From Nereocystis luetkeana (Eukaryota > Sar > Phaeophyceae > Laminariales > Laminariaceae), in assembly GCA_031213475.1 (NCBI GenBank), contig JARUPZ010000002.1, positions 10,209,628-10,273,627 of the forward strand: DNA of 64,000 nucleotides, given 5' to 3'. This document shows positions 1-64,000 of the stretch, piece by piece (position 1 is the first letter of the stretch; every line of letters starts with the position of its first letter). Position numbers and translations under genes: made by a program. Below the pieces are notes generated by a model. It did not search any database. It saw nothing but the letters and a program-made list of their open reading frames with translations, and had not been told where the DNA came from.

Positions 1-1801
1 CACAAACATTTGTCGGCGAAAGATCTATCTGGTGCTGCCTAGAAGGTATGAAACTTCATCCCGTAGTTACTTGCTGGTTCTCGCGACTTTGAACCACCGG
101 TGTATGCGCCATGGACTTCGGCCGGGGTCCAAACTTGAGCGGTGAGTACACGAGGACCTCCTTCGCGCCCCGTGACCGATAGCACAAGAAAATACCCGCG
201 GCCCGAAAAGAAATACAAGGTGTAAGGAGAAAAAATCCCCCTCCCCCACGTACACCGTGCGATATCTGTGGAACGCGATCGCGAACGTTATCCTTCAACC
301 GTTGGAGGCTCGAATACCTTACCTCAGGTGAGATCAATGCTTGGAAACGTGCAGATAGACTTCCTTGTGCGTGTCTGAACGGGCAGTGCACCACGATGTA
401 TATACGGGTTGTATACCAACCATCTCAAAATAATCGAAAATAGTTTGGGAACGTTCAACAGCCCCCCTTCGCGCTTCGTTGGTCCATACCAGAGGTAGCA
501 TATTCAGCAATCTCTTGAGGGATATCAAAAGCGCCACTTAGATAACACGCCAGATAACACCCCCCAACAAGAACGATTCTCCAAGCTGGTTCATTTCGAC
601 AACGGGGAGAGTATAGACGCCGAGCGACGCGTCTATGAAAAACTGCTCGACGTCATCTTTCCGACACCACCCTTTTTCGCTGTGTGTGCCCCCCCACGTT
701 TGGGAGAAAATCGCCTCCGGGATTTCTCCTAGGGTGTGTGGGTGCTATCTTGCGTGTTCTACGGCATGTATTTACTACTGTATTAATAGTAGCGGGTGAC
801 ACATCTATCACGTGCTTGGAGTTTTTTTTCCAGCCCGTCTCGTTGTCGCAACTGTCTCTTCTTAAACTTAAACTCACACTCTGAAGACTGGGCGGTCCGC
901 TGAACAGCCCTCCAGGTAGCCTGGCGGGCTTTTCTCGTTGTATTGGATTGACCGGTCCAAACACCGTGGCGGTTGTTATGCAGCATATATGTGTATGGGT
1001 TGCATGCCAACGTCTCAATGCTCAGATGTAGTTTTTTTTTAAACGATCAACAACCTCTCCCCGCAGCTCCCTTTTGATCTACGTGGTACACTCGGTATTC
1101 TCCGTAGCGGCAGATGAAAAACCACTTACGGCAGTGCTACGTGTTAGTTGCGACAGTATTTGACCGGCGCAGATTGGCAGCTACCCACCCGCCACGCCCA
1201 GTACCACAACATCGGGAGTATGTGTCGCTGGTCCCTGACGGCACAATACAATCAGAGCACACGTATCATGCGTGGTGGCGAAATGAAAAAGTCAAAGCGG
1301 GTCGCTTGTCGAGTGCAAAAGAAGCGCCCTCGTTCGTTGCCCGTACGAGTGTATACAAGCTGTTAGGCGCGCGCACAAGCATTTTCTCTGCTCACTACGC
1401 TGTACTTACGTCGTATACTACTGTAGTACTGCAGTACTGCTGTAGCAGCAGTAGTACCGCAGCACTACTGTAGTGTAGAATGCAAAGCCGCTGCCGCCGT
1501 TGCTGTTGTTGCTGATAAGATATTAGTGCTGTACCCCTTCCTTCGCGGTCTACTCTCCGAGCTTTCCGGCCTCTCGCGCTGAAAAACAGACTAATATTAT
1601 AGGCAACCACGTGCGAGGCCGAACCCGCGCACTGCCTATTCGTAATAGTAACAGGGCGGCGGGCCCGCGAGGCCAGGCTAGTCCGAGTAAGACACATAGA
1701 CCTGCAGTACAACTACGGCCTACATCCTACGGCCTACGGCTTACGTACCGTTTTACAGTGGTACGTATACCATACATATAGTATAGTATAGCGGAGCAAT
1801 A

Positions 1802-1906
1802 GTACGGGAGACCATAGTAAATAGGACCAAACATTGTTAGTAAAAATAGGCAAATATACAGGCTTTTGTGTATACCGTAGGTCCTATTTACTATGGTCCC
1901 CCGTAA
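1802..1906. mobile_element. Family A palindromic miniature element, copy 1
   Basis: ~105 bp with ~27-bp terminal inverted repeats beginning TTACGGGGGACCATAG and flanked by TA. The inner part (GTTAGTAAAAATAGG...TATACCGTAGG) is asymmetric and shared by all copies. This copy has one G-to-A change in the left end. Non-autonomous, TA-target type, like Stowaway/mariner-derived MITEs. Confidence 0.85.
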
Positions 1907-2370
1907 TAGTATATAGTGATAGTGTCATGGTACTCTAGTACACACAGTACTAAAATAGTAGGAGCATGGCTTACATGCGCATACATGCACACCCTTTTCG
2001 TTTTATAAAGGATAGACAACTGAGCTACTCAGTCAGCCAGCGCTTTTGTTTTTGTTTCCAAAACAGACATACACTAGGCGTCCCATCGTCTGACATCGCT
2101 GCTGCCATGGCCATAGTTGCCATACACATTGTGGTCTCAGCCACCAACACGGCTTGTGGTTGGCCCCTCACCCCGTACGACCTACCTGGAACCAGGTATG
2201 GGCTTCGTACAGCAGTATATCGGCCCACACCGATAAAAAACACTTGATATGAGCAAAGGTTTGAAACGTTGTTGCGACACCCATCCTCGAGCAACCTTAC
2301 AGTATTATTATAGACTTTGGGCACAGGCTACTATAGTTGGATTATGTGTACCGCTCGCCGCTGAGCACGG

Positions 2371-2467
2371 TTAACCCTTTTAGGACTGCAGTCCCATTTT
2401 GGAGACAAACTACTTATAATTTTGAGTGGTCTGTCCGCAAACGGCACTGCAGTCCTAAAGGGGTGAA
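2371..2467. mobile_element. Family B hairpin element, copy 1
   Basis: ~95-bp inverted repeat with arms TTAACCCTTTTAGGACTGCA and core GGGGACAAACCACTCAA...TTGAGTGG. CTGCAG sits in each arm. No coding capacity; flanks are not clear enough to define a target duplication. Confidence 0.8.
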
Positions 2468-5400
2468 ATCGAATTTCTCAGCGTCCCCCAAGAGGTGAGA
2501 CTTATGTTAATATTACTAAACAGTACCTGGTAGGCCAATCCTTTTTCGTGGGCCTATGCTACTAATAATACTGTACGACGCTATGGCACTGTAGTATTAC
2601 CTCGGTCTGACCACGACGCCGTCCCTGCATTCACCCTCCACCTTCTTGGTATCCCCAAGCAGGCCGGGGTGACAGATTTCGTTCCTCAGCGACCGTTTAC
2701 GCTTCGCCTTCTTCCGCGTGACTTTGCATATAGGCCGTGATGATGTCCGCCCTTTGCATGACACATGTTTTGTGTCTCTATCAGCGCGCTCAGTGCCGGC
2801 GAAATCTCCCACCCGTCCGTTCCGTCCTTTCTACTGCGAGATCGGATCTTGGCAGCTTTTGGGTTCTCCACGAGCTTTGTTTTCTCTCTGCCGACACTAC
2901 TATTATCACTGATCGAGTGAGCTGCGTCGCGCAGTAACGTGCTCCGTTACGTTACCCCCCCTTTGGTTTCCGTTCCTGTTTCGTACCTTCGAAGTGCCCC
3001 GTGCCTCTGCAGAGGGTAGGGTAATTCGTTTCGTTCTTCCTTCGTGCTCCACTCCCAGGTAACTTTATTCAACTAACGGTACATTTGGTCGATTGGTCTT
3101 AGCTTATGTCGCTCCTAGTTACGCGAACGACACCGTCTCCTCAAGTTTTGTTCCTCGACACACAGCGTCCGCCGGGTAGTCCTACTACTGCTGTAGATTG
3201 TTGTTGCCAGCTTTCGGGCGCTCTTTCTTTGTTCTTTGTTCGGACCCGTTGTAGTCTGATTCCATGTGTACACGTGTAATCGGTTTTCGCCTTACAAGTA
3301 AGAGGTATGGGAGTGGGTTGTGAAACGCCGCATCTACTTCTGTCCATTCTCCGAATTCTCCGGATGGGTTCGGTTCCAGCATAATAATGAGGCGAGCGAG
3401 CGAAGCGAGCCTTTTTTTACTTGGTTTTTAACCAAGGGAAAAAAAAGCCTCTTCATAACGGCTCGGGTACGAGGGTAGGGTGCCTTATTTTGAGTTTTTC
3501 TGTGCGTGTGTGTGAGTTGGTGTGTGTAGTTCAACATTTTTTTGGTCCACCTTTCACCACCGCGCTCGACGCACACGCCACCAAATAAATCCAGTCCCGG
3601 CGGGCTCTGTGCACGCACACACACGCAAGACACTTTCTCGTCCTGGTGGGGTGGAAAATCGTTCTCAGTTCGTCGAGCTAGGTGCGGCAACGTGTGTAGG
3701 CACATGTCTGTGCTGGGCCGTGTTCAAAATACAAAATCATAACGGTTTTTGTGCCTGTGCCAACCGCAGGCAGACTGTGCCTGTCCACACAGCATGCACA
3801 TTGAGCCTGTCCGCAGCATTGCTGCACTCCACAGCAGGCAGACTGGGCCTGTCCACAGCAGGCAAACGGCTTTGTTTTTTTAGCTTTTTCTTTTTTTTTG
3901 TTCTACCTACGTACCAGGTAACAACTATAACGAAACCCAACTACGAGTAGTCATAGATAGGCAGACTTCGCCTGTCTGTCCACAGCAACGTTCGGGCCAT
4001 GTGCTGCAGGTGATATTGTCAGGCCTACCCTCCTACTGACGAGGGGACGGAGAAACAGGAGAAGACCTGCTGTAGATGTTGTACAGCAGTCAGTAGTAGT
4101 GGTGGCACCTGCTACGAGAACCTCTGTTGGATACAAGTACCTGGTATGTCATATCAGGTTGTAGATATTTCGTCTTCAAATTATGGGGTGGGATCAGGAA
4201 CCACAGACACAACATCGAGTACGGTGTACAAAGGGCTCAAGGGTTAAACCGACACAAGCCGAGCGTACTGCGACGCTGATCCTGGCTTCGTGGATCCTAC
4301 TACTGCTACTGCTGATGATGCTGCTGCTTCGCTGCTGGAGAAGCTCTGATGCAGATGTTGCACAGCAGCAGTAGTAGTTGTGGCACCTGCTACGAGAAGC
4401 TCTTCTTGTTGGGCATGCCATGTTCGTGTTGTCGTCTCGAAAATATTATGCCGACTTTCGAGGTGGGAAGCAGGAAACATACCAGGCATAAAAAAACGAG
4501 TGCAGGGTACGTACTACAGTACGTATATGTATATGTACGCCTGTACGCGTACAAAGGGTGCACGGGTTAGACCGACAAGCCGAGCGTACGGCGACGCTGA
4601 CCCTGACCTCGTGTGTCCTACTGCTACTGCTGCTGCTGTTATGGTGCGGGAGGCGCACTGCTGCTGTATAGATGTCGTACATCAGTCCAAGTAAAGTTGT
4701 GGTGGCAAAAAGCTCCTTCTGTTGGACAAAACATGTGAGATGCAGATTTTTATTGTGCTGAATTTCAACAAGAAAATACTCTGCTGGACAAAACATGTCG
4801 AGTGTTGTGTGTTCTTAACTCTTTCTACCCGTCGACATCCAGCACCACACAGCAGTGTCCGTGCCGATTCCTCAATCCCTGAGAGATACAAGTTCTGTGG
4901 TCACAGCAGTGCAGATTTCGTATTCAAATTATTATGCCGGATTTCGAGGTGGAAACCAGGATACACACGACCAAATCCAGTACTTTTTCATATCAAGAGC
5001 CAGGAGAGGCCAAAAACATTTACGAAAGTTATTGAGATGCGCCCACGACGGCGTACAGATAGTAGTACAGCAGTAGTACGTCCGTGGTAGATATTCCTTC
5101 GAGTTCGTTCGTTCAGCACAATACAAAATAATCCGTATGCGCCCAGCATGATGCATCGCAGATATGACTATACTGCAGGTAGGTATTGCCGAGGTCGCGC
5201 CTCATTACCACCAATTACTAGTAAGTTTTCTATGAATCTGCATATACGGCCCTCTTCAGGGTGGGCTAGTGTTATATGGTATACCCCTTCTCCCCTGTTG
5301 CGGCGTTATGATTTGCAACAAGTGTCCCCTGGATCATACCTGGCAGGCGTTTTATTGACTACCTGGTTGATGAATCTCTCGCCCCGTTCGTTCAGAAGAC

Positions 5401-6187
5401 ACCCGGCGACCAAGCATCAATCAGGCGACTATAATGCAAGAATGAACCACACAGGCAACTAATAATAGTAGCGGACCTGGTGTATGTCCAAGCAAGTACT
5501 AATTTATAAAGTACGATTAATAAGTGTGCTGTGTACCACATATATATCGTCACTTCATTCATCTGATTGTGGCCAAAATTATTACGTAGGTACAAAATTC
5601 ATACGGGTATGTATGTATATCATATCGAGAACATAACATATAATCTGCCTGTGTGTGCTCTCTGCGCAAAAAATCGCAAGGGTCTCGAGTATTATGGGAT
5701 GGTTTGGTCCATTTTGCCTCAATTTTGTGGCTGTCGGGGTGGGACCAGGGTACTAGATGGGTCCTGCAGGCGACTTTTTTCAGATCACCGGGTTCAATTT
5801 GGAGGGCTCCAGTCCGAGTGGGTTCAGGCTGTCAAGATCAGGTAGCGGGGGCTCGAGTGTCCAGTGGGCATGCATTTGGCAAACAGACACGGAAACACTG
5901 AAACAGAAACGGTGGAATGTTGTTCGAAACGGTCGACTCGGCCAATTAAAATATCAGGTTTATTCCATGTTTTGATAATTTTAACTTTCATCCCCGATCC
6001 CCGACCCTCTGTTTCGTCCGAAGCACCTTGTCAAAACCCCAAGATAGCAAACATTTGGGGAAAGTCCACTTTACTTGCCTCTTGCTTCCACTGTCCGAAC
6101 GAACAAGCAGCTGGAGGTGAGCCGACAGCCAGGCTGCCGTCCGACATCCCGCGCGCTTATTCTTGCGGACAGGATAGCGGGCTGCCA

Positions 6188-6425
6188 ATGCACCGTCGAG
6201 TTCGAGTTGCAGATGGTACAAACACTAGGCGAAGATGCCTCGCCGTAGTGTTTGTTGCATTGGCCGTACTGGCTCACGCTGAGACCATCACAGAGGACGA
6301 GGGAGCAGGAGGAGCTGTCGCTGCTTTGAGTAGTGGTGCAACGATATCTATTTTTGACACCTTGGGAGTGGTGAGCAACTTTGGCTGGTGGGGCTATGAC
6401 ATGGCCATGGAGACCGCTGGCTATG
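6188..6425 (+). CDS. Torsin-like gene, exon 1 (start codon and signal peptide)
   Basis: The ATG at 6188 follows an in-frame open stretch but is the Met directly before a basic n-region (HRRVRVADGTNTRRR) and a 15-residue hydrophobic core ending AHA, a good signal-peptidase site. Mature N-terminus is acidic and Ala/Gly rich. The exon ends G|GTGAGC (donor at 6426), phase 1. The leftover G joins GG of the next exon to give Gly80. A second GTGAGC at 6371 would fall in phase 0 and would not join exon 2 in frame. Confidence 0.75.
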
Positions 6426-9400
6426 GTGAGCAATTCTACGGTCGGGCTTCGCTATCTAGTGGCGTGCTGCAGTCGGTGTGCTTCAACAGGCTTCGTTCTA
6501 AATTTCAAACTGGCTGTGGTGGGCGATATATTGAATTTTTGTGGGTGTTGTTGCGGCATCATAATACTGGAACCACGTAGCGGCCACAAAACGTTCCCCG
6601 TAGCAGTCCGTGTCAAACAAAGAGAAATAAGTCACCATAGTATCACCATAGTATCGTAGGTTGTACCCATGCATGTGATTTCTAAAATCACAGTCTCAGT
6701 ACATCCTACTAAATCATACCAGCAACAACAGTCAACTTCAGTTAGTCTAGTGATAGGTTCCGGACACCGCAAGTCGTTCTACATCGCAGCACTCATGCAC
6801 CGGTATGTGCGTCTGTTGCGCGCAGCGCAGCGCAACAGGCACCTCAATACCTCAAGCCTGTTTTGCGGCCGCGGAAACACGCGCCGAAGGCGCGTTACGG
6901 CCCCCCGAAGAGACCCGCGCAGAGGCCCCCGAAGGGCCCCCGAAGGGCCCCCGAAGGGCCCCCGGAAGGCCGCCGGAGGTCGTTTTCTTTCAGCGTGTGT
7001 GAATACAGCAGTATACGCCCGAAAATCACTTGGCAATGTGTTGCATACCTTGGTACGTTTCCACGCGTCGATATCAACACCTCGGATAACGTAGCACTTG
7101 ACCTTTTATGTTAACGTTAGGAGTAAGCGCAAAAAAAAGGTAACATTACGTTACTACGCGCAGCAGCAACTACCTGGTACGTGAACTACTTTCTGGATTT
7201 TGTGATAACATAGGACTATAGTGTTAGTGTGTTATGATATTGGCGGGCGGGTATGTTAGCGTGTCACCTTGGTACCGTATTGACCGCAGTGTTACGGCGG
7301 TGGTAGGGTAGGCAGCCCATAGCGAGTAACACTGTGTCCGTGTGTTAGCCGTTAGTAGTGGCTATCGTAACGCACGTTGAAGGGATAACGTACATGGTCA
7401 ACTAAACGTTAACATTAGGTTACCGTGTTAGCGTCATCAGCCCGCAGCGAGTAGCGTCATGTTAGCGTGTCGGCCGGATTGTTAGTTGTTGTTATAGCGT
7501 AACACACTTCAGACGGATGACGTATACGGCCAAATAAACGCCTACCAGGCAGCTGTCCTAGCGGAATCACTAGTGACTATCGTAACACACGTTAGAGGGG
7601 CAACGTACATGACCAATGGAACGTAAAAATTATCTTTCCGTATCTGCCGCAGCAGCAATCCGTATCGAAGGACGTTACATTATTAGGGTGTTAACGGAAG
7701 TCGTAGAACATACAGTATGTCAAACATATGACGTACATGATCGACAAAACACTGTTAATAGCATTATGTTATTGTGTTGAGCTCGTATGCAATTCATGTA
7801 TTAATAGTAACACAAGTTAGCAGACAACGTACATTCCCAACATATCATCAACAATATGTTACTGCTGTGTTAGCTCGTACGTGCGAGTATGCCAATCACG
7901 TTATAGATGGGCAACGTACTGCCGGGGTTTCCTATTTTTGGGCGTTTAAAATGCGGGGATCCCTCCTAAATATCCCCTGTTTTGGGGGTTAAAAACATGC
8001 CATGTTATGCTCCCCTCCCGGAGATCCTTTCGTTGGTTTCCCCTACGGGGATCTCGGCGAAATTGGATTACACGGCTACACTATGTTCCTCCGCGACGCC
8101 GCTTTACCACTATCAATAGCGCAGGTATGCCATGTTAGATCTCGGGAAGATCCGAAGGGTAGCATCGCAACATTACGTTGGAACGACCTCGGCCTCAACG
8201 GTAACCCAACAACTCAATGTTCGGGCCGGATTGATTACTACGGTAACCCAGTAGTAACGGGATGTTAAAATCAGATATTTGCAGACAGCAAGACCTACGA
8301 CAATGGGACGCGAACTTTGAAAGTTTTCTGTCAAACATATGGCTTGCAAGAAACTGCCGAAGATATTCTCGTACTGCCTCTGTGAGGGAAACGGGAATAT
8401 ATATACCAGGCATGTGATTTTTTCTTATTTTTTTCAAGCGGCTGTAGCCGGCGCAATTTGCTCTTCTCTTTGCGCATTGTCAACACGCTGATAAAAATCA
8501 GCTCTTGCGACGATATACCTTCGATCTCGACATAGACTCAGCGCACGGCCCACCCGCTTGTTGTCGGGCAAGACCAACCAGTGTAGATGACGGCCTCGAA
8601 GATATCAGGTGGATCCATGGTCTAGGGGGTGAGAGCTTGCCGGCGGCGTCGTATGCTCGTCTCCCAAGCATGAAAAAAAAACTATTTTTAGCCGTTCGAG
8701 ACGGGTCGGTATTTTTTGTCGTCTGTTTTGTGCACACCAGCGGCCATCTGTTCTTTTTTTAGTCATATATGCGCCTGGCCAGCGCCCGCCACATATCGCC
8801 GGTCATTGTGTGAACACGGTGATCTTAGGGTGGGTCGGAGTCCCTAATGAGCGCACTCCGTTCAGAATTTATGGCGCAGTCGTTGGTTTTGTCGATCGAT
8901 GTCTGTCGAGCAATCGGAATCTCGCCGCTTCGAAACATCCCCCTGATTTTTTCAGAGGCCGATCTTGGCCCAACATCGGCCCCATGATTGTTTTTTCTGG
9001 GTGTTTTCCAAAAAATTGTAACTTTCGGTTTGAAGAATCGTGCTCATAGAAAGCTGTACCTGGAAAATTCTGGCGGGTATCTTTGGAGTTCAAACTTTAT
9101 GCTATTAATACTACAGTATAGAAACTTTGCGTTTCTATTGGTATAGGTCTAACACCGTAACATACTGTTAGAGAGACCTCCGCATTTAGTCTTAACATCC
9201 TAAAATAATGTTACCTATCGGCCGGCTAAGACTGTCACGTTGCTAACATAAGTCAAATGTTACGTTATCCGACGCAATCATACGGGGGGTCTAAGTAACG
9301 TTGGGATAGTGGTGGGGCTACTACGTTATGTTGTTAGTGTAACACAATGTTGGGTGTTACGGTAGTGCTGGCTAGCATGGTAACGTTACGTTACGGTCTT

Positions 9401-12400
9401 GAGTGTCGTGCTCTCCTTAAGGGCAGCACAACGTTAGTGGGTAGTGGGTTATGTCTAACGCTGCGTGGACAGTAATTATCATTTTAGGAGATCTGCGGAT
9501 ACCGACCTGGGCATGTTAGAGTGATAACGTACGTGTACTGTGTGGTCAAATCCTAACACTGTGTTATAGTGTTGTCACGGGGGACCATATTAAATTAGGA
9601 CCTACGGTACACGCGAAAGCCTCCATATTTCGGTATTTTTACTATAAATATTCGGTCCTATTTACTATGGTCCCCCGTAATAGCACAAGCACGGAGCTAA
9701 CATAACGTTACTGTACCACAGCTGGACGAGATCAAGCAGAAACATAACGTTCAGGCGCGTGCACGTTTGTGGCTTTCCAGTCAACACTGCTGTGTTCCCG
9801 CATTACCGCGATAGCTCCTCCAGTGCTAACGCTATTGTAGCACGTGGCCCTATTACTAGGTTAGCACGTGACCCCGCCCCTACGATAGGCCCCATAAGGT
9901 AGATGAGTCTTATCCGAGGTGTGTACGTTTCATAATGGCGGTTTCCCGAGCCTCGAAACAGAGCGTCAGGATGTGTGTACGTAGCGCCTTCGCTCTCCCG
10001 AGGGTAAGTAAAATTGCAAACGATTTCACCGAAATCTTTACACAGAGGTATACAGATAAATTTGCCACATTAATAACAGGATGTACAACGTACGGAGCGA
10101 TCATAAAATCAATGAAGAACAACAAAACAACACCTACCAATCATGTTAAAAAAAAGTGGCCCGAAAAAACAAACTTCGCCTTCGGCGAACGGAAAACTGG
10201 GCCCAAAACAATTTTATTTGCCGATGTACGGCGGAGACAAAGCAGCACCCAAGAATCAAATGCAATGTAGGAAATGGTTGGTGCTTTGCCTTGAGCGAGT
10301 CTCCGCATTTCTTAGACGTACCTTCGAGCCGTTTTCGCGATACCTCGCGATATGGTGTACGTCTCGGCCCGAAATTCCCTCATCGTGCTCGCCGACCCGT
10401 GCTCTTCCCACTCTGCCACACAGGCGGCCTCGGCCGTGCCCAAACCATGTCGTACAGCATGGCACTGGTGCTTGCTGTTGCTGTTGGTATCGTATGAGTA
10501 GGGTACCGGTAGTAGTAGTTTATGTACGAGTTTTCTTATTCGGCACTACTGCTGTAGATACGTAGTCATGTATGTGAGTGCCGCTGCGTGTGCATATATT
10601 CTGTTGTTGTTGTTGTTGTTGTTGTTGCTGCTGCTGCTGTTCGTCATGGTACACCTGCCACCAGAGGTGTTCTCCACACAGCAGTACATACCGCCAACAA
10701 AATACAGGGACGATGCAGTTGGTGCTTTGTCGTGAGCGAGGCTCGCCTCGGCTTTCGATAGGCGTAATTTATTAGCCGTTTTCGCGATACCTCGCGAGGC
10801 CATCCGAGATGTTTCTTCATGCAGCGGTACTTACCGTCAATATTTCCCACTTCGAATATACTCCACACCACTCGGCAGCACGGTTGCTTCCGCCCGCCTT
10901 CGGTTCACCTATGCGTATATACCTCTCTTCGTCACTACGGGCATGCGCGAAGCCGCAGGCGGGCGTCAGCCCGCCACGGCGAAGCCCCACGTGTATCAGG
11001 TAGCTTTGTCGGCCGTGAGCGAATAAGACGCCGCAGCGATGACGGAAAGTGGCGGCGCCAGAAAAGCCGTGTTGCGGCAAGCCGCACATCGCCTTCGGCG
11101 GCTGTTGCGGGAAACAGCCATTTCAACCAAAAAACGTTGTGCCAGCGCAACAGCGCAAAGACTAATTAACGACCTTGTATGTACCAGGCCTACGTGATCC
11201 GCACAAGAGTACGTAGCTCTGTATTGCCTGGTATACAGTTTAGGTGGCGGTACATGCTCGCAGCAGCAGCTTCGCACAGAAATACTATCAATACTACACG
11301 CGTACTGTGCAAAACATATGCACGAGGTACCAGGTACACAGGTACCAGTGTTGCTCACGAGCTAATGCGTGTTTCTAAATCACACGGAGCCCTTTTCAGA
11401 CGGCCGAAGCCGGGTTCTGCGACCGCCGGCCGAGACTCATCTACGTATACTTTCCGAAGTACAGAGGTACGCGTTTTTATCTATTCTCAATTCCCAACCA
11501 ACACACGCAAGTTGACGGCAGTTACAAGTATCCTGCTGCTGCGAATTCCTACAGACAGCCATGCAATCTAGTCTGTGGTTCCTAACGAACAAAAAAAAAG
11601 TCGTGACTTTTGAGCATGTGATAAGATATACATCACGATTTCGTGACTTGTCTTTTCTAACGAAAATATGTATGCATAGCTGATATGTCACCTTTCGTGA
11701 TTATTTCAGAGTCACGGGTCTTTGTGGGGCCAGCTCTTGCGGATGGATGGGGGCGGGCCGACCCGTGAGATTTCAATCTCAAGGCGGCCGACCGGCCCCG
11801 GCCCGGCCCGGCGAAGAAGCCCGGCCCGGCCCGGCCCGGCCCGCGAGGTTTCAACCTCAATGGTCGTCTGCCCTGGCTGGCCCGTGATATTTTCATACTG
11901 TTTTCACTCTTCGCGCTGTTTTTCCCCCTCCTCGAGGTTTCGTGGCCGCAACGTATTCGCAAGCCCGCGCCCAGTGGTCTGTTGGGGCAGTCGGTCACTG
12001 TCCGCAATCGGCGTACGGAGCTGAGTCTGCCACGCCCCTGCACCGGCCTTCGTAATCCGTTAGGTGCCGCGTGGGTTACGTGGTGCCTTGATCAGGCGTG
12101 TCTGGAGCCACGATATTTGTCACGAATCGTTCGTTTTTGAAACATATCTAGAAAAATTGGCGTCATGATCGTGAGGTTTATTGTCGTGAATCGTGACTGA
12201 TTCATGAAAAAAAAATCCTGACGAAGTGTGTGTGTGTGTTTTTTCTTTGGTTCGTTTGGTATGCCCCTTGCTTGTGCACTGTTCCTGCCTCTGTTACAGT
12301 ATTGGTTGAGAATCGACGAGGAAAAGGCCGGTAATTACCTGGGTACAGGTATTGAGATCGCATTTGTAGTACTTGGGAGGCGTATGTTGTTAAACTCGGT

Positions 12401-15400
12401 ATGAAACTCAAGCACTCGGTTGGGAACTGGCTCTGCCTTCATTCACTGTGAGGACTTTCTTCCCCCCCCCCACTCTCTCCTTTCTCTCCTCCCCCTTATG
12501 CAACCCCTCTCCCCTCCCACGCACGACACGTACATACCACAGTTCACGTGGGCCCCGATTGAAGATATCACGGGCTTTTTCTTGCATTAAAAATTGACTA
12601 TGATTAGCGGAAAGCGCAAGAGCGTGAGTTAATAGGTGCATTCGATGAAAATCGACGAGCATGTGGGAATGCTGAACCCTATGCGCGACCGAAAAATCAA
12701 GGCGCGTACCGGGGGGGAGAAGGGTAGACACCTGTGACCACGGCTTGTCCAGAAGTTTGTTGAGAGTAAAGACCTCCTACGAGTCAGGCTGGAAAGTAAA
12801 AGTGATGATTAAATATACATATACCTGGTATATATATATTATATAGGACCTACGGTACACACTGAAACGTATATATTTCGCTAGTTTCACCAACAATATT
12901 TGGTCCTATTTACTGTGGTCCCCCGTAATAGCTCCGCTCGAAACCACGACGGTAGCTTGTAGAACCAACCTACTGTAACCAAGGAAACCGATTCATGCAA
13001 TGAATGCGCAACTCGCTCGTATACCCGCCACTTACTTATATACCAGGCGTGATTGCTGTGCTGCGCAGAACCCTTGTCATTGTTAGGTCATACCCACCCC
13101 ACCTCACGGTCTTTGCACGCCACGTTACGTGGTGCGTAGGGCTGTGCCCATTGGCCAACGATCCGGTGAAGGCGGTGACGGAGACTCTGCAGAAGCGCAT
13201 CCGAGCGCAGCCGCTGGCGATCGAGTCTTTGTCCATGGCCGTCTCCGCGTGGCGCTTCAGGTGATTCAGATTTGTGGTGTGATGTGTCCGTGTGTGTTTT
13301 GTTGTTTATGAATGCGAACACCCAAGATGTAGTGGCTGCGCCCCACTCTCTATTTTTACTATTTTATAGATACCAGGTATTACTATTTACTTGTAATATA
13401 TTTACGAGCGAATGCCATCAATAGTGTTATTTACGAGCGAGTGTTATTAGTAGCTATGTTATTGCTATTAATTACGGGGAACCATAGTTAACAGGACGTA
13501 TGGTATACATAAAAACCTATATGTTTAACCATTTTTACTAACAATATTTGGTCCTGTTAACTATGGCCCCCCGTAATAAGTACAAGTACTTTTCTCCTTT
13601 TCGACGGCGCCAAAAAAGGCAAGGGTCCCCTCTGGAGTCGCCTGAAGCGACCAGCGTGTGTGTCACTCGCCCGTCCACCGGTTGGCGGCAGTCCCAAGTA
13701 CTTTGTATCCTGCTGCTTACGCGAGCGAGCGAGGAGAGCGACGCGCTAAACTGTCTTTCGTACACCTGCTACATATACCGGTATGTACGCCGCCTTAAAA
13801 GTTATCCCCCCCCCCCCCCCCGCCACCCACAGTCTCGAAAGGGATGCGTGGTCAATTGTCAAATGATTAAGGGAAGCAACGAATGTGTACGCCCCCTCAC
13901 GCCCCCGAAACAGTCAGCGGTCGGGCCAGCACGAGCCTCTTGTCGTTGCGCTGACGGGATCCACGGGGACCGGGAAAACGGAAACGGCGTGGGCGCTGGC
14001 GGAGAGCTTGCTGACCAAGAGGTGTCGGATAGCCGGAGGCACGAAGGACATCCCTCGGGGGCTGCTCGTGCTCAAGTGAGGAAAGATTGCTGTGCATATA
14101 CTGGCTGTATATGCATACTCTGTGTAAATACTTCCAAGTATACTTTGTGTCGGGTATAGAGCAGGGGGGGGGTAAATGAGGGAAGGGTCGCGTGTTGTGT
14201 GTATGTCTACCGGTAGGAGGGAGTATTTGTTGGGAGGGAGTATTTGAAGGGAGGGGGGGAGCGGGGGGGGGGGGGGAGGGGGGGTTCATGTCATGCATGA
14301 CCCTAGCCGTATGACCAAAATGAGACCCTCGCATCGCTACGATGCCGGGACGGAGCAAGTCGTGTTTTCTCTGACCAGGCAGACGTTGTTTGAATTTAGC
14401 GCGAAGCGCCGTGGGGTGTTTTGGCGACTAAGTCGCATAAAGGGTGAGAGCTGTTTCCTGCTAAGGACCGCTTGTAAGGCGGGCTTTTTTTTTTGCGATT
14501 TTGCGTATGGACGACCGCGTCGAATGGATGGAGGGGGAGCGGGGGGGGGGGGGGGGGTGGGGGGGTCGACCTTTTGCTGTTTTGGCGCCGACGGCGATGG
14601 TCCGTTTGTCGTAGCAAACCCCTCCTTTTTGCTGGCGGGATAAAACGTGCTCTCGAGTCAGAGGGCAAGGAGGGAGGGGTGCCTATGTACTCGTCGTATT
14701 CGTTTCGTTTTTTTTTTTGTTTTTTTTTCTGCTTTCGGTTGACTCGCGCCCCCCCCTTCGCCCCCCCCCCCCCCCTCGCCCGCATCCGACAAACTGCGTC
14801 GCGGGTATGGATGGTTGCCACGGATCATTTACGTCCTTTTCCCGGCTACGCCGTTGCGCAATCCTTTCGGATGGGCACCGGTACGGTGCGGGCGCACGAT
14901 GCATCGCGTTGCAGTGGGGGGGACTACGTGACGGAGACTAAAATTGACGAGTACCATCAGAAAATACGCAGAAAGCTGGGCCAGCGCCTCAAGTACTGCT
15001 CGGGCAACGTGGTGGTGTTGTTCGACGAGCTGCAGAAGGCCGCGCCGGGAACGCTAGACTGTGAGAACCGACCGACCGATTCTCCCCGAAGCGTGCGTGT
15101 GCCTCGAGGAATATCTTTACGACCGCTTGTCTCGTTCCGAGCCTCGCTGTCACATACATAACCTGTTAGGGGTTTCTACTCTATTCGGAACGCGGGGGGT
15201 CGTGGGGGGGGGGGGGCGGGGGGGTGTACTCGTTGTCATGTATGGCCGTAGTCGTATGGGTCGTGGGGGGGGGGGGGGGGTACTCGCGGGGGGGGTGTAT
15301 TCGATATCATGCAATCGTTGTGTGACCATAGACCCTCGCATCGCTACAATGCCGAGACGGAGCACGTCGGGTTTTCACCGACCAGGCAGACATTGCTTGC

Positions 15401-16348
15401 ACCGAGCGCTAAGCGCCGCGAGGTGTTCGATCGCATGGAGGGTGAGCGGCACCCTACTCAGAACCACTTGTGAGGTGGACTTGCGCATGTATGTCAGCTT
15501 CAATGAGTTAATCCAATTTCCGGTGTGGCCACTTCCAGAGACTTCAATCAGGGTACTATGTAACTGCCTCTTGGGTGCCTTACCATGAACACAACGTGAT
15601 GCGATCATTCCCCGTGTGCGGAATAAACGCCCTCCACCTTGCTCTAATGACCTATTACTCGATTGCCAACTGTGACCGACCCCCCCCCCCAAAAAAAAAA
15701 AAAACCCAACAAAACAAAAGGAAAACGGTACCCTGGCTGTCTAACTCACGTAGTGAGCGGCATGGTTTACAGTGTCGTTGTCAACCGACGCCAACCCAAC
15801 CTATACCTCGAAGTATATCATCTATAGGGGGGAGGGGTGTCTCCAGCGCATGGTGGCTGGATGATTTGGTCTCGTTCCATTTTCGAGCCAATGAAATGTG
15901 TTCTTGCTTTACACCGAGCGAGGTATACCGTCATCGCGCTTATCGGCAGTATAGGGGCGCCTTTAGTTGGTGCGCTGGACCCCAACGTTTTCGAGGAGGT
16001 TTGGTTGCTTTTGTCGAGCTGTGACGAACGAGCTTCCTTTTCCGACGATTAAAAGCATTTTCGCGGACGGTCGATTGTCGATGACGACTCGAGAGCGGCA
16101 GGGGCGACCGTGGACGTTATTACGGGGGGCCATAGTTAACAGGACCAAATATTGTTAGTAAAAATGGGTAAACATATAGGTTTTTATGTATACCATAGGT
16201 CCTGTTAACTATGGTCCCCCGTAATAGAAGGTTTCATTCCCGCTGTGTGTATAGTGAACCTCCGACCGTCCTGCCTCTCGTACATAGCAAGGTATACGTG
16301 TGTTGGTATATGTGATACCGCTGCCGTTCAAGCACCGCACCACAAGCG

Positions 16349-16381
<33 letters not shown>

Positions 16382-19300
16382 CCCTCCGCCGTGACGCATG
16401 TTTTCCCGGGAGTATCGGTCCTGTCCTTCACTCCGTAGAGCTGTTGAGTTGGCTGGACATCATGGCTGCTTGTGTTAGTTGGGTAGCGGAGTAGTAAGCC
16501 GAATACAGTAGCGGACTTGAATCATATGTTTTTTTTCCCCCAATAAGGACACTACGTCGGGCCTCAATCAAACGCGCCAGTCGGATACACAAAACAACCA
16601 TTGTTGAACTCCACAAATTCGCCCCACGCAACTATTATTAGCTGCTATTTTTACCTAGCCAACCAGTACCTAGTCGGCGGCGACTTGTACTCTGGTCAGC
16701 CCATTCGCAGCTCACAGCCCCCCCCCCACACACACTCGAAAAACGCCTCTGATGATATGGCAGCGCTTATGGAGGCGATGTCGGAGCACCCCAGGGTAAC
16801 CTACGAGGAGGGCAAGAGGTCCGTGTCGGTTGACACGAGCCGCGTTATCTTCGTGCTCGTGTCGGACGTCGGAGCCGAGCGCTTGGATGCAGTCGCGCGG
16901 AGTTTCAGGAGTCGGTCCGAGGTCGTGATGGTGAGTCTCCCCTCGCGTCGCTGGTGCTGGTGCTGGTGGTGCGGGTGCTGGTGGTGCTGCCAGTGGTTTT
17001 TCGCTCTTGGACCGTCTAGGTTTTCTTTTAAAAATATATATTTTTATCCTGCCGTCTTGTCAGTTTCCCCCCCGCCCCCCCCCCCCCCGCCCCCAGTTCT
17101 GTTTTCCTATCGTTCGTTTCGCTCGCGGGGTGCTGCTCTTTGCTTTCCTCTACCGGCACCCCCCACTCTCCCGTCCTTCCAGGCTGCCTGCAGTGCAGCT
17201 GCCCGGCTTGGCTGCCCGGCATTTTGTAGTTGTTGTAGTCGTTGTCGTCGTTATTGTTGGTGCTGTTGTTGTTGTTGTTGCTGTTGTTGTTGTAGTTGTT
17301 GTTTTTTCGTTTGTTTTTGTTGCTTTTCGCCCATAGTCCCAGATGTCGCGTTTGCCTGAACGGACGGAACAGAGATATGTTACACCTCCTCCCCCTCCTA
17401 CTCCTACTCGTCCTACTCCTCCTGCCATTCCTCCTCCTTCTCCTCCTCCTCCCCTTGATTGGCCAACCCCGGCCCCAGCCTTTCTGCTCTTCTTATCCTC
17501 GCGTCGAAACCCAGCACTGCCGACGCTCGTGGAGTGGCATCGGGCGGGTGTTTTCTCACAAGGGGATCGTTTTCTTCTTTTTAACGCCTGTAGCTGACGC
17601 AGAGCGTCGAATACTCGTGGGTGTGTCGTGGGACGCGGGTCGGTTTCTTCTCCGGCCCCACGGTATGTATAGCATACTGTATATATCCTGGTGAACCGCT
17701 GTAGAACGAAACCGCCTTCTCCGTTGCGCTTTGCACGATGGTCGGTGTCGCGGGTTTCTTTTGCCTCTCGCATTCCCACCCAGGGGTGGACGACTAACAG
17801 CATCCCCACCTCGGGCGTATTTTTTGTTTGCTTTTGTCTTCCCGCTTCCCCCCCCCCCCCCCCCGCCCTCGCGTGCGCACGGCCTTTGGGTTTGGCTGTG
17901 GGCAGGGGGTTCTCCAGTCTGCCGTGAAGATAGCTCTGGACGAGCAGTGGGACCGGTAAGAGGTACCGCTTCACACCCCACCCCACCCTGTCGCCACGCA
18001 CGACACGCGAGATGCGGAGAGTGCGGAAATGCGGGACAGTCCCCGAACGGCGAAAGTAGGAAGAAATGGACGCTCTGACGCGTGACACGTGCGAGTGAAC
18101 TTGTCGGGGTTGATCGTGTTGCTACAGTTGGGCATGAATGAAGTAAAGTCGGTCAAAAGGCCCTGGAGAGTTTGGCTAGGGTGTGCGGAACACTGGGTGC
18201 GTAGTGGGGTGGGAGGGGGGCTTGGAGCTTGTGTGTTTGGCGGGTCGCCGTGCGGCGAGGGTTGGGCATTCGACGTGCTGCCTTTGGTGGGTGGATGTGG
18301 ATTGGTAGGTATTGTACCCCCCCCCCCGCGATATTCAGGTGGGGCAAATCACGTGTGTGTCGTGTGTCGTGTGTCGTGTGAAGAGGTTGGCTGACAGCGT
18401 CGTCGGACACCGCGACTTCAGATAGTCTCGGTATTTCAGGAGAGGTGAAACGAGCAGTATATCGTAGCCGCGGAGTACGTATTCTTTCGCGATCAATTGT
18501 CGCCCCCCGCCTGTTTACGGCTTCCATGCGACGGCCTTGCAATTCCCCCCGCCCTCCCCCCGGCAGCCTGTTGAAAACTTCACTTGTAGGTGGAGTTGGT
18601 TTTTGTCCTGATGCTCCTCCCTCAATGTCTTGCCCTGGTCGGTGAAAACCCAACGTGCTCAGTCCCGGCCATGTAGGGGCGCGAGGGTCTATGGCCATAC
18701 AACTACGGCCATGCATGACATGAGTACCCCCCCCCCCCCCCCCCCCCCTTCCCCCCCTCGCGTGCGCATGTGGGCGCGTGTGGGCGCTTGTTCGCCCTTC
18801 TCACGCTCAACGCTTTTGCTCTCGGTTTTTGAGCAGCAAGCCCGTGTTGTACGGAACGTTCTGACATCGTTGTTTTTTTTTTACATGGTTGCTTTTTTTA
18901 CCGTTATCGGGAGCGGCGCGTTGTTAGCCACTTTTTGTATATATATATATATACGCTTGATAGAAAATTCCGGCCTCCCTTTTTTTTTGCGGTTTGTTCC
19001 TCTCACGTGGTTTTACATGGTCTGCGGATTCAAAGACGTCACTACGGTACACACGTGTCACCTGTTGGCGGGTAGCACCGCGAACGTACACCGATGCTAC
19101 GCTGATGCATGCATGTACGGGCACCGATTTTTTTTCGTTTCGCTTAGTGTGGTAGCCCGCGACTGCTGGTGTGCTTGTCGTCTGCAGGTTGCGCTTCGGG
19201 AAGGTGGTCGACAAAGTCATCCCCTACCTCCCCATGGACCCGGCCAGCATCGTCCTCGTGGTCGAGCTCAAGCTGGAGATGCTGGCCGAGACGCTGCCAG

Positions 19301-22300
19301 GAGGCCTCTATACAACCCCGGGTGCGGTGGGTTCAGGAATGGGCCTTGGTGCATGGGGTGGGAGGGGGGGGGGGGGTTCACACGTGGGCGTCGTTTTTTT
19401 TTTTTTCAACCGTAGGTTGATAGCGGGCGAAGGGAGCACGTTTGTTCCCCCCACTCGTACGCGTCGATTTTGAAACCGTAGGTCTTAGCGTTGTTCACGC
19501 GCACACACGTTGTTTTATGTGGGCGTCTGCCCGGTCGGGAGGCCCCGCGTTATTTCCTTTGGCGCCGGCTACAATCTCCCTGATTTTTGTTGTGAGCACC
19601 TTGCTTCGATCAGGAGGAGGGGAGCAGGACGGCGTGGTCTCTGGTTGTTGTTGTTGTTGTTGCTGTTGTTGCTGGTGTTGTTGGTTTTGTTGCTGTTGTT
19701 GTTGTGGTTGTTGCTGGCGTTGTTGTTGGTTGATCTTGTATGTTGGTACTGGTGGTGGTTGGTTGTTGTTGTTGATGGTGTTGGTGGTGTTGGTGGTGGC
19801 GGTGATGGTGGTGTTGGTGTTGTTGGTGATGGTGGTGATGGTGGTGGTGGTGGTGGTTGGTTGCTGTTGTGTTGTTGATGCTGGTGGTGGTGTTGGTGGT
19901 GTCAGTGGTGTTGGTGTTGGTGGTGGTTGGTTGTTGTTGTTGTTGCTGTTGCTGTTGCTGTTGTTGAGGTGGTGGCGTTCGTCGAAGCCTCTTGTTTGTC
20001 GCTTTTCGTTCAACGCGTTTCGTGCCCGGCTGCCCAACGGAGCCTAGCGGACCCCGTGCAGTGCAGCAATGCAGCAGTCGGCTAAACACTCGAGCGGACG
20101 GACATGCACGCGTGAGTGGGCTTTGTTTTTTCCCCCCGATGATAAGGTGTCGGAGCGTACATAGCAGATTATCGTAGTTTTCTTGTGGACTGAGAAAATT
20201 CTGGGAATTGTCCATGTTCTGCAGCTCTATCTAATGACCAGCCAGAGGGAGCAGCAGGAAAAACAGAGGAAGGGCGGTGTCATACGTTCGTCTTCAGCTC
20301 AGCGCGCAGCTGTACGCGTACCAGCAGAAGAGGCACACAAGCGGACGGCACAACTCTGTCTGCTGCTGCTGTTGTTGATACGTAAAGGCCTAGAGGCTCT
20401 AGGACTATTGTTTCGGCTTGTTTCTATTGTACTGCAAAAAAGTGCTTGCACTGTTACCAAGCATGGTTGTCCGCCAAAAAACGAGGGCGAAGTTCGAAAA
20501 CACCTAAAAGCTGCGCTGCTGCTCTGCGCTGCCCTGCGCTGCGTCATATCGTGAACACTGGAGGCACTTGTTGGTTTGTGCACGCGATATTATACACAGA
20601 CACATAATGTCGCCAGTTTTTTTTTCTTTTTCTTTTTTTTTTTGCAAACCCCACTCACCACCGCCAGCATTTTTTTGTCGCGCCGCCCGTACGTTTTCGG
20701 CCACGTTTACCATGTGTGTCTCCGCTCGATATTCGTGTTGGGGCATTGAAGACCTGCGGTGGCACCTGGTACAGCCGCAGTATGTCCGCTACTCGACCTT
20801 CCGCATGAAACCGAAAACAGGTGGAGGAGAGGTCTACAAGCACGACCTGGCAGTGTACGGCGCGAGGGACGTAGATAAGGTAAAAAATAAAAGAAAGAGA
20901 GAGGCCTCGCCAAACGGGGGGATAAAAAATGATGAAAGCAAAAGAAAAAAAAGAAAAGAAACCAGGTGTATACCTCGTAAGAAACTAACGAGGCGCCTGT
21001 GTAGTTCAAATTACCGAGTCTGGAAAAAAAACAAGCCTAAAAGAAGACCGTCCGTTTTCATTTCTCGTTTGTAAATTTTTGTTTTGTTTTTGTTCTAGAG
21101 ATTAACATGGAGTTGCGTGGGCTAAATAGCCCTAGCTACGCACGTGGGGCTTTTTATATTCAAAATGTTGAAAAAAAACTGAAGAGGGTTTTTATTACTA
21201 CTTCGCTCGGTTTTTAGGTGTGTCATGTTGTGGTGCAAAGTGCACAAGACTTCCGTGAAAACGGCCGCCGCGTGCCGCATATTTTCATGACGTTGTCGAC
21301 GTTTTGCGCGTGCTTTGGCGCCACCGACCGAAAAGCGAACCTGGGAATACTACAGTAGACCGTCTACATACATATAACGTAGAGTGGGAGGGAAGGTGTG
21401 ATGGGCATGTGGGACCGGCCTTTTTCTACTTTCTCATAATTTTCAAAGCCACCACAAACAAGACTCCCCCCCCCCCCCCCCCACTCCTTTTTTCCTTTTT
21501 TTTTATTTTCTTCTTGCGCTGTGTCTAACGCCCCAACTCGCAACCGCTCCCCCATGAATACGACCGGACCCTTCCCCGTCTGGTCCCTCTTTGGCATGAT
21601 GGTTGTCGCGATTGGTTGACGACAGGAGTCCATGCGACGAATCAACGGCATCTTGAGAGAGCACGTTTTGGAGGCGGCCTGCTCCGCCAAAGAGGCCGCA
21701 GCGCAGGGCCAGACGGGGGGAGGAGAGGGACAGGGACAGGGACAGGGGGGGGGCGATCGGCGGTGTTGGGTGTCCCCTTTTCTGGTAGATATCCGCTACG
21801 AGAAATCGACTGAGCAGGTGCGGGGTGCGTACGTGCCAGGTACCAGGTATACGATACGAGACGATACGATGCGATTTTTGTTTTCCTTCTTCTCTTTTCG
21901 CCTTCTTGCCCCGTGGTGGGTGCGGGCTTTTGCTGCACTGCTATTAATATATTTTTATTATATACCTGGTATAAATATATATTAATAGTGCCGCCGTTTG
22001 TGCCTGCTTGTGTGTGTGATTTAGTTGCCGAGCCGTGCTATAGATTCTACGTTTTTTTTTGGGGCAAATGCCAAAATCAGTTACACCTGATCCGCTTGAG
22101 CCAAATTCAGGTTCATATTGAAACGAAGATAAAAACGCGCGCCACGAGCCGTGTTGTGTCCATGAAAGTCGGGCAAAAATGAAGCGCGCCACATGCCCTC
22201 CAAAATCTAAATCGTTTAGTTTTTTGTAGAATGTAAATACCACGGGCTTCACTTGGACTTGCAGAGAGAGTCACTATTAATAGGCTTCGTGTCGTTTGTT

Positions 22301-24076
22301 CTGCGACGGCGGGGGCGCCGACAAGAGTATTTACTCTGGCGCCTCCCCCGTATGCAGCTCTGAATCTTCTAGACCGTCCTCGCGGAACCGCCTGCTTGGC
22401 ACGAAATTATCTTGCCGTACCAAACCTGAGACCACCTCGACGCGGGGTGGTGCAGAGTGCGGACAGCGACCATGGTGCTGTATAAACCGCTGTGACCATA
22501 CATAGAAAACAAAACACAGCAGGACAGCAGGACACGTCACAACAACTATTTTATAACTGAAGCACGTCGCACACCCCAAAGAAGAAATAAAGTGAAACCT
22601 GCGTACGGATGCATGCATATGTAAATACGTACTTTCACGTACAAAACGTACCAGCACAGAGTCTATACGTTGATAGAGAAGAATTTCAACCGAGGGAGGG
22701 CAGATGCATACGGAGAGAAACAACAGAGTGTACGTATGGTCTCTCTGATTGGTTCAAAGTTGGCCAAAATCAGTTGAAATCTAGACAGAGCAGAAAAAAA
22801 CAGGCATACCTCAAGGGCCTTTTCGAGCCAGAATCAGTTACAATGTCAGCCTGGCCAATAGCAGGGCTCCTGGGGTGTGTTTTGTACTTGTTTTTAGCAT
22901 GTACCAGGTAACTGATTTTGGCCGAAAAGTGGCCAGGTATACCTGATTTTGGCAAAAACACGTTTTTTGTTTTTTTGAAGCCGACCATTTCTCACGGAGT
23001 GAATGAAAAAAAAACTTTATCAACCATGTGCAACCGAGGATCTGCAGCAGGTGCGTGCGCAATGAATACGTTTTGGATCAATACGGCTGGTGTATTTTTC
23101 TCACTGAAAGAACGCCTCGTTACATGCTGTAGATATATGTTTACACGCCTCGTGTATACCTTGGTACATAATAAATAGCCCATCAAAATTGGGTGTCGGA
23201 CTTTCGCCTCTTTTACTGTTTTCTTCCGCATATATGTACCTGGTAGATATACCGGTAGCTTGCTATTATTTTCAAAGGTAGGCTTTAGAGCTCCTCAATT
23301 AAGGAGCCTCGAAACAAAATTCGTGTGATTTTGTATGGAGGCGTGTTACGATAGGGAGTAGATTTTGTACCACTCGGGCGGAAATGTAAGGAACGTTTCG
23401 TCTTGATGTTAATGTCTAAACGATCCTTCTATTCATGACCGGCGGCGGGGGGGGGGCTCTGTAATCCTTTTATGGCAAAAACTGCAGTCTCGTTTTGGGG
23501 ACAAACCACTCAACTTTTAAAGTAGTTTCCACCCAAAACGGGACTGCTGTCCTGAAAAGGGCTACCAGGTATCTATTACAACTGAGGGAAACATGGTGGG
23601 ACAGTCAGTAGCTTCTTGGGCGTATCGTTGCAAAAGGGCATTTTGAGAGGCTTCTTAAGCGTGTTTCGGCACGGCACAGCACACCCAAAAAATTTCCTTC
23701 TCCCCCTCCCCCTTCAGCACCACGAGCGATTTCCACCGTACTCGAGGTAAGTCGCGAGGTGACACGACTATTAATACGCCTATGCATGATATGCGTCCCC
23801 CCCCCCCCCCCCCCCCCCCCCTTCTCCCCTCGTCCGCACACCTCACGGCGTTTCGAGCTTGGTGCGAGCTATGCCCGCCTGGGCTGTGACAACCCGACGT
23901 GCTCCGCCCCGGCATTATCGTCGGGGTGCGAGGGTCTATGATCATACGACTAAGTCCATGCAGGAGAATGAGTCCCCCCCCCTTTCGCCCCTCCCCTCGC
24001 CCTCAACGCACGCACACATGCATGCATGCATCGACCTTGCTGCCTGCGCTTGTGGCAAACCTTAACCTGGCTATAA

Positions 24077-24109
<33 letters not shown>

Positions 24110-24278
24110 CCCGATGCGTGCGCAATCAATCGTCCACAAGCAGGTGTCATTCCATCGGTGTGACCCAGGGTATGCGAAGGGCTTGACGGAGGCTCAGCGT
24201 GACCATTCCAGCGCGGTTGACGGACCCCCGTGCGAATTAGCGTGGAAAGGGGTGTTGCGTGATTACGGAGCGTTGTAG
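6188..24278 (+). CDS. Torsin/ClpB-type AAA+ ATPase, secretory, ten exons (complete)
   Basis: Exons: 6188-6425, 13140-13260, 13914-14075, 14915-15060, 16764-16930, 17906-17955, 19188-19321, 20752-20879, 21626-21817, 24144-24278. The total is 1473 nt, or 490 residues plus stop, and phase agrees at all nine junctions. Visible in order: a signal peptide (about residues 14-31, CLAVVFVALAVLAHA), a short hydrophobic stretch (53-70), a helix typical of the region before the AAA+ core, Walker A GSTGTGKT (135-142), Walker B VVVLFDE (D211, E212), a sensor-1 strand FVLVSDVGAERL with Asp257 where torsins usually have Asn, the segment IPYLPMD as in torsin 'PFLPLE', and GAR (376-378) at the sensor-2 place where torsins carry GCK and Clp proteins GAR. 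The family acts in the ER lumen or nuclear envelope as an ATP-driven remodeller, usually with a membrane activator. ER location is inferred from the signal peptide. A Clp-like relative rather than a true torsin is possible. Introns total about 16.6 kb. Confidence 0.82.
6925..6970 (+). repeat. GGGCCCCCGAA tandem units (torsin intron 1)
   Basis: Four imperfect units in a short GC-rich stretch 6870-6980. Confidence 0.75.
9575..9680. mobile_element. Family A element, copy 2 (torsin intron 1)
   Basis: Left end reads GTCACGGGGGACCATATTAAATTAGG with small changes; right end is perfect. Lies in the first intron of the torsin-like gene among TAACGTTA-rich sequence. Confidence 0.85.
10601..10640 (+). 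repeat. (GTT)n(GCT)n microsatellite (torsin intron 1)
   Basis: About 13 triplets, GTT changing to GCT. Confidence 0.9.
12329..12390 (+). repeat. Family E short dispersed repeat, copy 1
   Basis: CCGGTAATTACCTGGGT...GCATTTGTAGTACTTGGGAG also occurs at 25990-26050. Confidence 0.6.
12842..12928. mobile_element. Family A element, copy 3, left end lost (torsin intron 1)
   Basis: Begins inside the element at ATAGGACCTACGG after a TA-rich stretch; right end GGTCCCCCGTAA intact. Confidence 0.8.
13140..13260 (+). CDS. Torsin-like gene, exon 2
   Basis: Acceptor GTAG at 13136-13139, donor GTGATT at 13261. Encodes residues 81-119 with NDPVKAVTETLQKRI and AIESLSMAVSAW, matching the helical segment that precedes Walker A in torsins and in the second AAA+ domain of ClpB. 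Phase 1 in, phase 2 out. Flanked by palindromic elements in introns 1 and 2. Confidence 0.8.
13472..13576. mobile_element. Family A element, copy 4 (torsin intron 2)
   Basis: 105 bp. Both arms carry the same GTTAAC variant (AGTTAACAGG / CCTGTTAACT) instead of GTAAAT or TTAATA. Shared with copy 5, which marks a subfamily. Confidence 0.85.
13914..14075 (+). CDS. Torsin-like gene, exon 3 (Walker A)
   Basis: Acceptor ACAG at 13910-13913, donor GTGAGG at 14076. Carries LVVALTGSTGTGKTETAWALAE, the P-loop. The Lys-Thr pair is canonical; animal torsins have Lys-Asn at this place. Phase 2 in and out; the split codon completes to Asn174 with exon 4. Confidence 0.88.
14262..14515 (+). mobile_element. 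Family C dispersed repeat, copy 1 (torsin intron 3)
   Basis: Poly-G end, then TTCATGTCATGCATGACC, the block CCCTCGCATCGCTACGATGC, GACCAGGCAGACG, GCGAAGCGCCGTG, and CTTGTAAGGCGG. Diverged. The same order of blocks recurs in all copies. Confidence 0.75.
14915..15060 (+). CDS. Torsin-like gene, exon 4 (Walker B)
   Basis: Acceptor GCAG at 14911-14914, donor GTGAGA at 15061. Encodes IDEYHQKIRRKLGQRLKYC followed by NVVVLFDELQKAAPGTLD. The Asp-Glu of Walker B (211-212) and the following Leu-Gln-Lys-Ala match the AAA+ 'FDEmdK' pattern. Phase 2 in, phase 1 out. Confidence 0.88.
15190..15825 (+). mobile_element. Family C dispersed repeat, copy 2, full length with repeated heads (torsin intron 4)
   Basis: Two extra partial heads (poly-G plus GTACTCG...) precede the main copy at 15288. 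It is one of two copies that extend to the far end, ending ACGGTACCCTGGCTGTCTAA...CAACCGACGCCAACCCAACC. This defines a ~530-bp element. Confidence 0.78.
16120..16224. mobile_element. Family A element, copy 5 (torsin intron 4)
   Basis: 105 bp, GTTAAC subfamily as copy 4, in the opposite orientation. Confidence 0.85.
16349..16380 (+). repeat. Poly-C run of 32
   Basis: Uninterrupted. Similar runs of 15-35 occur at 14257-14280 (G), 18727-18748, 23795-23821, 24545-24562 (G), 33935-33956 (G), 35157-35185, 60632-60652 (G) and 63769-63800. Confidence 0.95.
16764..16930 (+). CDS. Torsin-like gene, exon 5 (sensor 1)
   Basis: Acceptor GCAG at 16760-16763, donor GTGAGT at 16931. The first two bases complete Ser223. 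Encodes LMEAMSEHPRV, a strand SVDTSRVIFVLVSDVGAERL and helix DAVARSFRSRSEVVM. The arrangement matches torsin 'AMFIFLSNAGAERI', with Asp257 at the sensor-1 position. Confidence 0.85.
17229..17312 (+). repeat. TTG-rich microsatellite (torsin intron 5)
   Basis: Degenerate (GTT)n interrupted by GTC and GTA, near a CCT-rich stretch at 17385-17452. Confidence 0.88.
17906..17955 (+). CDS. Torsin-like gene, exon 6 (50-nt microexon)
   Basis: Acceptor GCAG at 17902-17905, donor GTAAGA at 17956. Encodes GVLQSAVKIALDEQWD plus two bases of Arg295. A second in-frame acceptor after TCCAG at 17917 would drop four residues. Fits the short helix before 'R.LIDYFVPFLPLE' in torsins. Phase 0 in, 2 out. Confidence 0.72.
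18620..18748 (-). mobile_element. Family C repeat, copy 3, short, reverse (torsin intron 6)
   Basis: Head only: TGGTCGGTGAAAACCCAACG, GGGTCTATGGCCATACAACT, then poly-C. Confidence 0.72.
19188..19321 (+). CDS. Torsin-like gene, exon 7
   Basis: Acceptor TGCAG ending 19187, donor GTGCGG at 19322. Encodes RFGKVVDKVIPYLPMDPAS and a helix VLVVELKLEMLAETLPGG, the junction of large and small AAA+ subdomains. Ends in phase 1. An alternative donor GTGGGT at 19327 would give a phase-0 exit and would need a different acceptor for exon 8. Confidence 0.8.
19645..19975 (+). repeat. GTT/GGT-rich trinucleotide region (torsin intron 7)
   Basis: Mixed GTT, GGT and GCT triplets over 330 bases. Gives long poly-Gln/Asn/Thr ORFs on the minus strand which are artefacts. 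Confidence 0.9.
20752..20879 (+). CDS. Torsin-like gene, exon 8 (GAR motif)
   Basis: Acceptor TTGAAG ending 20751 (weak pyrimidine tract), donor GTAAAA at 20880. Encodes LRWHLVQPQYVRYSTFRMKP, a turn with TGGGE, then HDLAVYGARDVDK. GAR at 376-378 sits at the sensor-2 position. A shorter exon starting after CCGCAG at 20776 is possible if exon 7 ends in phase 0. Confidence 0.72.
21626..21817 (+). CDS. Torsin-like gene, exon 9
   Basis: Acceptor GACAG ending 21625, donor GTGCGG at 21818, phase 0 at both ends. Encodes an amphipathic helix (RRINGILREHVLEAACSAKE), a low-complexity Gly/Gln insert from a GGGACA repeat, and a strand PFLVDIRYEKSTEQ. The reading frame stays open to 21985, so a read-through ending there is an alternative. 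Confidence 0.65.
21948..21990. repeat. Palindrome built from TATTAATA arms and a TACCTGGTA centre
   Basis: CTATTAATATATTTTTATT, then ATACCTGGTATAA, then ATATATATTAATAG. Links the two over-used words in one hairpin (torsin intron 9). Confidence 0.8.
23462..23562. mobile_element. Family B element, copy 2 (torsin intron 9)
   Basis: Same arms and core, with an insertion of about 5 bases in the left arm and changes in the core. Confidence 0.75.
23841..23982 (-). mobile_element. Family C repeat, copy 4, short, reverse (torsin intron 9)
   Basis: Blocks CCTCACGGCGTTTCGAGC, CAACCCGACGTGCTCC and GCGAGGGTCTATGATCATAC followed by poly-C. A further head fragment with its own poly-C run lies just upstream (23760-23822). 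Confidence 0.72.
24070..24110 (+). repeat. (TA)n microsatellite (torsin intron 9)
   Basis: Ends about 35 bases before the acceptor of torsin exon 10. Confidence 0.85.
24144..24278 (+). CDS. Torsin-like gene, exon 10 (stop)
   Basis: Acceptor AAGCAG ending 24143, stop TAG at 24276-24278. Encodes 44 residues beginning VSFHRCDPGYAKGLTEAQ and ending VLRDYGAL. Joins exon 9 in phase 0. No database comparison was possible for this tail, so its assignment rests on phase, an open frame and protein-like composition. Confidence 0.55.
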   Translation: MSFHRCDPGYAKGLTEAQRDHSSAVDGPPCELAWKGVLRDYGAL

Positions 24279-26051
24279 TAGCGGGACCCCCCCCCCCAAA
24301 TAAGACGCATACCAGGAGTATCCCCCATGTGTTTATGAACCCCTTGTTTGGCTCTGATCACTATCCCGGTGGTAATAGCTGATGGGGCCGAGGCGCGGGC
24401 GGGCGCGGTCGCCGTCTTCCGTCATTTTGTATGTGTGTTGAGGTTGAGTTTTGATTGTTGTGAAGCTTTCCCGTCGAGTGGCTGCATTGCACGCATAGTC
24501 CACGCTTTTGTTTTAGGGTTTTGTATAGAGCTTGTATTTCTTTTGGGGGGGGGGGGGGGGGGAGATCGCGTACAATGCGCGGATGTGTTAAACGAGCTAT
24601 GTCGTCCGATGGTCGTTGCTGGTAGCTAGTGCTGTGTTTTCAGAACGTTGTCGGGTCACGGTGGTGGTGGGTTTGATTGTGGAAATGTTGGAATGTTTTA
24701 CCAGTACATTGCACACAGCCATCGGTTACAACAGTAGCATGATGGCCGTTGAAACCATGGGGACAATATAACATTACCCGGGAAAATGTTCGGCGAAATG
24801 CCTGCCATGGCATGTCTGGCCTCCCTTACGGCAGGCAGGAGCGAGCGCGGCCTGCTGTCAAGTGTCGATGCGCAGCCTCGCTGTATACAAGCAAGGTCCA
24901 AGCGCTGTAGTAGCAGCAATTCGATGAAAATCGACGATAAAGGGGGGGGTGCCTTTCTTCCTCTGCGCGATAAAAATGAAGGGGAGAAGGGGAAGACACC
25001 TGCCTGTGACCACGGCTTGCTCAGAGAGTGTTGAGAGAGTGCACAGAGATGGAAAGGAAACAGCCGATGCTTTCGCGAAAAAAAAAAGAAAAAAAATGGA
25101 AAGTAGTGGTTGGTTGGGCACGGAGAGTGAACTACAGTATTTCTGTCCCACCGCCGTGGGTGCTATCATACCGTAGCTCCAAGCACAGACGGACAATACA
25201 CTTGCTGTCGTGTTTCGGCATGCTACAAGGCCCTCGTGCTGCAATACTTTATGTACCCTAGGTCCATGCCTAGACAGAGAACCACTTGCGGTCTTACATT
25301 ATCCCTGGTACCTGGTACCTACCTGGCATCAGCTTTTATACTACAGGGCCTCTTCCTGTACTATTACGATATACGGTAGCTCCATGCACAGACAGACGGA
25401 CAGGCAGACGGATAGACAGTAGTTGCGTCGTATTCGAATGTCAGCGTGCCACAAGAAGACTGCGAGGCTTTCCTGCACCGGCGTAGGTCGATGCCCCGAC
25501 GACGAAGCACCTGCACCCCGTGTCATGCATGTCGTATACTACACCCGGTACCAGGTAGGGCCTCTCCTGCGCTCATGATGCCTTGGCCTGCCTTAGTATG
25601 TCGCCTGGGTGGAGCAAGTAAAATGTTGGAAACAAGGGTGATGAGAAGGCAAATTCGTAACGCATACTATCGTAGCTCTCGCTGTTAAATACATAGGAAC
25701 TCGCGCAGCAGGGTATATGTGTATACTTCTAAGTATATACCAGGTATGTATACAGTTGTAGAGCAGGGCAAGGGTTGCCCTGCTGTTCCCTAGGTGTTGC
25801 CCGACATAGATATTTGCTGGGTAAATAATTTAACTTGAAGATATGATGCTGCTGTTTGTTGACGCTATTTATTGTTCCTTGCATGGGTTTTCAGAAGAAG
25901 TGATAACAGCAGGAGATACCAGGCATACAGTAGACGCCGACCACCCGACCCGAACTGTTATGATACTGCTTTGTATGAGGTTGAAAGCCCGGTAATTACC
26001 TGGGTTCTGGCACTGGGAACGTATTTGTAGTACTTGGAAGGCGTATCATAG
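24279..26051. other. Intergenic, no supported gene
   Basis: Holds a poly-G run (24545-24562), many TACCAGGTA words (25300-25330, 25550, 25738), a CAGACGGA/CAGGCAGA run (25388-25420) and Family E copy 2. ORFs are short. Confidence 0.55.
25990..26050 (+). repeat. Family E short dispersed repeat, copy 2
   Basis: Matches 12329-12390 with few changes, and ends just where the retroelement region begins. Confidence 0.6.
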
Positions 26052-26153
26052 GTGGAAAACCAGGGGTTTTCCAGAGAGGCACGAGCGTGGTCCCAGTCTC
26101 CGTCGTGCACGAAAGGAATAAAGTGGCTCTTCTATCTCTAAGCGAACATCAAC

Positions 26154-26699
26154 GTGAGCACCAACGAGTGCCGGCTTAATAGGCCGACCTGTCCAGGGAT
26201 ACAAAGTGTCCCGCTCTCCGTGATCTTAACGAGTGGCGTCGACGACAGGACTCACCGACCCCCGGGGCACCAACACCGGGGAGTCCCCGACGGCTCTGGG
26301 GCCCGTGACCACCCCTACCGCCGCGATGACGCCCGGGACCGTCGGCGTCCAAGCACGGCGGGAGCCTCGACAGGCCAAGACGGCAAGGCCCGCCGCGGAC
26401 AGGGTTCAGACCATGGCAGGAGCACGTTTCTGCGAAACGGGGCTGGTCGGCGGCGGAACCGGGGCCAGGGGAAGGACAGCTCGAGCGACGGGCGAAATTG
26501 GAGCTACCGCCCGCGGGGAGACGCGTCTCAGGCCAACTCTTCGAGGTCCTCCACGGACGGCAGCGGCGAAAGCCCCGTTCCCGAAGTCACCACCGGCTCC
26601 AAGAGGCAAGTGGTTCCCTCGTTGGCGGAAGTTGCTTCCTCCGCCGCGCTTCTTGGTCGCCTGACCATGTCCGAGGACCGCCATGCCCGTGTCGTCTAA
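26154..26699 (+). CDS. Possible leader ORF of the retroelement, Arg/Gly/Ser rich
   Basis: 181-codon ORF in the frame two bases ahead of gag, overlapping it by 17 bases. Composition is Arg, Gly, Ser, Asp with no motif I know. It may be an RNA-binding leader or simply an open GC-rich 5' UTR. The gag frame is also open here (26233-26664), which weakens the case for coding. Confidence 0.3.
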   Translation: MSTNECRLNRPTCPGIQSVPLSVILTSGVDDRTHRPPGHQHRGVPDGSGARDHPYRRDDARDRRRPSTAGASTGQDGKARRGQGSDHGRSTFLRNGAGRRRNRGQGKDSSSDGRNWSYRPRGDASQANSSRSSTDGSGESPVPEVTTGSKRQVVPSLAEVASSAALLGRLTMSEDRHARVV

Positions 26700-28242
26700 C
26701 CTTGCCCACGCTCGCACGGCGGCGATCGACTCTGCCGCCGCCGCCGCCGCGAAAAAGCACACCGCAGACGTCCAACTGGCGTACAAACACCTGGGACTGA
26801 AGGATATTTCGCGCATTTCTGTTCTACCTTTTCCCTCCTCGAGCAACCCTTCTGACGCCGCGCAGCAACTAACTCGTTCGGTTAAGGCCTCCACGTCTGA
26901 TATTCTCATCATGTGCAACGATGGTAGCCACGAAGGCCTCAGTTCTACCGATTGGATCCCCGGTTGGGAGTACTCCCTCAAGAAATCCTTCGCGCGCGCC
27001 ATCGCACCTGACAGGCCCACGACCGCCCCCCTCACTACCTTGATGGATGATTTTTTTGGGCAGGTGTCGCGCGCCCTCGCAGCTGGATCGACGGGACCGG
27101 AAGCGTTCACGCTCCTCCTGAGGCTGCTGAGCAACCACTTCGATCGCACCGATACGGGGGTCAGCTGCACCAAGTTGCATAATTTTGGCGTACCTAACGG
27201 GACCCCCTTTTGCGATTTTAGCCGCGCTTTTCGTGGAGTGGTGTCGGCAGCGACGGGGACTGAGCGTGTTTTGGCTCCGGGGGTGGAGGTTGTTTTGGAG
27301 GTTGTTTTGATGGCAGTGAACGAGCAGTTCCCCAGCTTGATGCCCACGCTGTACCCGGGAGTTTTGGCTACGGTGTCGAGGCCGTTTGGTACTTTGGACG
27401 CCATGTGGCTGGCTTTTGAGACTCTCGCGAATAATAAGACACCTGCCATCAACGGCGAAAAATATTTTTATTTGCCTGCTTCTTCGACGAGTGTGCGGTC
27501 ATCCGCCCCGTCGGGGCCCCGGCCCGCTGGTAATGATCACGGCCAGGGCCGGACGCTTCCCCAGTCGCCTGTTTGGCAGACGGAGTCGCGCAATAATCCG
27601 CTGGTGATGAACGTCCACAAATCCATCCCTGACTGCCTCGACCCGTGGCTTGACACCGCTTCCAACTGCTGGCCCCTAGAAGAACACCACTATGCTGAAG
27701 TTCACGCTGTTTGCATGTCCATCCAGACCGAGGACCCCCCTCTCTGGAGTGGTCTACTTTCATCGTCCGCCCGCGCGGCCGCCCTCAGCAAAAACCGAGG
27801 CCGCTGTTTGAACTGCCACGAAGACTCACACTCCCTCAGACAGTGTAGGTACCCCTTTCAAAACCTCAGCGGTATTCTCAACCCCGACCTCGGAACTCTC
27901 GGCGACGACGGAGCGGCGTTCCGTCGTTGGCAAGAACGCATGACCCGACACCGCCGCGAAAATAACTCACGGCCGAACAAGAACCACCACAAGAAAAACA
28001 GGCGACGTTCAGGCCATTCGCGTGGGCAGCATCACGGCCAGGGCCACAGACAAGGTGACGGCTACAGCACACACGCGGAACGAGGGCACCAAAAGTCTAT
28101 CTCCAGCTACCACGGTGGTGGTTCGACCACCTCTGCCTCTTCCACCGCGGCTCCCGCGTCGGGGGTTCGCTACGGTGCCTCGCATAATTCGGACGGTAAG
28201 TCCAACGGACGCCATCCGGGCACCTTCCGCGCTGGTAACTGA
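26683..28242 (+). CDS. Retroelement Gag: capsid region and CCHC zinc knuckle
   Basis: 519 codons, intact. The N-terminal half (residues 1-280) is mainly helical and has the look of a capsid. A zinc knuckle C-X2-C-X4-H-X4-C follows at C375, C378, H383, C388 (nt 27805-27846). The tail (about 430-519) is rich in His, Arg, Gly and Ser, as expected for nucleic-acid binding. The stop TGA at 28240 is followed by CAG, and the pol reading frame continues in the same frame. Confidence 0.82.
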   Translation: MPVSSNLAHARTAAIDSAAAAAAKKHTADVQLAYKHLGLKDISRISVLPFPSSSNPSDAAQQLTRSVKASTSDILIMCNDGSHEGLSSTDWIPGWEYSLKKSFARAIAPDRPTTAPLTTLMDDFFGQVSRALAAGSTGPEAFTLLLRLLSNHFDRTDTGVSCTKLHNFGVPNGTPFCDFSRAFRGVVSAATGTERVLAPGVEVVLEVVLMAVNEQFPSLMPTLYPGVLATVSRPFGTLDAMWLAFETLANNKTPAINGEKYFYLPASSTSVRSSAPSGPRPAGNDHGQGRTLPQSPVWQTESRNNPLVMNVHKSIPDCLDPWLDTASNCWPLEEHHYAEVHAVCMSIQTEDPPLWSGLLSSSARAAALSKNRGRCLNCHEDSHSLRQCRYPFQNLSGILNPDLGTLGDDGAAFRRWQERMTRHRRENNSRPNKNHHKKNRRRSGHSRGQHHGQGHRQGDGYSTHAERGHQKSISSYHGGGSTTSASSTAAPASGVRYGASHNSDGKSNGRHPGTFRAGN

Positions 28243-29013
28243 CAGGTCGACGGCGGTTCGGCTCCTCCTGCCCGCCCGCCGCCAGCATTGCCGGGAGAAG
28301 ATACATTGATTTCACAAGATACACGCGTCCCAGGCTCGCTCAGCACTCAGCGTCGCCCTGCGCCGCCCCCCTCCCGCGCGTTGCTCCGTACTTCGGACCG
28401 ACGCGGCGACTCAGCTCCACCGGTTCTACCGGGGAGTCCCCGGGCGTCTTCGCCGACGTCGGGAGCCCGCGCCTCGAACGCCGCTCCCCTCACCCTGGGC
28501 ACGAGAGCAGGCGAGATAAACGTCCCTCTCCCGAACCACGCACCGCGCGGCATCACGCGTGTCGCGCCGTCGCGTCGTTCTTTTCAGCGAGGGTGTCCCC
28601 CTCTTTCACCTCCCGGCCATGCGGTGGCGGTCGGTTTGAGGTGCGGGAAGGCAAACACTGAAACCCCGAGATCTCGGCTGTAGCTCGACTCGGCGTTTCC
28701 TCGCAATAACGGTGGCCGTTCAATCATTTTTCCTATCAAGGAAGAGTCGACAAGATTAGCTACCTCGTTCCCCTTCCCCACCAGGTCTACAGGACGGAAG
28801 CCCTCTCCGGTGGACCCTTTGTTGCCCCCCACCGGAGCACCGTTCTTGAAGTCGTCTACAGGGTCTGCAGGCCCTCTTTCGTCTTCGCGCACGCCACTCC
28901 ACGTGCGCCGCGCTCCTTCGGCTCCTGTGGAGCAGGAAAAACCTGGTACTGCCCGTCGAGCCAGTGGTGACTCCACAGCCTCCGGTCAGATCAACCGGAC
29001 AGCATACGGTTAA
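28243..29013 (+). pseudogene. Pro/Ser/Arg-rich linker between gag and NADAR, two in-frame stops
   Basis: Same frame as gag and NADAR. Low-complexity Pro, Ser, Arg, Thr over about 250 codons with TAG at 28681-28683 and TAA at 29011-29013. No motif. Consistent with a polyprotein spacer that has picked up stops; alternatively it could be non-coding. Confidence 0.5.
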
Positions 29014-30291
29014 ATTCGGAAGAATCGCAGCTCTCGTCAAGCAGAACGGGCTCAGAGCCCCCCTGCCCCCTTTGGTCCAGAACAGAGATCATCGGGCGCA
29101 GTAAGAGAACCTTCTGGCGATTTTTTGCCTACGGGCAATGGTGACACTGAGCCAGCATACGTGGAACCGGACTCGCCTCGTGCACCAGGGGCTCAGTGTT
29201 CTCAGAGAAGCACACTCCCCCAAACACACACCGCAACAGCGGCCACCGACGACTCGACATCTTCGGTCTTTGACCCTACTCTCGAGTATTCAACGGAGCG
29301 GGTGGTACTTTTCTGGCAGCCCCCCTCCTATTTTTCGCAGTGGTCCCCCTCGGTTTTTGTCATTGACGGGGTGACATATTCCTGCGCGGAGCAGTATATG
29401 ATGGCTGAAAAGGCTCGCCTTTTTCTGGACCACGACACAGCGGAGCGGATTATGGCCTCGCCAGACCCTCGCAAACAGAAACGCCTCGGTCGAGGCGTGC
29501 ATAACTTCGACTGCGCTACCTGGGACCGCGTTCGGGAAGACGCCGTCCTTGCTGGTTCCTTTGCCAAATTCACGCAGAATCCGGTCATGAAGCAGCACCT
29601 ATTGAGCACTGGCAACATTTTTTTGGCTGAAGCCAGCCCTTTTGACTCCGTGTGGGGCATCGGTCTCCGGGCAGATGACCCCGAGGCCCAAGACCCCTCT
29701 CGGTGGCGTGGCAGAAATTTGCTCGGGAAAGCTCTTTCCGCCGTTCGCGACACCCTCCGCCCAAGTGAGGCCGGGTTGGCACCCCCCGCCTCTTCTCATC
29801 AATTTTGCACTCGAACCACGACTGACAGAATACATGAGAATTCCCCAGCGCCGCCTGGCCCTTTGGCCGTGGCCCGCGCTTGCCTAGGTCCTCCCTTGGA
29901 GTTTTCGACCTATTTTTTTGACGCGCCGGCTGATCACAGCCCCGAGGTTTTGGCTGTCGCACCTGGTGTTGACCCCTCCCTCGCGCTGCCAGAACACGGC
30001 CCCTGCCTCGTCGAGGGCACCATTACCCTCGATGACGCCTCTTTTACAACCAAAATCGCGATCCACAGCGGAGCTGGCGTTCTTGCACCTTTTGGCTGCG
30101 TGGCGCTTCTTGACACTGACTGGCTCCCCACAAAACTTCATTCGGCAAGATATTTTGGATCGCATGCTCACGGTTGGTGCGGCATCCATCGCGTGCGAGG
30201 AGAAATGCACCCCTCGTTCCTGGGGGGGTTTTGGCTAATCAACTCCTCTAAAAACATCGACGAGAGTGCGCCTGAGCGTCCATTATTTTAG
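29014..30291 (+). pseudogene. Retroelement Pol fragment: NADAR domain and start of retropepsin
   Basis: Open from 29014; first Met at 29125. NADAR (YbiA family, formerly DUF1768) spans about residues 60-212 counted from that Met (nt 29302-29760). Matching features: VLFWQPPSYFSQWSPSVF, the CAEQYMMAEKA helix with Glu89 and Lys96, FAKFTQNP, L.STGN, SPFDSVWGIG with Asp174 and Trp177, and W.GRNLLGKAL. Known NADAR proteins act on ADP-ribose adducts, including removal from guanine in DarT-linked systems. The aspartic-protease part starts near 30003; its active site is hit by a tandem ACTG (30115-30118 and 30119-30122), after which the frame shifts. Confidence 0.8.
29302..29760 (+). other. NADAR domain (about 153 residues)
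   Basis: Complete over the length usual for the family, without stop or frameshift, although the flanking polyprotein is broken in at least four places. The conserved Glu, Lys, Asp and Trp positions named in the Pol entry are all present. This is the only part of pol without a visible lesion, apart from the short reverse-transcriptase piece. Confidence 0.82.
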
Positions 30292-30916
30292 AGAAAATGA
30301 GCCTACGTGCTCCCTCGCAGTTTGGGCCTGCGTGGTCCCCCCCGCAGTGATGCAGCGTGCAGTACTGCTGGGACGTGACAGCTGGATGCGTTTTAATAGC
30401 CGCTCCTACCGCTCTCTCCCACCTCGGCCGTCAGACAATCGCGTTTTTGGCGAGTCGGAGTTACTCCACCACACCCCGACAGGCATGTCCGTGTACGCCA
30501 TCGACCCCGCCGCTTCGGGTGGAGGCTTCCATCTCCGCGACGAGGGCGCGGCAGGCGTCACCCTGTATGACGATCCTCAACTCCTTGCGGTCAATTTGGT
30601 TCGAAGCGATGACTCCCCGGCACTCACTGGGCACTACTTGGTCGACATGATACCCCAGTCCGACCTGCCCTCGGTTGGGGAGCACTTCGTCGCCTCCGGG
30701 CGACAGGTTCTTCCCCTCGTTGGAGTGGCGGCCCTCGAGCCTGGAGATATCCTCGGCGTCGCCCACGCCCCACTGCTGAGCGTTCCACTGGACGTTTTGC
30801 ATCAGGCCAACCGAGCCCCCAGCCCTCCGTCGGGACTATCTGAGGTGGCTCCGGTCTCGCCAGTTCCAACTTCCCCCCCTCGCAGCTCCAACCTCGCCCT
30901 CGCCTGCACTGCTTGA
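30115..30916 (+). pseudogene. Retropepsin remnant (frame-shifted)
   Basis: After the ACTG duplication the protease continues in the next frame (NFIRQDILDRMLTVGAA..., then stop TAA at 30236-30238, then RVRLSVHYF...AVLLGRDSW at 30363-30383). The D-T-G motif region followed by 'NFI' and a later 'LLGRD' pattern is typical of Ty3/gypsy proteases. The frame changes again within a C run near 30873-30879. Confidence 0.65.
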
Positions 30917-31393
30917 GCGTTTGAGCCCAGAACAGCGCGTTTCGTTCCTGGGCGTCTGGGCACGTTTGCCGCTGCATCTGCGGGAGGTGGCTTTTGACCT
31001 TCACGGCACGGACTGGACCCCTGAGGCCATCGAACAACTGGGGGATGTTCTCTGCGATTTTCCGGACGTTTTCTCGAAGTCCAAATCTGATTTTGGTTCC
31101 TGCTCGTTGATGCCTTTCGTGATTTCGATCCCGGAAGGAAGCCCTCCTGTCACGTCCAGGCCGCACCGCATCAACCCCATCCTGGCCAAGGAAGTGGAGG
31201 CCATCTTGGATCAGTATCTAGCGGCGGGTGGTCTGATCCAGCACTCGATCTCTCCGTACTCGGGCCCGCTGGTGGTCATCCCGAAGAAGTCGGGAGGCGT
31301 TCGGATCACAGTGAACTACAAGAAACTCAACCAGATCAGCAACCTCAGCCAGCTGCCTATTCCTAACCCGAACCCGAACGTTATCGGGTGACT
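30917..31393 (+). pseudogene. Reverse transcriptase N-terminal fragment (Ty3/gypsy type)
   Basis: The ORF from 30921 reads PHRINPILAKEVEAILDQYL, GLIQHSISPYSGPLVVIPKK and GGVRITVNYKKLNQIS. This is the classical opening of gypsy reverse transcriptase (fingers, 'D.R.LN' replaced by NYKKLN). It stops after LPIPNPNPNVIG at 31391; the YxDD motif is missing. Confidence 0.85.
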
Positions 31394-31799
31394 TGTGCTT
31401 GGATGCAAAATAGGTACCGCGGGTTGTAGCTATGTATGGAGAAGTCAGTAGTATCACTGTTGTCTCGTTTTGACCTGTCTGTGTAGAAGGGTGGGTTGTC
31501 TGTCGTCCTTTGCTGTTGTTGTAGGCCGTTGCAGTCGTGGGCCGTTAAACCCTTTGTTTGCAGTCGACCCTTTTTTTTCTTCGATTTGTTTTTGTCTCCC
31601 TTCAGCCTTTCTTCCTGGGGATTTTTATGAGCGTTTGACGACGAAACTCTTCCTTCATGCCGGACGTTGTCGGACGGGAAATTGCTGGCCTCATAATATG
31701 GACACTATGGACACTCAATTGTGCTGTACTTTTGTACTTCCAACACAAGACAGCACTACACGTACAACACCCTACACGAAATTTACAACATACACGTGG
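31394..31799. other. Unassigned stretch after the retroelement breakpoint
   Basis: No repeat or coding similarity seen. Begins after TAACCCGAACCCGAAC. Confidence 0.5.
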
Positions 31800-32790
31800 G
31801 TGTGCACGATGCTTACGCCCAATTTTGCGATTTTTTTGTTTATCGTTTTTACTCGTTTTTTGCGATTATCTCCCTCAGTTTGAATTATTTCCCTTTTTTT
31901 TTGGGAGTTTTGGTCGATCGATTTTTGCTTTTTTTCGCCTGTTTTTTTTCGTTTTCGTATGTTTTTCGCATTTTTGCCGTTTCTTAACGTTATTCCGTAG
32001 AGTCTCGTCCTGTTTTTGTGATTGCTCATATGCGAGCTTGCGTACGCACGTATGGTCCGGAATAAATTATAGAAGGGGACGCACGTAAAGCACCGCTTGC
32101 TTGTTCGTTTTCGAAGAGTTCACGGCGTTTACCCCATTTTGGCGTTTTTTTCATCATTTTCATCCGTTTTTCGCGATTTTCTCGCTCAGTTTTGTTTTTT
32201 GTCCATTTTTTTGTTGGAGTTATGGTCGATCATTTTTTTCGATTTTTTTTGCTTCTTTTTAGTTTATGCTGTTTTTGCCGATGCTTGACGTTTTTCCTCG
32301 GTTTCGTACGTTTTGGGTATTTATGTCAATCGTGAGATATACTGTTCAGAAATATGAGCCACGCTGGACTATTCGTATGAGTTGTCAAAGAGGACGATCG
32401 TAGAACACAGCTTGCGTGTTCGTTTTCGAAGAATATACGATGTTTATTACCCTTTTTTTGCGCGTTTTCATCGTTTTTATCCGTTTTTCGCGAATATCTC
32501 GCTCAATTTCGATTGTTTTCCTCTCTTTGGGAGTGTTGGTCGATCATTTTTTTCGATTTTTTTGTGCATTTTTGTGCATTTTTGCCAACTCCTAACGTTT
32601 TCCCTCGGTTTCGTCCTTTTTTGGTATTTCTCTCATTCGTGAGGTATTTGTTCAGAAATAAGCTACGCTTGACTACGAATTCGTACCTATTAATAGTATG
32701 CTCGTATGAATACGAGTACGAGAAGGCGCTTATATTCATGACTGCGGTTTTTGTTCGTAATTATAAGCTACACCAGACATTTCTTCTTTA
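31800..32790 (+). repeat. Tandem array, ~315-bp unit, three copies
   Basis: The anchor CGTTTTTCGCGATTTTCTCG recurs at about 31850, 32165 and 32482. Each unit also holds GGTCGATC...TTTTTTCGATT, CCTCGGTTTCGT-like and TTCGTTTTCGAAGA blocks. T-rich on the plus strand. Short ORFs here are not protein-like. Confidence 0.8.
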
Positions 32791-33130
32791 CCAGAAAAAG
32801 GTACACTGAATGACAGAAAACGCCATCTAACTTGGGTTTGGTAAACACTGATCACCTCGTTTTATTTTTTCCTACAGCAGTAGAATGCCAAAAATGCACT
32901 GGTGAACGTTTTTTTTGTCAATTTTGTGACTTGGACGGACATGGATTTTCACCAGAAAACGGTATATACCTTGACAGAGAAAGTAACCTAACTTGGGTTC
33001 GATGTACCCTGATTTTTTGGTGTTCATGATTTGTACCGTAAAATGGCAACACATCACTGGTGAACCTTTTTTTTGGCATTTTGTCCAGTCAGTGGGACAG
33101 CTTCTTATTTTTGCTTCTAGATACCCTAGG
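32791..33130 (+). repeat. Direct duplication, ~160-bp unit
   Basis: CTAACTTGGGTT at about 32828 and 32988, CACTGGTGAAC at about 32898 and 33055, each followed by a T run. Confidence 0.7.
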
Positions 33131-33555
33131 TAAACCCAAGGGAACTGTCATCAACTCGTGTGCGGCCGGACACGGCGCACGTCGGACGCTTCAGTAAGAG
33201 CTCGAAAGAGGGGGTCTCTATTTTTTGTGTGCCGTCAAAATTATAACTTCGCCTCTTAAAAATCCCGAGTTTGCTAATTGGTGTCTTGTTCTTTACGTAG
33301 GCAAAACTCCGAACTATCTGGACGGGAATATAAGGACGGCTTGGGCCTTTCTGCTCTTAACTCCTTTACGTACAGAAGTATCGCATCGTACAGTTACACG
33401 CATAAACCTACTGTGAAATTGGCTCAATTTTTTCAAGTGCCTTGTCCACGGTGGGAGTGCAGCCCTTGAGGCCTACCGGGGGGTTTGCACGGCGGCTATT
33501 GTGGACCATCAGAGGGGCAACATTGACCGCGCAAAAAAAAAGGTACGAGTAACGA

Positions 33556-33760
33556 TTCCTGCAACGGCCACTGCGCGATTGGGCGAATCGTGATACAACG
33601 GTTGGTGTCGTCCGAGTTACAAAGGTTGAAAGGTATCACGGTCGCACGGCACGGGCGCAACATGATATTACCCATACCCGTGCTTCTGCTGGGCGCTCAC
33701 GCCGCTGCTCGTAGAATGCTGACAACACTAAACGCTATCGTTGGGCTGGTCGCTCCTGCG
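33556..33760 (+). repeat. Family D dispersed repeat, copy 1
   Basis: Shares GGTTGGTGTCGTCCGAGTTA, TCGCACGGCACGGGC and CTGCTGGGCGCTCA with 57947-58110, in the same order. Confidence 0.65.
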
Positions 33761-34548
33761 GAATCTATCTCAAGGTTCCAGCGTTCCTCTTGACCTCCTC
33801 GTGTGAGCGTCCAACATATCACAACCAAAATCAGTGCACTGGGGCAACGAGTACGGCAACGCATATCGTTGGCGCTGAAACCCTACAGCAAATACGCAAA
33901 CAGTGTACCTGGTATATAGTGGTATCATCAATAGGGGGGGGGGGGGGGGGGGGGGAGAGCAAGCCGGTTTTTTGCTATGTAGGCGTGTACATACCCCACT
34001 TTTCGCCGAGCTTGCAGAAAAGAAGTGCGCTTTGTTCACCCTCGCGGCAAGCTGTTCTTCGCAGTTGACAAAAAGGTTGTCCGTCGGTGGCTGGTGCTAT
34101 ACAATGAATACGACCTACCAGTACTACAGCAGTGCCGGTATACGCCAGCCACCAATAGCGGCACTATACGGGCAACCCGCACACTGCCATACTCCCATCT
34201 GTGCCAAGCGGTTCCACAGGCAACATAGCGGGCAACCGGCACTAAAAGAGGGACCACTATTGTACTGTAAAATAGTGCCGTCGTCGGTTAATACAGCAGT
34301 TTCACAGCGAAAGCCGAGGCACAGAAAAAAAAAACACTGTAGAAAAACGGTTATATAAACTCATGTACCAGCACCAGCACACGACCCGAAGCCCCTAGTC
34401 CAAATGCGTGGGAATACAGCTACACATAGCAGTGGCGTCCTTTCTTGCCTCCTTCGAGGGACCCAGGAAAGGCGTGTTCTCTTTCTCAGGGACCGGACGG
34501 CCTTAGGCAGATAGATCCCTGTTCCCGTGCTTACAACCGAAGACTTTC

Positions 34549-34576
34549 ACGCACGCACGCACGCACGCACGCACGC
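34549..34576 (+). repeat. (CACG)7 microsatellite and 24-bp duplication
   Basis: Followed at 34577-34630 by two copies of CGGGCTGTCTATCGACCTCT plus CGCT. Confidence 0.85.
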
Positions 34577-35157
34577 GGTCGGGCTGTCTATCGACCTCTC
34601 GCTCGGGCTGTCTATCGACCTCTCGCTCGCCAGCTTGCCCATATGCCCATACGACTGTGGTTGAACGCAGAGGGGTATAGAGGGCAATAATTTGACCCTA
34701 CTCGAGCCAGGCCCGATATCTCAGCTCGTGAGGGAATTTTAATTTTCACCCCCCTAAACCCATCTTCAAGCGAGCCTCTCCCGCTCGTGGCAGTGTGCGC
34801 CTCACCCACGTGCTCAAGGAACTTCGGTACACCACGTAAAGTTCCGCGCTGGACGGAATAAAAGAAAACAGCAAACGTTGGCGTTGCTATACGTTTTATG
34901 AAAGCGAAACATCACCCGGTCGACGTAAAGTCAACGAACTGAGATGGTCTATTTCCGGACCACATCCCGAGTGCACATTTTGATCCTGCACATAGTGATT
35001 TCCTTGCCCATGCCTACAGGTAGTACGCACGCGCCAAGACACAGTCTGTCAATATTGCACGTCAAGATTGTTCTTGCTCCAAGGTTAACCAGCCCCCCGC
35101 CAACAACGTTCTGTTAGGTACAGTTTTTGCCTCATACGTTAGTTGCTCCATCCCGCG

Positions 35158-35188
<31 letters not shown>

Positions 35189-35323
35189 CCCCCCGAACAA
35201 ACAAGCCGCCAAGCCGCCAACATGTACAAAACCCGCCCAGAGAAGCCTCGCTTTCGTTTCCTCCCTTTTTAAGCGCGCCGTTCGACCCCGAACTCCCCCC
35301 CACTTCCCCACCCCAGAGCTAAG

Positions 35324-35719
35324 TCACAGGTCGGGATCCTCCTCGTCGTCGTTATTCCCAGCTCCTCCTGCCTTTTGCAGCGGCGCCATCCTCGCACCAA
35401 CTCCAGACGACCACCCCGCCGAACCTGCCCCGCCCCTGACCGCGCTGCCGCCGCCGCTGCCGCTGCCACCGTGCGAGAACCCGATAAAATCCGAGGGAGA
35501 AGCGAACGATAAGCCGGCTGCTGCTGAGCTCCTGCTGCTGCTGCCGCCGCCGCCGCCGCTTCCGCCGCCCGCTGATAGTCCGGCGCCGCCTCTCCAGATG
35601 GGCTCGTTCGAGGCTTCTGATTCGGAGTCGGAGTCGTCCCCCCCCAAGGCCGCGAAAGGGTTGCCCTTGCGCTTGCGTCCGGCAGAGCGAACGGGGCGAG
35701 CCGGTGGCGCATCTGGCGC
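35324..35719 (-). CDS. Unrecognised gene, terminal exon
   Basis: 131 codons and TGA. The acceptor TGATCTCAG follows a (CT)22 microsatellite at 35804-35761. Low-complexity Gly/Ser/Ala coding with an acidic end. The opposite strand reads Pro-rich and has no comparable splice or start signals, so I take the minus strand. Confidence 0.62.
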   Translation of the reverse strand, partial: APDAPPARPVRSAGRKRKGNPFAALGGDDSDSESEASNEPIWRGGAGLSAGGGSGGGGGSSSRSSAAAGLSFASPSDFIGFSHGGSGSGGGSAVRGGAGSAGWSSGVGARMAPLQKAGGAGNNDDEEDPDL

Positions 35720-35756
35720 CTGAGATCAGATAGAGACAAAGAGACAGAAAGAGAGA

Positions 35757-35805
<49 letters not shown>

Positions 35806-38800
35806 ACGGCAAGAAGAGCAGATGAAACGTGCCGTTGCATGGAGGGCCAGCAGGTGCGCGCGGGGGAGACGGGGGAGACGTAAAAGCCCGTGGTTTGAGC
35901 AAGTCGCCAGCCAGTGCATGAAGGGAGCAAGCAACTTCGGCCGCTATACGAGGGCAAAAGATGGGGCGAGGGTAGTCATGCATGCGCACGACATAGCGAG
36001 GGGTGCGCTAAATAAGCCCTCCTCTGCCGCGGTGTTCTGTGCGCGCTTCGGGTTAGTATTCGTTCGAGCTCTCCTCAGCAATGGGTAGAGTCTTGCTGTC
36101 TAAACTCCAGAAATGGCGCTCGGCCGAAGCGAAAACACGGAAACACGGCATAGGACCCACGAAAAAGCTGAATTCCGCCCCCGCTCCATTTGCCCCCCCC
36201 CGTTGCTCCGTCTCGAAAGGGATGCGTGGTCAAATGGCAAAGGCAAGCAACAAAATGAGTACGCCCCCGCCACCCCCCCTGCCAGAACGATCGTATCACG
36301 TTGTTTGTGGTAAGGCACCCAAGAGGCAGTTACATAGCACCCCCATTGTTGTCTCTGGGAGTGGCCACACCGGAACTTAAAATTGCTGATTAAAGCTTAA
36401 GCTTGTCATCCATATGCACGCCCGCCTCACAAGTGGTTCTGAGTAGGATGCCGCTCACGCTCCATGCGGCCGAACACCTCATGGCGCTTCGCGCGTGGTG
36501 CAAGCAGTGTCTGCCTGGTCGGGGAAAACTCGACGTGCTCCGTCCCGGGATTGTTCGTAGGGATGCGAGGGTCTATGGTCATACAACTACGGCCATGCAT
36601 GATATCGAGTACATACCCCCCCCCCAACGGCTAGCGGTCGAGTTATACGAGTATCATTTTTGAGTGGGTAGAACCCTAACTCCACACGAGGGGGATGATT
36701 GTATCACGCAGCGTATATATGGTAAGGCACCCACGAGGCAGTCGCATGGTGAAACCATTGCTGTCTCTGGAAGTGGCCAGACCAGAAAAAACAATTCATT
36801 GACGAAGTCATCCTTATACAAGAAAAGCCGCCTCATAAGCGGTATTAGTAGGATGCAGCTCACCCTTCATGCGACTCGCCAGACACCTCACGGCGCTTCG
36901 CGCTTGGTGCAAGCAATGTCTGCCTGGCCGGTGAAAACAGGACATGCTCCGTCCCGGCATTGTAGGGATGCGAGGGTCTACGGCCATACGGCTACGGCCA
37001 TGCATATGACAATGAGTACACCCCCCCCCCAGACCCTGCCAAAAGCACCGACCACGCCTCAAGAGTCGAAACCCGATCGTAGACGCAGCATGTCAGCCCC
37101 TGGAAAAAATATGCGAGTGAGGATATCGCCCCACCAGCAGAACCCTCCGCAAAACGCGCTACATGAATGATACGTGTATCCTCCCATCCGCCACCACGAG
37201 TAGTCCTACTCACCGGCGCGACCACAGCGCTCAAGCAGCCCTTCACGCCACAGCAACTACTGGGCACCACCCACCGGCAGCTGCAGAGCACTACAAGCTC
37301 TACTAAGGTGTAAATCACGTGGGTCGACGCAGGAGCGTGACACATGCACAGGTGGATGACAAACGCGAAATTGAAGCCCGCTTAATCCTTTTATTTGGGG
37401 ACAAACTACTTAAAAATTGAGTGGATTGTCCCCAAAATGAGACTGCAGCTCTAAAACGGTTAAAGGACGACAACAGCAAGGGACCCTTTTCTACCCCCCG
37501 CACTCACTGGATCGTCGCTGATGCTCTGCAGCAGGGCTTCGACCATCCGGGCGGAGCTCGATGCGCGCATGGATGTCATAGATTCCGCACTGCCGTGTCC
37601 GATCAGGATTGGGTGGGGGGGGGTCCATATCACGACCGGGGAGGCGGTAGGGGTGGGGGGGGGGGTCGTTATATAGCGGGGCAATCGCCTGAAAAACCTT
37701 CAGTTAGTCGACTTAATCCTTTTAGTACTGCAGTGCACACGTACGTAAATTCGACTCTCATTGCTAGTAGTTCGTCCCCAAAACGGGAGAGCAGTCCTAA
37801 ATGGGTTAAAACGCCAGCGGTTTATGCTATGCTTCTTTTTCACGATAACGTTCGCGCAATCCAAGCTGAAAACACCCCAAAAGTGTAACGGCGATCAATC
37901 TGGCCAACCGATGGTTTCGGGGGTGGGGTGGGGGTGGGGTGGGGGTGGGGTGGGGGGGGGGGGGGGGGGGTATGAATCGGTGACCAATATAATGTGTGCT
38001 CAACAGCAGAGAGGGCTTTCGGTCCACATCCACAGTTTTCTGTTGCCTCGTACGTACCCTGCTCAAGTCCGCCACCACTGCAGTCCTACCGCCCGACCGC
38101 TACTCGCCAATCTGAAGGAGTACGTCAACGTCTTTTGTAACAAATATTCATAGTATTACGGGGGACCATAGTTAATAGGACCTACGGTATACATAAAAAA
38201 CCTATGTATTTAACCATTTTTACTAACAATATTTGGTCCTATTAACTATGGTCCCCCGTAATAGTAGTGTTCCTACACTATCGTACGTACCACCACAAGC
38301 TATTCGGCGACTGGACCCCCAATGCTTAAGGCGGGGCCACTGTTGCTACGTGTGAGTATTCCATCCCAAGTATATACTGCTGCATGCATACGTAGCGGTA
38401 TCGCCCCTCCTCTGCCGACGCGTCGCTTCCATGGCGGACTGCTGTTCAACCTTTTATGACGGGTCTGCTGAATGCTACCAACACGACTATTAATAGAGGC
38501 ACAGAGACTAACCAGGTGAGATGTCAGCAGTGCTGGTGCGACAGGGCGGAGGAGAACGGCAATACATACAAGAGCAAAACAAAAACCGTACCAGGTACTA
38601 CATACAACACGTGCTTAGACTGACCACTTGCTATCAACAGGGCAAAAAGCCAACCTGTACGATGCTACATAATTCCAACCGGAATTGCCCCCAAACACGT
38701 CTAGTAGGAGCAGTTCCAAGGTGTTGCCCCCTTTACACTACGTACTGCTACCGCAAAAAAAAAAAAAAAGAGGACCCAAAATATTTCGTAATGCCAAGCA

Positions 38801-39176
38801 CTTTGTTCAGTTGTCCTTACCGGACAACGTTTAGTAAACTTGCAACCAAATAAGGTGTGTAAGCGTATAATACGGGGATATAAGTTTTATGGGTCCATCC
38901 TGGGTTCTGGCTCTTAAACATCGTACGTAGCCCCTTGTAATGGTTGCAAGGGGGTTGGCAAGACGAAGCCCAAGCGACCACATCGTTCATGACAAGCCCC
39001 ACCACGTGCAGCGCTCACCCTTCACTCGGCATGCGCAGCGACGCCGTCGGAGGCGCCAGCCGCACCCTCACTGGAGCTCGCGTGCGATGCGCTTCGTCGG
39101 CGTCCAGCTTGGCCTTTTCGCGCGCGTCTACCGCCGCGTATTCCGCTTGGATCACCGCAGCCTCCGACGATCCCGG
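35324..39176 (-). CDS. Unrecognised protein with Gly/Ser-rich, acidic C-terminus; last three exons
   Basis: Minus-strand exons 39176-39019, 37589-37508 and 35719-35324 join in phase (0 to 2, 2 to 0, 0 to stop) with donors GTGAGC and GTGAGT. The visible 211 residues comprise a charged helical stretch (AVIQAEYAAVDAREKAKLDA), a second helix (ARMVEALLQSISDDP), a basic patch GRKRKGNPFAAL that could be a nuclear signal, an acidic serine block DDSDSESEASNEP, about 75 residues of Gly/Ser/Ala low complexity, and an acidic end NNDDEEDPDL. I do not recognise a family. The 5' part is not identified; it should end in phase 0 upstream of 39176. Confidence 0.6.
35761..35804 (+). repeat. (AG)22 microsatellite
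   Basis: On the minus strand a CT tract about 40 bases upstream of the CTCAG acceptor at 35720, with further pyrimidines between. Confidence 0.93.
36286..36627 (-). mobile_element. Family C repeat, copy 5, reverse
   Basis: Contains CGTATCACGTTGTTTGTGGT, AGGCACCCAAGAGGCAGT, CTCTGGGAGTGGCCACACC, GGTCGGGGAAAACTCGACG and GGGTCTATGGTCATAC, ending at a poly-C run. Confidence 0.8.
36686..37031 (-). mobile_element. Family C repeat, copy 6, reverse, in tandem with copy 5
   Basis: Same blocks as copy 5 and same orientation, about 60 bases away; the two copies differ at many positions, so they are not a recent duplication of one copy. Confidence 0.8.
37382..37464. mobile_element. Family B element, copy 3, left arm shortened
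   Basis: The left GGACTGCAGTC stretch is deleted; the core TTTGGGGACAAACTACTTAA and right arm remain. Confidence 0.72.
37508..37589 (-). CDS. Unrecognised gene, internal exon (82 nt)
   Basis: Acceptor ACGGCAG, donor GTGAGT at 37507. One base completes Gly, then 27 codons with the amphipathic helix ARMVEALLQSISDDP. The other two frames are also open over this short span, so the choice depends on phase with its neighbours. Confidence 0.55.
37712..37810. mobile_element. Family B element, copy 4, diverged
   Basis: Outer arms (TTAATCCTTTTAGTACTGCA and TCCTAAATGGGTTAAA) are kept; the left core is replaced by unrelated bases. Only 250 bases from copy 3. Confidence 0.68.
37916..37971 (+). repeat. 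G-rich array GGGGTGGGGT
   Basis: Six or more runs of at least four G separated by single T, then a run of over 20 G. A very strong G-quadruplex candidate, intronic in the unrecognised minus-strand gene. Confidence 0.88.
38156..38261. mobile_element. Family A element, copy 6
   Basis: Perfect ends flanked by TA, 'AGTTAATAGG' subfamily. Lies between exons 39019 and 37589 of the unrecognised minus-strand gene, so it is intronic there. Confidence 0.87.
39019..39176 (-). CDS. Unrecognised gene, internal exon
   Basis: Acceptor TTTTTGTGTTCCAG, a good pyrimidine tract; donor GTGAGC at 39018. Phase 0 in, 2 out. Encodes PGSSEAAVIQAEYAAVDARE and on to MPSE. An alternative donor GTGAGG after HRTRAP would leave phase 0 and would not join the next exon in frame. 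Confidence 0.6.
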
Positions 39177-42100
39177 CTGGAACACAAAAACAAAGCGAAC
39201 AAGACAAACGAAAAACAACGCGTGGGAACGAAACCGAACCAACCACACAAAAACTGAAAAAACGCGCGATATACGCCGATTCCCCGCGTAGGTTAATGTG
39301 CGGTGCAGTGCCCTCGCGCCCACGTAATGTTACTGCTTCCCGGCGGGAACTCTTGCTGGCTGGCATCCGCCGACAAAAAAAATATACGAGCAAAGGCGTA
39401 TCAGTAGATCTCTGTACCGGTATAAAGCACCCCGGCCTTACAACGCACGGTACGTTAAAAAAAATCGCGGGAAGTAAGTTTGTTCGGGCTTTGATCTGAC
39501 TCCGGGATCAAGGGGACTCGTCTCCCCCGCTCCGCAAGCATTAGCCGTGCGTGCCGGTGGGTGGGTGCACGGGGCTCCTATTGGCGGCAAATTGGCATAG
39601 TACATCTATACGTACACCCCAAAAAACACGTATGCCCCTAGATAGGTTTCCACACCATATTTGGGTCTGATAGGTACTATTAATATTTAGTACTATAACC
39701 CTCCGTAAGTAATACTAAACACCTTTATGGCATGTACCTATTTGCCCACGTGGGTCGAAGCCCACGACGATACCGGATGGTTACGCCGTGCGCAAGACGG
39801 TAAACAAAGACCGGCGGCGGCGGCGGCTGCGCCAGTGAGGCGACGCCGGTTCGCACCTTCGCAAGCGGACCATCGCTCTTTCGCCGTCTCTTGCCGCCGC
39901 GGGATCGTTTATTCGGGGCCAGGAGCTGCTGGCTCAGGGTCCTCCTGGCAGGGCCGAACAAGAACAGCGGCAAGCAGCGAAGCGGAACAGGTACATCAGT
40001 ACTAGCGGGAATCTTACGCGGAGACAAGCGCCGCCAGAGGCCAGAGCCACGCGGAATATATCTCATGTACAGTATGGCACCAAAAAAAAAAAGGTGTACA
40101 ATGTAAGAGGCGACCTTCGAGGTACTGGGCCAGGGTGAGCAAGGACTGTCGATCGATCACCGACCGGACGAAACGTGTGCACCAACCAACTACATAGCGC
40201 GGCAGAACACTCCCGCCCCCCCGCTTCTCCCTCAAATCATTGAGGTCAAGCCACCACTACTACTGCTGCGGCTGTAGTACATACCACGTACCTGGTACAC
40301 GAAGGAGATACAAGCAAGGGGGGAGATATTCCAACATTCCAATGACTCTCGGTATACTGTACGACCAGAGAGGGTGGTGATTCAATGAGACCCTGTCCGA
40401 AAGGAAAACTTCAGCGGTCTCCGACCTCCAAAAGCGGGGCAGGAACGAACGCTCTCATGTATGTATCAGGTACGATATCTCTCTAGACTCGCAGCGTTGA
40501 TGGAGGCTTCAGTGTTCCGGCTGCCGGCACCAATGGCGGGAGGAGTTGTGCTACACCTCTTGCGGCATTACAGCTCTGGTGTCCTCGTACTTGCAGAGCT
40601 TGTGTTTGCATCCCCGTCACGGAGGTATGTAACACCAAGGACATCGTGTTACTGCTGTACGTACGAACAACGTGCGAGAGAGTGTTGCTTATGAAGAGTA
40701 TTGCTTGTACACCGCTAAACGAGTACAGGTATTAATAGTAGAGATTTTAAGCGCAAGTGTCAGCAGGACCACAGCAATGACCTACGACACCAGCAGTTCC
40801 GCGTACAATCTCCACTACCTGTACTCGCGTTGCTATTGATAAGCAATACTCTCGCGCACGTATTCGTACGTACAGTAAATACGATCTCCTTGGTGTTACA
40901 TAGCTCCGTAAGGCGGATGCAAGCAAAAGCTCTACGAGTACGAGCACACCAGAGCTCTAATGCCGCAAAAGGTGTACCAGGTACTGCTGTACGCAGAGTA
41001 GAGGTATCGTAGTTGTTATCACACGAGCTGATACTGCTTGCACAGCAGTACAAACACCCGACGAGCACCAGGTACCACATAATATCCATATGGCCATATC
41101 ATAACGGTCAAGCGACATAGGTCTACGACTGCGTACGGCATACGGCGTCTCCACTCACTTTCCCATCAGCGCCCCGCCTAGCACCAGCGGCCATGGAGAG
41201 GAAGGAGCAAATGCGAGGGCGTACCCCGGCAGGTATGCGTAGAGGTCAAAGCAGAGGCAACGATTGGGCATTGGACACCGAGATAAAGCACGAGAAGGTC
41301 GCATAGAGGGGGAAGGTGGTGGTTGGGGGTTGTTGGGAACAGCGCCGCATTTTCGCTTATACCAGGTACCTACCACAGGTAAAGTGTGCACCCAACTGGC
41401 ATATGCGCAACGTCGACCAGAACATACGCATCTACTTGTGGTACATCAGATGGTCACTTCCGCTGAGGGATTTTTTCTATACAGCACGTCATGCAAACAC
41501 CCCCACGAGCCAACCTATTGGCCTCACCATCTAGGCCTGCACCGCGGTGCGCCCCTCCGTTCTTGTTCTTATGGGTCTGCTTATGGAGGAGCCCGCTGTT
41601 GCCTTGTTGAAGCCGTTTGCGCGCCGGCGCTTCCTTGCGCTTCGGACCCCTGGCTTTCCCCATCGCTCAAGCTTCACCTCACCGTACTACTTGCTCACGA
41701 GGTGTGTTATGGGGTACGAGCACTGGAGCACAAGTAACTGTGAACGAGAGCGTGTTTCTGGTGTTCTCTAGGTTCAAGTAGGAGTTTCATTTGTTAGGAT
41801 GGCTTTGCTCAAGCGGGCGTTTATTCGCCGAATCTCGGGCAGAGCTGCTGGTTTGCCGGCCCCACCAGCGCCCCACAGCTCTAGCTGCGTCCAGGATACA
41901 AGGGAGAGGGATACCAACGGCGTTGTACGTGCTACTAGCCTCATGAATCGCTATGTTGTGCTTGCACGATCGGCATGGCCTAGGATGAGGCCTGCATCTT
42001 GCCCATCAAACGTGGCGACTCTTGTACGATACCAAACTTTCCACTCCACGGCCCCAGCCGGGTCCATCGGCTTCAAGAACTTCAAGAACTCTCCTAGGCT

Positions 42101-43444
42101 TGACTGGAAAGTGAGCACGAACTGGAGCATTGCGGGGGTGTGCTGTGTGCTGAGCCTTCTGTGGCGTTTGACATGGTGTGCTTTGGTATGTGGTTGCGTA
42201 AGCTTTGGGCAGAAGCCGTATCAGCAGCAGGATGGCCCAAGCCTGTCCGTAAGACGTGCAAAGCTTTGATACTCAGTCGCCGTTGAAGGGGACGCCCAGC
42301 ACACAAGGCCCACACAGGCCCACACAGCAGGTACTCAGTACCAGGGTACCAGGTACCAGGGTATCTGGTATTAATGTCAATAGCAGTAACACATCATCAT
42401 CACTCTGTCTGTACTGCTGCTGTTCCGCTGTTCCACAGCAGTCGTATTCGGCGTCTGTAAACGCTCCTCATTCCACTCGTACCTATTTCATGTACGTGTG
42501 ACAGGTATATGGCTCCGAGCTCCGGCAATAGTCTCGCGAAAACATCAAAGCCTACGTAGACGTTGCTTTGCCTGTCACAGCCACAGCGCCTGTTGTGTAC
42601 CTGAAACTGCTGTCGCTGTTGCGGACTATGGAGATACCAGATAGCAGTATGATACGGGGTACGTACGATACTCGTACTTGTCTTCCGAAAGTCTCAAAAT
42701 GACTTCATGTTCGTCATGACCGCGACACACGCCGCTACGTACATGTTTTTTCTCAAGTCTTGATCTTACTGTAGTCTCACCAATATGTGTACACCTGGTG
42801 TCTGGTACAGGGTAAGGTGCTCTGCACATCATGTGATTAATACTATTAATACCAAGTAGCATAATAGCGCACCGTAGTCGCGACGTCTACTACTGTAGTG
42901 TAGCATCAGACGCCCAACTGATACGGGGGTTGTGCCGCCGCTGTCTCCCATGTCGGTGGTGTGGTGTGATATTCTCCAAACCGAAATCCCAAATTCCGAG
43001 GGCTCGAGTCCCGCCAGAATGCGTGCGTCGATCGAGGTCCCACCTGAACACGTAGAACGGTTTAACAAAAGAAACTGTCGCCTGAGCGCCCGCCTATAAT
43101 ATACAGTGCTGTCGATAGTTTGGAGGCCTATAAAATACCACCGCTTGATGTCTTGCTCGTCCGCGCTTGCGACCCACGATGAGTTTTCCGGGTGTTTTGC
43201 TCCGTCATTTTCTGAACCCAGTACAAGAGTGCATCTGGAGACTACTACTGTAACTCTGTACGTAGGCAGTCTATAAGCTCATCGTGATATACCTCCCGGC
43301 CGCCCAACGTGAACCGTATTCCAGCTAGTCTCCATTTGCCCCCGAAGCCCCCCCCCCCCCCCCCAACCACCCCGCACGCATTGCCACCGTTCGCCACCGT
43401 TGACCACCGCTCGCCACCGTTCCACCTTCTTTTTCGATGCACAG
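39177..43444. other. Region upstream of the unrecognised minus-strand gene, mostly unassigned
   Basis: Should hold its earlier exons if the gene is not longer. Candidate exon 41271-41159 is listed separately. An amphipathic frame RFVRSVIDRQSLLTLAQYLE occurs on the minus strand at about 40185-40115 without a good donor. Several TACCAGGTA and TATTAATA words are present. Confidence 0.45.
41159..41271 (-). CDS. Candidate first exon with hydrophobic N-terminus
   Basis: ATG at 41271 followed by MPNRCLCFDLYAYLPGYALAF and a second hydrophobic stretch, donor GTGAGT at 41158, phase 2. It could be the start of a membrane or secreted protein, perhaps of the unrecognised minus-strand gene, but its phase does not join the exon at 39176 directly. 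Confidence 0.25.
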
Positions 43445-43542
43445 ACGCAGAAAGAGATGGACGCGAGAAACGCCGAGATCAACGCCAAGCGCACGCCGCA
43501 CGTCACTTACGCGGAAGCCCTCAAATCGCACAGACCGAGAGC
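43445..43542 (+). CDS. Candidate single exon, unknown protein
   Basis: Acceptor CCACCTTCTTTTTCGATGCACAG, then TQKEMDARNAEINAKRTPHV and TYAEALKSHRPR, donor GTGGGT at 43543, phase 0 in and 2 out. Composition and splice signals look real, but I cannot link it to another exon and do not recognise it. Confidence 0.35.
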
Positions 43543-44960
43543 GTGGGTCGGGGCAAGAAAAAAGGTTGCCTGGGGGCGACTGTTTGGGGGAGGGGAAACC
43601 GCACCGGCTGCACGCAGTGGAGGCGAATGAGGGGAGAGGGAGAGGAAGAGGGAGAGGGAGGGGGTGTCCTTGACCACAACTTTACAGCAATACAGCAGTA
43701 GCAGCACATAAGGTCATTGTTTGATAGTAGTAGGTTCTGAGGGGAGGGGAGGAGTGAGGAGAGGAGGGCGGGCGTGCCTCCACCAGCACAGCAATAATAG
43801 TGCTTTCGTATATAGCAGTAGCACCACTGAACACTACTGTTCCTAGAAGCGGTGCCCGTAGTTGTGTTCGGGAAGGCTGTGCGTCGGTGTGCTTTGTTTC
43901 GAGCTTACGTGGCCGTGCCTGTTGTTTTTACGGGCGGCCGTAAATGCGACGAAGGGGCAGCATCGTTTATACGGTGGGCGACATTCGCGCCGCGTTGGAC
44001 CCGTCGGGACGACCGCTGTGTTGCAGAGGCTGCCCCACCCGTATTATTCTCATGATGCGTCCAAATAGTCGGTACCGGAAAACGTGCGTGCCGTTCTGAA
44101 GGGGACAAGGTAGGCACTCACTGCTGTGAGGGTAAACGTCGCATGATTGTTTCAAATGTTCCTTCTCGTGCCTACTCGTGCGCTTGATCAACCTGTATGG
44201 TTTCTGGCATGATGTATCATCGTGCCTTGTGCTACGGCCAGTGGTACTGGCAGTGGTACCGGTTGGACGCTCCCGACGGCATCATGGCAGCAGTAGGGCC
44301 GCCTGGATGTTGTCATACCTAGTCGGAACGAGGTCCGTCGTTTTTTTATAGTTCTTCTTAGTGACGTCTGTTCTCTCCAAACGGTATACATAATGACGCG
44401 CATTGAGGGACGGAGAAAAGCTCCTGACGGTCGGGGTGCTGGTGCAGCACGAATGACGCGTTTTGATTGGAGGGCAAGGAGTGTAACTTATGTCCTCCCT
44501 GGTGTTTTCATAGGAAAGATACTGAAGGACATAGCTTATTTTGCGAGACATTTCTCTTCGTTGGGTCGTTTGCCGGGCGCGTCCAGTGCTATACCGCACT
44601 ATTCTGATGGAAGATATTGAAATATTGTTGCTGTTCGTTGTGGTTTCATTGCACGCGTTGCACGTGCGTGCCTGACCCCCGTTGCTTGCGTTCCACGGGC
44701 CTACTGTAGCAGTGAAACCCTTCCTTTTCGACCATTTCCTTACAATTTTGCGAGCCCTCTGTCGGTCAACGATATCTCGATAAGAAAATGGCGCGAAGCC
44801 GACGTCCTCCTGTCAAGCCTCGCTTCCGCCGACGAGGTGCACGGACGTATGCCGACCAACCCAGACTGGTACAAACCCGGCTGGTAGACCTCTGACTCAA
44901 GCTGGCGAACTGTGCCAAATTGGTAAAGCTGGCGCTCGGCACGACTAAAGTCGCCAACTA
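43543..44960. other. Intergenic or intronic, no supported gene
   Basis: GGGAGAGGGA-type purine run at 43630-43670 and 43740-43775, otherwise no structure I can name. An ORF at 44393-44620 has RSVTYVLPGVFIGKILKDIA but no support. Confidence 0.5.
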
Positions 44961-45065
44961 TTACGGGGGACCATAGTTAATAGGACCAAATATTGTTAGT
45001 AAAAATGGTTAAATATATAGGATTTTATGTATACCATAGGTCCTATTAACTATGGTCCCCCGTAA
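44961..45065. mobile_element. Family A element, copy 7
   Basis: 105 bp, TTAATA subfamily, TA flanks, next to the minisatellite domain. Confidence 0.87.
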
Positions 45066-45229
45066 TAGTCATTAGTTGGAGCAATAGTCAGTCGTTCCCC
45101 GGAGATGTCGACTATCCGACGTACTGGGCTTCCACACTTGTATCAGAGGGCTGGTTTGGCTCGCTTTGACCTAAGTCGGCTGGCCTTAGAATGCGCATTA
45201 TCCTATGAATAGCCCATAGTGATCCGATG

Positions 45230-45860
45230 GGAAAAATCCGATGGGCATCCCATGAACATCCTATGGGCACCCCACAGGCATCTCCCGTGAGCATTCTGCG
45301 GGCTCCACTTGAGCATGATACAGGCTTTTCTTGGGAATTTTATGGGCAGTCCACGTCGAACCCGTGGGCATTGGGTAGCCCATGGGTATCCCATGGGCTT
45401 CCCATGGGCGTCCCCTGGGCTTTCCATGGGCTTTGCATGGGCATCCCATCGGTAGCTCATGAAAACTTCATGGAAATCCCATGGGCATCCATGGTCATCC
45501 CATAGACACCCCATGAGGGATAGGTGGCAACTCGTGGGAAGCCCAGGAGTAGCCTATGGGTAGCCCACGGGGGTAGTTCTTTGGTAGGCCATGAGCTACC
45601 CGTGAGTGGCTCATGGGACCCCATAGGTACCCTCCGTGTTGCCCGTGGGTAGCCCACGGGCCTCCAATGGGCATCCCATAGGAATTCCATGGGTTTTTGG
45701 TGGCAGCCCGGGTAGAACCCCGTGGGCTGCCTACGAGTAATCCATGGGTGGCTTATGGGGGTAGCCCATGTGTGGCCCATGGATACCCCATGGGTAGCTT
45801 GTGGGTAGGCTATGGGTAACCATTGAAAGGCCCATGGAAATCCCATAACATTAGCCTGTG
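45230..45860 (-). repeat. Minisatellite, 11-bp unit, inverted block
   Basis: Units such as GGGCATCCCAT, the reverse complement of the unit at 46.6-50.1 kb. Units vary at 1-3 bases. Confidence 0.85.
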
Positions 45861-45889
45861 AGTGGGCAAATATTGTCAATTGTCGCTAG

Positions 45890-46530
45890 CACTCAAATTC
45901 ATCTCCAGTCCTAACCCAAGCCCCATCCCTGTCTCCTGCCTTCTCCCAAGCCACAGCCCAAGACCTACCCCTGTCCCCCGCCTGGTCCCGGGTGATTCCC
46001 AGCCACGGCCCAATCCCCATCGTCGCCCCCGGTGCAGTGCCTGGTCAAAGCTTCAACTCCATTCCCATCACCAGACCCGTCGAGCGCTCCGACGCTATCC
46101 CTAGCCACAGCCCAAGCCACTCCTTCATCCCCGGCCCCATACCCACTCATAGCTCAGTTCCCATGCCCGGCCCCGGCCTAATACCCGTCCACAGCCAAAG
46201 GGTCACCCTCATTCCCAACCCCGCTCCCCGCCCAGCCCTAGCCCTCGCCACAGCCACCGCCACAGCCCCATCGTGATCCCCGTCTGGAGCTTCATCCCCC
46301 GTCCCCGACCCCATATCTAGCCACAGTCCAAGCCATAATGTCATCGCTGGCACCATCCCTAGCCACAGCATAACCCCCATTCCCGCCACTGGCCCCAGCC
46401 ACAGCCACAACCCAAGCCCCATTCCCATGCCTGATCCCTTCGGTCTCCCCGACCCTGTCTTTTAGCATGCAGCCACAGTCGTAGCCCCGCCACCATCCCC
46501 ATCCTAGGCCCCATCCCCAGCCTTCAGTGC
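45890..46530 (+). repeat. Cytosine-rich degenerate tandem repeat (CCCCATCCCC/AGCCACAGCCC type)
   Basis: Irregular repeats of CCCCATCCCCAGCCACAG type between the two minisatellite blocks. A related stretch lies at 50130-50390 on the other side. Confidence 0.75.
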
Positions 46531-46599
46531 CGCCCCAAATCAGAACCGACGATGAACGTTCTTACGATAGTATTTTGTGTGCGTTACTTCTCACACTTC

Positions 46600-48056
46600 A
46601 TACGAGTTTCCCGGGCTACGCATGGGTTTCCCACGGGCTATCTACAGGCTATCCACCGACTATCCATAGGTTATCTATGGGATACGCATGGGCTACCCAT
46701 GGGTCCCAATGGGCTACTCCCATGGTGGAATACCCACGGGTGAACCACCGGTTCCAACCTGAACCCCACGGACTACCCAAGGCTACCCATGGGCTACCCA
46801 CGGGGTGTCCACGGAAAGCTCACAGGTGGCCAATAGAATGTCCATGTGTGGTCCATTGGCGGCCTATGGGATGCCCATGAGATGCCCATAGACTACCCAT
46901 GGGAAACTCATGGGCCGCCCATGGGATACTCATGGAATGCCCGTGGGCTACTCATGGGCGCGCGACACCCATGTGACACCCGTGGGGTGCTCATGGGGTG
47001 CCTGTCGAATGCCCATCGGGTACGCATGGGATGCCAATGGATTGCCGCTAGAACATATGGGTTTCCCGTTGGCTAACTATGAGATGCCCACAGGATGCCA
47101 ACAGGGTGCCCAATGGGCTACCGGTGGGATTCCGATGGGATGCCCGTGGGATGCACATGGGATGCCCATGGGATGCCCATGGGATGCACATGGGGTGCTC
47201 ATGGGAAGTTGTTGGGGTGCTCATGGGCTACCACTAAAAACTCGTGGGCTACTCATAGTCTATCCATGGGATACTCGTTCGTGGGCTTTCGACAGGATGC
47301 CATGGGATGCCCATGGGCTACCTATGGGCTACCCATGAGCTACCCATATTGCTACTCCCATGGGCCACCCATAGGCTAACTACGGTATGCTCATGGGCAA
47401 CCCATGGGCCATCATGAGGAATTGATGGGCTACCCATGGGCTATCCATGGGCAACCCATGTGCCACCACTAAAACCTCATGAGCTAGCCATGCGTTACCC
47501 ACGAGATATCCGTGGGATGCCCATTGGATGCCAATGAGATGCCCCAGGGGTGCCCATGGGATGCTCATAATATATACTCAGGATACCCATGGACTATCCA
47601 TGGGGTGCCTCATGATATTTCCATGGGTACTCATGGGTAGCCCAGAGGTGGCCCATGGGTTGCCTATGGGGGAAGCACAAGGGCAGCACGCTGCTGGTAG
47701 CACATGGGTAGCCCATGGGTAGCCCAAGGGCATCCCACGACTAACCCATGAATACCCCATGGCATTGTGTCCCATGGGATGCCCATGAGGTGTCCATGGG
47801 CCACGCACGATCTTTACATAATTAATACCCACGGGCTGCCATTGGACTAACCATGAGATTCCCACGGGATGCCCATGGGATGCCCATGGGATGTCCATGG
47901 GAGGCCCATGGGATGCCTATCTGATGCCCATTAGTAGCCCATGCGGTGTCCATGGGCCAGGCATTGGCTAGTTATGGGATGCCCACAGGGTGCTCGTGGG
48001 CTAACCACGGGGTGCCCATGGGATACCCGTGGGTTACTCATGGGTTACCTACAGTA
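46600..48056 (+). repeat. Minisatellite, 11-bp unit CCCATGGGATG/CTA, block 2
   Basis: Tandem CCATGGGATGC and CCATGGGCTAC variants. Since 3 x 11 = 33, any frame reads MGCPWDAHGMP or MGYPWATHGLP, which explains the many long ORFs here. Not a gene. Confidence 0.9.
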
Positions 48057-48305
48057 GATGCATACTGCGATTGGAGTGCACCTGACGTTTACGAGCTTCT
48101 CCACACGTCAGAAGCTCTATACTTCATCCAGTAAACCTACTTTCAGAAACGCTTTACGCTCTACCTCGATGAACTATACCATGACCTAGGTATTCCACCA
48201 AAAATAGGAAAAATCATCGAATGGGATTCCAGCATCACTGGGTAGTTCTTCGGTTGAGGACCATCATCAGTCATAATTGTTATGATCGAGAAGTACCCTT
48301 TCCGT
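48057..48305 (+). other. Unique ~250-bp island inside the minisatellite
   Basis: No 11-bp units. One frame reads TYFQKRFTLYLDELYHDLGI and on to WDSSITG between stops at 48132 and 48242. It looks protein-like but is only 36 codons. Possible remnant of an insertion or of an ancestral sequence. Confidence 0.5.
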
Positions 48306-50110
48306 AGCACGCGTAACTGGGATGCCCACGGGTTACCCATGAGCTATCCACGGGATGCCCATGGGATGTTCAAGAGATACCCGCGGGCTACCCATGAGAT
48401 GATCGTGGGACTCCCGCGGGATGCCATGGGCTATGTACGAGGCCATGCGCGGGCTGTCCATGTGCCACTCGCCGGATACTCACGGGATGCCCATGGGAGG
48501 CCCATGGGATGCCCATGGAAGGGATGCCCATGGGGTGCCCATGGGGTGCCCATGGGCTACGCACGGGCTTCTCGTGAGACGCCCACGGGCTACTCATGGG
48601 CTACGCATGGGCCACCCATCGGCTACTCATGAGCGATCCACGGGAGGACCATGTGATGACCGTGAGATGGCCATGGAGTGCCTACGGGATGCCCATGGGA
48701 TACTCATGGGGTGCCCCATCCGATGGCCATGTGATACCCATGGGATGCCCATAGGATCCTCGTATAAAACTATGGGCTAGCTATGCGCTACCCCTGGGCT
48801 ACCCATAGGAGACGCATGGGGCACGCATGGGTTACTTACGGGATGCCAACGGGCTACCCATCGGCTACCCGTGGGATGTCCATGGGTTCCCGTGGGGCAC
48901 CGACGGGATGCCGGTGGGCTCCCGCTGGAAACAGGTGAGCTACGTACACAAGGGCTACGTATGGTCTACCCAGAAAATGACCATGGGCTACCCGTACGCA
49001 TGGGTTAACTATGTCAACACGGGAGGCGCACGTGCTACTCATGGGATGCCCATGAGATGCCCATGGGATGTGCACGAGCTATTTTTGGTATGCCCACGGG
49101 CTACTCATGGGCTACTCATGGGTCACCACTCAAAACTCATCGGCTAGTCATGGGCTACGGATGGGCCACCCACTGGCTGCCCATGGGCTACCCACGAAAT
49201 GACCATGGGATTACCCTGGGATGCTCACTGGCTACGCATGGGTGCCTATGGGACGCCCATGAGATGCGCATGGGATACCCACGGGATGGCCGCGGGAGGC
49301 CCATGGGATACCGGTGGGTTTCTCCTATAAAATAATTCACCACCCATGGGCTACGCATGGGCTACGCATGGGCTACGCATGGGTGCGTTTCGATGCCCAC
49401 GGACTACACATCGGCTACCCGTGGATGCCCATGGTATGCCCATGCGCTACAACTTGAAACATATGGGCTACACCTCAGCTACGAATGGTCTATGGCATCC
49501 CAGAGGAGACCCATGAAATAGGTATGGGCTGCATATGGAATGCTCACGGGGTACCCATCGGCTACCCGTGGGATACCCATGCGATGCCCATGGGCTCTTG
49601 CCATAAAGGCATGGGCTACTCATGGGCTACCCATCAGATATCCATGATGTACGCATGGTCTATTCATGAGATGCCCACGGGCTACCCATCGGCTACCCGT
49701 ACGTAGGATGCCGCCCATGGGAGGCCCATGGGATGTCCATGGGATGCCCATGGCATGCCCATCGGGTACCCATGGACTCTTGCTGTAACATCATGGGGAT
49801 CCCACGGGCTACTCAGAGGAGAACCTGGGCTACGCCTGGACTACCTACGGGGTTCCCAGGAGCTGCCCATTGCCTACCCGTAGGATGTGATGGGCTACCC
49901 ATGGGATGCCCATGGGATGCCCATGGGCTACTTGTTGCGCATACATATGGGCCACCCATGTACTATGATACCCATAGTCTAGACGTAGGCTGTCCATGGG
50001 ACAACCGTCGGCTGCTCATGGGATGTGCACGGACTAGCCATCAATTACTCGTGAGATGTTCCATGTTGTTCGTGATATGGAATGCATGGGATGCCCACAG
50101 GGATTCAACA
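48306..50110 (+). repeat. Minisatellite, 11-bp unit, block 3
   Basis: Continuation of block 2 with more divergence, plus recurrent interruptions of type ...AAAAC(T/A)CATGGGCTA spaced by several hundred bases, suggesting a higher-order unit. Confidence 0.88.
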
Positions 50111-50129
50111 AAAAGACAAACAATGCACA

Positions 50130-50390
50130 TCACTGCCCGCATCCTGGGCCTCACCCCCAGCCCTCGGACCCTCTCGGAGCCTCCTTGCAATCCCCGTTCC
50201 CGGGCTCACCTCTGTCTCCGGCCACAAGCCAACCTCAACCTCATCCCCCGACCGAACATAGCCGTTGCCCAGTGCCCATCCCCAATCTCCACCCGAGGCC
50301 GCATTGTCGCCCCCCGACCTTGTCCTAATCGCCAGTTCCATCCCGTATCCTCGACCTCATCAGCAGCCCTCCGACATGGCTGGGTTCTAC
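50130..50390 (+). repeat. Cytosine-rich degenerate repeat, right flank of the minisatellite
   Basis: CCCCAGCCCTCGG, CCCAGTGCCCATCCCCAATC and similar; related to 45890-46530. Confidence 0.65.
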
Positions 50391-51006
50391 TTATAATGTA
50401 AACGAAGTGCTGTACAGTGGTTCGAGCGTCATTTTAATTAAACGCGCACATACATCACAGTCTCCCTGCACATTTGATGTTCTACCGCTACTACTGCTAC
50501 TACTACTGGAGCTTGGACTGCCTCTACGATATCCACCACCAGCAGGCAGGTGGGATTTCCCTTCTCGATTTTGCCCAACCGCACGCTACAAGTATTAACA
50601 GAAACAATGTTTACGTAAGTACGTAAATAAAGTCCCCAGGTTCCACCCCACCACCTGTGTGGCCCAGCTCTCGCACGTCGGCCGCGACAGAAACGCCGCC
50701 CGTCGATGCGCCCCTTTCCCGCTGTCCACCTCTCTGTTCTCGTCAGCATCGTTGCTAGTGATATGAACGAGTACACAGCAGCGGCAGCTATGTAGGACCG
50801 TAGCAGCAGATGTTGCACACGGCAGGCCGTGTACTTTATACGTGTAGGGGAAAGTTGAGGCGATCTTTCGAAGCTTCTCGAACCTCGAACGGACGCAGAA
50901 ATACGAGCAGCAGCTCTTGAAAACCCTTCGGCCAGTGTTGCTTGATGCGTTTTGCGAGCTGCCTGGTATGCGGTTTGCCAGGCACCCCCCGCGAGGTTAG
51001 GGATAT

Positions 51007-51497
51007 AACAACATATTCGCCTGATTGAGAGCGTAGTATCTGATTGAGAGCGAGATTGCGCGATACGCTGTAGCCGGACTACCGCTGAGAGGTGGAGCTT
51101 GCTGTGTAGCTTGAATTGAAGGGCTAGCCCGTAGCTTCAAGCCGCTACCCTGGTCATCATCGTGTCGGAGTCTCTCGTTGTGGAGCTACAGCCGGGAGAA
51201 GAAGCTACAGTAGAGCCCACCGCCCGAGGCGACACCGCCCTGAAACAGTTTGAGGCAGGAATAGTCAATCTGGGGAAATCTAGCAACTTGTCTAGCTCCT
51301 AGCTGCAGCATCCGATGACGATGACACGCATATGCTCGCGACGCTGCTGACGAGACCTTCAATTTGCGCCGCTTCTTGGAATAGCCCGTCCCCTACTTAC
51401 CAAGAAATGGCAAGAGGCGTCTGGACCCGAAATTTCAATTTGTTTGGCTCTCGCTCTCAATCAGATACTTCGCTCTCAATCAGGCGAATATGTTGTT
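51007..51497. mobile_element. 491-bp element with 49-bp terminal inverted repeats
   Basis: Left end 51007-51055 and right end 51449-51497 are reverse complements with one mismatch. Each arm contains two copies of TGATTGAGAGCG separated by a few bases. Inside there is no ORF of note. Non-autonomous DNA transposon; no clear target duplication. Confidence 0.82.
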
Positions 51498-51579
51498 CGG
51501 ATGTGTAGCTGCGGGGGGAGCAATGCTCGGATCCAGAACAACGTGACAAGCAGTAAAAAAATTAAAACGCGGCGGCTTC

Positions 51580-51671
51580 AGCCCTTTTAGGACTGCAGTC
51601 CTGTTTTGGGGACAAACCACTCAAATTCTGAGTAGATTGTCCCCAAAACAGGACTGCAGTCTTTAAAAAGG
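51580..51671. mobile_element. Family B element, copy 5
   Basis: The cleanest copy: arms CCTTTTAGGACTGCAGTCCT and matching right arm, core GGGGACAAACCACTC on both sides. Could fold into an almost perfect hairpin. Confidence 0.82.
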
Positions 51672-53501
51672 ATCCGTAAGCCGTTTTCCTTTTTAGAAAT
51701 ATATAGGGAATGGCCCCTTGTATAGAACGCCCTAACAATAGAAACCCTGTACCACATACATACAAACTATCCGGCTTATATAGTATCAGTGCGAAGAATG
51801 ATTATTACGTGAATTGTCCTGTTGACCCGGGTGGCATCCAGGGGAGTCACTGGCCTATAGTATGCCCTTGAGAAAGAAATACATATATATACCGGTATAT
51901 ATAGAATAAGCGCGAACGGCTTATCACACATTATTTCGTAAATTCAGTAAAAATGGGATATACGTAGACGAGACCTATTACGCAGCTTGCAAAGTTGAGT
52001 ATCAACTATTTAATCAGTCGAACTCACAGCTGACGTATTTCATAACTTAATAAAACCAGAGAGACATGTAAATAAATCCACCTCCAAAGAAGCATTATTA
52101 TCCAACTCTATAGCGAGTTACAGCAGCAGCCCCCGAAAAAGAGACCGACCGCGGTACGTAGCTGTGAAGGGGCAGCAAGTGGTTGTTGTTCGCGACAGGC
52201 AGTGACCTGAAGGTTGGAGGCGAACCAATAACGCTTCGTACGATGTCGCAACGAAAGTCCGTCGAGGACACACATCGAATCGATGATGACTGCCGCACTA
52301 TGTTAAAAGACCAACCATGTGCAATCATATTATGACGGTGGGGCGCCGGGGGGGGGGGGGGGTATGCGTTACCCCCCCCCCCCCCTGCCAGGATAGCGCG
52401 ACGCCCGTCGGTTGTTTCGAAAATTGAGCGCGGGAAAAAAAATGCCCTTCAAGGATTTACTTGCTTGCGTATTTACTTGTTGTCTGCAGGGGAGCGGGTG
52501 CATCCCAAAACCGACCAAGAAAAAAAAACAGTAGATGCGCCCTCACTTGTTCGTGGGCAGTTTTTTTGTTCGGTACAACAGTTTAGTAGCGGCAGTACAA
52601 ACAGCACTATTATTATCAGAACGAAACATCCCGACGGCCCGCGCATTCATTTGCTGTCATCGTCGACGCCTCCGAGGATTCCGTCGGTCCGAATCCGAGC
52701 GTAAAACACCCAAATTTGCGCGACAACCGACGGCCAGATTTGCTACGTAGTTGTGGTTATTACTACTGTATGTCGATTTAGTAATCAAGTGTTGCGGTGT
52801 ACCAGAGAGAGGAGGCATCTTCGAGGGGGACAAGAAGGGTTCAAGGGCCCCATCTGCCCCGATGAGGACGCACGACAGTCCAAACAACATAGCTGCGTAG
52901 CAGGATATTATGACCAACTACTGTGTCAACTTATAACTGTCTTACTGTATCAGCGCTGGGAGGTTTTGCTCGGTGATTAAAGTCACCAATCAGCAGTCGT
53001 CAGCAAGCAGCAGTCAGTCCTGATTTGTTTTTGATGTTCGGAGATTATACCACACGCGACGATCGGGCGTATCATTATCACAGATTTTTACTGGCCCCTT
53101 CGGCCTTCTCCAAATAACATAAAGCGATCCCCATGATTTCTCGGACCCGGTGAGAAATAATCAACTCGCATTCGTTCCAAGCAAATACCTTTTTCGGCCA
53201 TAAATAGGATTACGCGGCTTGCAAAGTTGAGTATCAACTACTTAATCAGTCGAGCTCACAGCTCACGTATTTCATAATTTTATAAGATACTAAAACATTG
53301 CAGGGCTCAACGTGCTCGGACAACGAGGAGGCCATCCACGGGGGCGCCATGAGGTCGCGCTCACCCCCGAGGGCGGAATGTCGAACACCTCCAGCTGGCT
53401 TCCCGTATAGGGGTGGTGGCTTGGCAAAAAACATCAAATAAAATTACTCCACAGCGCTTGTTTATGAATACAATAGTAATACGGAGTAGTATTACGGGGG
53501 A

Positions 53502-53618
53502 CCATATTAATGGTAGGACCTACGGTACACACTAAAACCTACTATCTGGTATGTATTTCGCTATTTTTACTATTAATACTTAACAATATTTGGTCCTATT
53601 TACTATGGTCCCCCGTAA
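53502..53618. mobile_element. Family A element, copy 8, with internal insertion
   Basis: 117 bp. Extra bases include ATCTGGTATGT inside the loop (a TACCAGGTA-like word) and a TATTAATA-like word. Confidence 0.83.
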
Positions 53619-53788
53619 TTAGCAATCTGGGAGAAGGGCTCTTTAGGGATGTTTTTACTTGAAAAATGGGTAGCGTGGTCTGCACTTCGGAATTGTCGAC
53701 CGCAACTAAGAAATTTCCTGGTTCGATGCAAACGCGGCGCAGCCGCGTTTATGGCGAGTTTTGGCCCGTTTTGGCTGCGGTTTGGTAT

Positions 53789-53809
53789 CAGGGTTAGGGT
53801 TAGGGTTAG
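53789..53809 (+). repeat. Short interstitial telomere-like repeat (GGGTTA)3
   Basis: AGGGTTAGGGTTAGGGTTAG. Only three units, followed by GAGTCAGG. Confidence 0.8.
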
Positions 53810-55035
53810 AGTCAGGAGTTGGGTTGGGTCTTCGCCCGTGCCTTGATCCCAACAGAAACCCAAACACCTGAACAGCCTACGAACCTAAAGATCCCTTCTC
53901 CCAGATTGTTAAAGGCCCTCCCCGTAATAGTACTCCGAGAAATGATGTTTAAGTGGGATGGAAAGGAGAATTTCGGCGCCGGTGTGTACTGCTGTGGGTA
54001 CACTCCTACCACTGCATGCACTCGCGTCACCACCATATCATGTCCCAACAGACAAAAAGTTTTTTTATTATCTGAATAATTCATGCACTATATATACTAT
54101 TCCAGTAGACGTCCGTTTTCCCTCCTCGGAAGCACTATGCCCTACACCCCTTTCAACAAGAGTTTTCCCCTGCCTACTGCTATATACACATTTCCCAACA
54201 GGCGGCAGTTGAATCTCTGCTAATACTTCATGCACTAAAACTATTTCAGTAGACGCCACCGTAATCTCTGGAAGCAGTACCCTAATCTGCATGGCTCCAT
54301 ATGAATAGGACTTCCCCTGAATATATATATATATACAGCAGGGATATTTTCCAAGAGTACATACATACTCATTCCTAGGATTTCCGTTTGCATACATGCC
54401 TGCTGTATCCCCGCTCCGCCCCACTGCTTTACATATTAATAGTGCCAGCTCGTATATCGACCGTGGCGACATCCGCCCGCCGATCGGCGCCTTTCGCTGG
54501 ACCCAAACGGCGCCCGTGGTCACCACCTGGTACCCACATACAGTCACAAGTCTACATGATTTGGTTCCCATTTGGGTGCGCTTCTGCATCGCGAGACTTG
54601 TGCAAACCAGGCATGCATTACGTTCCGGCCATAGCGACGGTCCTTCGTCCACGCCCCCCCCCCACCCGGCGCCCCCCAAGACCCGATATACACTAGTAAC
54701 ATCCACGGGCACCTCAACCAAGGTCTTTGTGTGGGGCACCATCAGGTCCAAGGCGCTCACTATTTCTACATCTTGCAAACATGTAGAAAAAAAACGTGTT
54801 TGTTGCGTAAACGAACGTCCCGAAGTGCTACTCGTACGTATTGTACTGTAGGTATCACAACTGCCGCTGTAGGATCATGCACATATCACTACTGGCAAAA
54901 TAGCTGATGAGCCCATATCGACAAGAGAAAGGTTCGATATCGTTCCCCCCCAAGCGTGCGCCGTGGCTGTCGCGCACATCATCACCACCCCTACCACCAC
55001 CACCATAACCACCACCTCCACCACCTCCCACCGTC

Positions 55036-55140
55036 TCAACTTCTGCCCTTGGGGTCGAAAAGCGAGACAAGCTTTCCAGCAACGGAGGGACCGATACGCT
55101 GGACGCTGTTTGATTTTCCGCCGTCAGAAAGCTTCAAGTT
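55036..55140 (-). CDS. MUS81: MUS81 terminal exon
   Basis: 34 codons and TGA. Acceptor TTCGCGCAG downstream of a (CCTG)n array. Contains NSVQRIGPSVAGKLVSLF, the usual last helix of MUS81 proteins ('R.LGP.LS..L..LY'). Confidence 0.85.
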   Translation of the reverse strand, partial: NLKLSDGGKSNSVQRIGPSVAGKLVSLFDPKGRS

Positions 55141-55210
55141 CTGCGCGAAGGACACATGGGTACACCAACAGAAACGCGCGGACAGGCGGGCAGGCGAGCG
55201 GACAGGCGGG

Positions 55211-55253
<43 letters not shown>

Positions 55254-58200
55254 ACAGGCAGGCAGGCAGGCAGGCAGGCAGACAGACAGACAGGCAGACA
55301 GGCAGGCAGGCAGGTTAAAGAAAACGAGAACAAGTTGCACCACTGAGTTGCGCACACCATACGGGGCTCAACACCTGCCAGAAAATGAGCACTATGTACC
55401 GGTACGAGTATTGCACTAATTTCTTGAAAAAACAAATCTGCTACGTGTCGTCTCCAGAAAAAAAAAACACACACACACACAAATTCAAGACAATAGTACC
55501 TAAATTATGCCACAAAACATGCTCAAAATATATGTATTTCCCCCATGGAAACCCATTGGAGGCAGAGGATGGGCATCAGAGACCCCATCAGTCGGATCTG
55601 TTTCGGCCGGTAATTGCCGCGTACCAGCACCCCCATCACAGAAAGCGTCAGTCACTCTACCAGTACCGATCATGAGTAGGACGCGCCCAGCAATAATCGC
55701 GTTTATGGCAGCGCGCCGCCAGACACCACCCTTAGTTTTTACCTGCACGAGGTCGAGCTTCTCCTCCGCGGTACCGCACCGCCCCAGCGCGTTCGCGTAG
55801 TCCCGAGGGCTGCGGAACGCGCGAGAGATCGCCAGCGCCCCCTCCGCGCTGACGCCGAACACCTGTGGGAGGAGGAGGAGGAGGAGGAGGAGGAGGAGGA
55901 GGAGGAGGCACGCGCGCCAATGACCCGCAGGGAAGAGACGAGGGAGTGAGCGAAAAAAAAGTGGTGTTTGACGGGTCTACGTACAGCAATACTGCTCTAC
56001 TGTTATGAATATGGCTGTTATGCAATGCCCCGCCAAGGCCTCTTTAGACGTAATGTACTAGTTTTAGGGTGAGGGTCTCCTTGACGGCTGTCCTTGACGG
56101 CTGTCACGCAGTACACTATTAATAGTGGTAGCGTAGGGATTCTCTTCATGGCTGTCCTCGACTGTCCTTGACGGATGCCCTTTACGGCTGTGTGTGTCAA
56201 GAGGCGAGAGTACCGTCAACCATCGCATCATGTTTGAGGGAGAGGGGGGGGGGGGGGGGTACTCATTACCATGCATGGCCGTAGTCGTATAACCATAGAC
56301 CTCGCATCCCTACAATGCCGGGACGGAGCATGTCGGGTTTTCACTGACCAGGCAGGCATTGCTTGCACCAAGCGAAGCGCCGTGAGGAGTTGGGCGAGTC
56401 GCATGAAGGGTGAACTGCATCCTACGAAGAACCGCTTTAGAGGCTGATTTTCTTGCATATGGAAGCATAATAAATTTATTTAATTTCTGGTGTGGCCAGT
56501 TTCCAGATACAGCAATGGGTTCACTATGCAACTGCCTCGTGGGTGCCTCACCATACACACACTACGTGATACGATCATCCCCCTTGTGCGGAGCAAAGGT
56601 TCTCCCCGCAAAAAAATGGCCTAACTTGACCGCCAGCCGTGGTAACCGCAAAAAAAAACGGTACCCTGGCTGTCTAGCTCACGCAGTGAGAGGCGTGTCT
56701 TACAGCGTCGTTGCCAACCGACGCCAACCCAACCTACATATGTATATATAGACCGCTCGTGAGGCGGACTTCGGCACCTTGCGCGTACAGTATAGCTTCT
56801 TGCATATGGATGGCAGCATCGGGGATCGGGGGGGGGGCGCTGCATGTCACGGCAGATGCTTGCATAGCAGCCTCTAGAGTAATCCGGCATCCGGCTAAAA
56901 ATCGCAAACAAAACCACGGTCGAGTCCACCAGGCCACCCCCCCCGCCCTCAATCACCCACGTCCCGAAGCGAGGTGACACTGCCACCGACCCCACCCCAC
57001 ACCCCATGCAATTTTTACTTTTGAAAAAATCGGTTGTCTTGGGCGTCAAACCTCGCCCAGTGTCCGTGCGGCCGCGCGCATCGTCAACCATTTCCTGCGC
57101 TACAAAACCACGAATCAGACCCTGTTTGTTTTTTTGTTCCCCCCCTTTTTCCAAGAGGAGGGGGGGAAAAAATGTTCGGGTGTCTTCTCTGTAAAACCCG
57201 TCTCTTTTGGGAGGACTCAAGGCACAGCGACCAAAAAAAAAAAAGAGAGACCCTCTTACGTACGAGCATACAATCGCCCATTACAGCAGCGCATCACCAC
57301 CGCAGAAATCAGAACCCACGACAACGGACCCCCCCCCAAAAATAGGCAGGTACGTACCATTCCATGATATATAAGCACCGGTTTCACACTACTTGTTGAA
57401 CCAAAAGGTGACTATAGATCGGGAGAGAGTGGACCTACTTGTGTCCCCCCCGCGCAAAAAATACGTGCTGTAGTAGTACGTACATACTCGCGATTGCGCA
57501 CCTCTCCCTTATGCTGCGCACCACGTTCGACACATCTCCTACTAGATAAGTATTGGTGTTACTAGTACTATTGAAATCCTCTTGGGGCTTCAAAGCGGGG
57601 GGGAAAATGACGATAAAAAAGTGGTGGGCATCACAGCAATGGCCACTGCGTGATTGGGGGGGGGGGGGTGTACTAGATAGGAGATATGTACTCGATCTCA
57701 TGCATGGCCGTAGTCGTATGACCATAGACCCTCGCATCCCTACAATGCCGGGACGGAGCATGTCGGGTTTTCACCGACCAGGCAGGCATTGCTTGCATCA
57801 AGCGCGAAGCGCCGTGAGGTGTCTGGCGAGTCGCATGTAGGGTGAGCTGCATCCTACTAAGAGCCGCTTGTGAGGCGGACTTGCATATGGATGGCAGCTT
57901 CAGTGAGTTAATTTAATTTCCGATTGGGGGGGGCGGGGGCGTGATGACCGTACAATGGTTGGTGTCGTCCGAGTTACACAATGGTTGAAAGGAGTCGCAC
58001 GGCACGGGCTCGGCGTGATCTTCTCCGCACTGCTGGGTGCTCAGGCTGCTCCTAGAGGGTAGACAACCACGGTGTCGGTAACACCAAAGCTATCAACCAT
58101 TGTGTTTTGTTCGCTGTGAGTTGCATCACTGAAAAAGTCGCCAGCTAGGAAAGAGCTGACCTTTAGGTAGTACATGGCAATGGGCATTGCCTGGCTATAG

Positions 58201-61200
58201 GTATTGTGGTTAGTTGCAGCGGTGCCACCTATCCAACCACTGTACTTCGGGTTTCCTTGTTTATGGTAAAGGTTTATTCGTTATATACGGGGTACCTGGT
58301 ACGATTTACCCCGTAAGACGACCACTCGCTCAGAGAGGGAGGGGGGGAGGGAGGGAGGGATGGAGGGAGAGAGCTGAGAGGTCTACCACAACTCATGGTG
58401 AAATAAAAAAACTCGTCATCGCCATGTCGACGGTGCCAGTGCCGACGCCAGCCAACTAATAACACTAGCCGGACAGTCACAGCCCTGCCCAACCCTTTGA
58501 CTTGGTACCGCAGTCCCGTTCTGGGGACAAAACACTCCAGCCATGAGTAGTTTATCCCCAAAACGGGACTGAAGTTTTCCATATAAGGGCTATTACAGTA
58601 GTATTACGGGGGACCCTAGTAAATAGGACCTACGGTACACACAAACACCTATATATTTACCTATTTTTACTAACAACATTTGGTCCTATTTACTATGGTC
58701 CCCCGTAAATAGCAGCCGGGGGGGGCTACTACTCTGTTGCTGCTTGCGTACCATCGCCAACGCTGTACGCTACGTAAAGCGTCGCCTTCTCTTTTCGACA
58801 CCTTTTCCCTCTCCCGTTCCCAAAAAAAGTGATAATAGCCGCTCCTCAACTCTTTACCTGCTCGTACATTGACCGTCAGGGTACCGCAAAAAAAAAATCA
58901 CACTAAATCCAAGTAGATTATCTCCAAAAACGTGGGTGCAGTTAAAAAATAGCGTCTTTTGGGGGGGGGGGCATCGCCTCACCGACGTGAGGCATTTCCC
59001 AAAGTTGAGGTTGACAGTTGGCGACTCCAGAGTCTCGGGCCGCATGGCTTGGTAGAAGTCCGCAAACGAGATCTTGGGTCGGCACGGGTTGCTACAGAAA
59101 TCAGCGACGCTTTCGAGACCCTGGCAGGACATCAGCTGCGAGAAAGGAGGACGGAGGGAGGACAAGGACAAGGACAAAAAGAGAAAGTGATGATGATAAG
59201 GACAAACAGAAGGATAAGGACAAGGACAAACAGAAGGATAAGGACAAGGACAAGGACAAGGATAAGGTTATGGGTAAGGATACGGATAAGAAAATGGAAA
59301 AGGACAAGGATGAGGATAAGGATAAGGATAAGGACAAGGATAAGGATGAGAATAAGGATAAGGATAAGGAGAAGGATAGGGGTAAGGACAAGGACAAGAA
59401 CAAGGACAAGGACAAGGATGAGGATAAGAAAAAGGATAAGCAGAAGGGTAAGAAAAGAGATGAGGATACATACAAGGTAAGGACATAGGTATAAGGACAA
59501 CTGTAAGGACAAAGATCACGACAACGATAGCGAGCCTAAAAGTAAGGATAAGAACAAGGATAATGACAAGGAATACGGATGAGGACAAGGGCAAGCAGCA
59601 GCAGCGACCAGCGCAACGGCAGCATACTTATTCATACTATAGCATTTGATTAGGAACAAAAGCATTTATGAGTACTGGTACTACACATTCAGCACCTGAC
59701 GAAGAACGAAAAGCACCAGTACCAACACATACCAAACACACACCAACACACACCATCACCAACGAGCAAGCAAAGCGGTCACTCGGAGCAGCAACGGTGG
59801 TGAAAAAATCTGGCACATACCGAGCTACCAACGCCCGAGACACGTCCCCCGCCGCCTAATCCAACAATTAAAAAACGGCCCTGGGCATAAATATACTATT
59901 GAAAAGTACCAGTAATAACTATGCTTCATGGAATACACACGAAATTTGTGCGTGATAGTACACTAAACAGGGGGGGGGGGGGGGCGTACAAATTTTTTGC
60001 TCGCCTTTGTCGTTCAACAATTGACCAGGAAGCAGGTGGGGGGGGGGGGGGGGGGGTACTCGTTATCATGCATGGCCGTAGTCGCATGGCCATAGACCGT
60101 CGCATCCCTACAATGCCGGGACGGAGCACGTCGGGTTTTCATTGACCAGGCAGACGCTGCTTGCACCAAGCGCGAAACGCCGTGAGGTCTTCGGCGAGTC
60201 GCATGAAGGGTGAGCTGCATCCTACTCGGGACCGCTTGTGAGGCGGACCCACCTGCAGATGGATGACAGCGCCAATTAGTTGATTTATTTTCTGGTGGGG
60301 GTGTGGAGGGGCGTACAATTTTTATTGCTCACCCTAGCCATTTGATCATAGAGCAAGAAGCAGGTGGGGGGGCGGGGGTTAAAATACACGTAAACAGGAA
60401 CGTCAACGTATTCCCTTCTAGAAAAATACGCGAAGCCGTGTACGAACATAAATATAGCGTACCAGGGTATATTTACACAAGCACAAGAAGGTAGGGAGGG
60501 CGTTTAAATAAAGTACGAGAAAATAATTCAAATCTGGACTAATACGCGAACGATGTACGGTCTATACGAAATACGTACGAGTATGTACGAGTACCGCTGT
60601 ACAAAGAATTATGAGGAGTGGGTGTGGGTGTGGGGGGGGGGGGGGGGGGGGGGCAGTCGGGCATTCACCTGAGCCGACATCGACATAAGAAAGTTCGCGG
60701 TGCCTTGGTGGCTCTTAGTTATCTTCACCGCGAATCCCTGCACAGCACAGCACAGAAGGGGGGAGGAGGGGGAGAGGAGCGGCCGGTGGCGTCTGCGTTG
60801 AAAAAAATAGCTTTTGAACCCGACCCAACGTTGCTGTAATACGGCGTGGGGTAACGCTGTAACCCTGCGCCAATCAAACCCAAAATAAGACATCGCATTG
60901 GAGTAGCCCCTCTTGCCTCGTACCTAGACGGTGTGTGCCCATCGATCGAATACAAGGGCCGTTCGGGTACTATCAATATTCATAATGCTTTATCCAAATG
61001 TTGTCTTATGTTTCGGGACAGAGTGTTACAGCAGTGGTGACAAGCTCTCTCGTGCTGCTGCTGCTGCTAGCTTGAAGCCGAGTTCTACCGCCACCGACCG
61101 AGATGTCCTCACCCCTCTGTCCGGAAATGTAAGGAACCGTGTATCATCACATTTTACACTTGAACCGTCCCTACATTTTACACTTGAACCGTCCCTACAT

Positions 61201-62263
61201 TTTACACTTGAACCGTCCCTACATTTTCGGACAGAGTGGTATTTTACAGCAGCCCTTTCTACACGGCATTCGTAGTGTTTGCAAAGAAATCGATCGGAAC
61301 AAATCTGTTTTTGGCTGATTGTGGACTGTTTTCCCCTAAAAAAATAACCCCCAGACACTTGGAACATTTTCTAAGAGTTAACCAACCCAACCCAACAATA
61401 ATCACTGCTGTAGGTTAAAAGTGGCAACCTCAGGAGGATACGAACGTTTCTTTGTGGTTTCGGGTAATTTTGCTTACGTACGTACAAGTAGGGAGCAGAC
61501 AGGCCACAAGCAACTCAGACAAGCTGGTTTCAACGAAGACTCTTCGCACAGAGCACCCTTTAGCGCCGGCTGCTGCCCGCTAATATAGTGCCTGTGGAAT
61601 CGCTTGCGACAGATGGGGTTAACCAAGCGTGCGGAAGTGTGCTGGCTGGCTGGCGCACATCGGCGCTATGCGCAGAGGGACCAGCTACGGCATGCACATT
61701 TGTTTGTGCGATTCGCGAAAAAAAGGAAAAGAGAAAACCGAACCAAACCAAACCAAACCCACTCAAGTTGACGACATCAGCAGCAGCAGTTACGTACGAA
61801 TATCCCGGTGCGCGGGGTCAGTTCTCAGCGACTGCTGTAGTATCTAACCAGAGGAAAAACATACACCCGTACGAGAAGCGTGCTACGGGATAGCACCGAG
61901 ATTTTCCCCGAAATCTGGAATGTACGAGAAAAAAAAATGAAAAGCGCAAAACCAGAGGAAGAGTCCCAAAGCCTCTTAAGGTATACCTGGTACTTCGTAT
62001 GAATGATATCGCAAAACGAAAATGGCGTCCCAACGATATTGTTTCGGACCCCCGGTCAGATAGAAATATTTTGGATAAAAAACGCCATCTATCATGATAC
62101 CTTATGTAGCAAGACAAAAGCTTCACGTAGGTTTCCACACATTCCAAACCATCGACATCCCTGACCCCCCGTCATGAACTGTTCGGCAGGATCTGTGGAA
62201 TTAAGAGATCCAATAGCAAGTAGATCGCGCGGCTTTTCCGACTCCCAACCGGAAGCATGAGCC

Positions 62264-62302
<39 letters not shown>

Positions 62303-63031
62303 CACACAGATCACACAGATCACACAGAACACACAGATCATGAACCTGCTAGTCTGTAAACACGAGGCGGGGGGTCGGCGATTCTGTTCGAGGACAGACC
62401 TAGGGGGTACGAGAGAGGATACGTCAGTCTCGCTGCGGGACTAAGCGACTCAAAACTACGACAGCCAAAATAAGGTCATCCATCTATAGTAGCACGTACT
62501 GCACATAATATTACGGGGGACCGTAATAAATGCGACCAAATAATTCGTAGTAAAAATAGATAAATATTTAGGTTTTTGTATGCACCATAGGTCTTATTTA
62601 ATATCGCCCCCCGTAATATTAACAGTACTTTTTAATAGTGCACATATTGGTGCTAATAGCGAGGAAGACAAAGTATTTCTACTGCTGCACATAATATATA
62701 CCACAATCATTTTTTGTCGAAATATAACGAACGGTTATATACCAAAATTTAGTCAAAAATGCCCCATACATATTGGAACAGAGTGATGCAACGACTATCG
62801 TTTTCGAGCGCGGGGGGCGGTAGGAGAGGGGGGGAAGGGGGGGGGGGGGGGGGGTGCGTCTCACACCTGGGCCTGGGTGGTCGCCTCCACCGTGCGAAAC
62901 GTTCTCGTCATGTCCACGCCCGTCGTGATCTTCGTGTACTCTGTGAGGTCCCCTTCCAGGAGATAAATGAGCTTCGTCAGGCCGCAGAGGGCCATTTTCC
63001 GCTTCTGGCTAACGTACCTCCCACTCTTTCC
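55036..63031 (-). CDS. MUS81: MUS81-type structure-specific endonuclease subunit, 3' half (five exons)
   Basis: Minus-strand exons in coding order: 63031-62867, 60737-60669, 59135-58983, 55862-55743, 55140-55036. All junctions are phase 0, giving 203 residues and stop TGA at 55038-55036. Visible: GRYVSQKRKMALCGL..IYLLEGDL, which matches the MUS81/XPF nuclease core after the ERK motif; the strand GFAVKIT aligning with 'GFFVKRT'; ISFADFYQAM aligning with 'LTFSDFNA'; and the helix-hairpin-helix VFGVSAEGALAISRAF plus C-terminal SVQRIGPSVAGKLVSLF. MUS81 pairs with an EME1-type partner in the nucleus to cut branched DNA during replication-fork repair and recombination. The catalytic GD..ERK..D part should lie on exons past 64000. 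No further exon is seen between 63032 and 64000. Confidence 0.87.
55187..55314 (+). repeat. (CAGG)n/(CAGA)n microsatellite
   Basis: About 30 tetramers. On the minus strand this is CCTG/TCTG and lies just upstream of the last MUS81 exon. Confidence 0.9.
55743..55862 (-). CDS. MUS81: MUS81 internal exon (helix-hairpin-helix)
   Basis: 40 codons, phase 0. Acceptor CCCACAG directly follows a (CCT)n microsatellite that serves as pyrimidine tract. Donor GTAAAA. Contains VFGVSAEGALAISRAFRSPRD, equivalent to 'VRGVSGEKAAALVDRYSTP', and YANALGRCGTAEEKLDLV. Confidence 0.88.
55867..55908 (+). repeat. (GGA)14 microsatellite
   Basis: On the minus strand a pure CCT run ending four bases from the CACAG acceptor of the MUS81 helix-hairpin-helix exon. 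Confidence 0.92.
56243..56745 (+). mobile_element. Family C repeat, copy 7, full length
   Basis: Starts with a ~17-base poly-G run and ends CAACCGACGCCAACCCAACC as copy 2. Lies in the MUS81 intron between 58983 and 55862. Confidence 0.82.
57640..58110 (+). repeat. Family D dispersed repeat, copy 2, split by Family C copy 8
   Basis: CAATGGCCACTGCGTGATTG (57637-57656) lies before, and GGTTGGTGTCGTCCGAGTTA after, the Family C copy. In copy 1 the two blocks are close together, so Family C seems to have inserted into a Family D copy here. Confidence 0.6.
57656..57930 (+). mobile_element. Family C repeat, copy 8, 3'-shortened
   Basis: Head and middle blocks as copy 7 (CCGGGACGGAGCATGTCGGG, GACCAGGCAGGCATTGCTTG), ending near TTAATTTCCGATT, then a different repeat (57940-58110). 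Confidence 0.8.
58490..58591. mobile_element. Family B element, copy 6 (MUS81 intron)
   Basis: Arms AACCCTTTGACTTGGTACCG and TATAAGGGCT; core GGGGACAAAACACTC conserved. Next to Family A copy 9. Confidence 0.75.
58604..58708. mobile_element. Family A element, copy 9 (MUS81 intron)
   Basis: 105 bp with TA flanks, inserted 13 bases after a Family B element, within the MUS81 intron between 58983 and 55862. Confidence 0.86.
58983..59135 (-). CDS. MUS81: MUS81 internal exon
   Basis: 51 codons, phase 0. Acceptor TTTCTCGCAG lies downstream of a long pyrimidine-rich hexamer array (59157-59580 on the other strand). Donor GTGAGG is followed by poly-C. Contains ISFADFYQAMRPETLESPT and FGKCLTS, equivalent to the segment leading into the helix-hairpin-helix domain. 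Confidence 0.85.
59157..59580 (+). repeat. Hexamer array AAGGAC/AAGGAT
   Basis: About 70 degenerate units. Reads Lys-Asp repeats in one frame and Arg-Ile/Thr in another; I treat this as non-coding because it lies in a MUS81 intron, directly upstream of the 59135 acceptor when read on the minus strand (pyrimidine-rich). Confidence 0.85.
60037..60300 (+). mobile_element. Family C repeat, copy 9 (MUS81 intron)
   Basis: A ~20-base poly-G run, TACTCGTTATCATGCATGGC, the central blocks, then CTGATTTATTTTCTGGTGG-like end. Truncated before the far third. Confidence 0.8.
60669..60737 (-). CDS. MUS81: MUS81 internal exon (69 nt)
   Basis: 23 codons, GFAVKITKSHQGTANFLMS and on to AQ, phase 0 both ends. 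Acceptor TGTGCAG, donor GTGAAT followed by a ~20-base poly-C run. Equivalent to 'DGFFVKRT.....AYLALLT' after the nuclease core. Confidence 0.85.
61147..61218 (+). repeat. 24-bp tandem repeat, three copies
   Basis: Units of ACATTTTACACTTGAACCGT plus CCCT, identical. Flanked by inverted CTCTGTCCGGAAATGTA / TACATTTTCGGACAGAG (61113-61132 and 61208-61228). Confidence 0.85.
62262..62340 (+). repeat. (GCA)12 followed by four ~10-bp units
   Basis: GCA run, then AGATCACACAG repeated four times with one variant. In a MUS81 intron. Confidence 0.85.
62511..62616. mobile_element. Family A element, copy 10, diverged (MUS81 intron)
   Basis: Arms differ at several bases (GGGGGACCGTAATAAATGCG...), so an old copy. 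Lies in the MUS81 intron between 62867 and 60737. Confidence 0.78.
62867..63031 (-). CDS. MUS81: MUS81 internal exon (nuclease core)
   Basis: 55 codons, phase 0 at both ends. Acceptor CACGCAG after a (GTT)5 run; donor GTGTGA, followed within about a dozen bases by a long poly-C run. Contains RYVSQKRKMALCGL and LIYLLEGDL, equivalent to 'R(F/Y).EQK.RL..CGL...YLVE' of MUS81 proteins. Confidence 0.88.
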
Positions 63032-63766
63032 CTGCGTGTTGCAACAACAACAACAACGCCCAAAAAAATGCCGCACCCGTGAGACGAGTTTTTTATTGAT
63101 TTAAGAGCAGTTACGTACGCGAAAATTACAGGGCTGTGAGTTGCCTGGACTCGACGGCCATCTAGTCGGTACCACTCAAATTTCCCGCAAAATTGAGGAA
63201 CGTTCGAAGTTCATGTTCATATACAAGCAGCCCATGTGCTCGGGACAACACAGTAGTGTTTAGTGAAACTTTGGTCGGGAATATAAAGACCGTTTATACG
63301 TTAATATCAAGACCAATCGGTGCTTCTATTTACGGCCAAGACAGTGGCGCAGCAAATAATGCCCAATCGCCTGACTTGGGTCAGCCAAATCACCTGACTG
63401 AGTAGGCCGAATCACCTAACCTACGTTAGTATATATGCCAAATCACCTGACTCAGTTCTTACCCTTTCAAGCAGAAAAAATACACACACACCCAATCACA
63501 CATCAGTCCTAGCCACGAACAGAACGCGGCAAGTCACATACCAGTACGTCCAGAGACACAAGAACCTCGGAAATGTTACCCGCACTCTACTAGCAATACC
63601 TGTACTTGCAAAAAAAAAAAAAACTGCGTACGCAGCCAATCGAAGACTTAAAGTCGGCGACTCCATAGTCAGCCAAGTCATAGCCCTGTATAAGTAGAAC
63701 AGGTCTGGGTAGGTGAGATGGGGGGCTGGAAAATTGTGGTTGGGGTTGTGCGAATGAGTGACTTCC

Positions 63767-63801
<35 letters not shown>

Positions 63802-64000
63802 ATCAGGGACCAAAGATGCTACAGCAGTATCTACCATTCACAGAGAGCGGTCGCTTTGGGCTCGTTTTAATGCCTCTAGGATGGCACTCCCGTTTGGGAG
63901 GAAAACTTTTACTTGAGAATCAGCGTGAGATCAAACGTCCTTGCACAACTGGTGCGGCACTGAAAGGGTTCATCGAGGCTCCTTTCGGCCTGCGCCCTTC
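63032..64000. other. Upstream MUS81 intron, no exon seen
   Basis: Contains short CAAATCACCTGACT words (63385-63455) and a poly-C run of about 32 (63769-63800). At the very end a plus-strand frame ENQREIKRPCTTGAALKGFI is open but too short to judge. Confidence 0.45.

Follow-up and report, generated by a model that had tools for sequence, protein, structure and literature searches.

A YbiA-type NADAR domain ahead of the protease in a decayed Ty3/Gypsy retrotransposon copy and its relatives

The window analyzed here, meaning the whole stretch of 64,000 nucleotides, lies at C2:10,209,628-10,273,627 within a 465-Mb genome and contains what is almost certainly a decayed copy of a Ty3/Gypsy element from a family whose Pol starts with a YbiA-type NADAR domain (Table 1). 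By blastn, 4,918 of 5,115 positions are identical to those of the related copy L026, and the element is 94.7% identical to L025 (27,449-31,364) and 96.3% identical to L027 (28,270-31,364). The copy is apparently truncated at both ends, with a 5' limit that depends on L026 alone; the DNA of the region connecting protease and reverse transcriptase (RT) is homologous to L026 as far as 31,364. A repeat search of 24,000-37,000 around the copy found no LTR-like pair, and no LTRs were found in 20 relatives (L009-L028) in sequences of 8 to 9 kb each that do not reach the element ends.

Table 1. Features of the element copy, in window positions, with codon starts of residues equivalent to those of the Phytophthora nicotianae NADAR enzyme
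Feature	Position	Strand	Basis or remark
Element as preserved	26241..31364	+	blastn: 95.9% identity to L026 across span
Gag frame, 525 aa	26665..28242	+	TGA at 28,240-28,242
Pol N-terminal part, gag stop to NADAR	28243..29301	+	same frame
Frame containing NADAR, 425 aa	29,014-30,291	+	
NADAR domain, YbiA type, intact	29311..29760	+	PF08719, E 2e-50
Protease region	29761..30288	+	DTGS motif of L026 and L011 altered here (about 30,106)
Protease-RT connecting region	30239..31388	+	other frames (30,239-30,916; 30,780-31,391) after frame breaks
Reverse transcriptase start, cut off	31278..31364	+	tblastn; first 29 residues of RT match only
Codon starts, E43, K50, K75, R79, W89	29,389; 29,410; 29,479; 29,491; 29,521		
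Codon starts, R93, E125, D130, W133	29,533; 29,629; 29,644; 29,653		

The Gag frame contains a zinc knuckle (CX2CX4HX4C, 27,805-27,846) and had no gag match in a Pfam scan. An earlier note on this DNA had read NADAR as lying in the frame of gag and directly before a retropepsin. The frame is indeed the same, but it is not continuous, being interrupted by the stop that ends Gag and by two further stops (28,681-28,683 and 29,011-29,013) in the N-terminal part of Pol, which is open in L025 and L026. The position before the protease fits the family, where the DTGS motif follows NADAR by ∼115 aa in L026, but the motif is altered in the window; the protease region gave no Pfam protease match in the window or in relatives L011 and L026 and was recognized by DTGS alone. 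The window copy differs from L026 by six indels, five of them frame-breaking, and with its several frame breaks and apparently truncated ends it is dead. None of the indels falls in NADAR, which bears out the description of a lesion-free domain within a broken pol. That this intactness is evidence of selection was rejected, because by simple arithmetic five frame breaks and two stops scattered over 5.1 kb would leave a 459-bp stretch untouched in about half of cases; an intact NADAR here therefore carries little information on selection acting on this copy.

An Rfam scan of the window gave no matches at gathering scores, and ten other long frames of the window gave no Pfam matches. T-rich units spaced ∼307 to 317 bp apart (31,839-32,647) lie directly downstream of the broken 3' end of the element, and two imperfect direct repeats (78 to 87%; 36,308-36,554 and 36,720-36,963) are found ∼410 bp apart. 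Tandem repeats at 59,195-59,595, 55,183-55,314, 19,644-19,966, and 61,149-61,227 are of GATAAG-type, CAGG, and GTT types and include a 24-bp unit repeated perfectly 3.3 times.

The identity of the domain, proposed from the letters alone, is borne out by the Pfam profile, which matches frame residues 100 to 249 over profile positions 2 to 163 of 163 with a score of 171.6 bits (cut-off, 35.1). The domain also matches the sequences of PDB entries 8bau (NADAR, E 8e-15) and 2b3w (YbiA, E 9e-8); together with the Pfam E value, these matches rule out a spurious hit. ADP-ribose-site residues were taken from the P. nicotianae enzyme (PMC11543638) and mapped via the alignment with 8bau, which we infer to be that enzyme, as the spacing fits with an offset of two. 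The conserved Glu, Lys, Asp, and Trp residues that had been singled out are among the site residues present in the window NADAR. At the position of E125, the window (29,629-29,631) is among the 40 of 45 copies with the Glu that defines the YbiA subfamily, so that with this residue at the class position, and with Gag and the protease-RT region as neighbors, the domain falls outside the DarT1-linked BC4488 subfamily.

The 45 copies are the window and 44 others fetched from among the best NADAR scores, and the conservation figures are biased upward because the copies were chosen by that score. K50 and W89 are found in all 45; E43, R79, R93, and D130 in 44; W133 in 43; and E125 in 40. K75, which makes no ligand contact, is variable (37 of 45). 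A set of 52 database proteins with a NADAR match (within P0169-P0221, gaps scored as misses) retained K50 and W133 in 51, R79, W89, and D130 in 50, E125 in 48, and E43 in 40, with 11 gaps at the last. R93 is kept in only 12 and is Cys in 35; it is replaced in 39 of the 51 with a letter at that position. Sorted by family, the 45 copies comprise 16 in A, 24 in B (the window included), and 5 in C, and stops occur inside NADAR in 3, 10 (the window's family), and 0 of these, respectively. The catalytic E125 is missing in 5 of the 24 family B copies (four Lys, one Gly); the NADAR frame is open in three of the five, and in two of those three RT is open as well. Open NADAR frames with Lys replacing the catalytic Glu occur in L030, L046, and L052 of family B, possibly a change shared by a subfamily rather than decay.

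A search of the 465-Mb genome for NADAR yielded 778 candidates, of which 150 were scored, all above the Pfam cut-off; a search with the RT of L026 yielded 1,282, of which 150 were likewise scored. At least 86 of the 150 scored RT matches are preceded on the same strand by a NADAR at a distance of 1,926 to 2,127 bp (median, 2,043.5), and among RT matches within frames of at least 1,900 aa, NADAR lies at that offset in at least 42 of 45. Related copies thus carry the domain: the fetched copies do so having been chosen by NADAR, and the RT-based search points the same way. These results uphold the description of a NADAR domain that is part of a Ty3/Gypsy polyprotein and sits after Gag and before the protease. 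The order in relatives is NADAR, DTGS protease motif, RT, RNase H, and integrase, and the frames of L011 and L026 have RVT_1, RT_RNaseH, and Integrase_H2C2 above the Pfam cut-off and rve below it. The Ty3/Gypsy order of RT, RNase H, and integrase is therefore found in relatives; the window copy stops in RT. Among database proteins, PF08719 and PF00078 occur together in 11 of 64; three of the 11 bear the name Ectocarpus sp. CCAP 1310/34. P0232, a candidate for a relative without NADAR, was set aside: its first ∼450 residues have no match in the other Pol proteins of the comparison, so that it is apparently a composite gene model. Identical-scoring RT matches were seen on many small contigs (C893, C1069, C1201, C1313, C1511, and C13; C987, C1041, C1184, C1795, and C10), which may be assembly duplicates that inflate copy counts. 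In 18 of 21 copies (15/16 in A, 3/4 in B, and 0/1 in C), the sequence AAC-TGA-CAR precedes NADAR; its TGA shares the NADAR frame in only 8 of these, so that stop-codon readthrough is no more than a possible mode of expression.

NADAR has diverged farther than RT. Amino acid identity between families, measured on three copies from A, four from B, and three from C, is 43 to 58% for NADAR and 73 to 79% for RT, and in a profile along Pol based on one A copy, one C copy, and pieces of one B copy, the divergence of NADAR equals or slightly exceeds that of the protease region and clearly exceeds that of RT and RNase H. Despite this divergence, the three families mostly retain the ADP-ribose-site residues. 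Codon models across A, B, and C gave an omega of 0.246 for NADAR (12 copies; 2dlnL 108.8 versus omega of 1) and 0.078 for RT (10 copies; 2dlnL 298.4), where the null of omega equal to 1 was fitted on that tree with three kappas, of which the best was taken. Since omega across families is far below 1, we conclude that NADAR is under long-run purifying selection, weaker than that on RT. The selection proposed for checking by dN/dS is thus seen across families but not within all of them: within-family omega for NADAR was 0.52 in A (2dlnL 2.75), 0.54 in C (3.5), and 0.61 in B (7.5), and the values for A and C do not differ from 1 at 5%. Within-family omega for RT was 0.21 in A and 0.42 in B. Pairwise counts in family A (NADAR 0.66, RT 0.40) agreed with the codon models; the count of 1.87 for RT in family C comes from a single pair with too few sites to judge.

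Whether NADAR trees follow RT trees was a check named in the earlier note. Supported splits over the same 22 rows agree as far as they were compared by eye, and distances correlate as expected for co-inheritance (Mantel r of 0.63, a value reached in none of 2,000 permutations, although raised partly by near-copies within families). The branch of family A is discordant, with a length of 0.74 for NADAR (0.85 when the branch across the midpoint root is added) versus 0.12 for RT, about seven times as long; that of the P0178 group is 0.51 for NADAR and 0.52 (0.57) for RT. Either faster evolution or replacement of NADAR would explain the long branch of family A.

Among the best 120 of 815 matches, the closest named bacterial NADARs to the window family are from Nannocystis, at no more than 60% identity, while metagenomic NADARs reach 62%; related loci occur in other Myxococcota and Planctomycetota. 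Ectocarpus and Pylaiella are the nearest eukaryotes named among the relatives, so that the window is apparently from a brown alga. The best-sampled tree, of 47 rows hand-picked like those of the other trees from larger sets, gave a clade (98/96) in which families B and C stand together with database proteins of element type and four short NADAR proteins. The short proteins are P0006, P0019, P0022, and P0035, of 209 to 248 aa, the latter three named Ectocarpus or Pylaiella; judging from their length and the absence of RT, they are apparently stand-alone host genes. The larger clade that also takes in Myxococcota and Planctomycetota had support of 97/90 in an earlier tree and 92/81 in the 47-row tree, in which family A and P0189 (grouped with A after its place in the tree was known) stood apart (100/97). 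With sparse sampling of elements, p-AU was 0.0675 and 0.082 for a single clade of A, B, and C and 0.043 and 0.127 for these plus the short algal proteins. After 12 element-type proteins were added, it was 0.377 for elements plus algal proteins and 0.052 for elements alone. Family A may have acquired NADAR a second time, but a single clade of all elements and algal proteins is not rejected (p = 0.377). The short algal proteins sit among element sequences, and a clade of B, C, and the element-type sequences (E) without them is likewise not rejected (p = 0.234), so that transfer from host to element or from element to host would fit. That the algal and element NADARs go back to a single uptake of a bacterial gene followed by traffic between host and element, as domesticated Pol domains or as host-gene capture, perhaps for a second time in family A, is conceivable but on the doubtful side. 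If true, the same ADP-ribose hydrolase would serve host and transposon on opposite sides.

Other sources for the domain were considered. An origin in a toxin-antitoxin system found no support near the closest bacteria: among ten script-picked neighbor frames at six loci (L053, L055, L057, L059, L062, and L065), none encoded an ADP-ribosyltransferase, six had Pfam matches (a second NADAR, a helicase, a dehydrogenase, a transposase, DUF4340, and a cyclic-nucleotide-binding domain), and four had none. Two NADAR genes stand in tandem in Nannocystis pusilla DSM 53165 (L055:3277-4525). A viral source found no support either: none of the 20 viral-contig NADARs placed in a quick tree, of 27, fell within the element clades, and a pattern scan of viral contigs for the element RT confirmed none of 32 candidate stretches. 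The 27 contigs (L133-L159, 16 to 395 kb) encode NADARs 41 to 56% identical to that of the window. The N termini of P0019, P0022, and P0035 are rich in Cys and His (PGCSxPCx, followed in P0019 and P0022 by HxYCxxxHA and in P0035 by a motif resembling it), possibly forming a small zinc-binding module; P0022 and P0035 had nothing further in Pfam except one subthreshold match. P0226, P0228, and P0230, one of them named clostridial, are long proteins that combine NADAR with PF03747 and, singly, with PF10021 or PF01661, and they would be combined ADP-ribose-processing proteins.

A NADAR domain of YbiA type at the start of Pol is enzymatically plausible on its sequence, and the element NADAR is probably an active hydrolase. 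Both NADAR subfamilies, including a YbiA-type enzyme of an oomycete, are reported to hydrolyze guanine-ADP-ribose (PMC11543638, PMC11125620), and a PARP homolog has been reported in Ectocarpus siliculosus (PMC4245714). The best overall explanation, which we hold at a little short of even confidence, is that a Pol-borne NADAR hydrolyzes ADP-ribose in the particle. The domain would have been acquired from a bacterial-type source resembling Myxococcota or Planctomycetota, would be delivered into the particle together with Pol, and would there hydrolyze N-glycosidic ADP-ribose linkages. The likeliest substrate would be ADP-ribosylated guanine on element RNA or single-stranded cDNA, where removal of the ADP-ribose would leave a template that can still be read; alternative substrates would be small molecules of ADP-ribose or RNA ends. 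That nucleic acid de-ADP-ribosylation is the selected role is a tentative proposal, and hydrolysis by NADAR in vitro is reported to be no guarantee of protection in cells (PMC11125620). The counterdefense suggested in the earlier note, whether by taking host ADP-ribosylation off the element or by tuning NAD metabolism, would be a hypothetical use of the domain.

Several other readings share part of this evidence. NADAR might process an RNA intermediate of the element, or a by-product of RNA repair or of RNA ends, rather than serve as a countermeasure to defense. This role, which we consider unlikely but worth serious attention, is the hypothesis published for Ectocarpus (PMC12477816). NADAR has been tied to RNA repair and found in RNA-virus polyproteins (PMC9503650), and the conserved residues fit this role as they fit hydrolysis in the particle; against it, the characterized activity in the passages of PMC11543638 and PMC11125620 used here is base-ADP-ribose hydrolysis, and no RNA-end reaction is named there. 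It is improbable that the domain destroys small host immune signals derived from ADP-ribose or NAD or acts in NAD or riboflavin metabolism. Viral NADARs, chiefly those of phages, are argued to act mainly on small ADP-ribose derivatives (PMC9503650), and Escherichia coli YbiA works on riboflavin intermediates (PMC11543638), but delivery in a Pol polyprotein seems poorly suited to depleting a soluble signal, and macromolecular targets are favored for the NADARs of eukaryotic RNA viruses (PMC9503650).

Conversion into a noncatalytic binding or spacer module would accord with the weak within-family constraint, the loss of E125 in some B copies, and the replacement of R93 in most database proteins. 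We nevertheless regard it as distinctly improbable, as K50, W89, D130, W133, and E43 are nearly invariant across families that differ so widely in NADAR sequence and omega across families is about 0.25. A chance insertion of a host NADAR gene into one copy, or a spurious match, deserves almost no credence: no point in its favor was found, insertion is excluded by the fixed offset from RT in the majority of scored matches, the B copies share NADAR, and database proteins carry the same fusion.

To our knowledge, no retrotransposon NADAR has been tested biochemically, and NADAR enzymes beyond toxin-antitoxin operons have no settled role that we know of. A multicopy lineage that keeps NADAR through deep divergence is thus a system for asking about eukaryotic ADP-ribosylation of mobile-element nucleic acids, and relatives of the element NADAR in host genomes add to its value. 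With this fusion, one more enzyme would join the accessory domains known from LTR retrotransposons; other accessory domains of retrotransposons have been catalogued (PMC6338049). Whether such fusions had been described in other stramenopile elements, a question left by the earlier note, has been answered for a Gypsy lineage of Ectocarpus, all families of which are reported to carry NADAR (PMC12477816, 2025); that report suggests horizontal transfer and RNA processing and gives bacterial NADARs as the main outside matches. Among the matches listed from open-license PMC papers, this was the sole report of an LTR retrotransposon with NADAR. The NADAR-Gypsy fusion is therefore already known; what is new here is a second genome, three families, and quantified constraint, and the domain has also been given a bacterial neighborhood and linked to the short NADAR proteins of algae.

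The closest known system is that lineage of Ectocarpus sp. 7 (e.g., Gypsy-12_Ec32), in which NADAR lies at the N terminus of Pol before protease and RT, as it does here, in a genome of 200 Mb versus 465 Mb. Its integrase is described as carrying a C-terminal chromodomain (PMC12477816); no Pfam chromodomain was found here in three C-terminal pieces, all of which are cut or end early. Kinship in RT was inferred via the Ectocarpus proteins P0219 to P0221 and not from Gypsy-12_Ec32 itself; P0220 and P0221, which have both NADAR and RT, fall in with family C when the tree is built from NADAR and stand next to A, B, and C when it is built from RT. Ectocarpus also has a stress-induced NADAR protein, Esi0017_0056 (PMC7922944). 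Compared by description only, Tx1 LINEs of Crassostrea gigas likewise carry a NADAR-like domain on a retrotransposon, but these are non-LTR elements with a divergent domain in ORF1 rather than Pol (PMC12477816), and animal positive-strand RNA viruses have NADAR within a replicative polyprotein but, unlike the element here, use an RNA-dependent RNA polymerase (PMC9503650). The DarT1-NADAR and YarT-YbiA pairs belong to the same fold family and have the same ADP-ribose site, and the YarT-linked YbiA has the YbiA-type Glu seen here (PMC11543638, PMC11125620); the element NADAR differs in lying within Gag-Pol rather than beside a toxin gene and in not belonging to the BC4488 subfamily, which has Asp at the class position.
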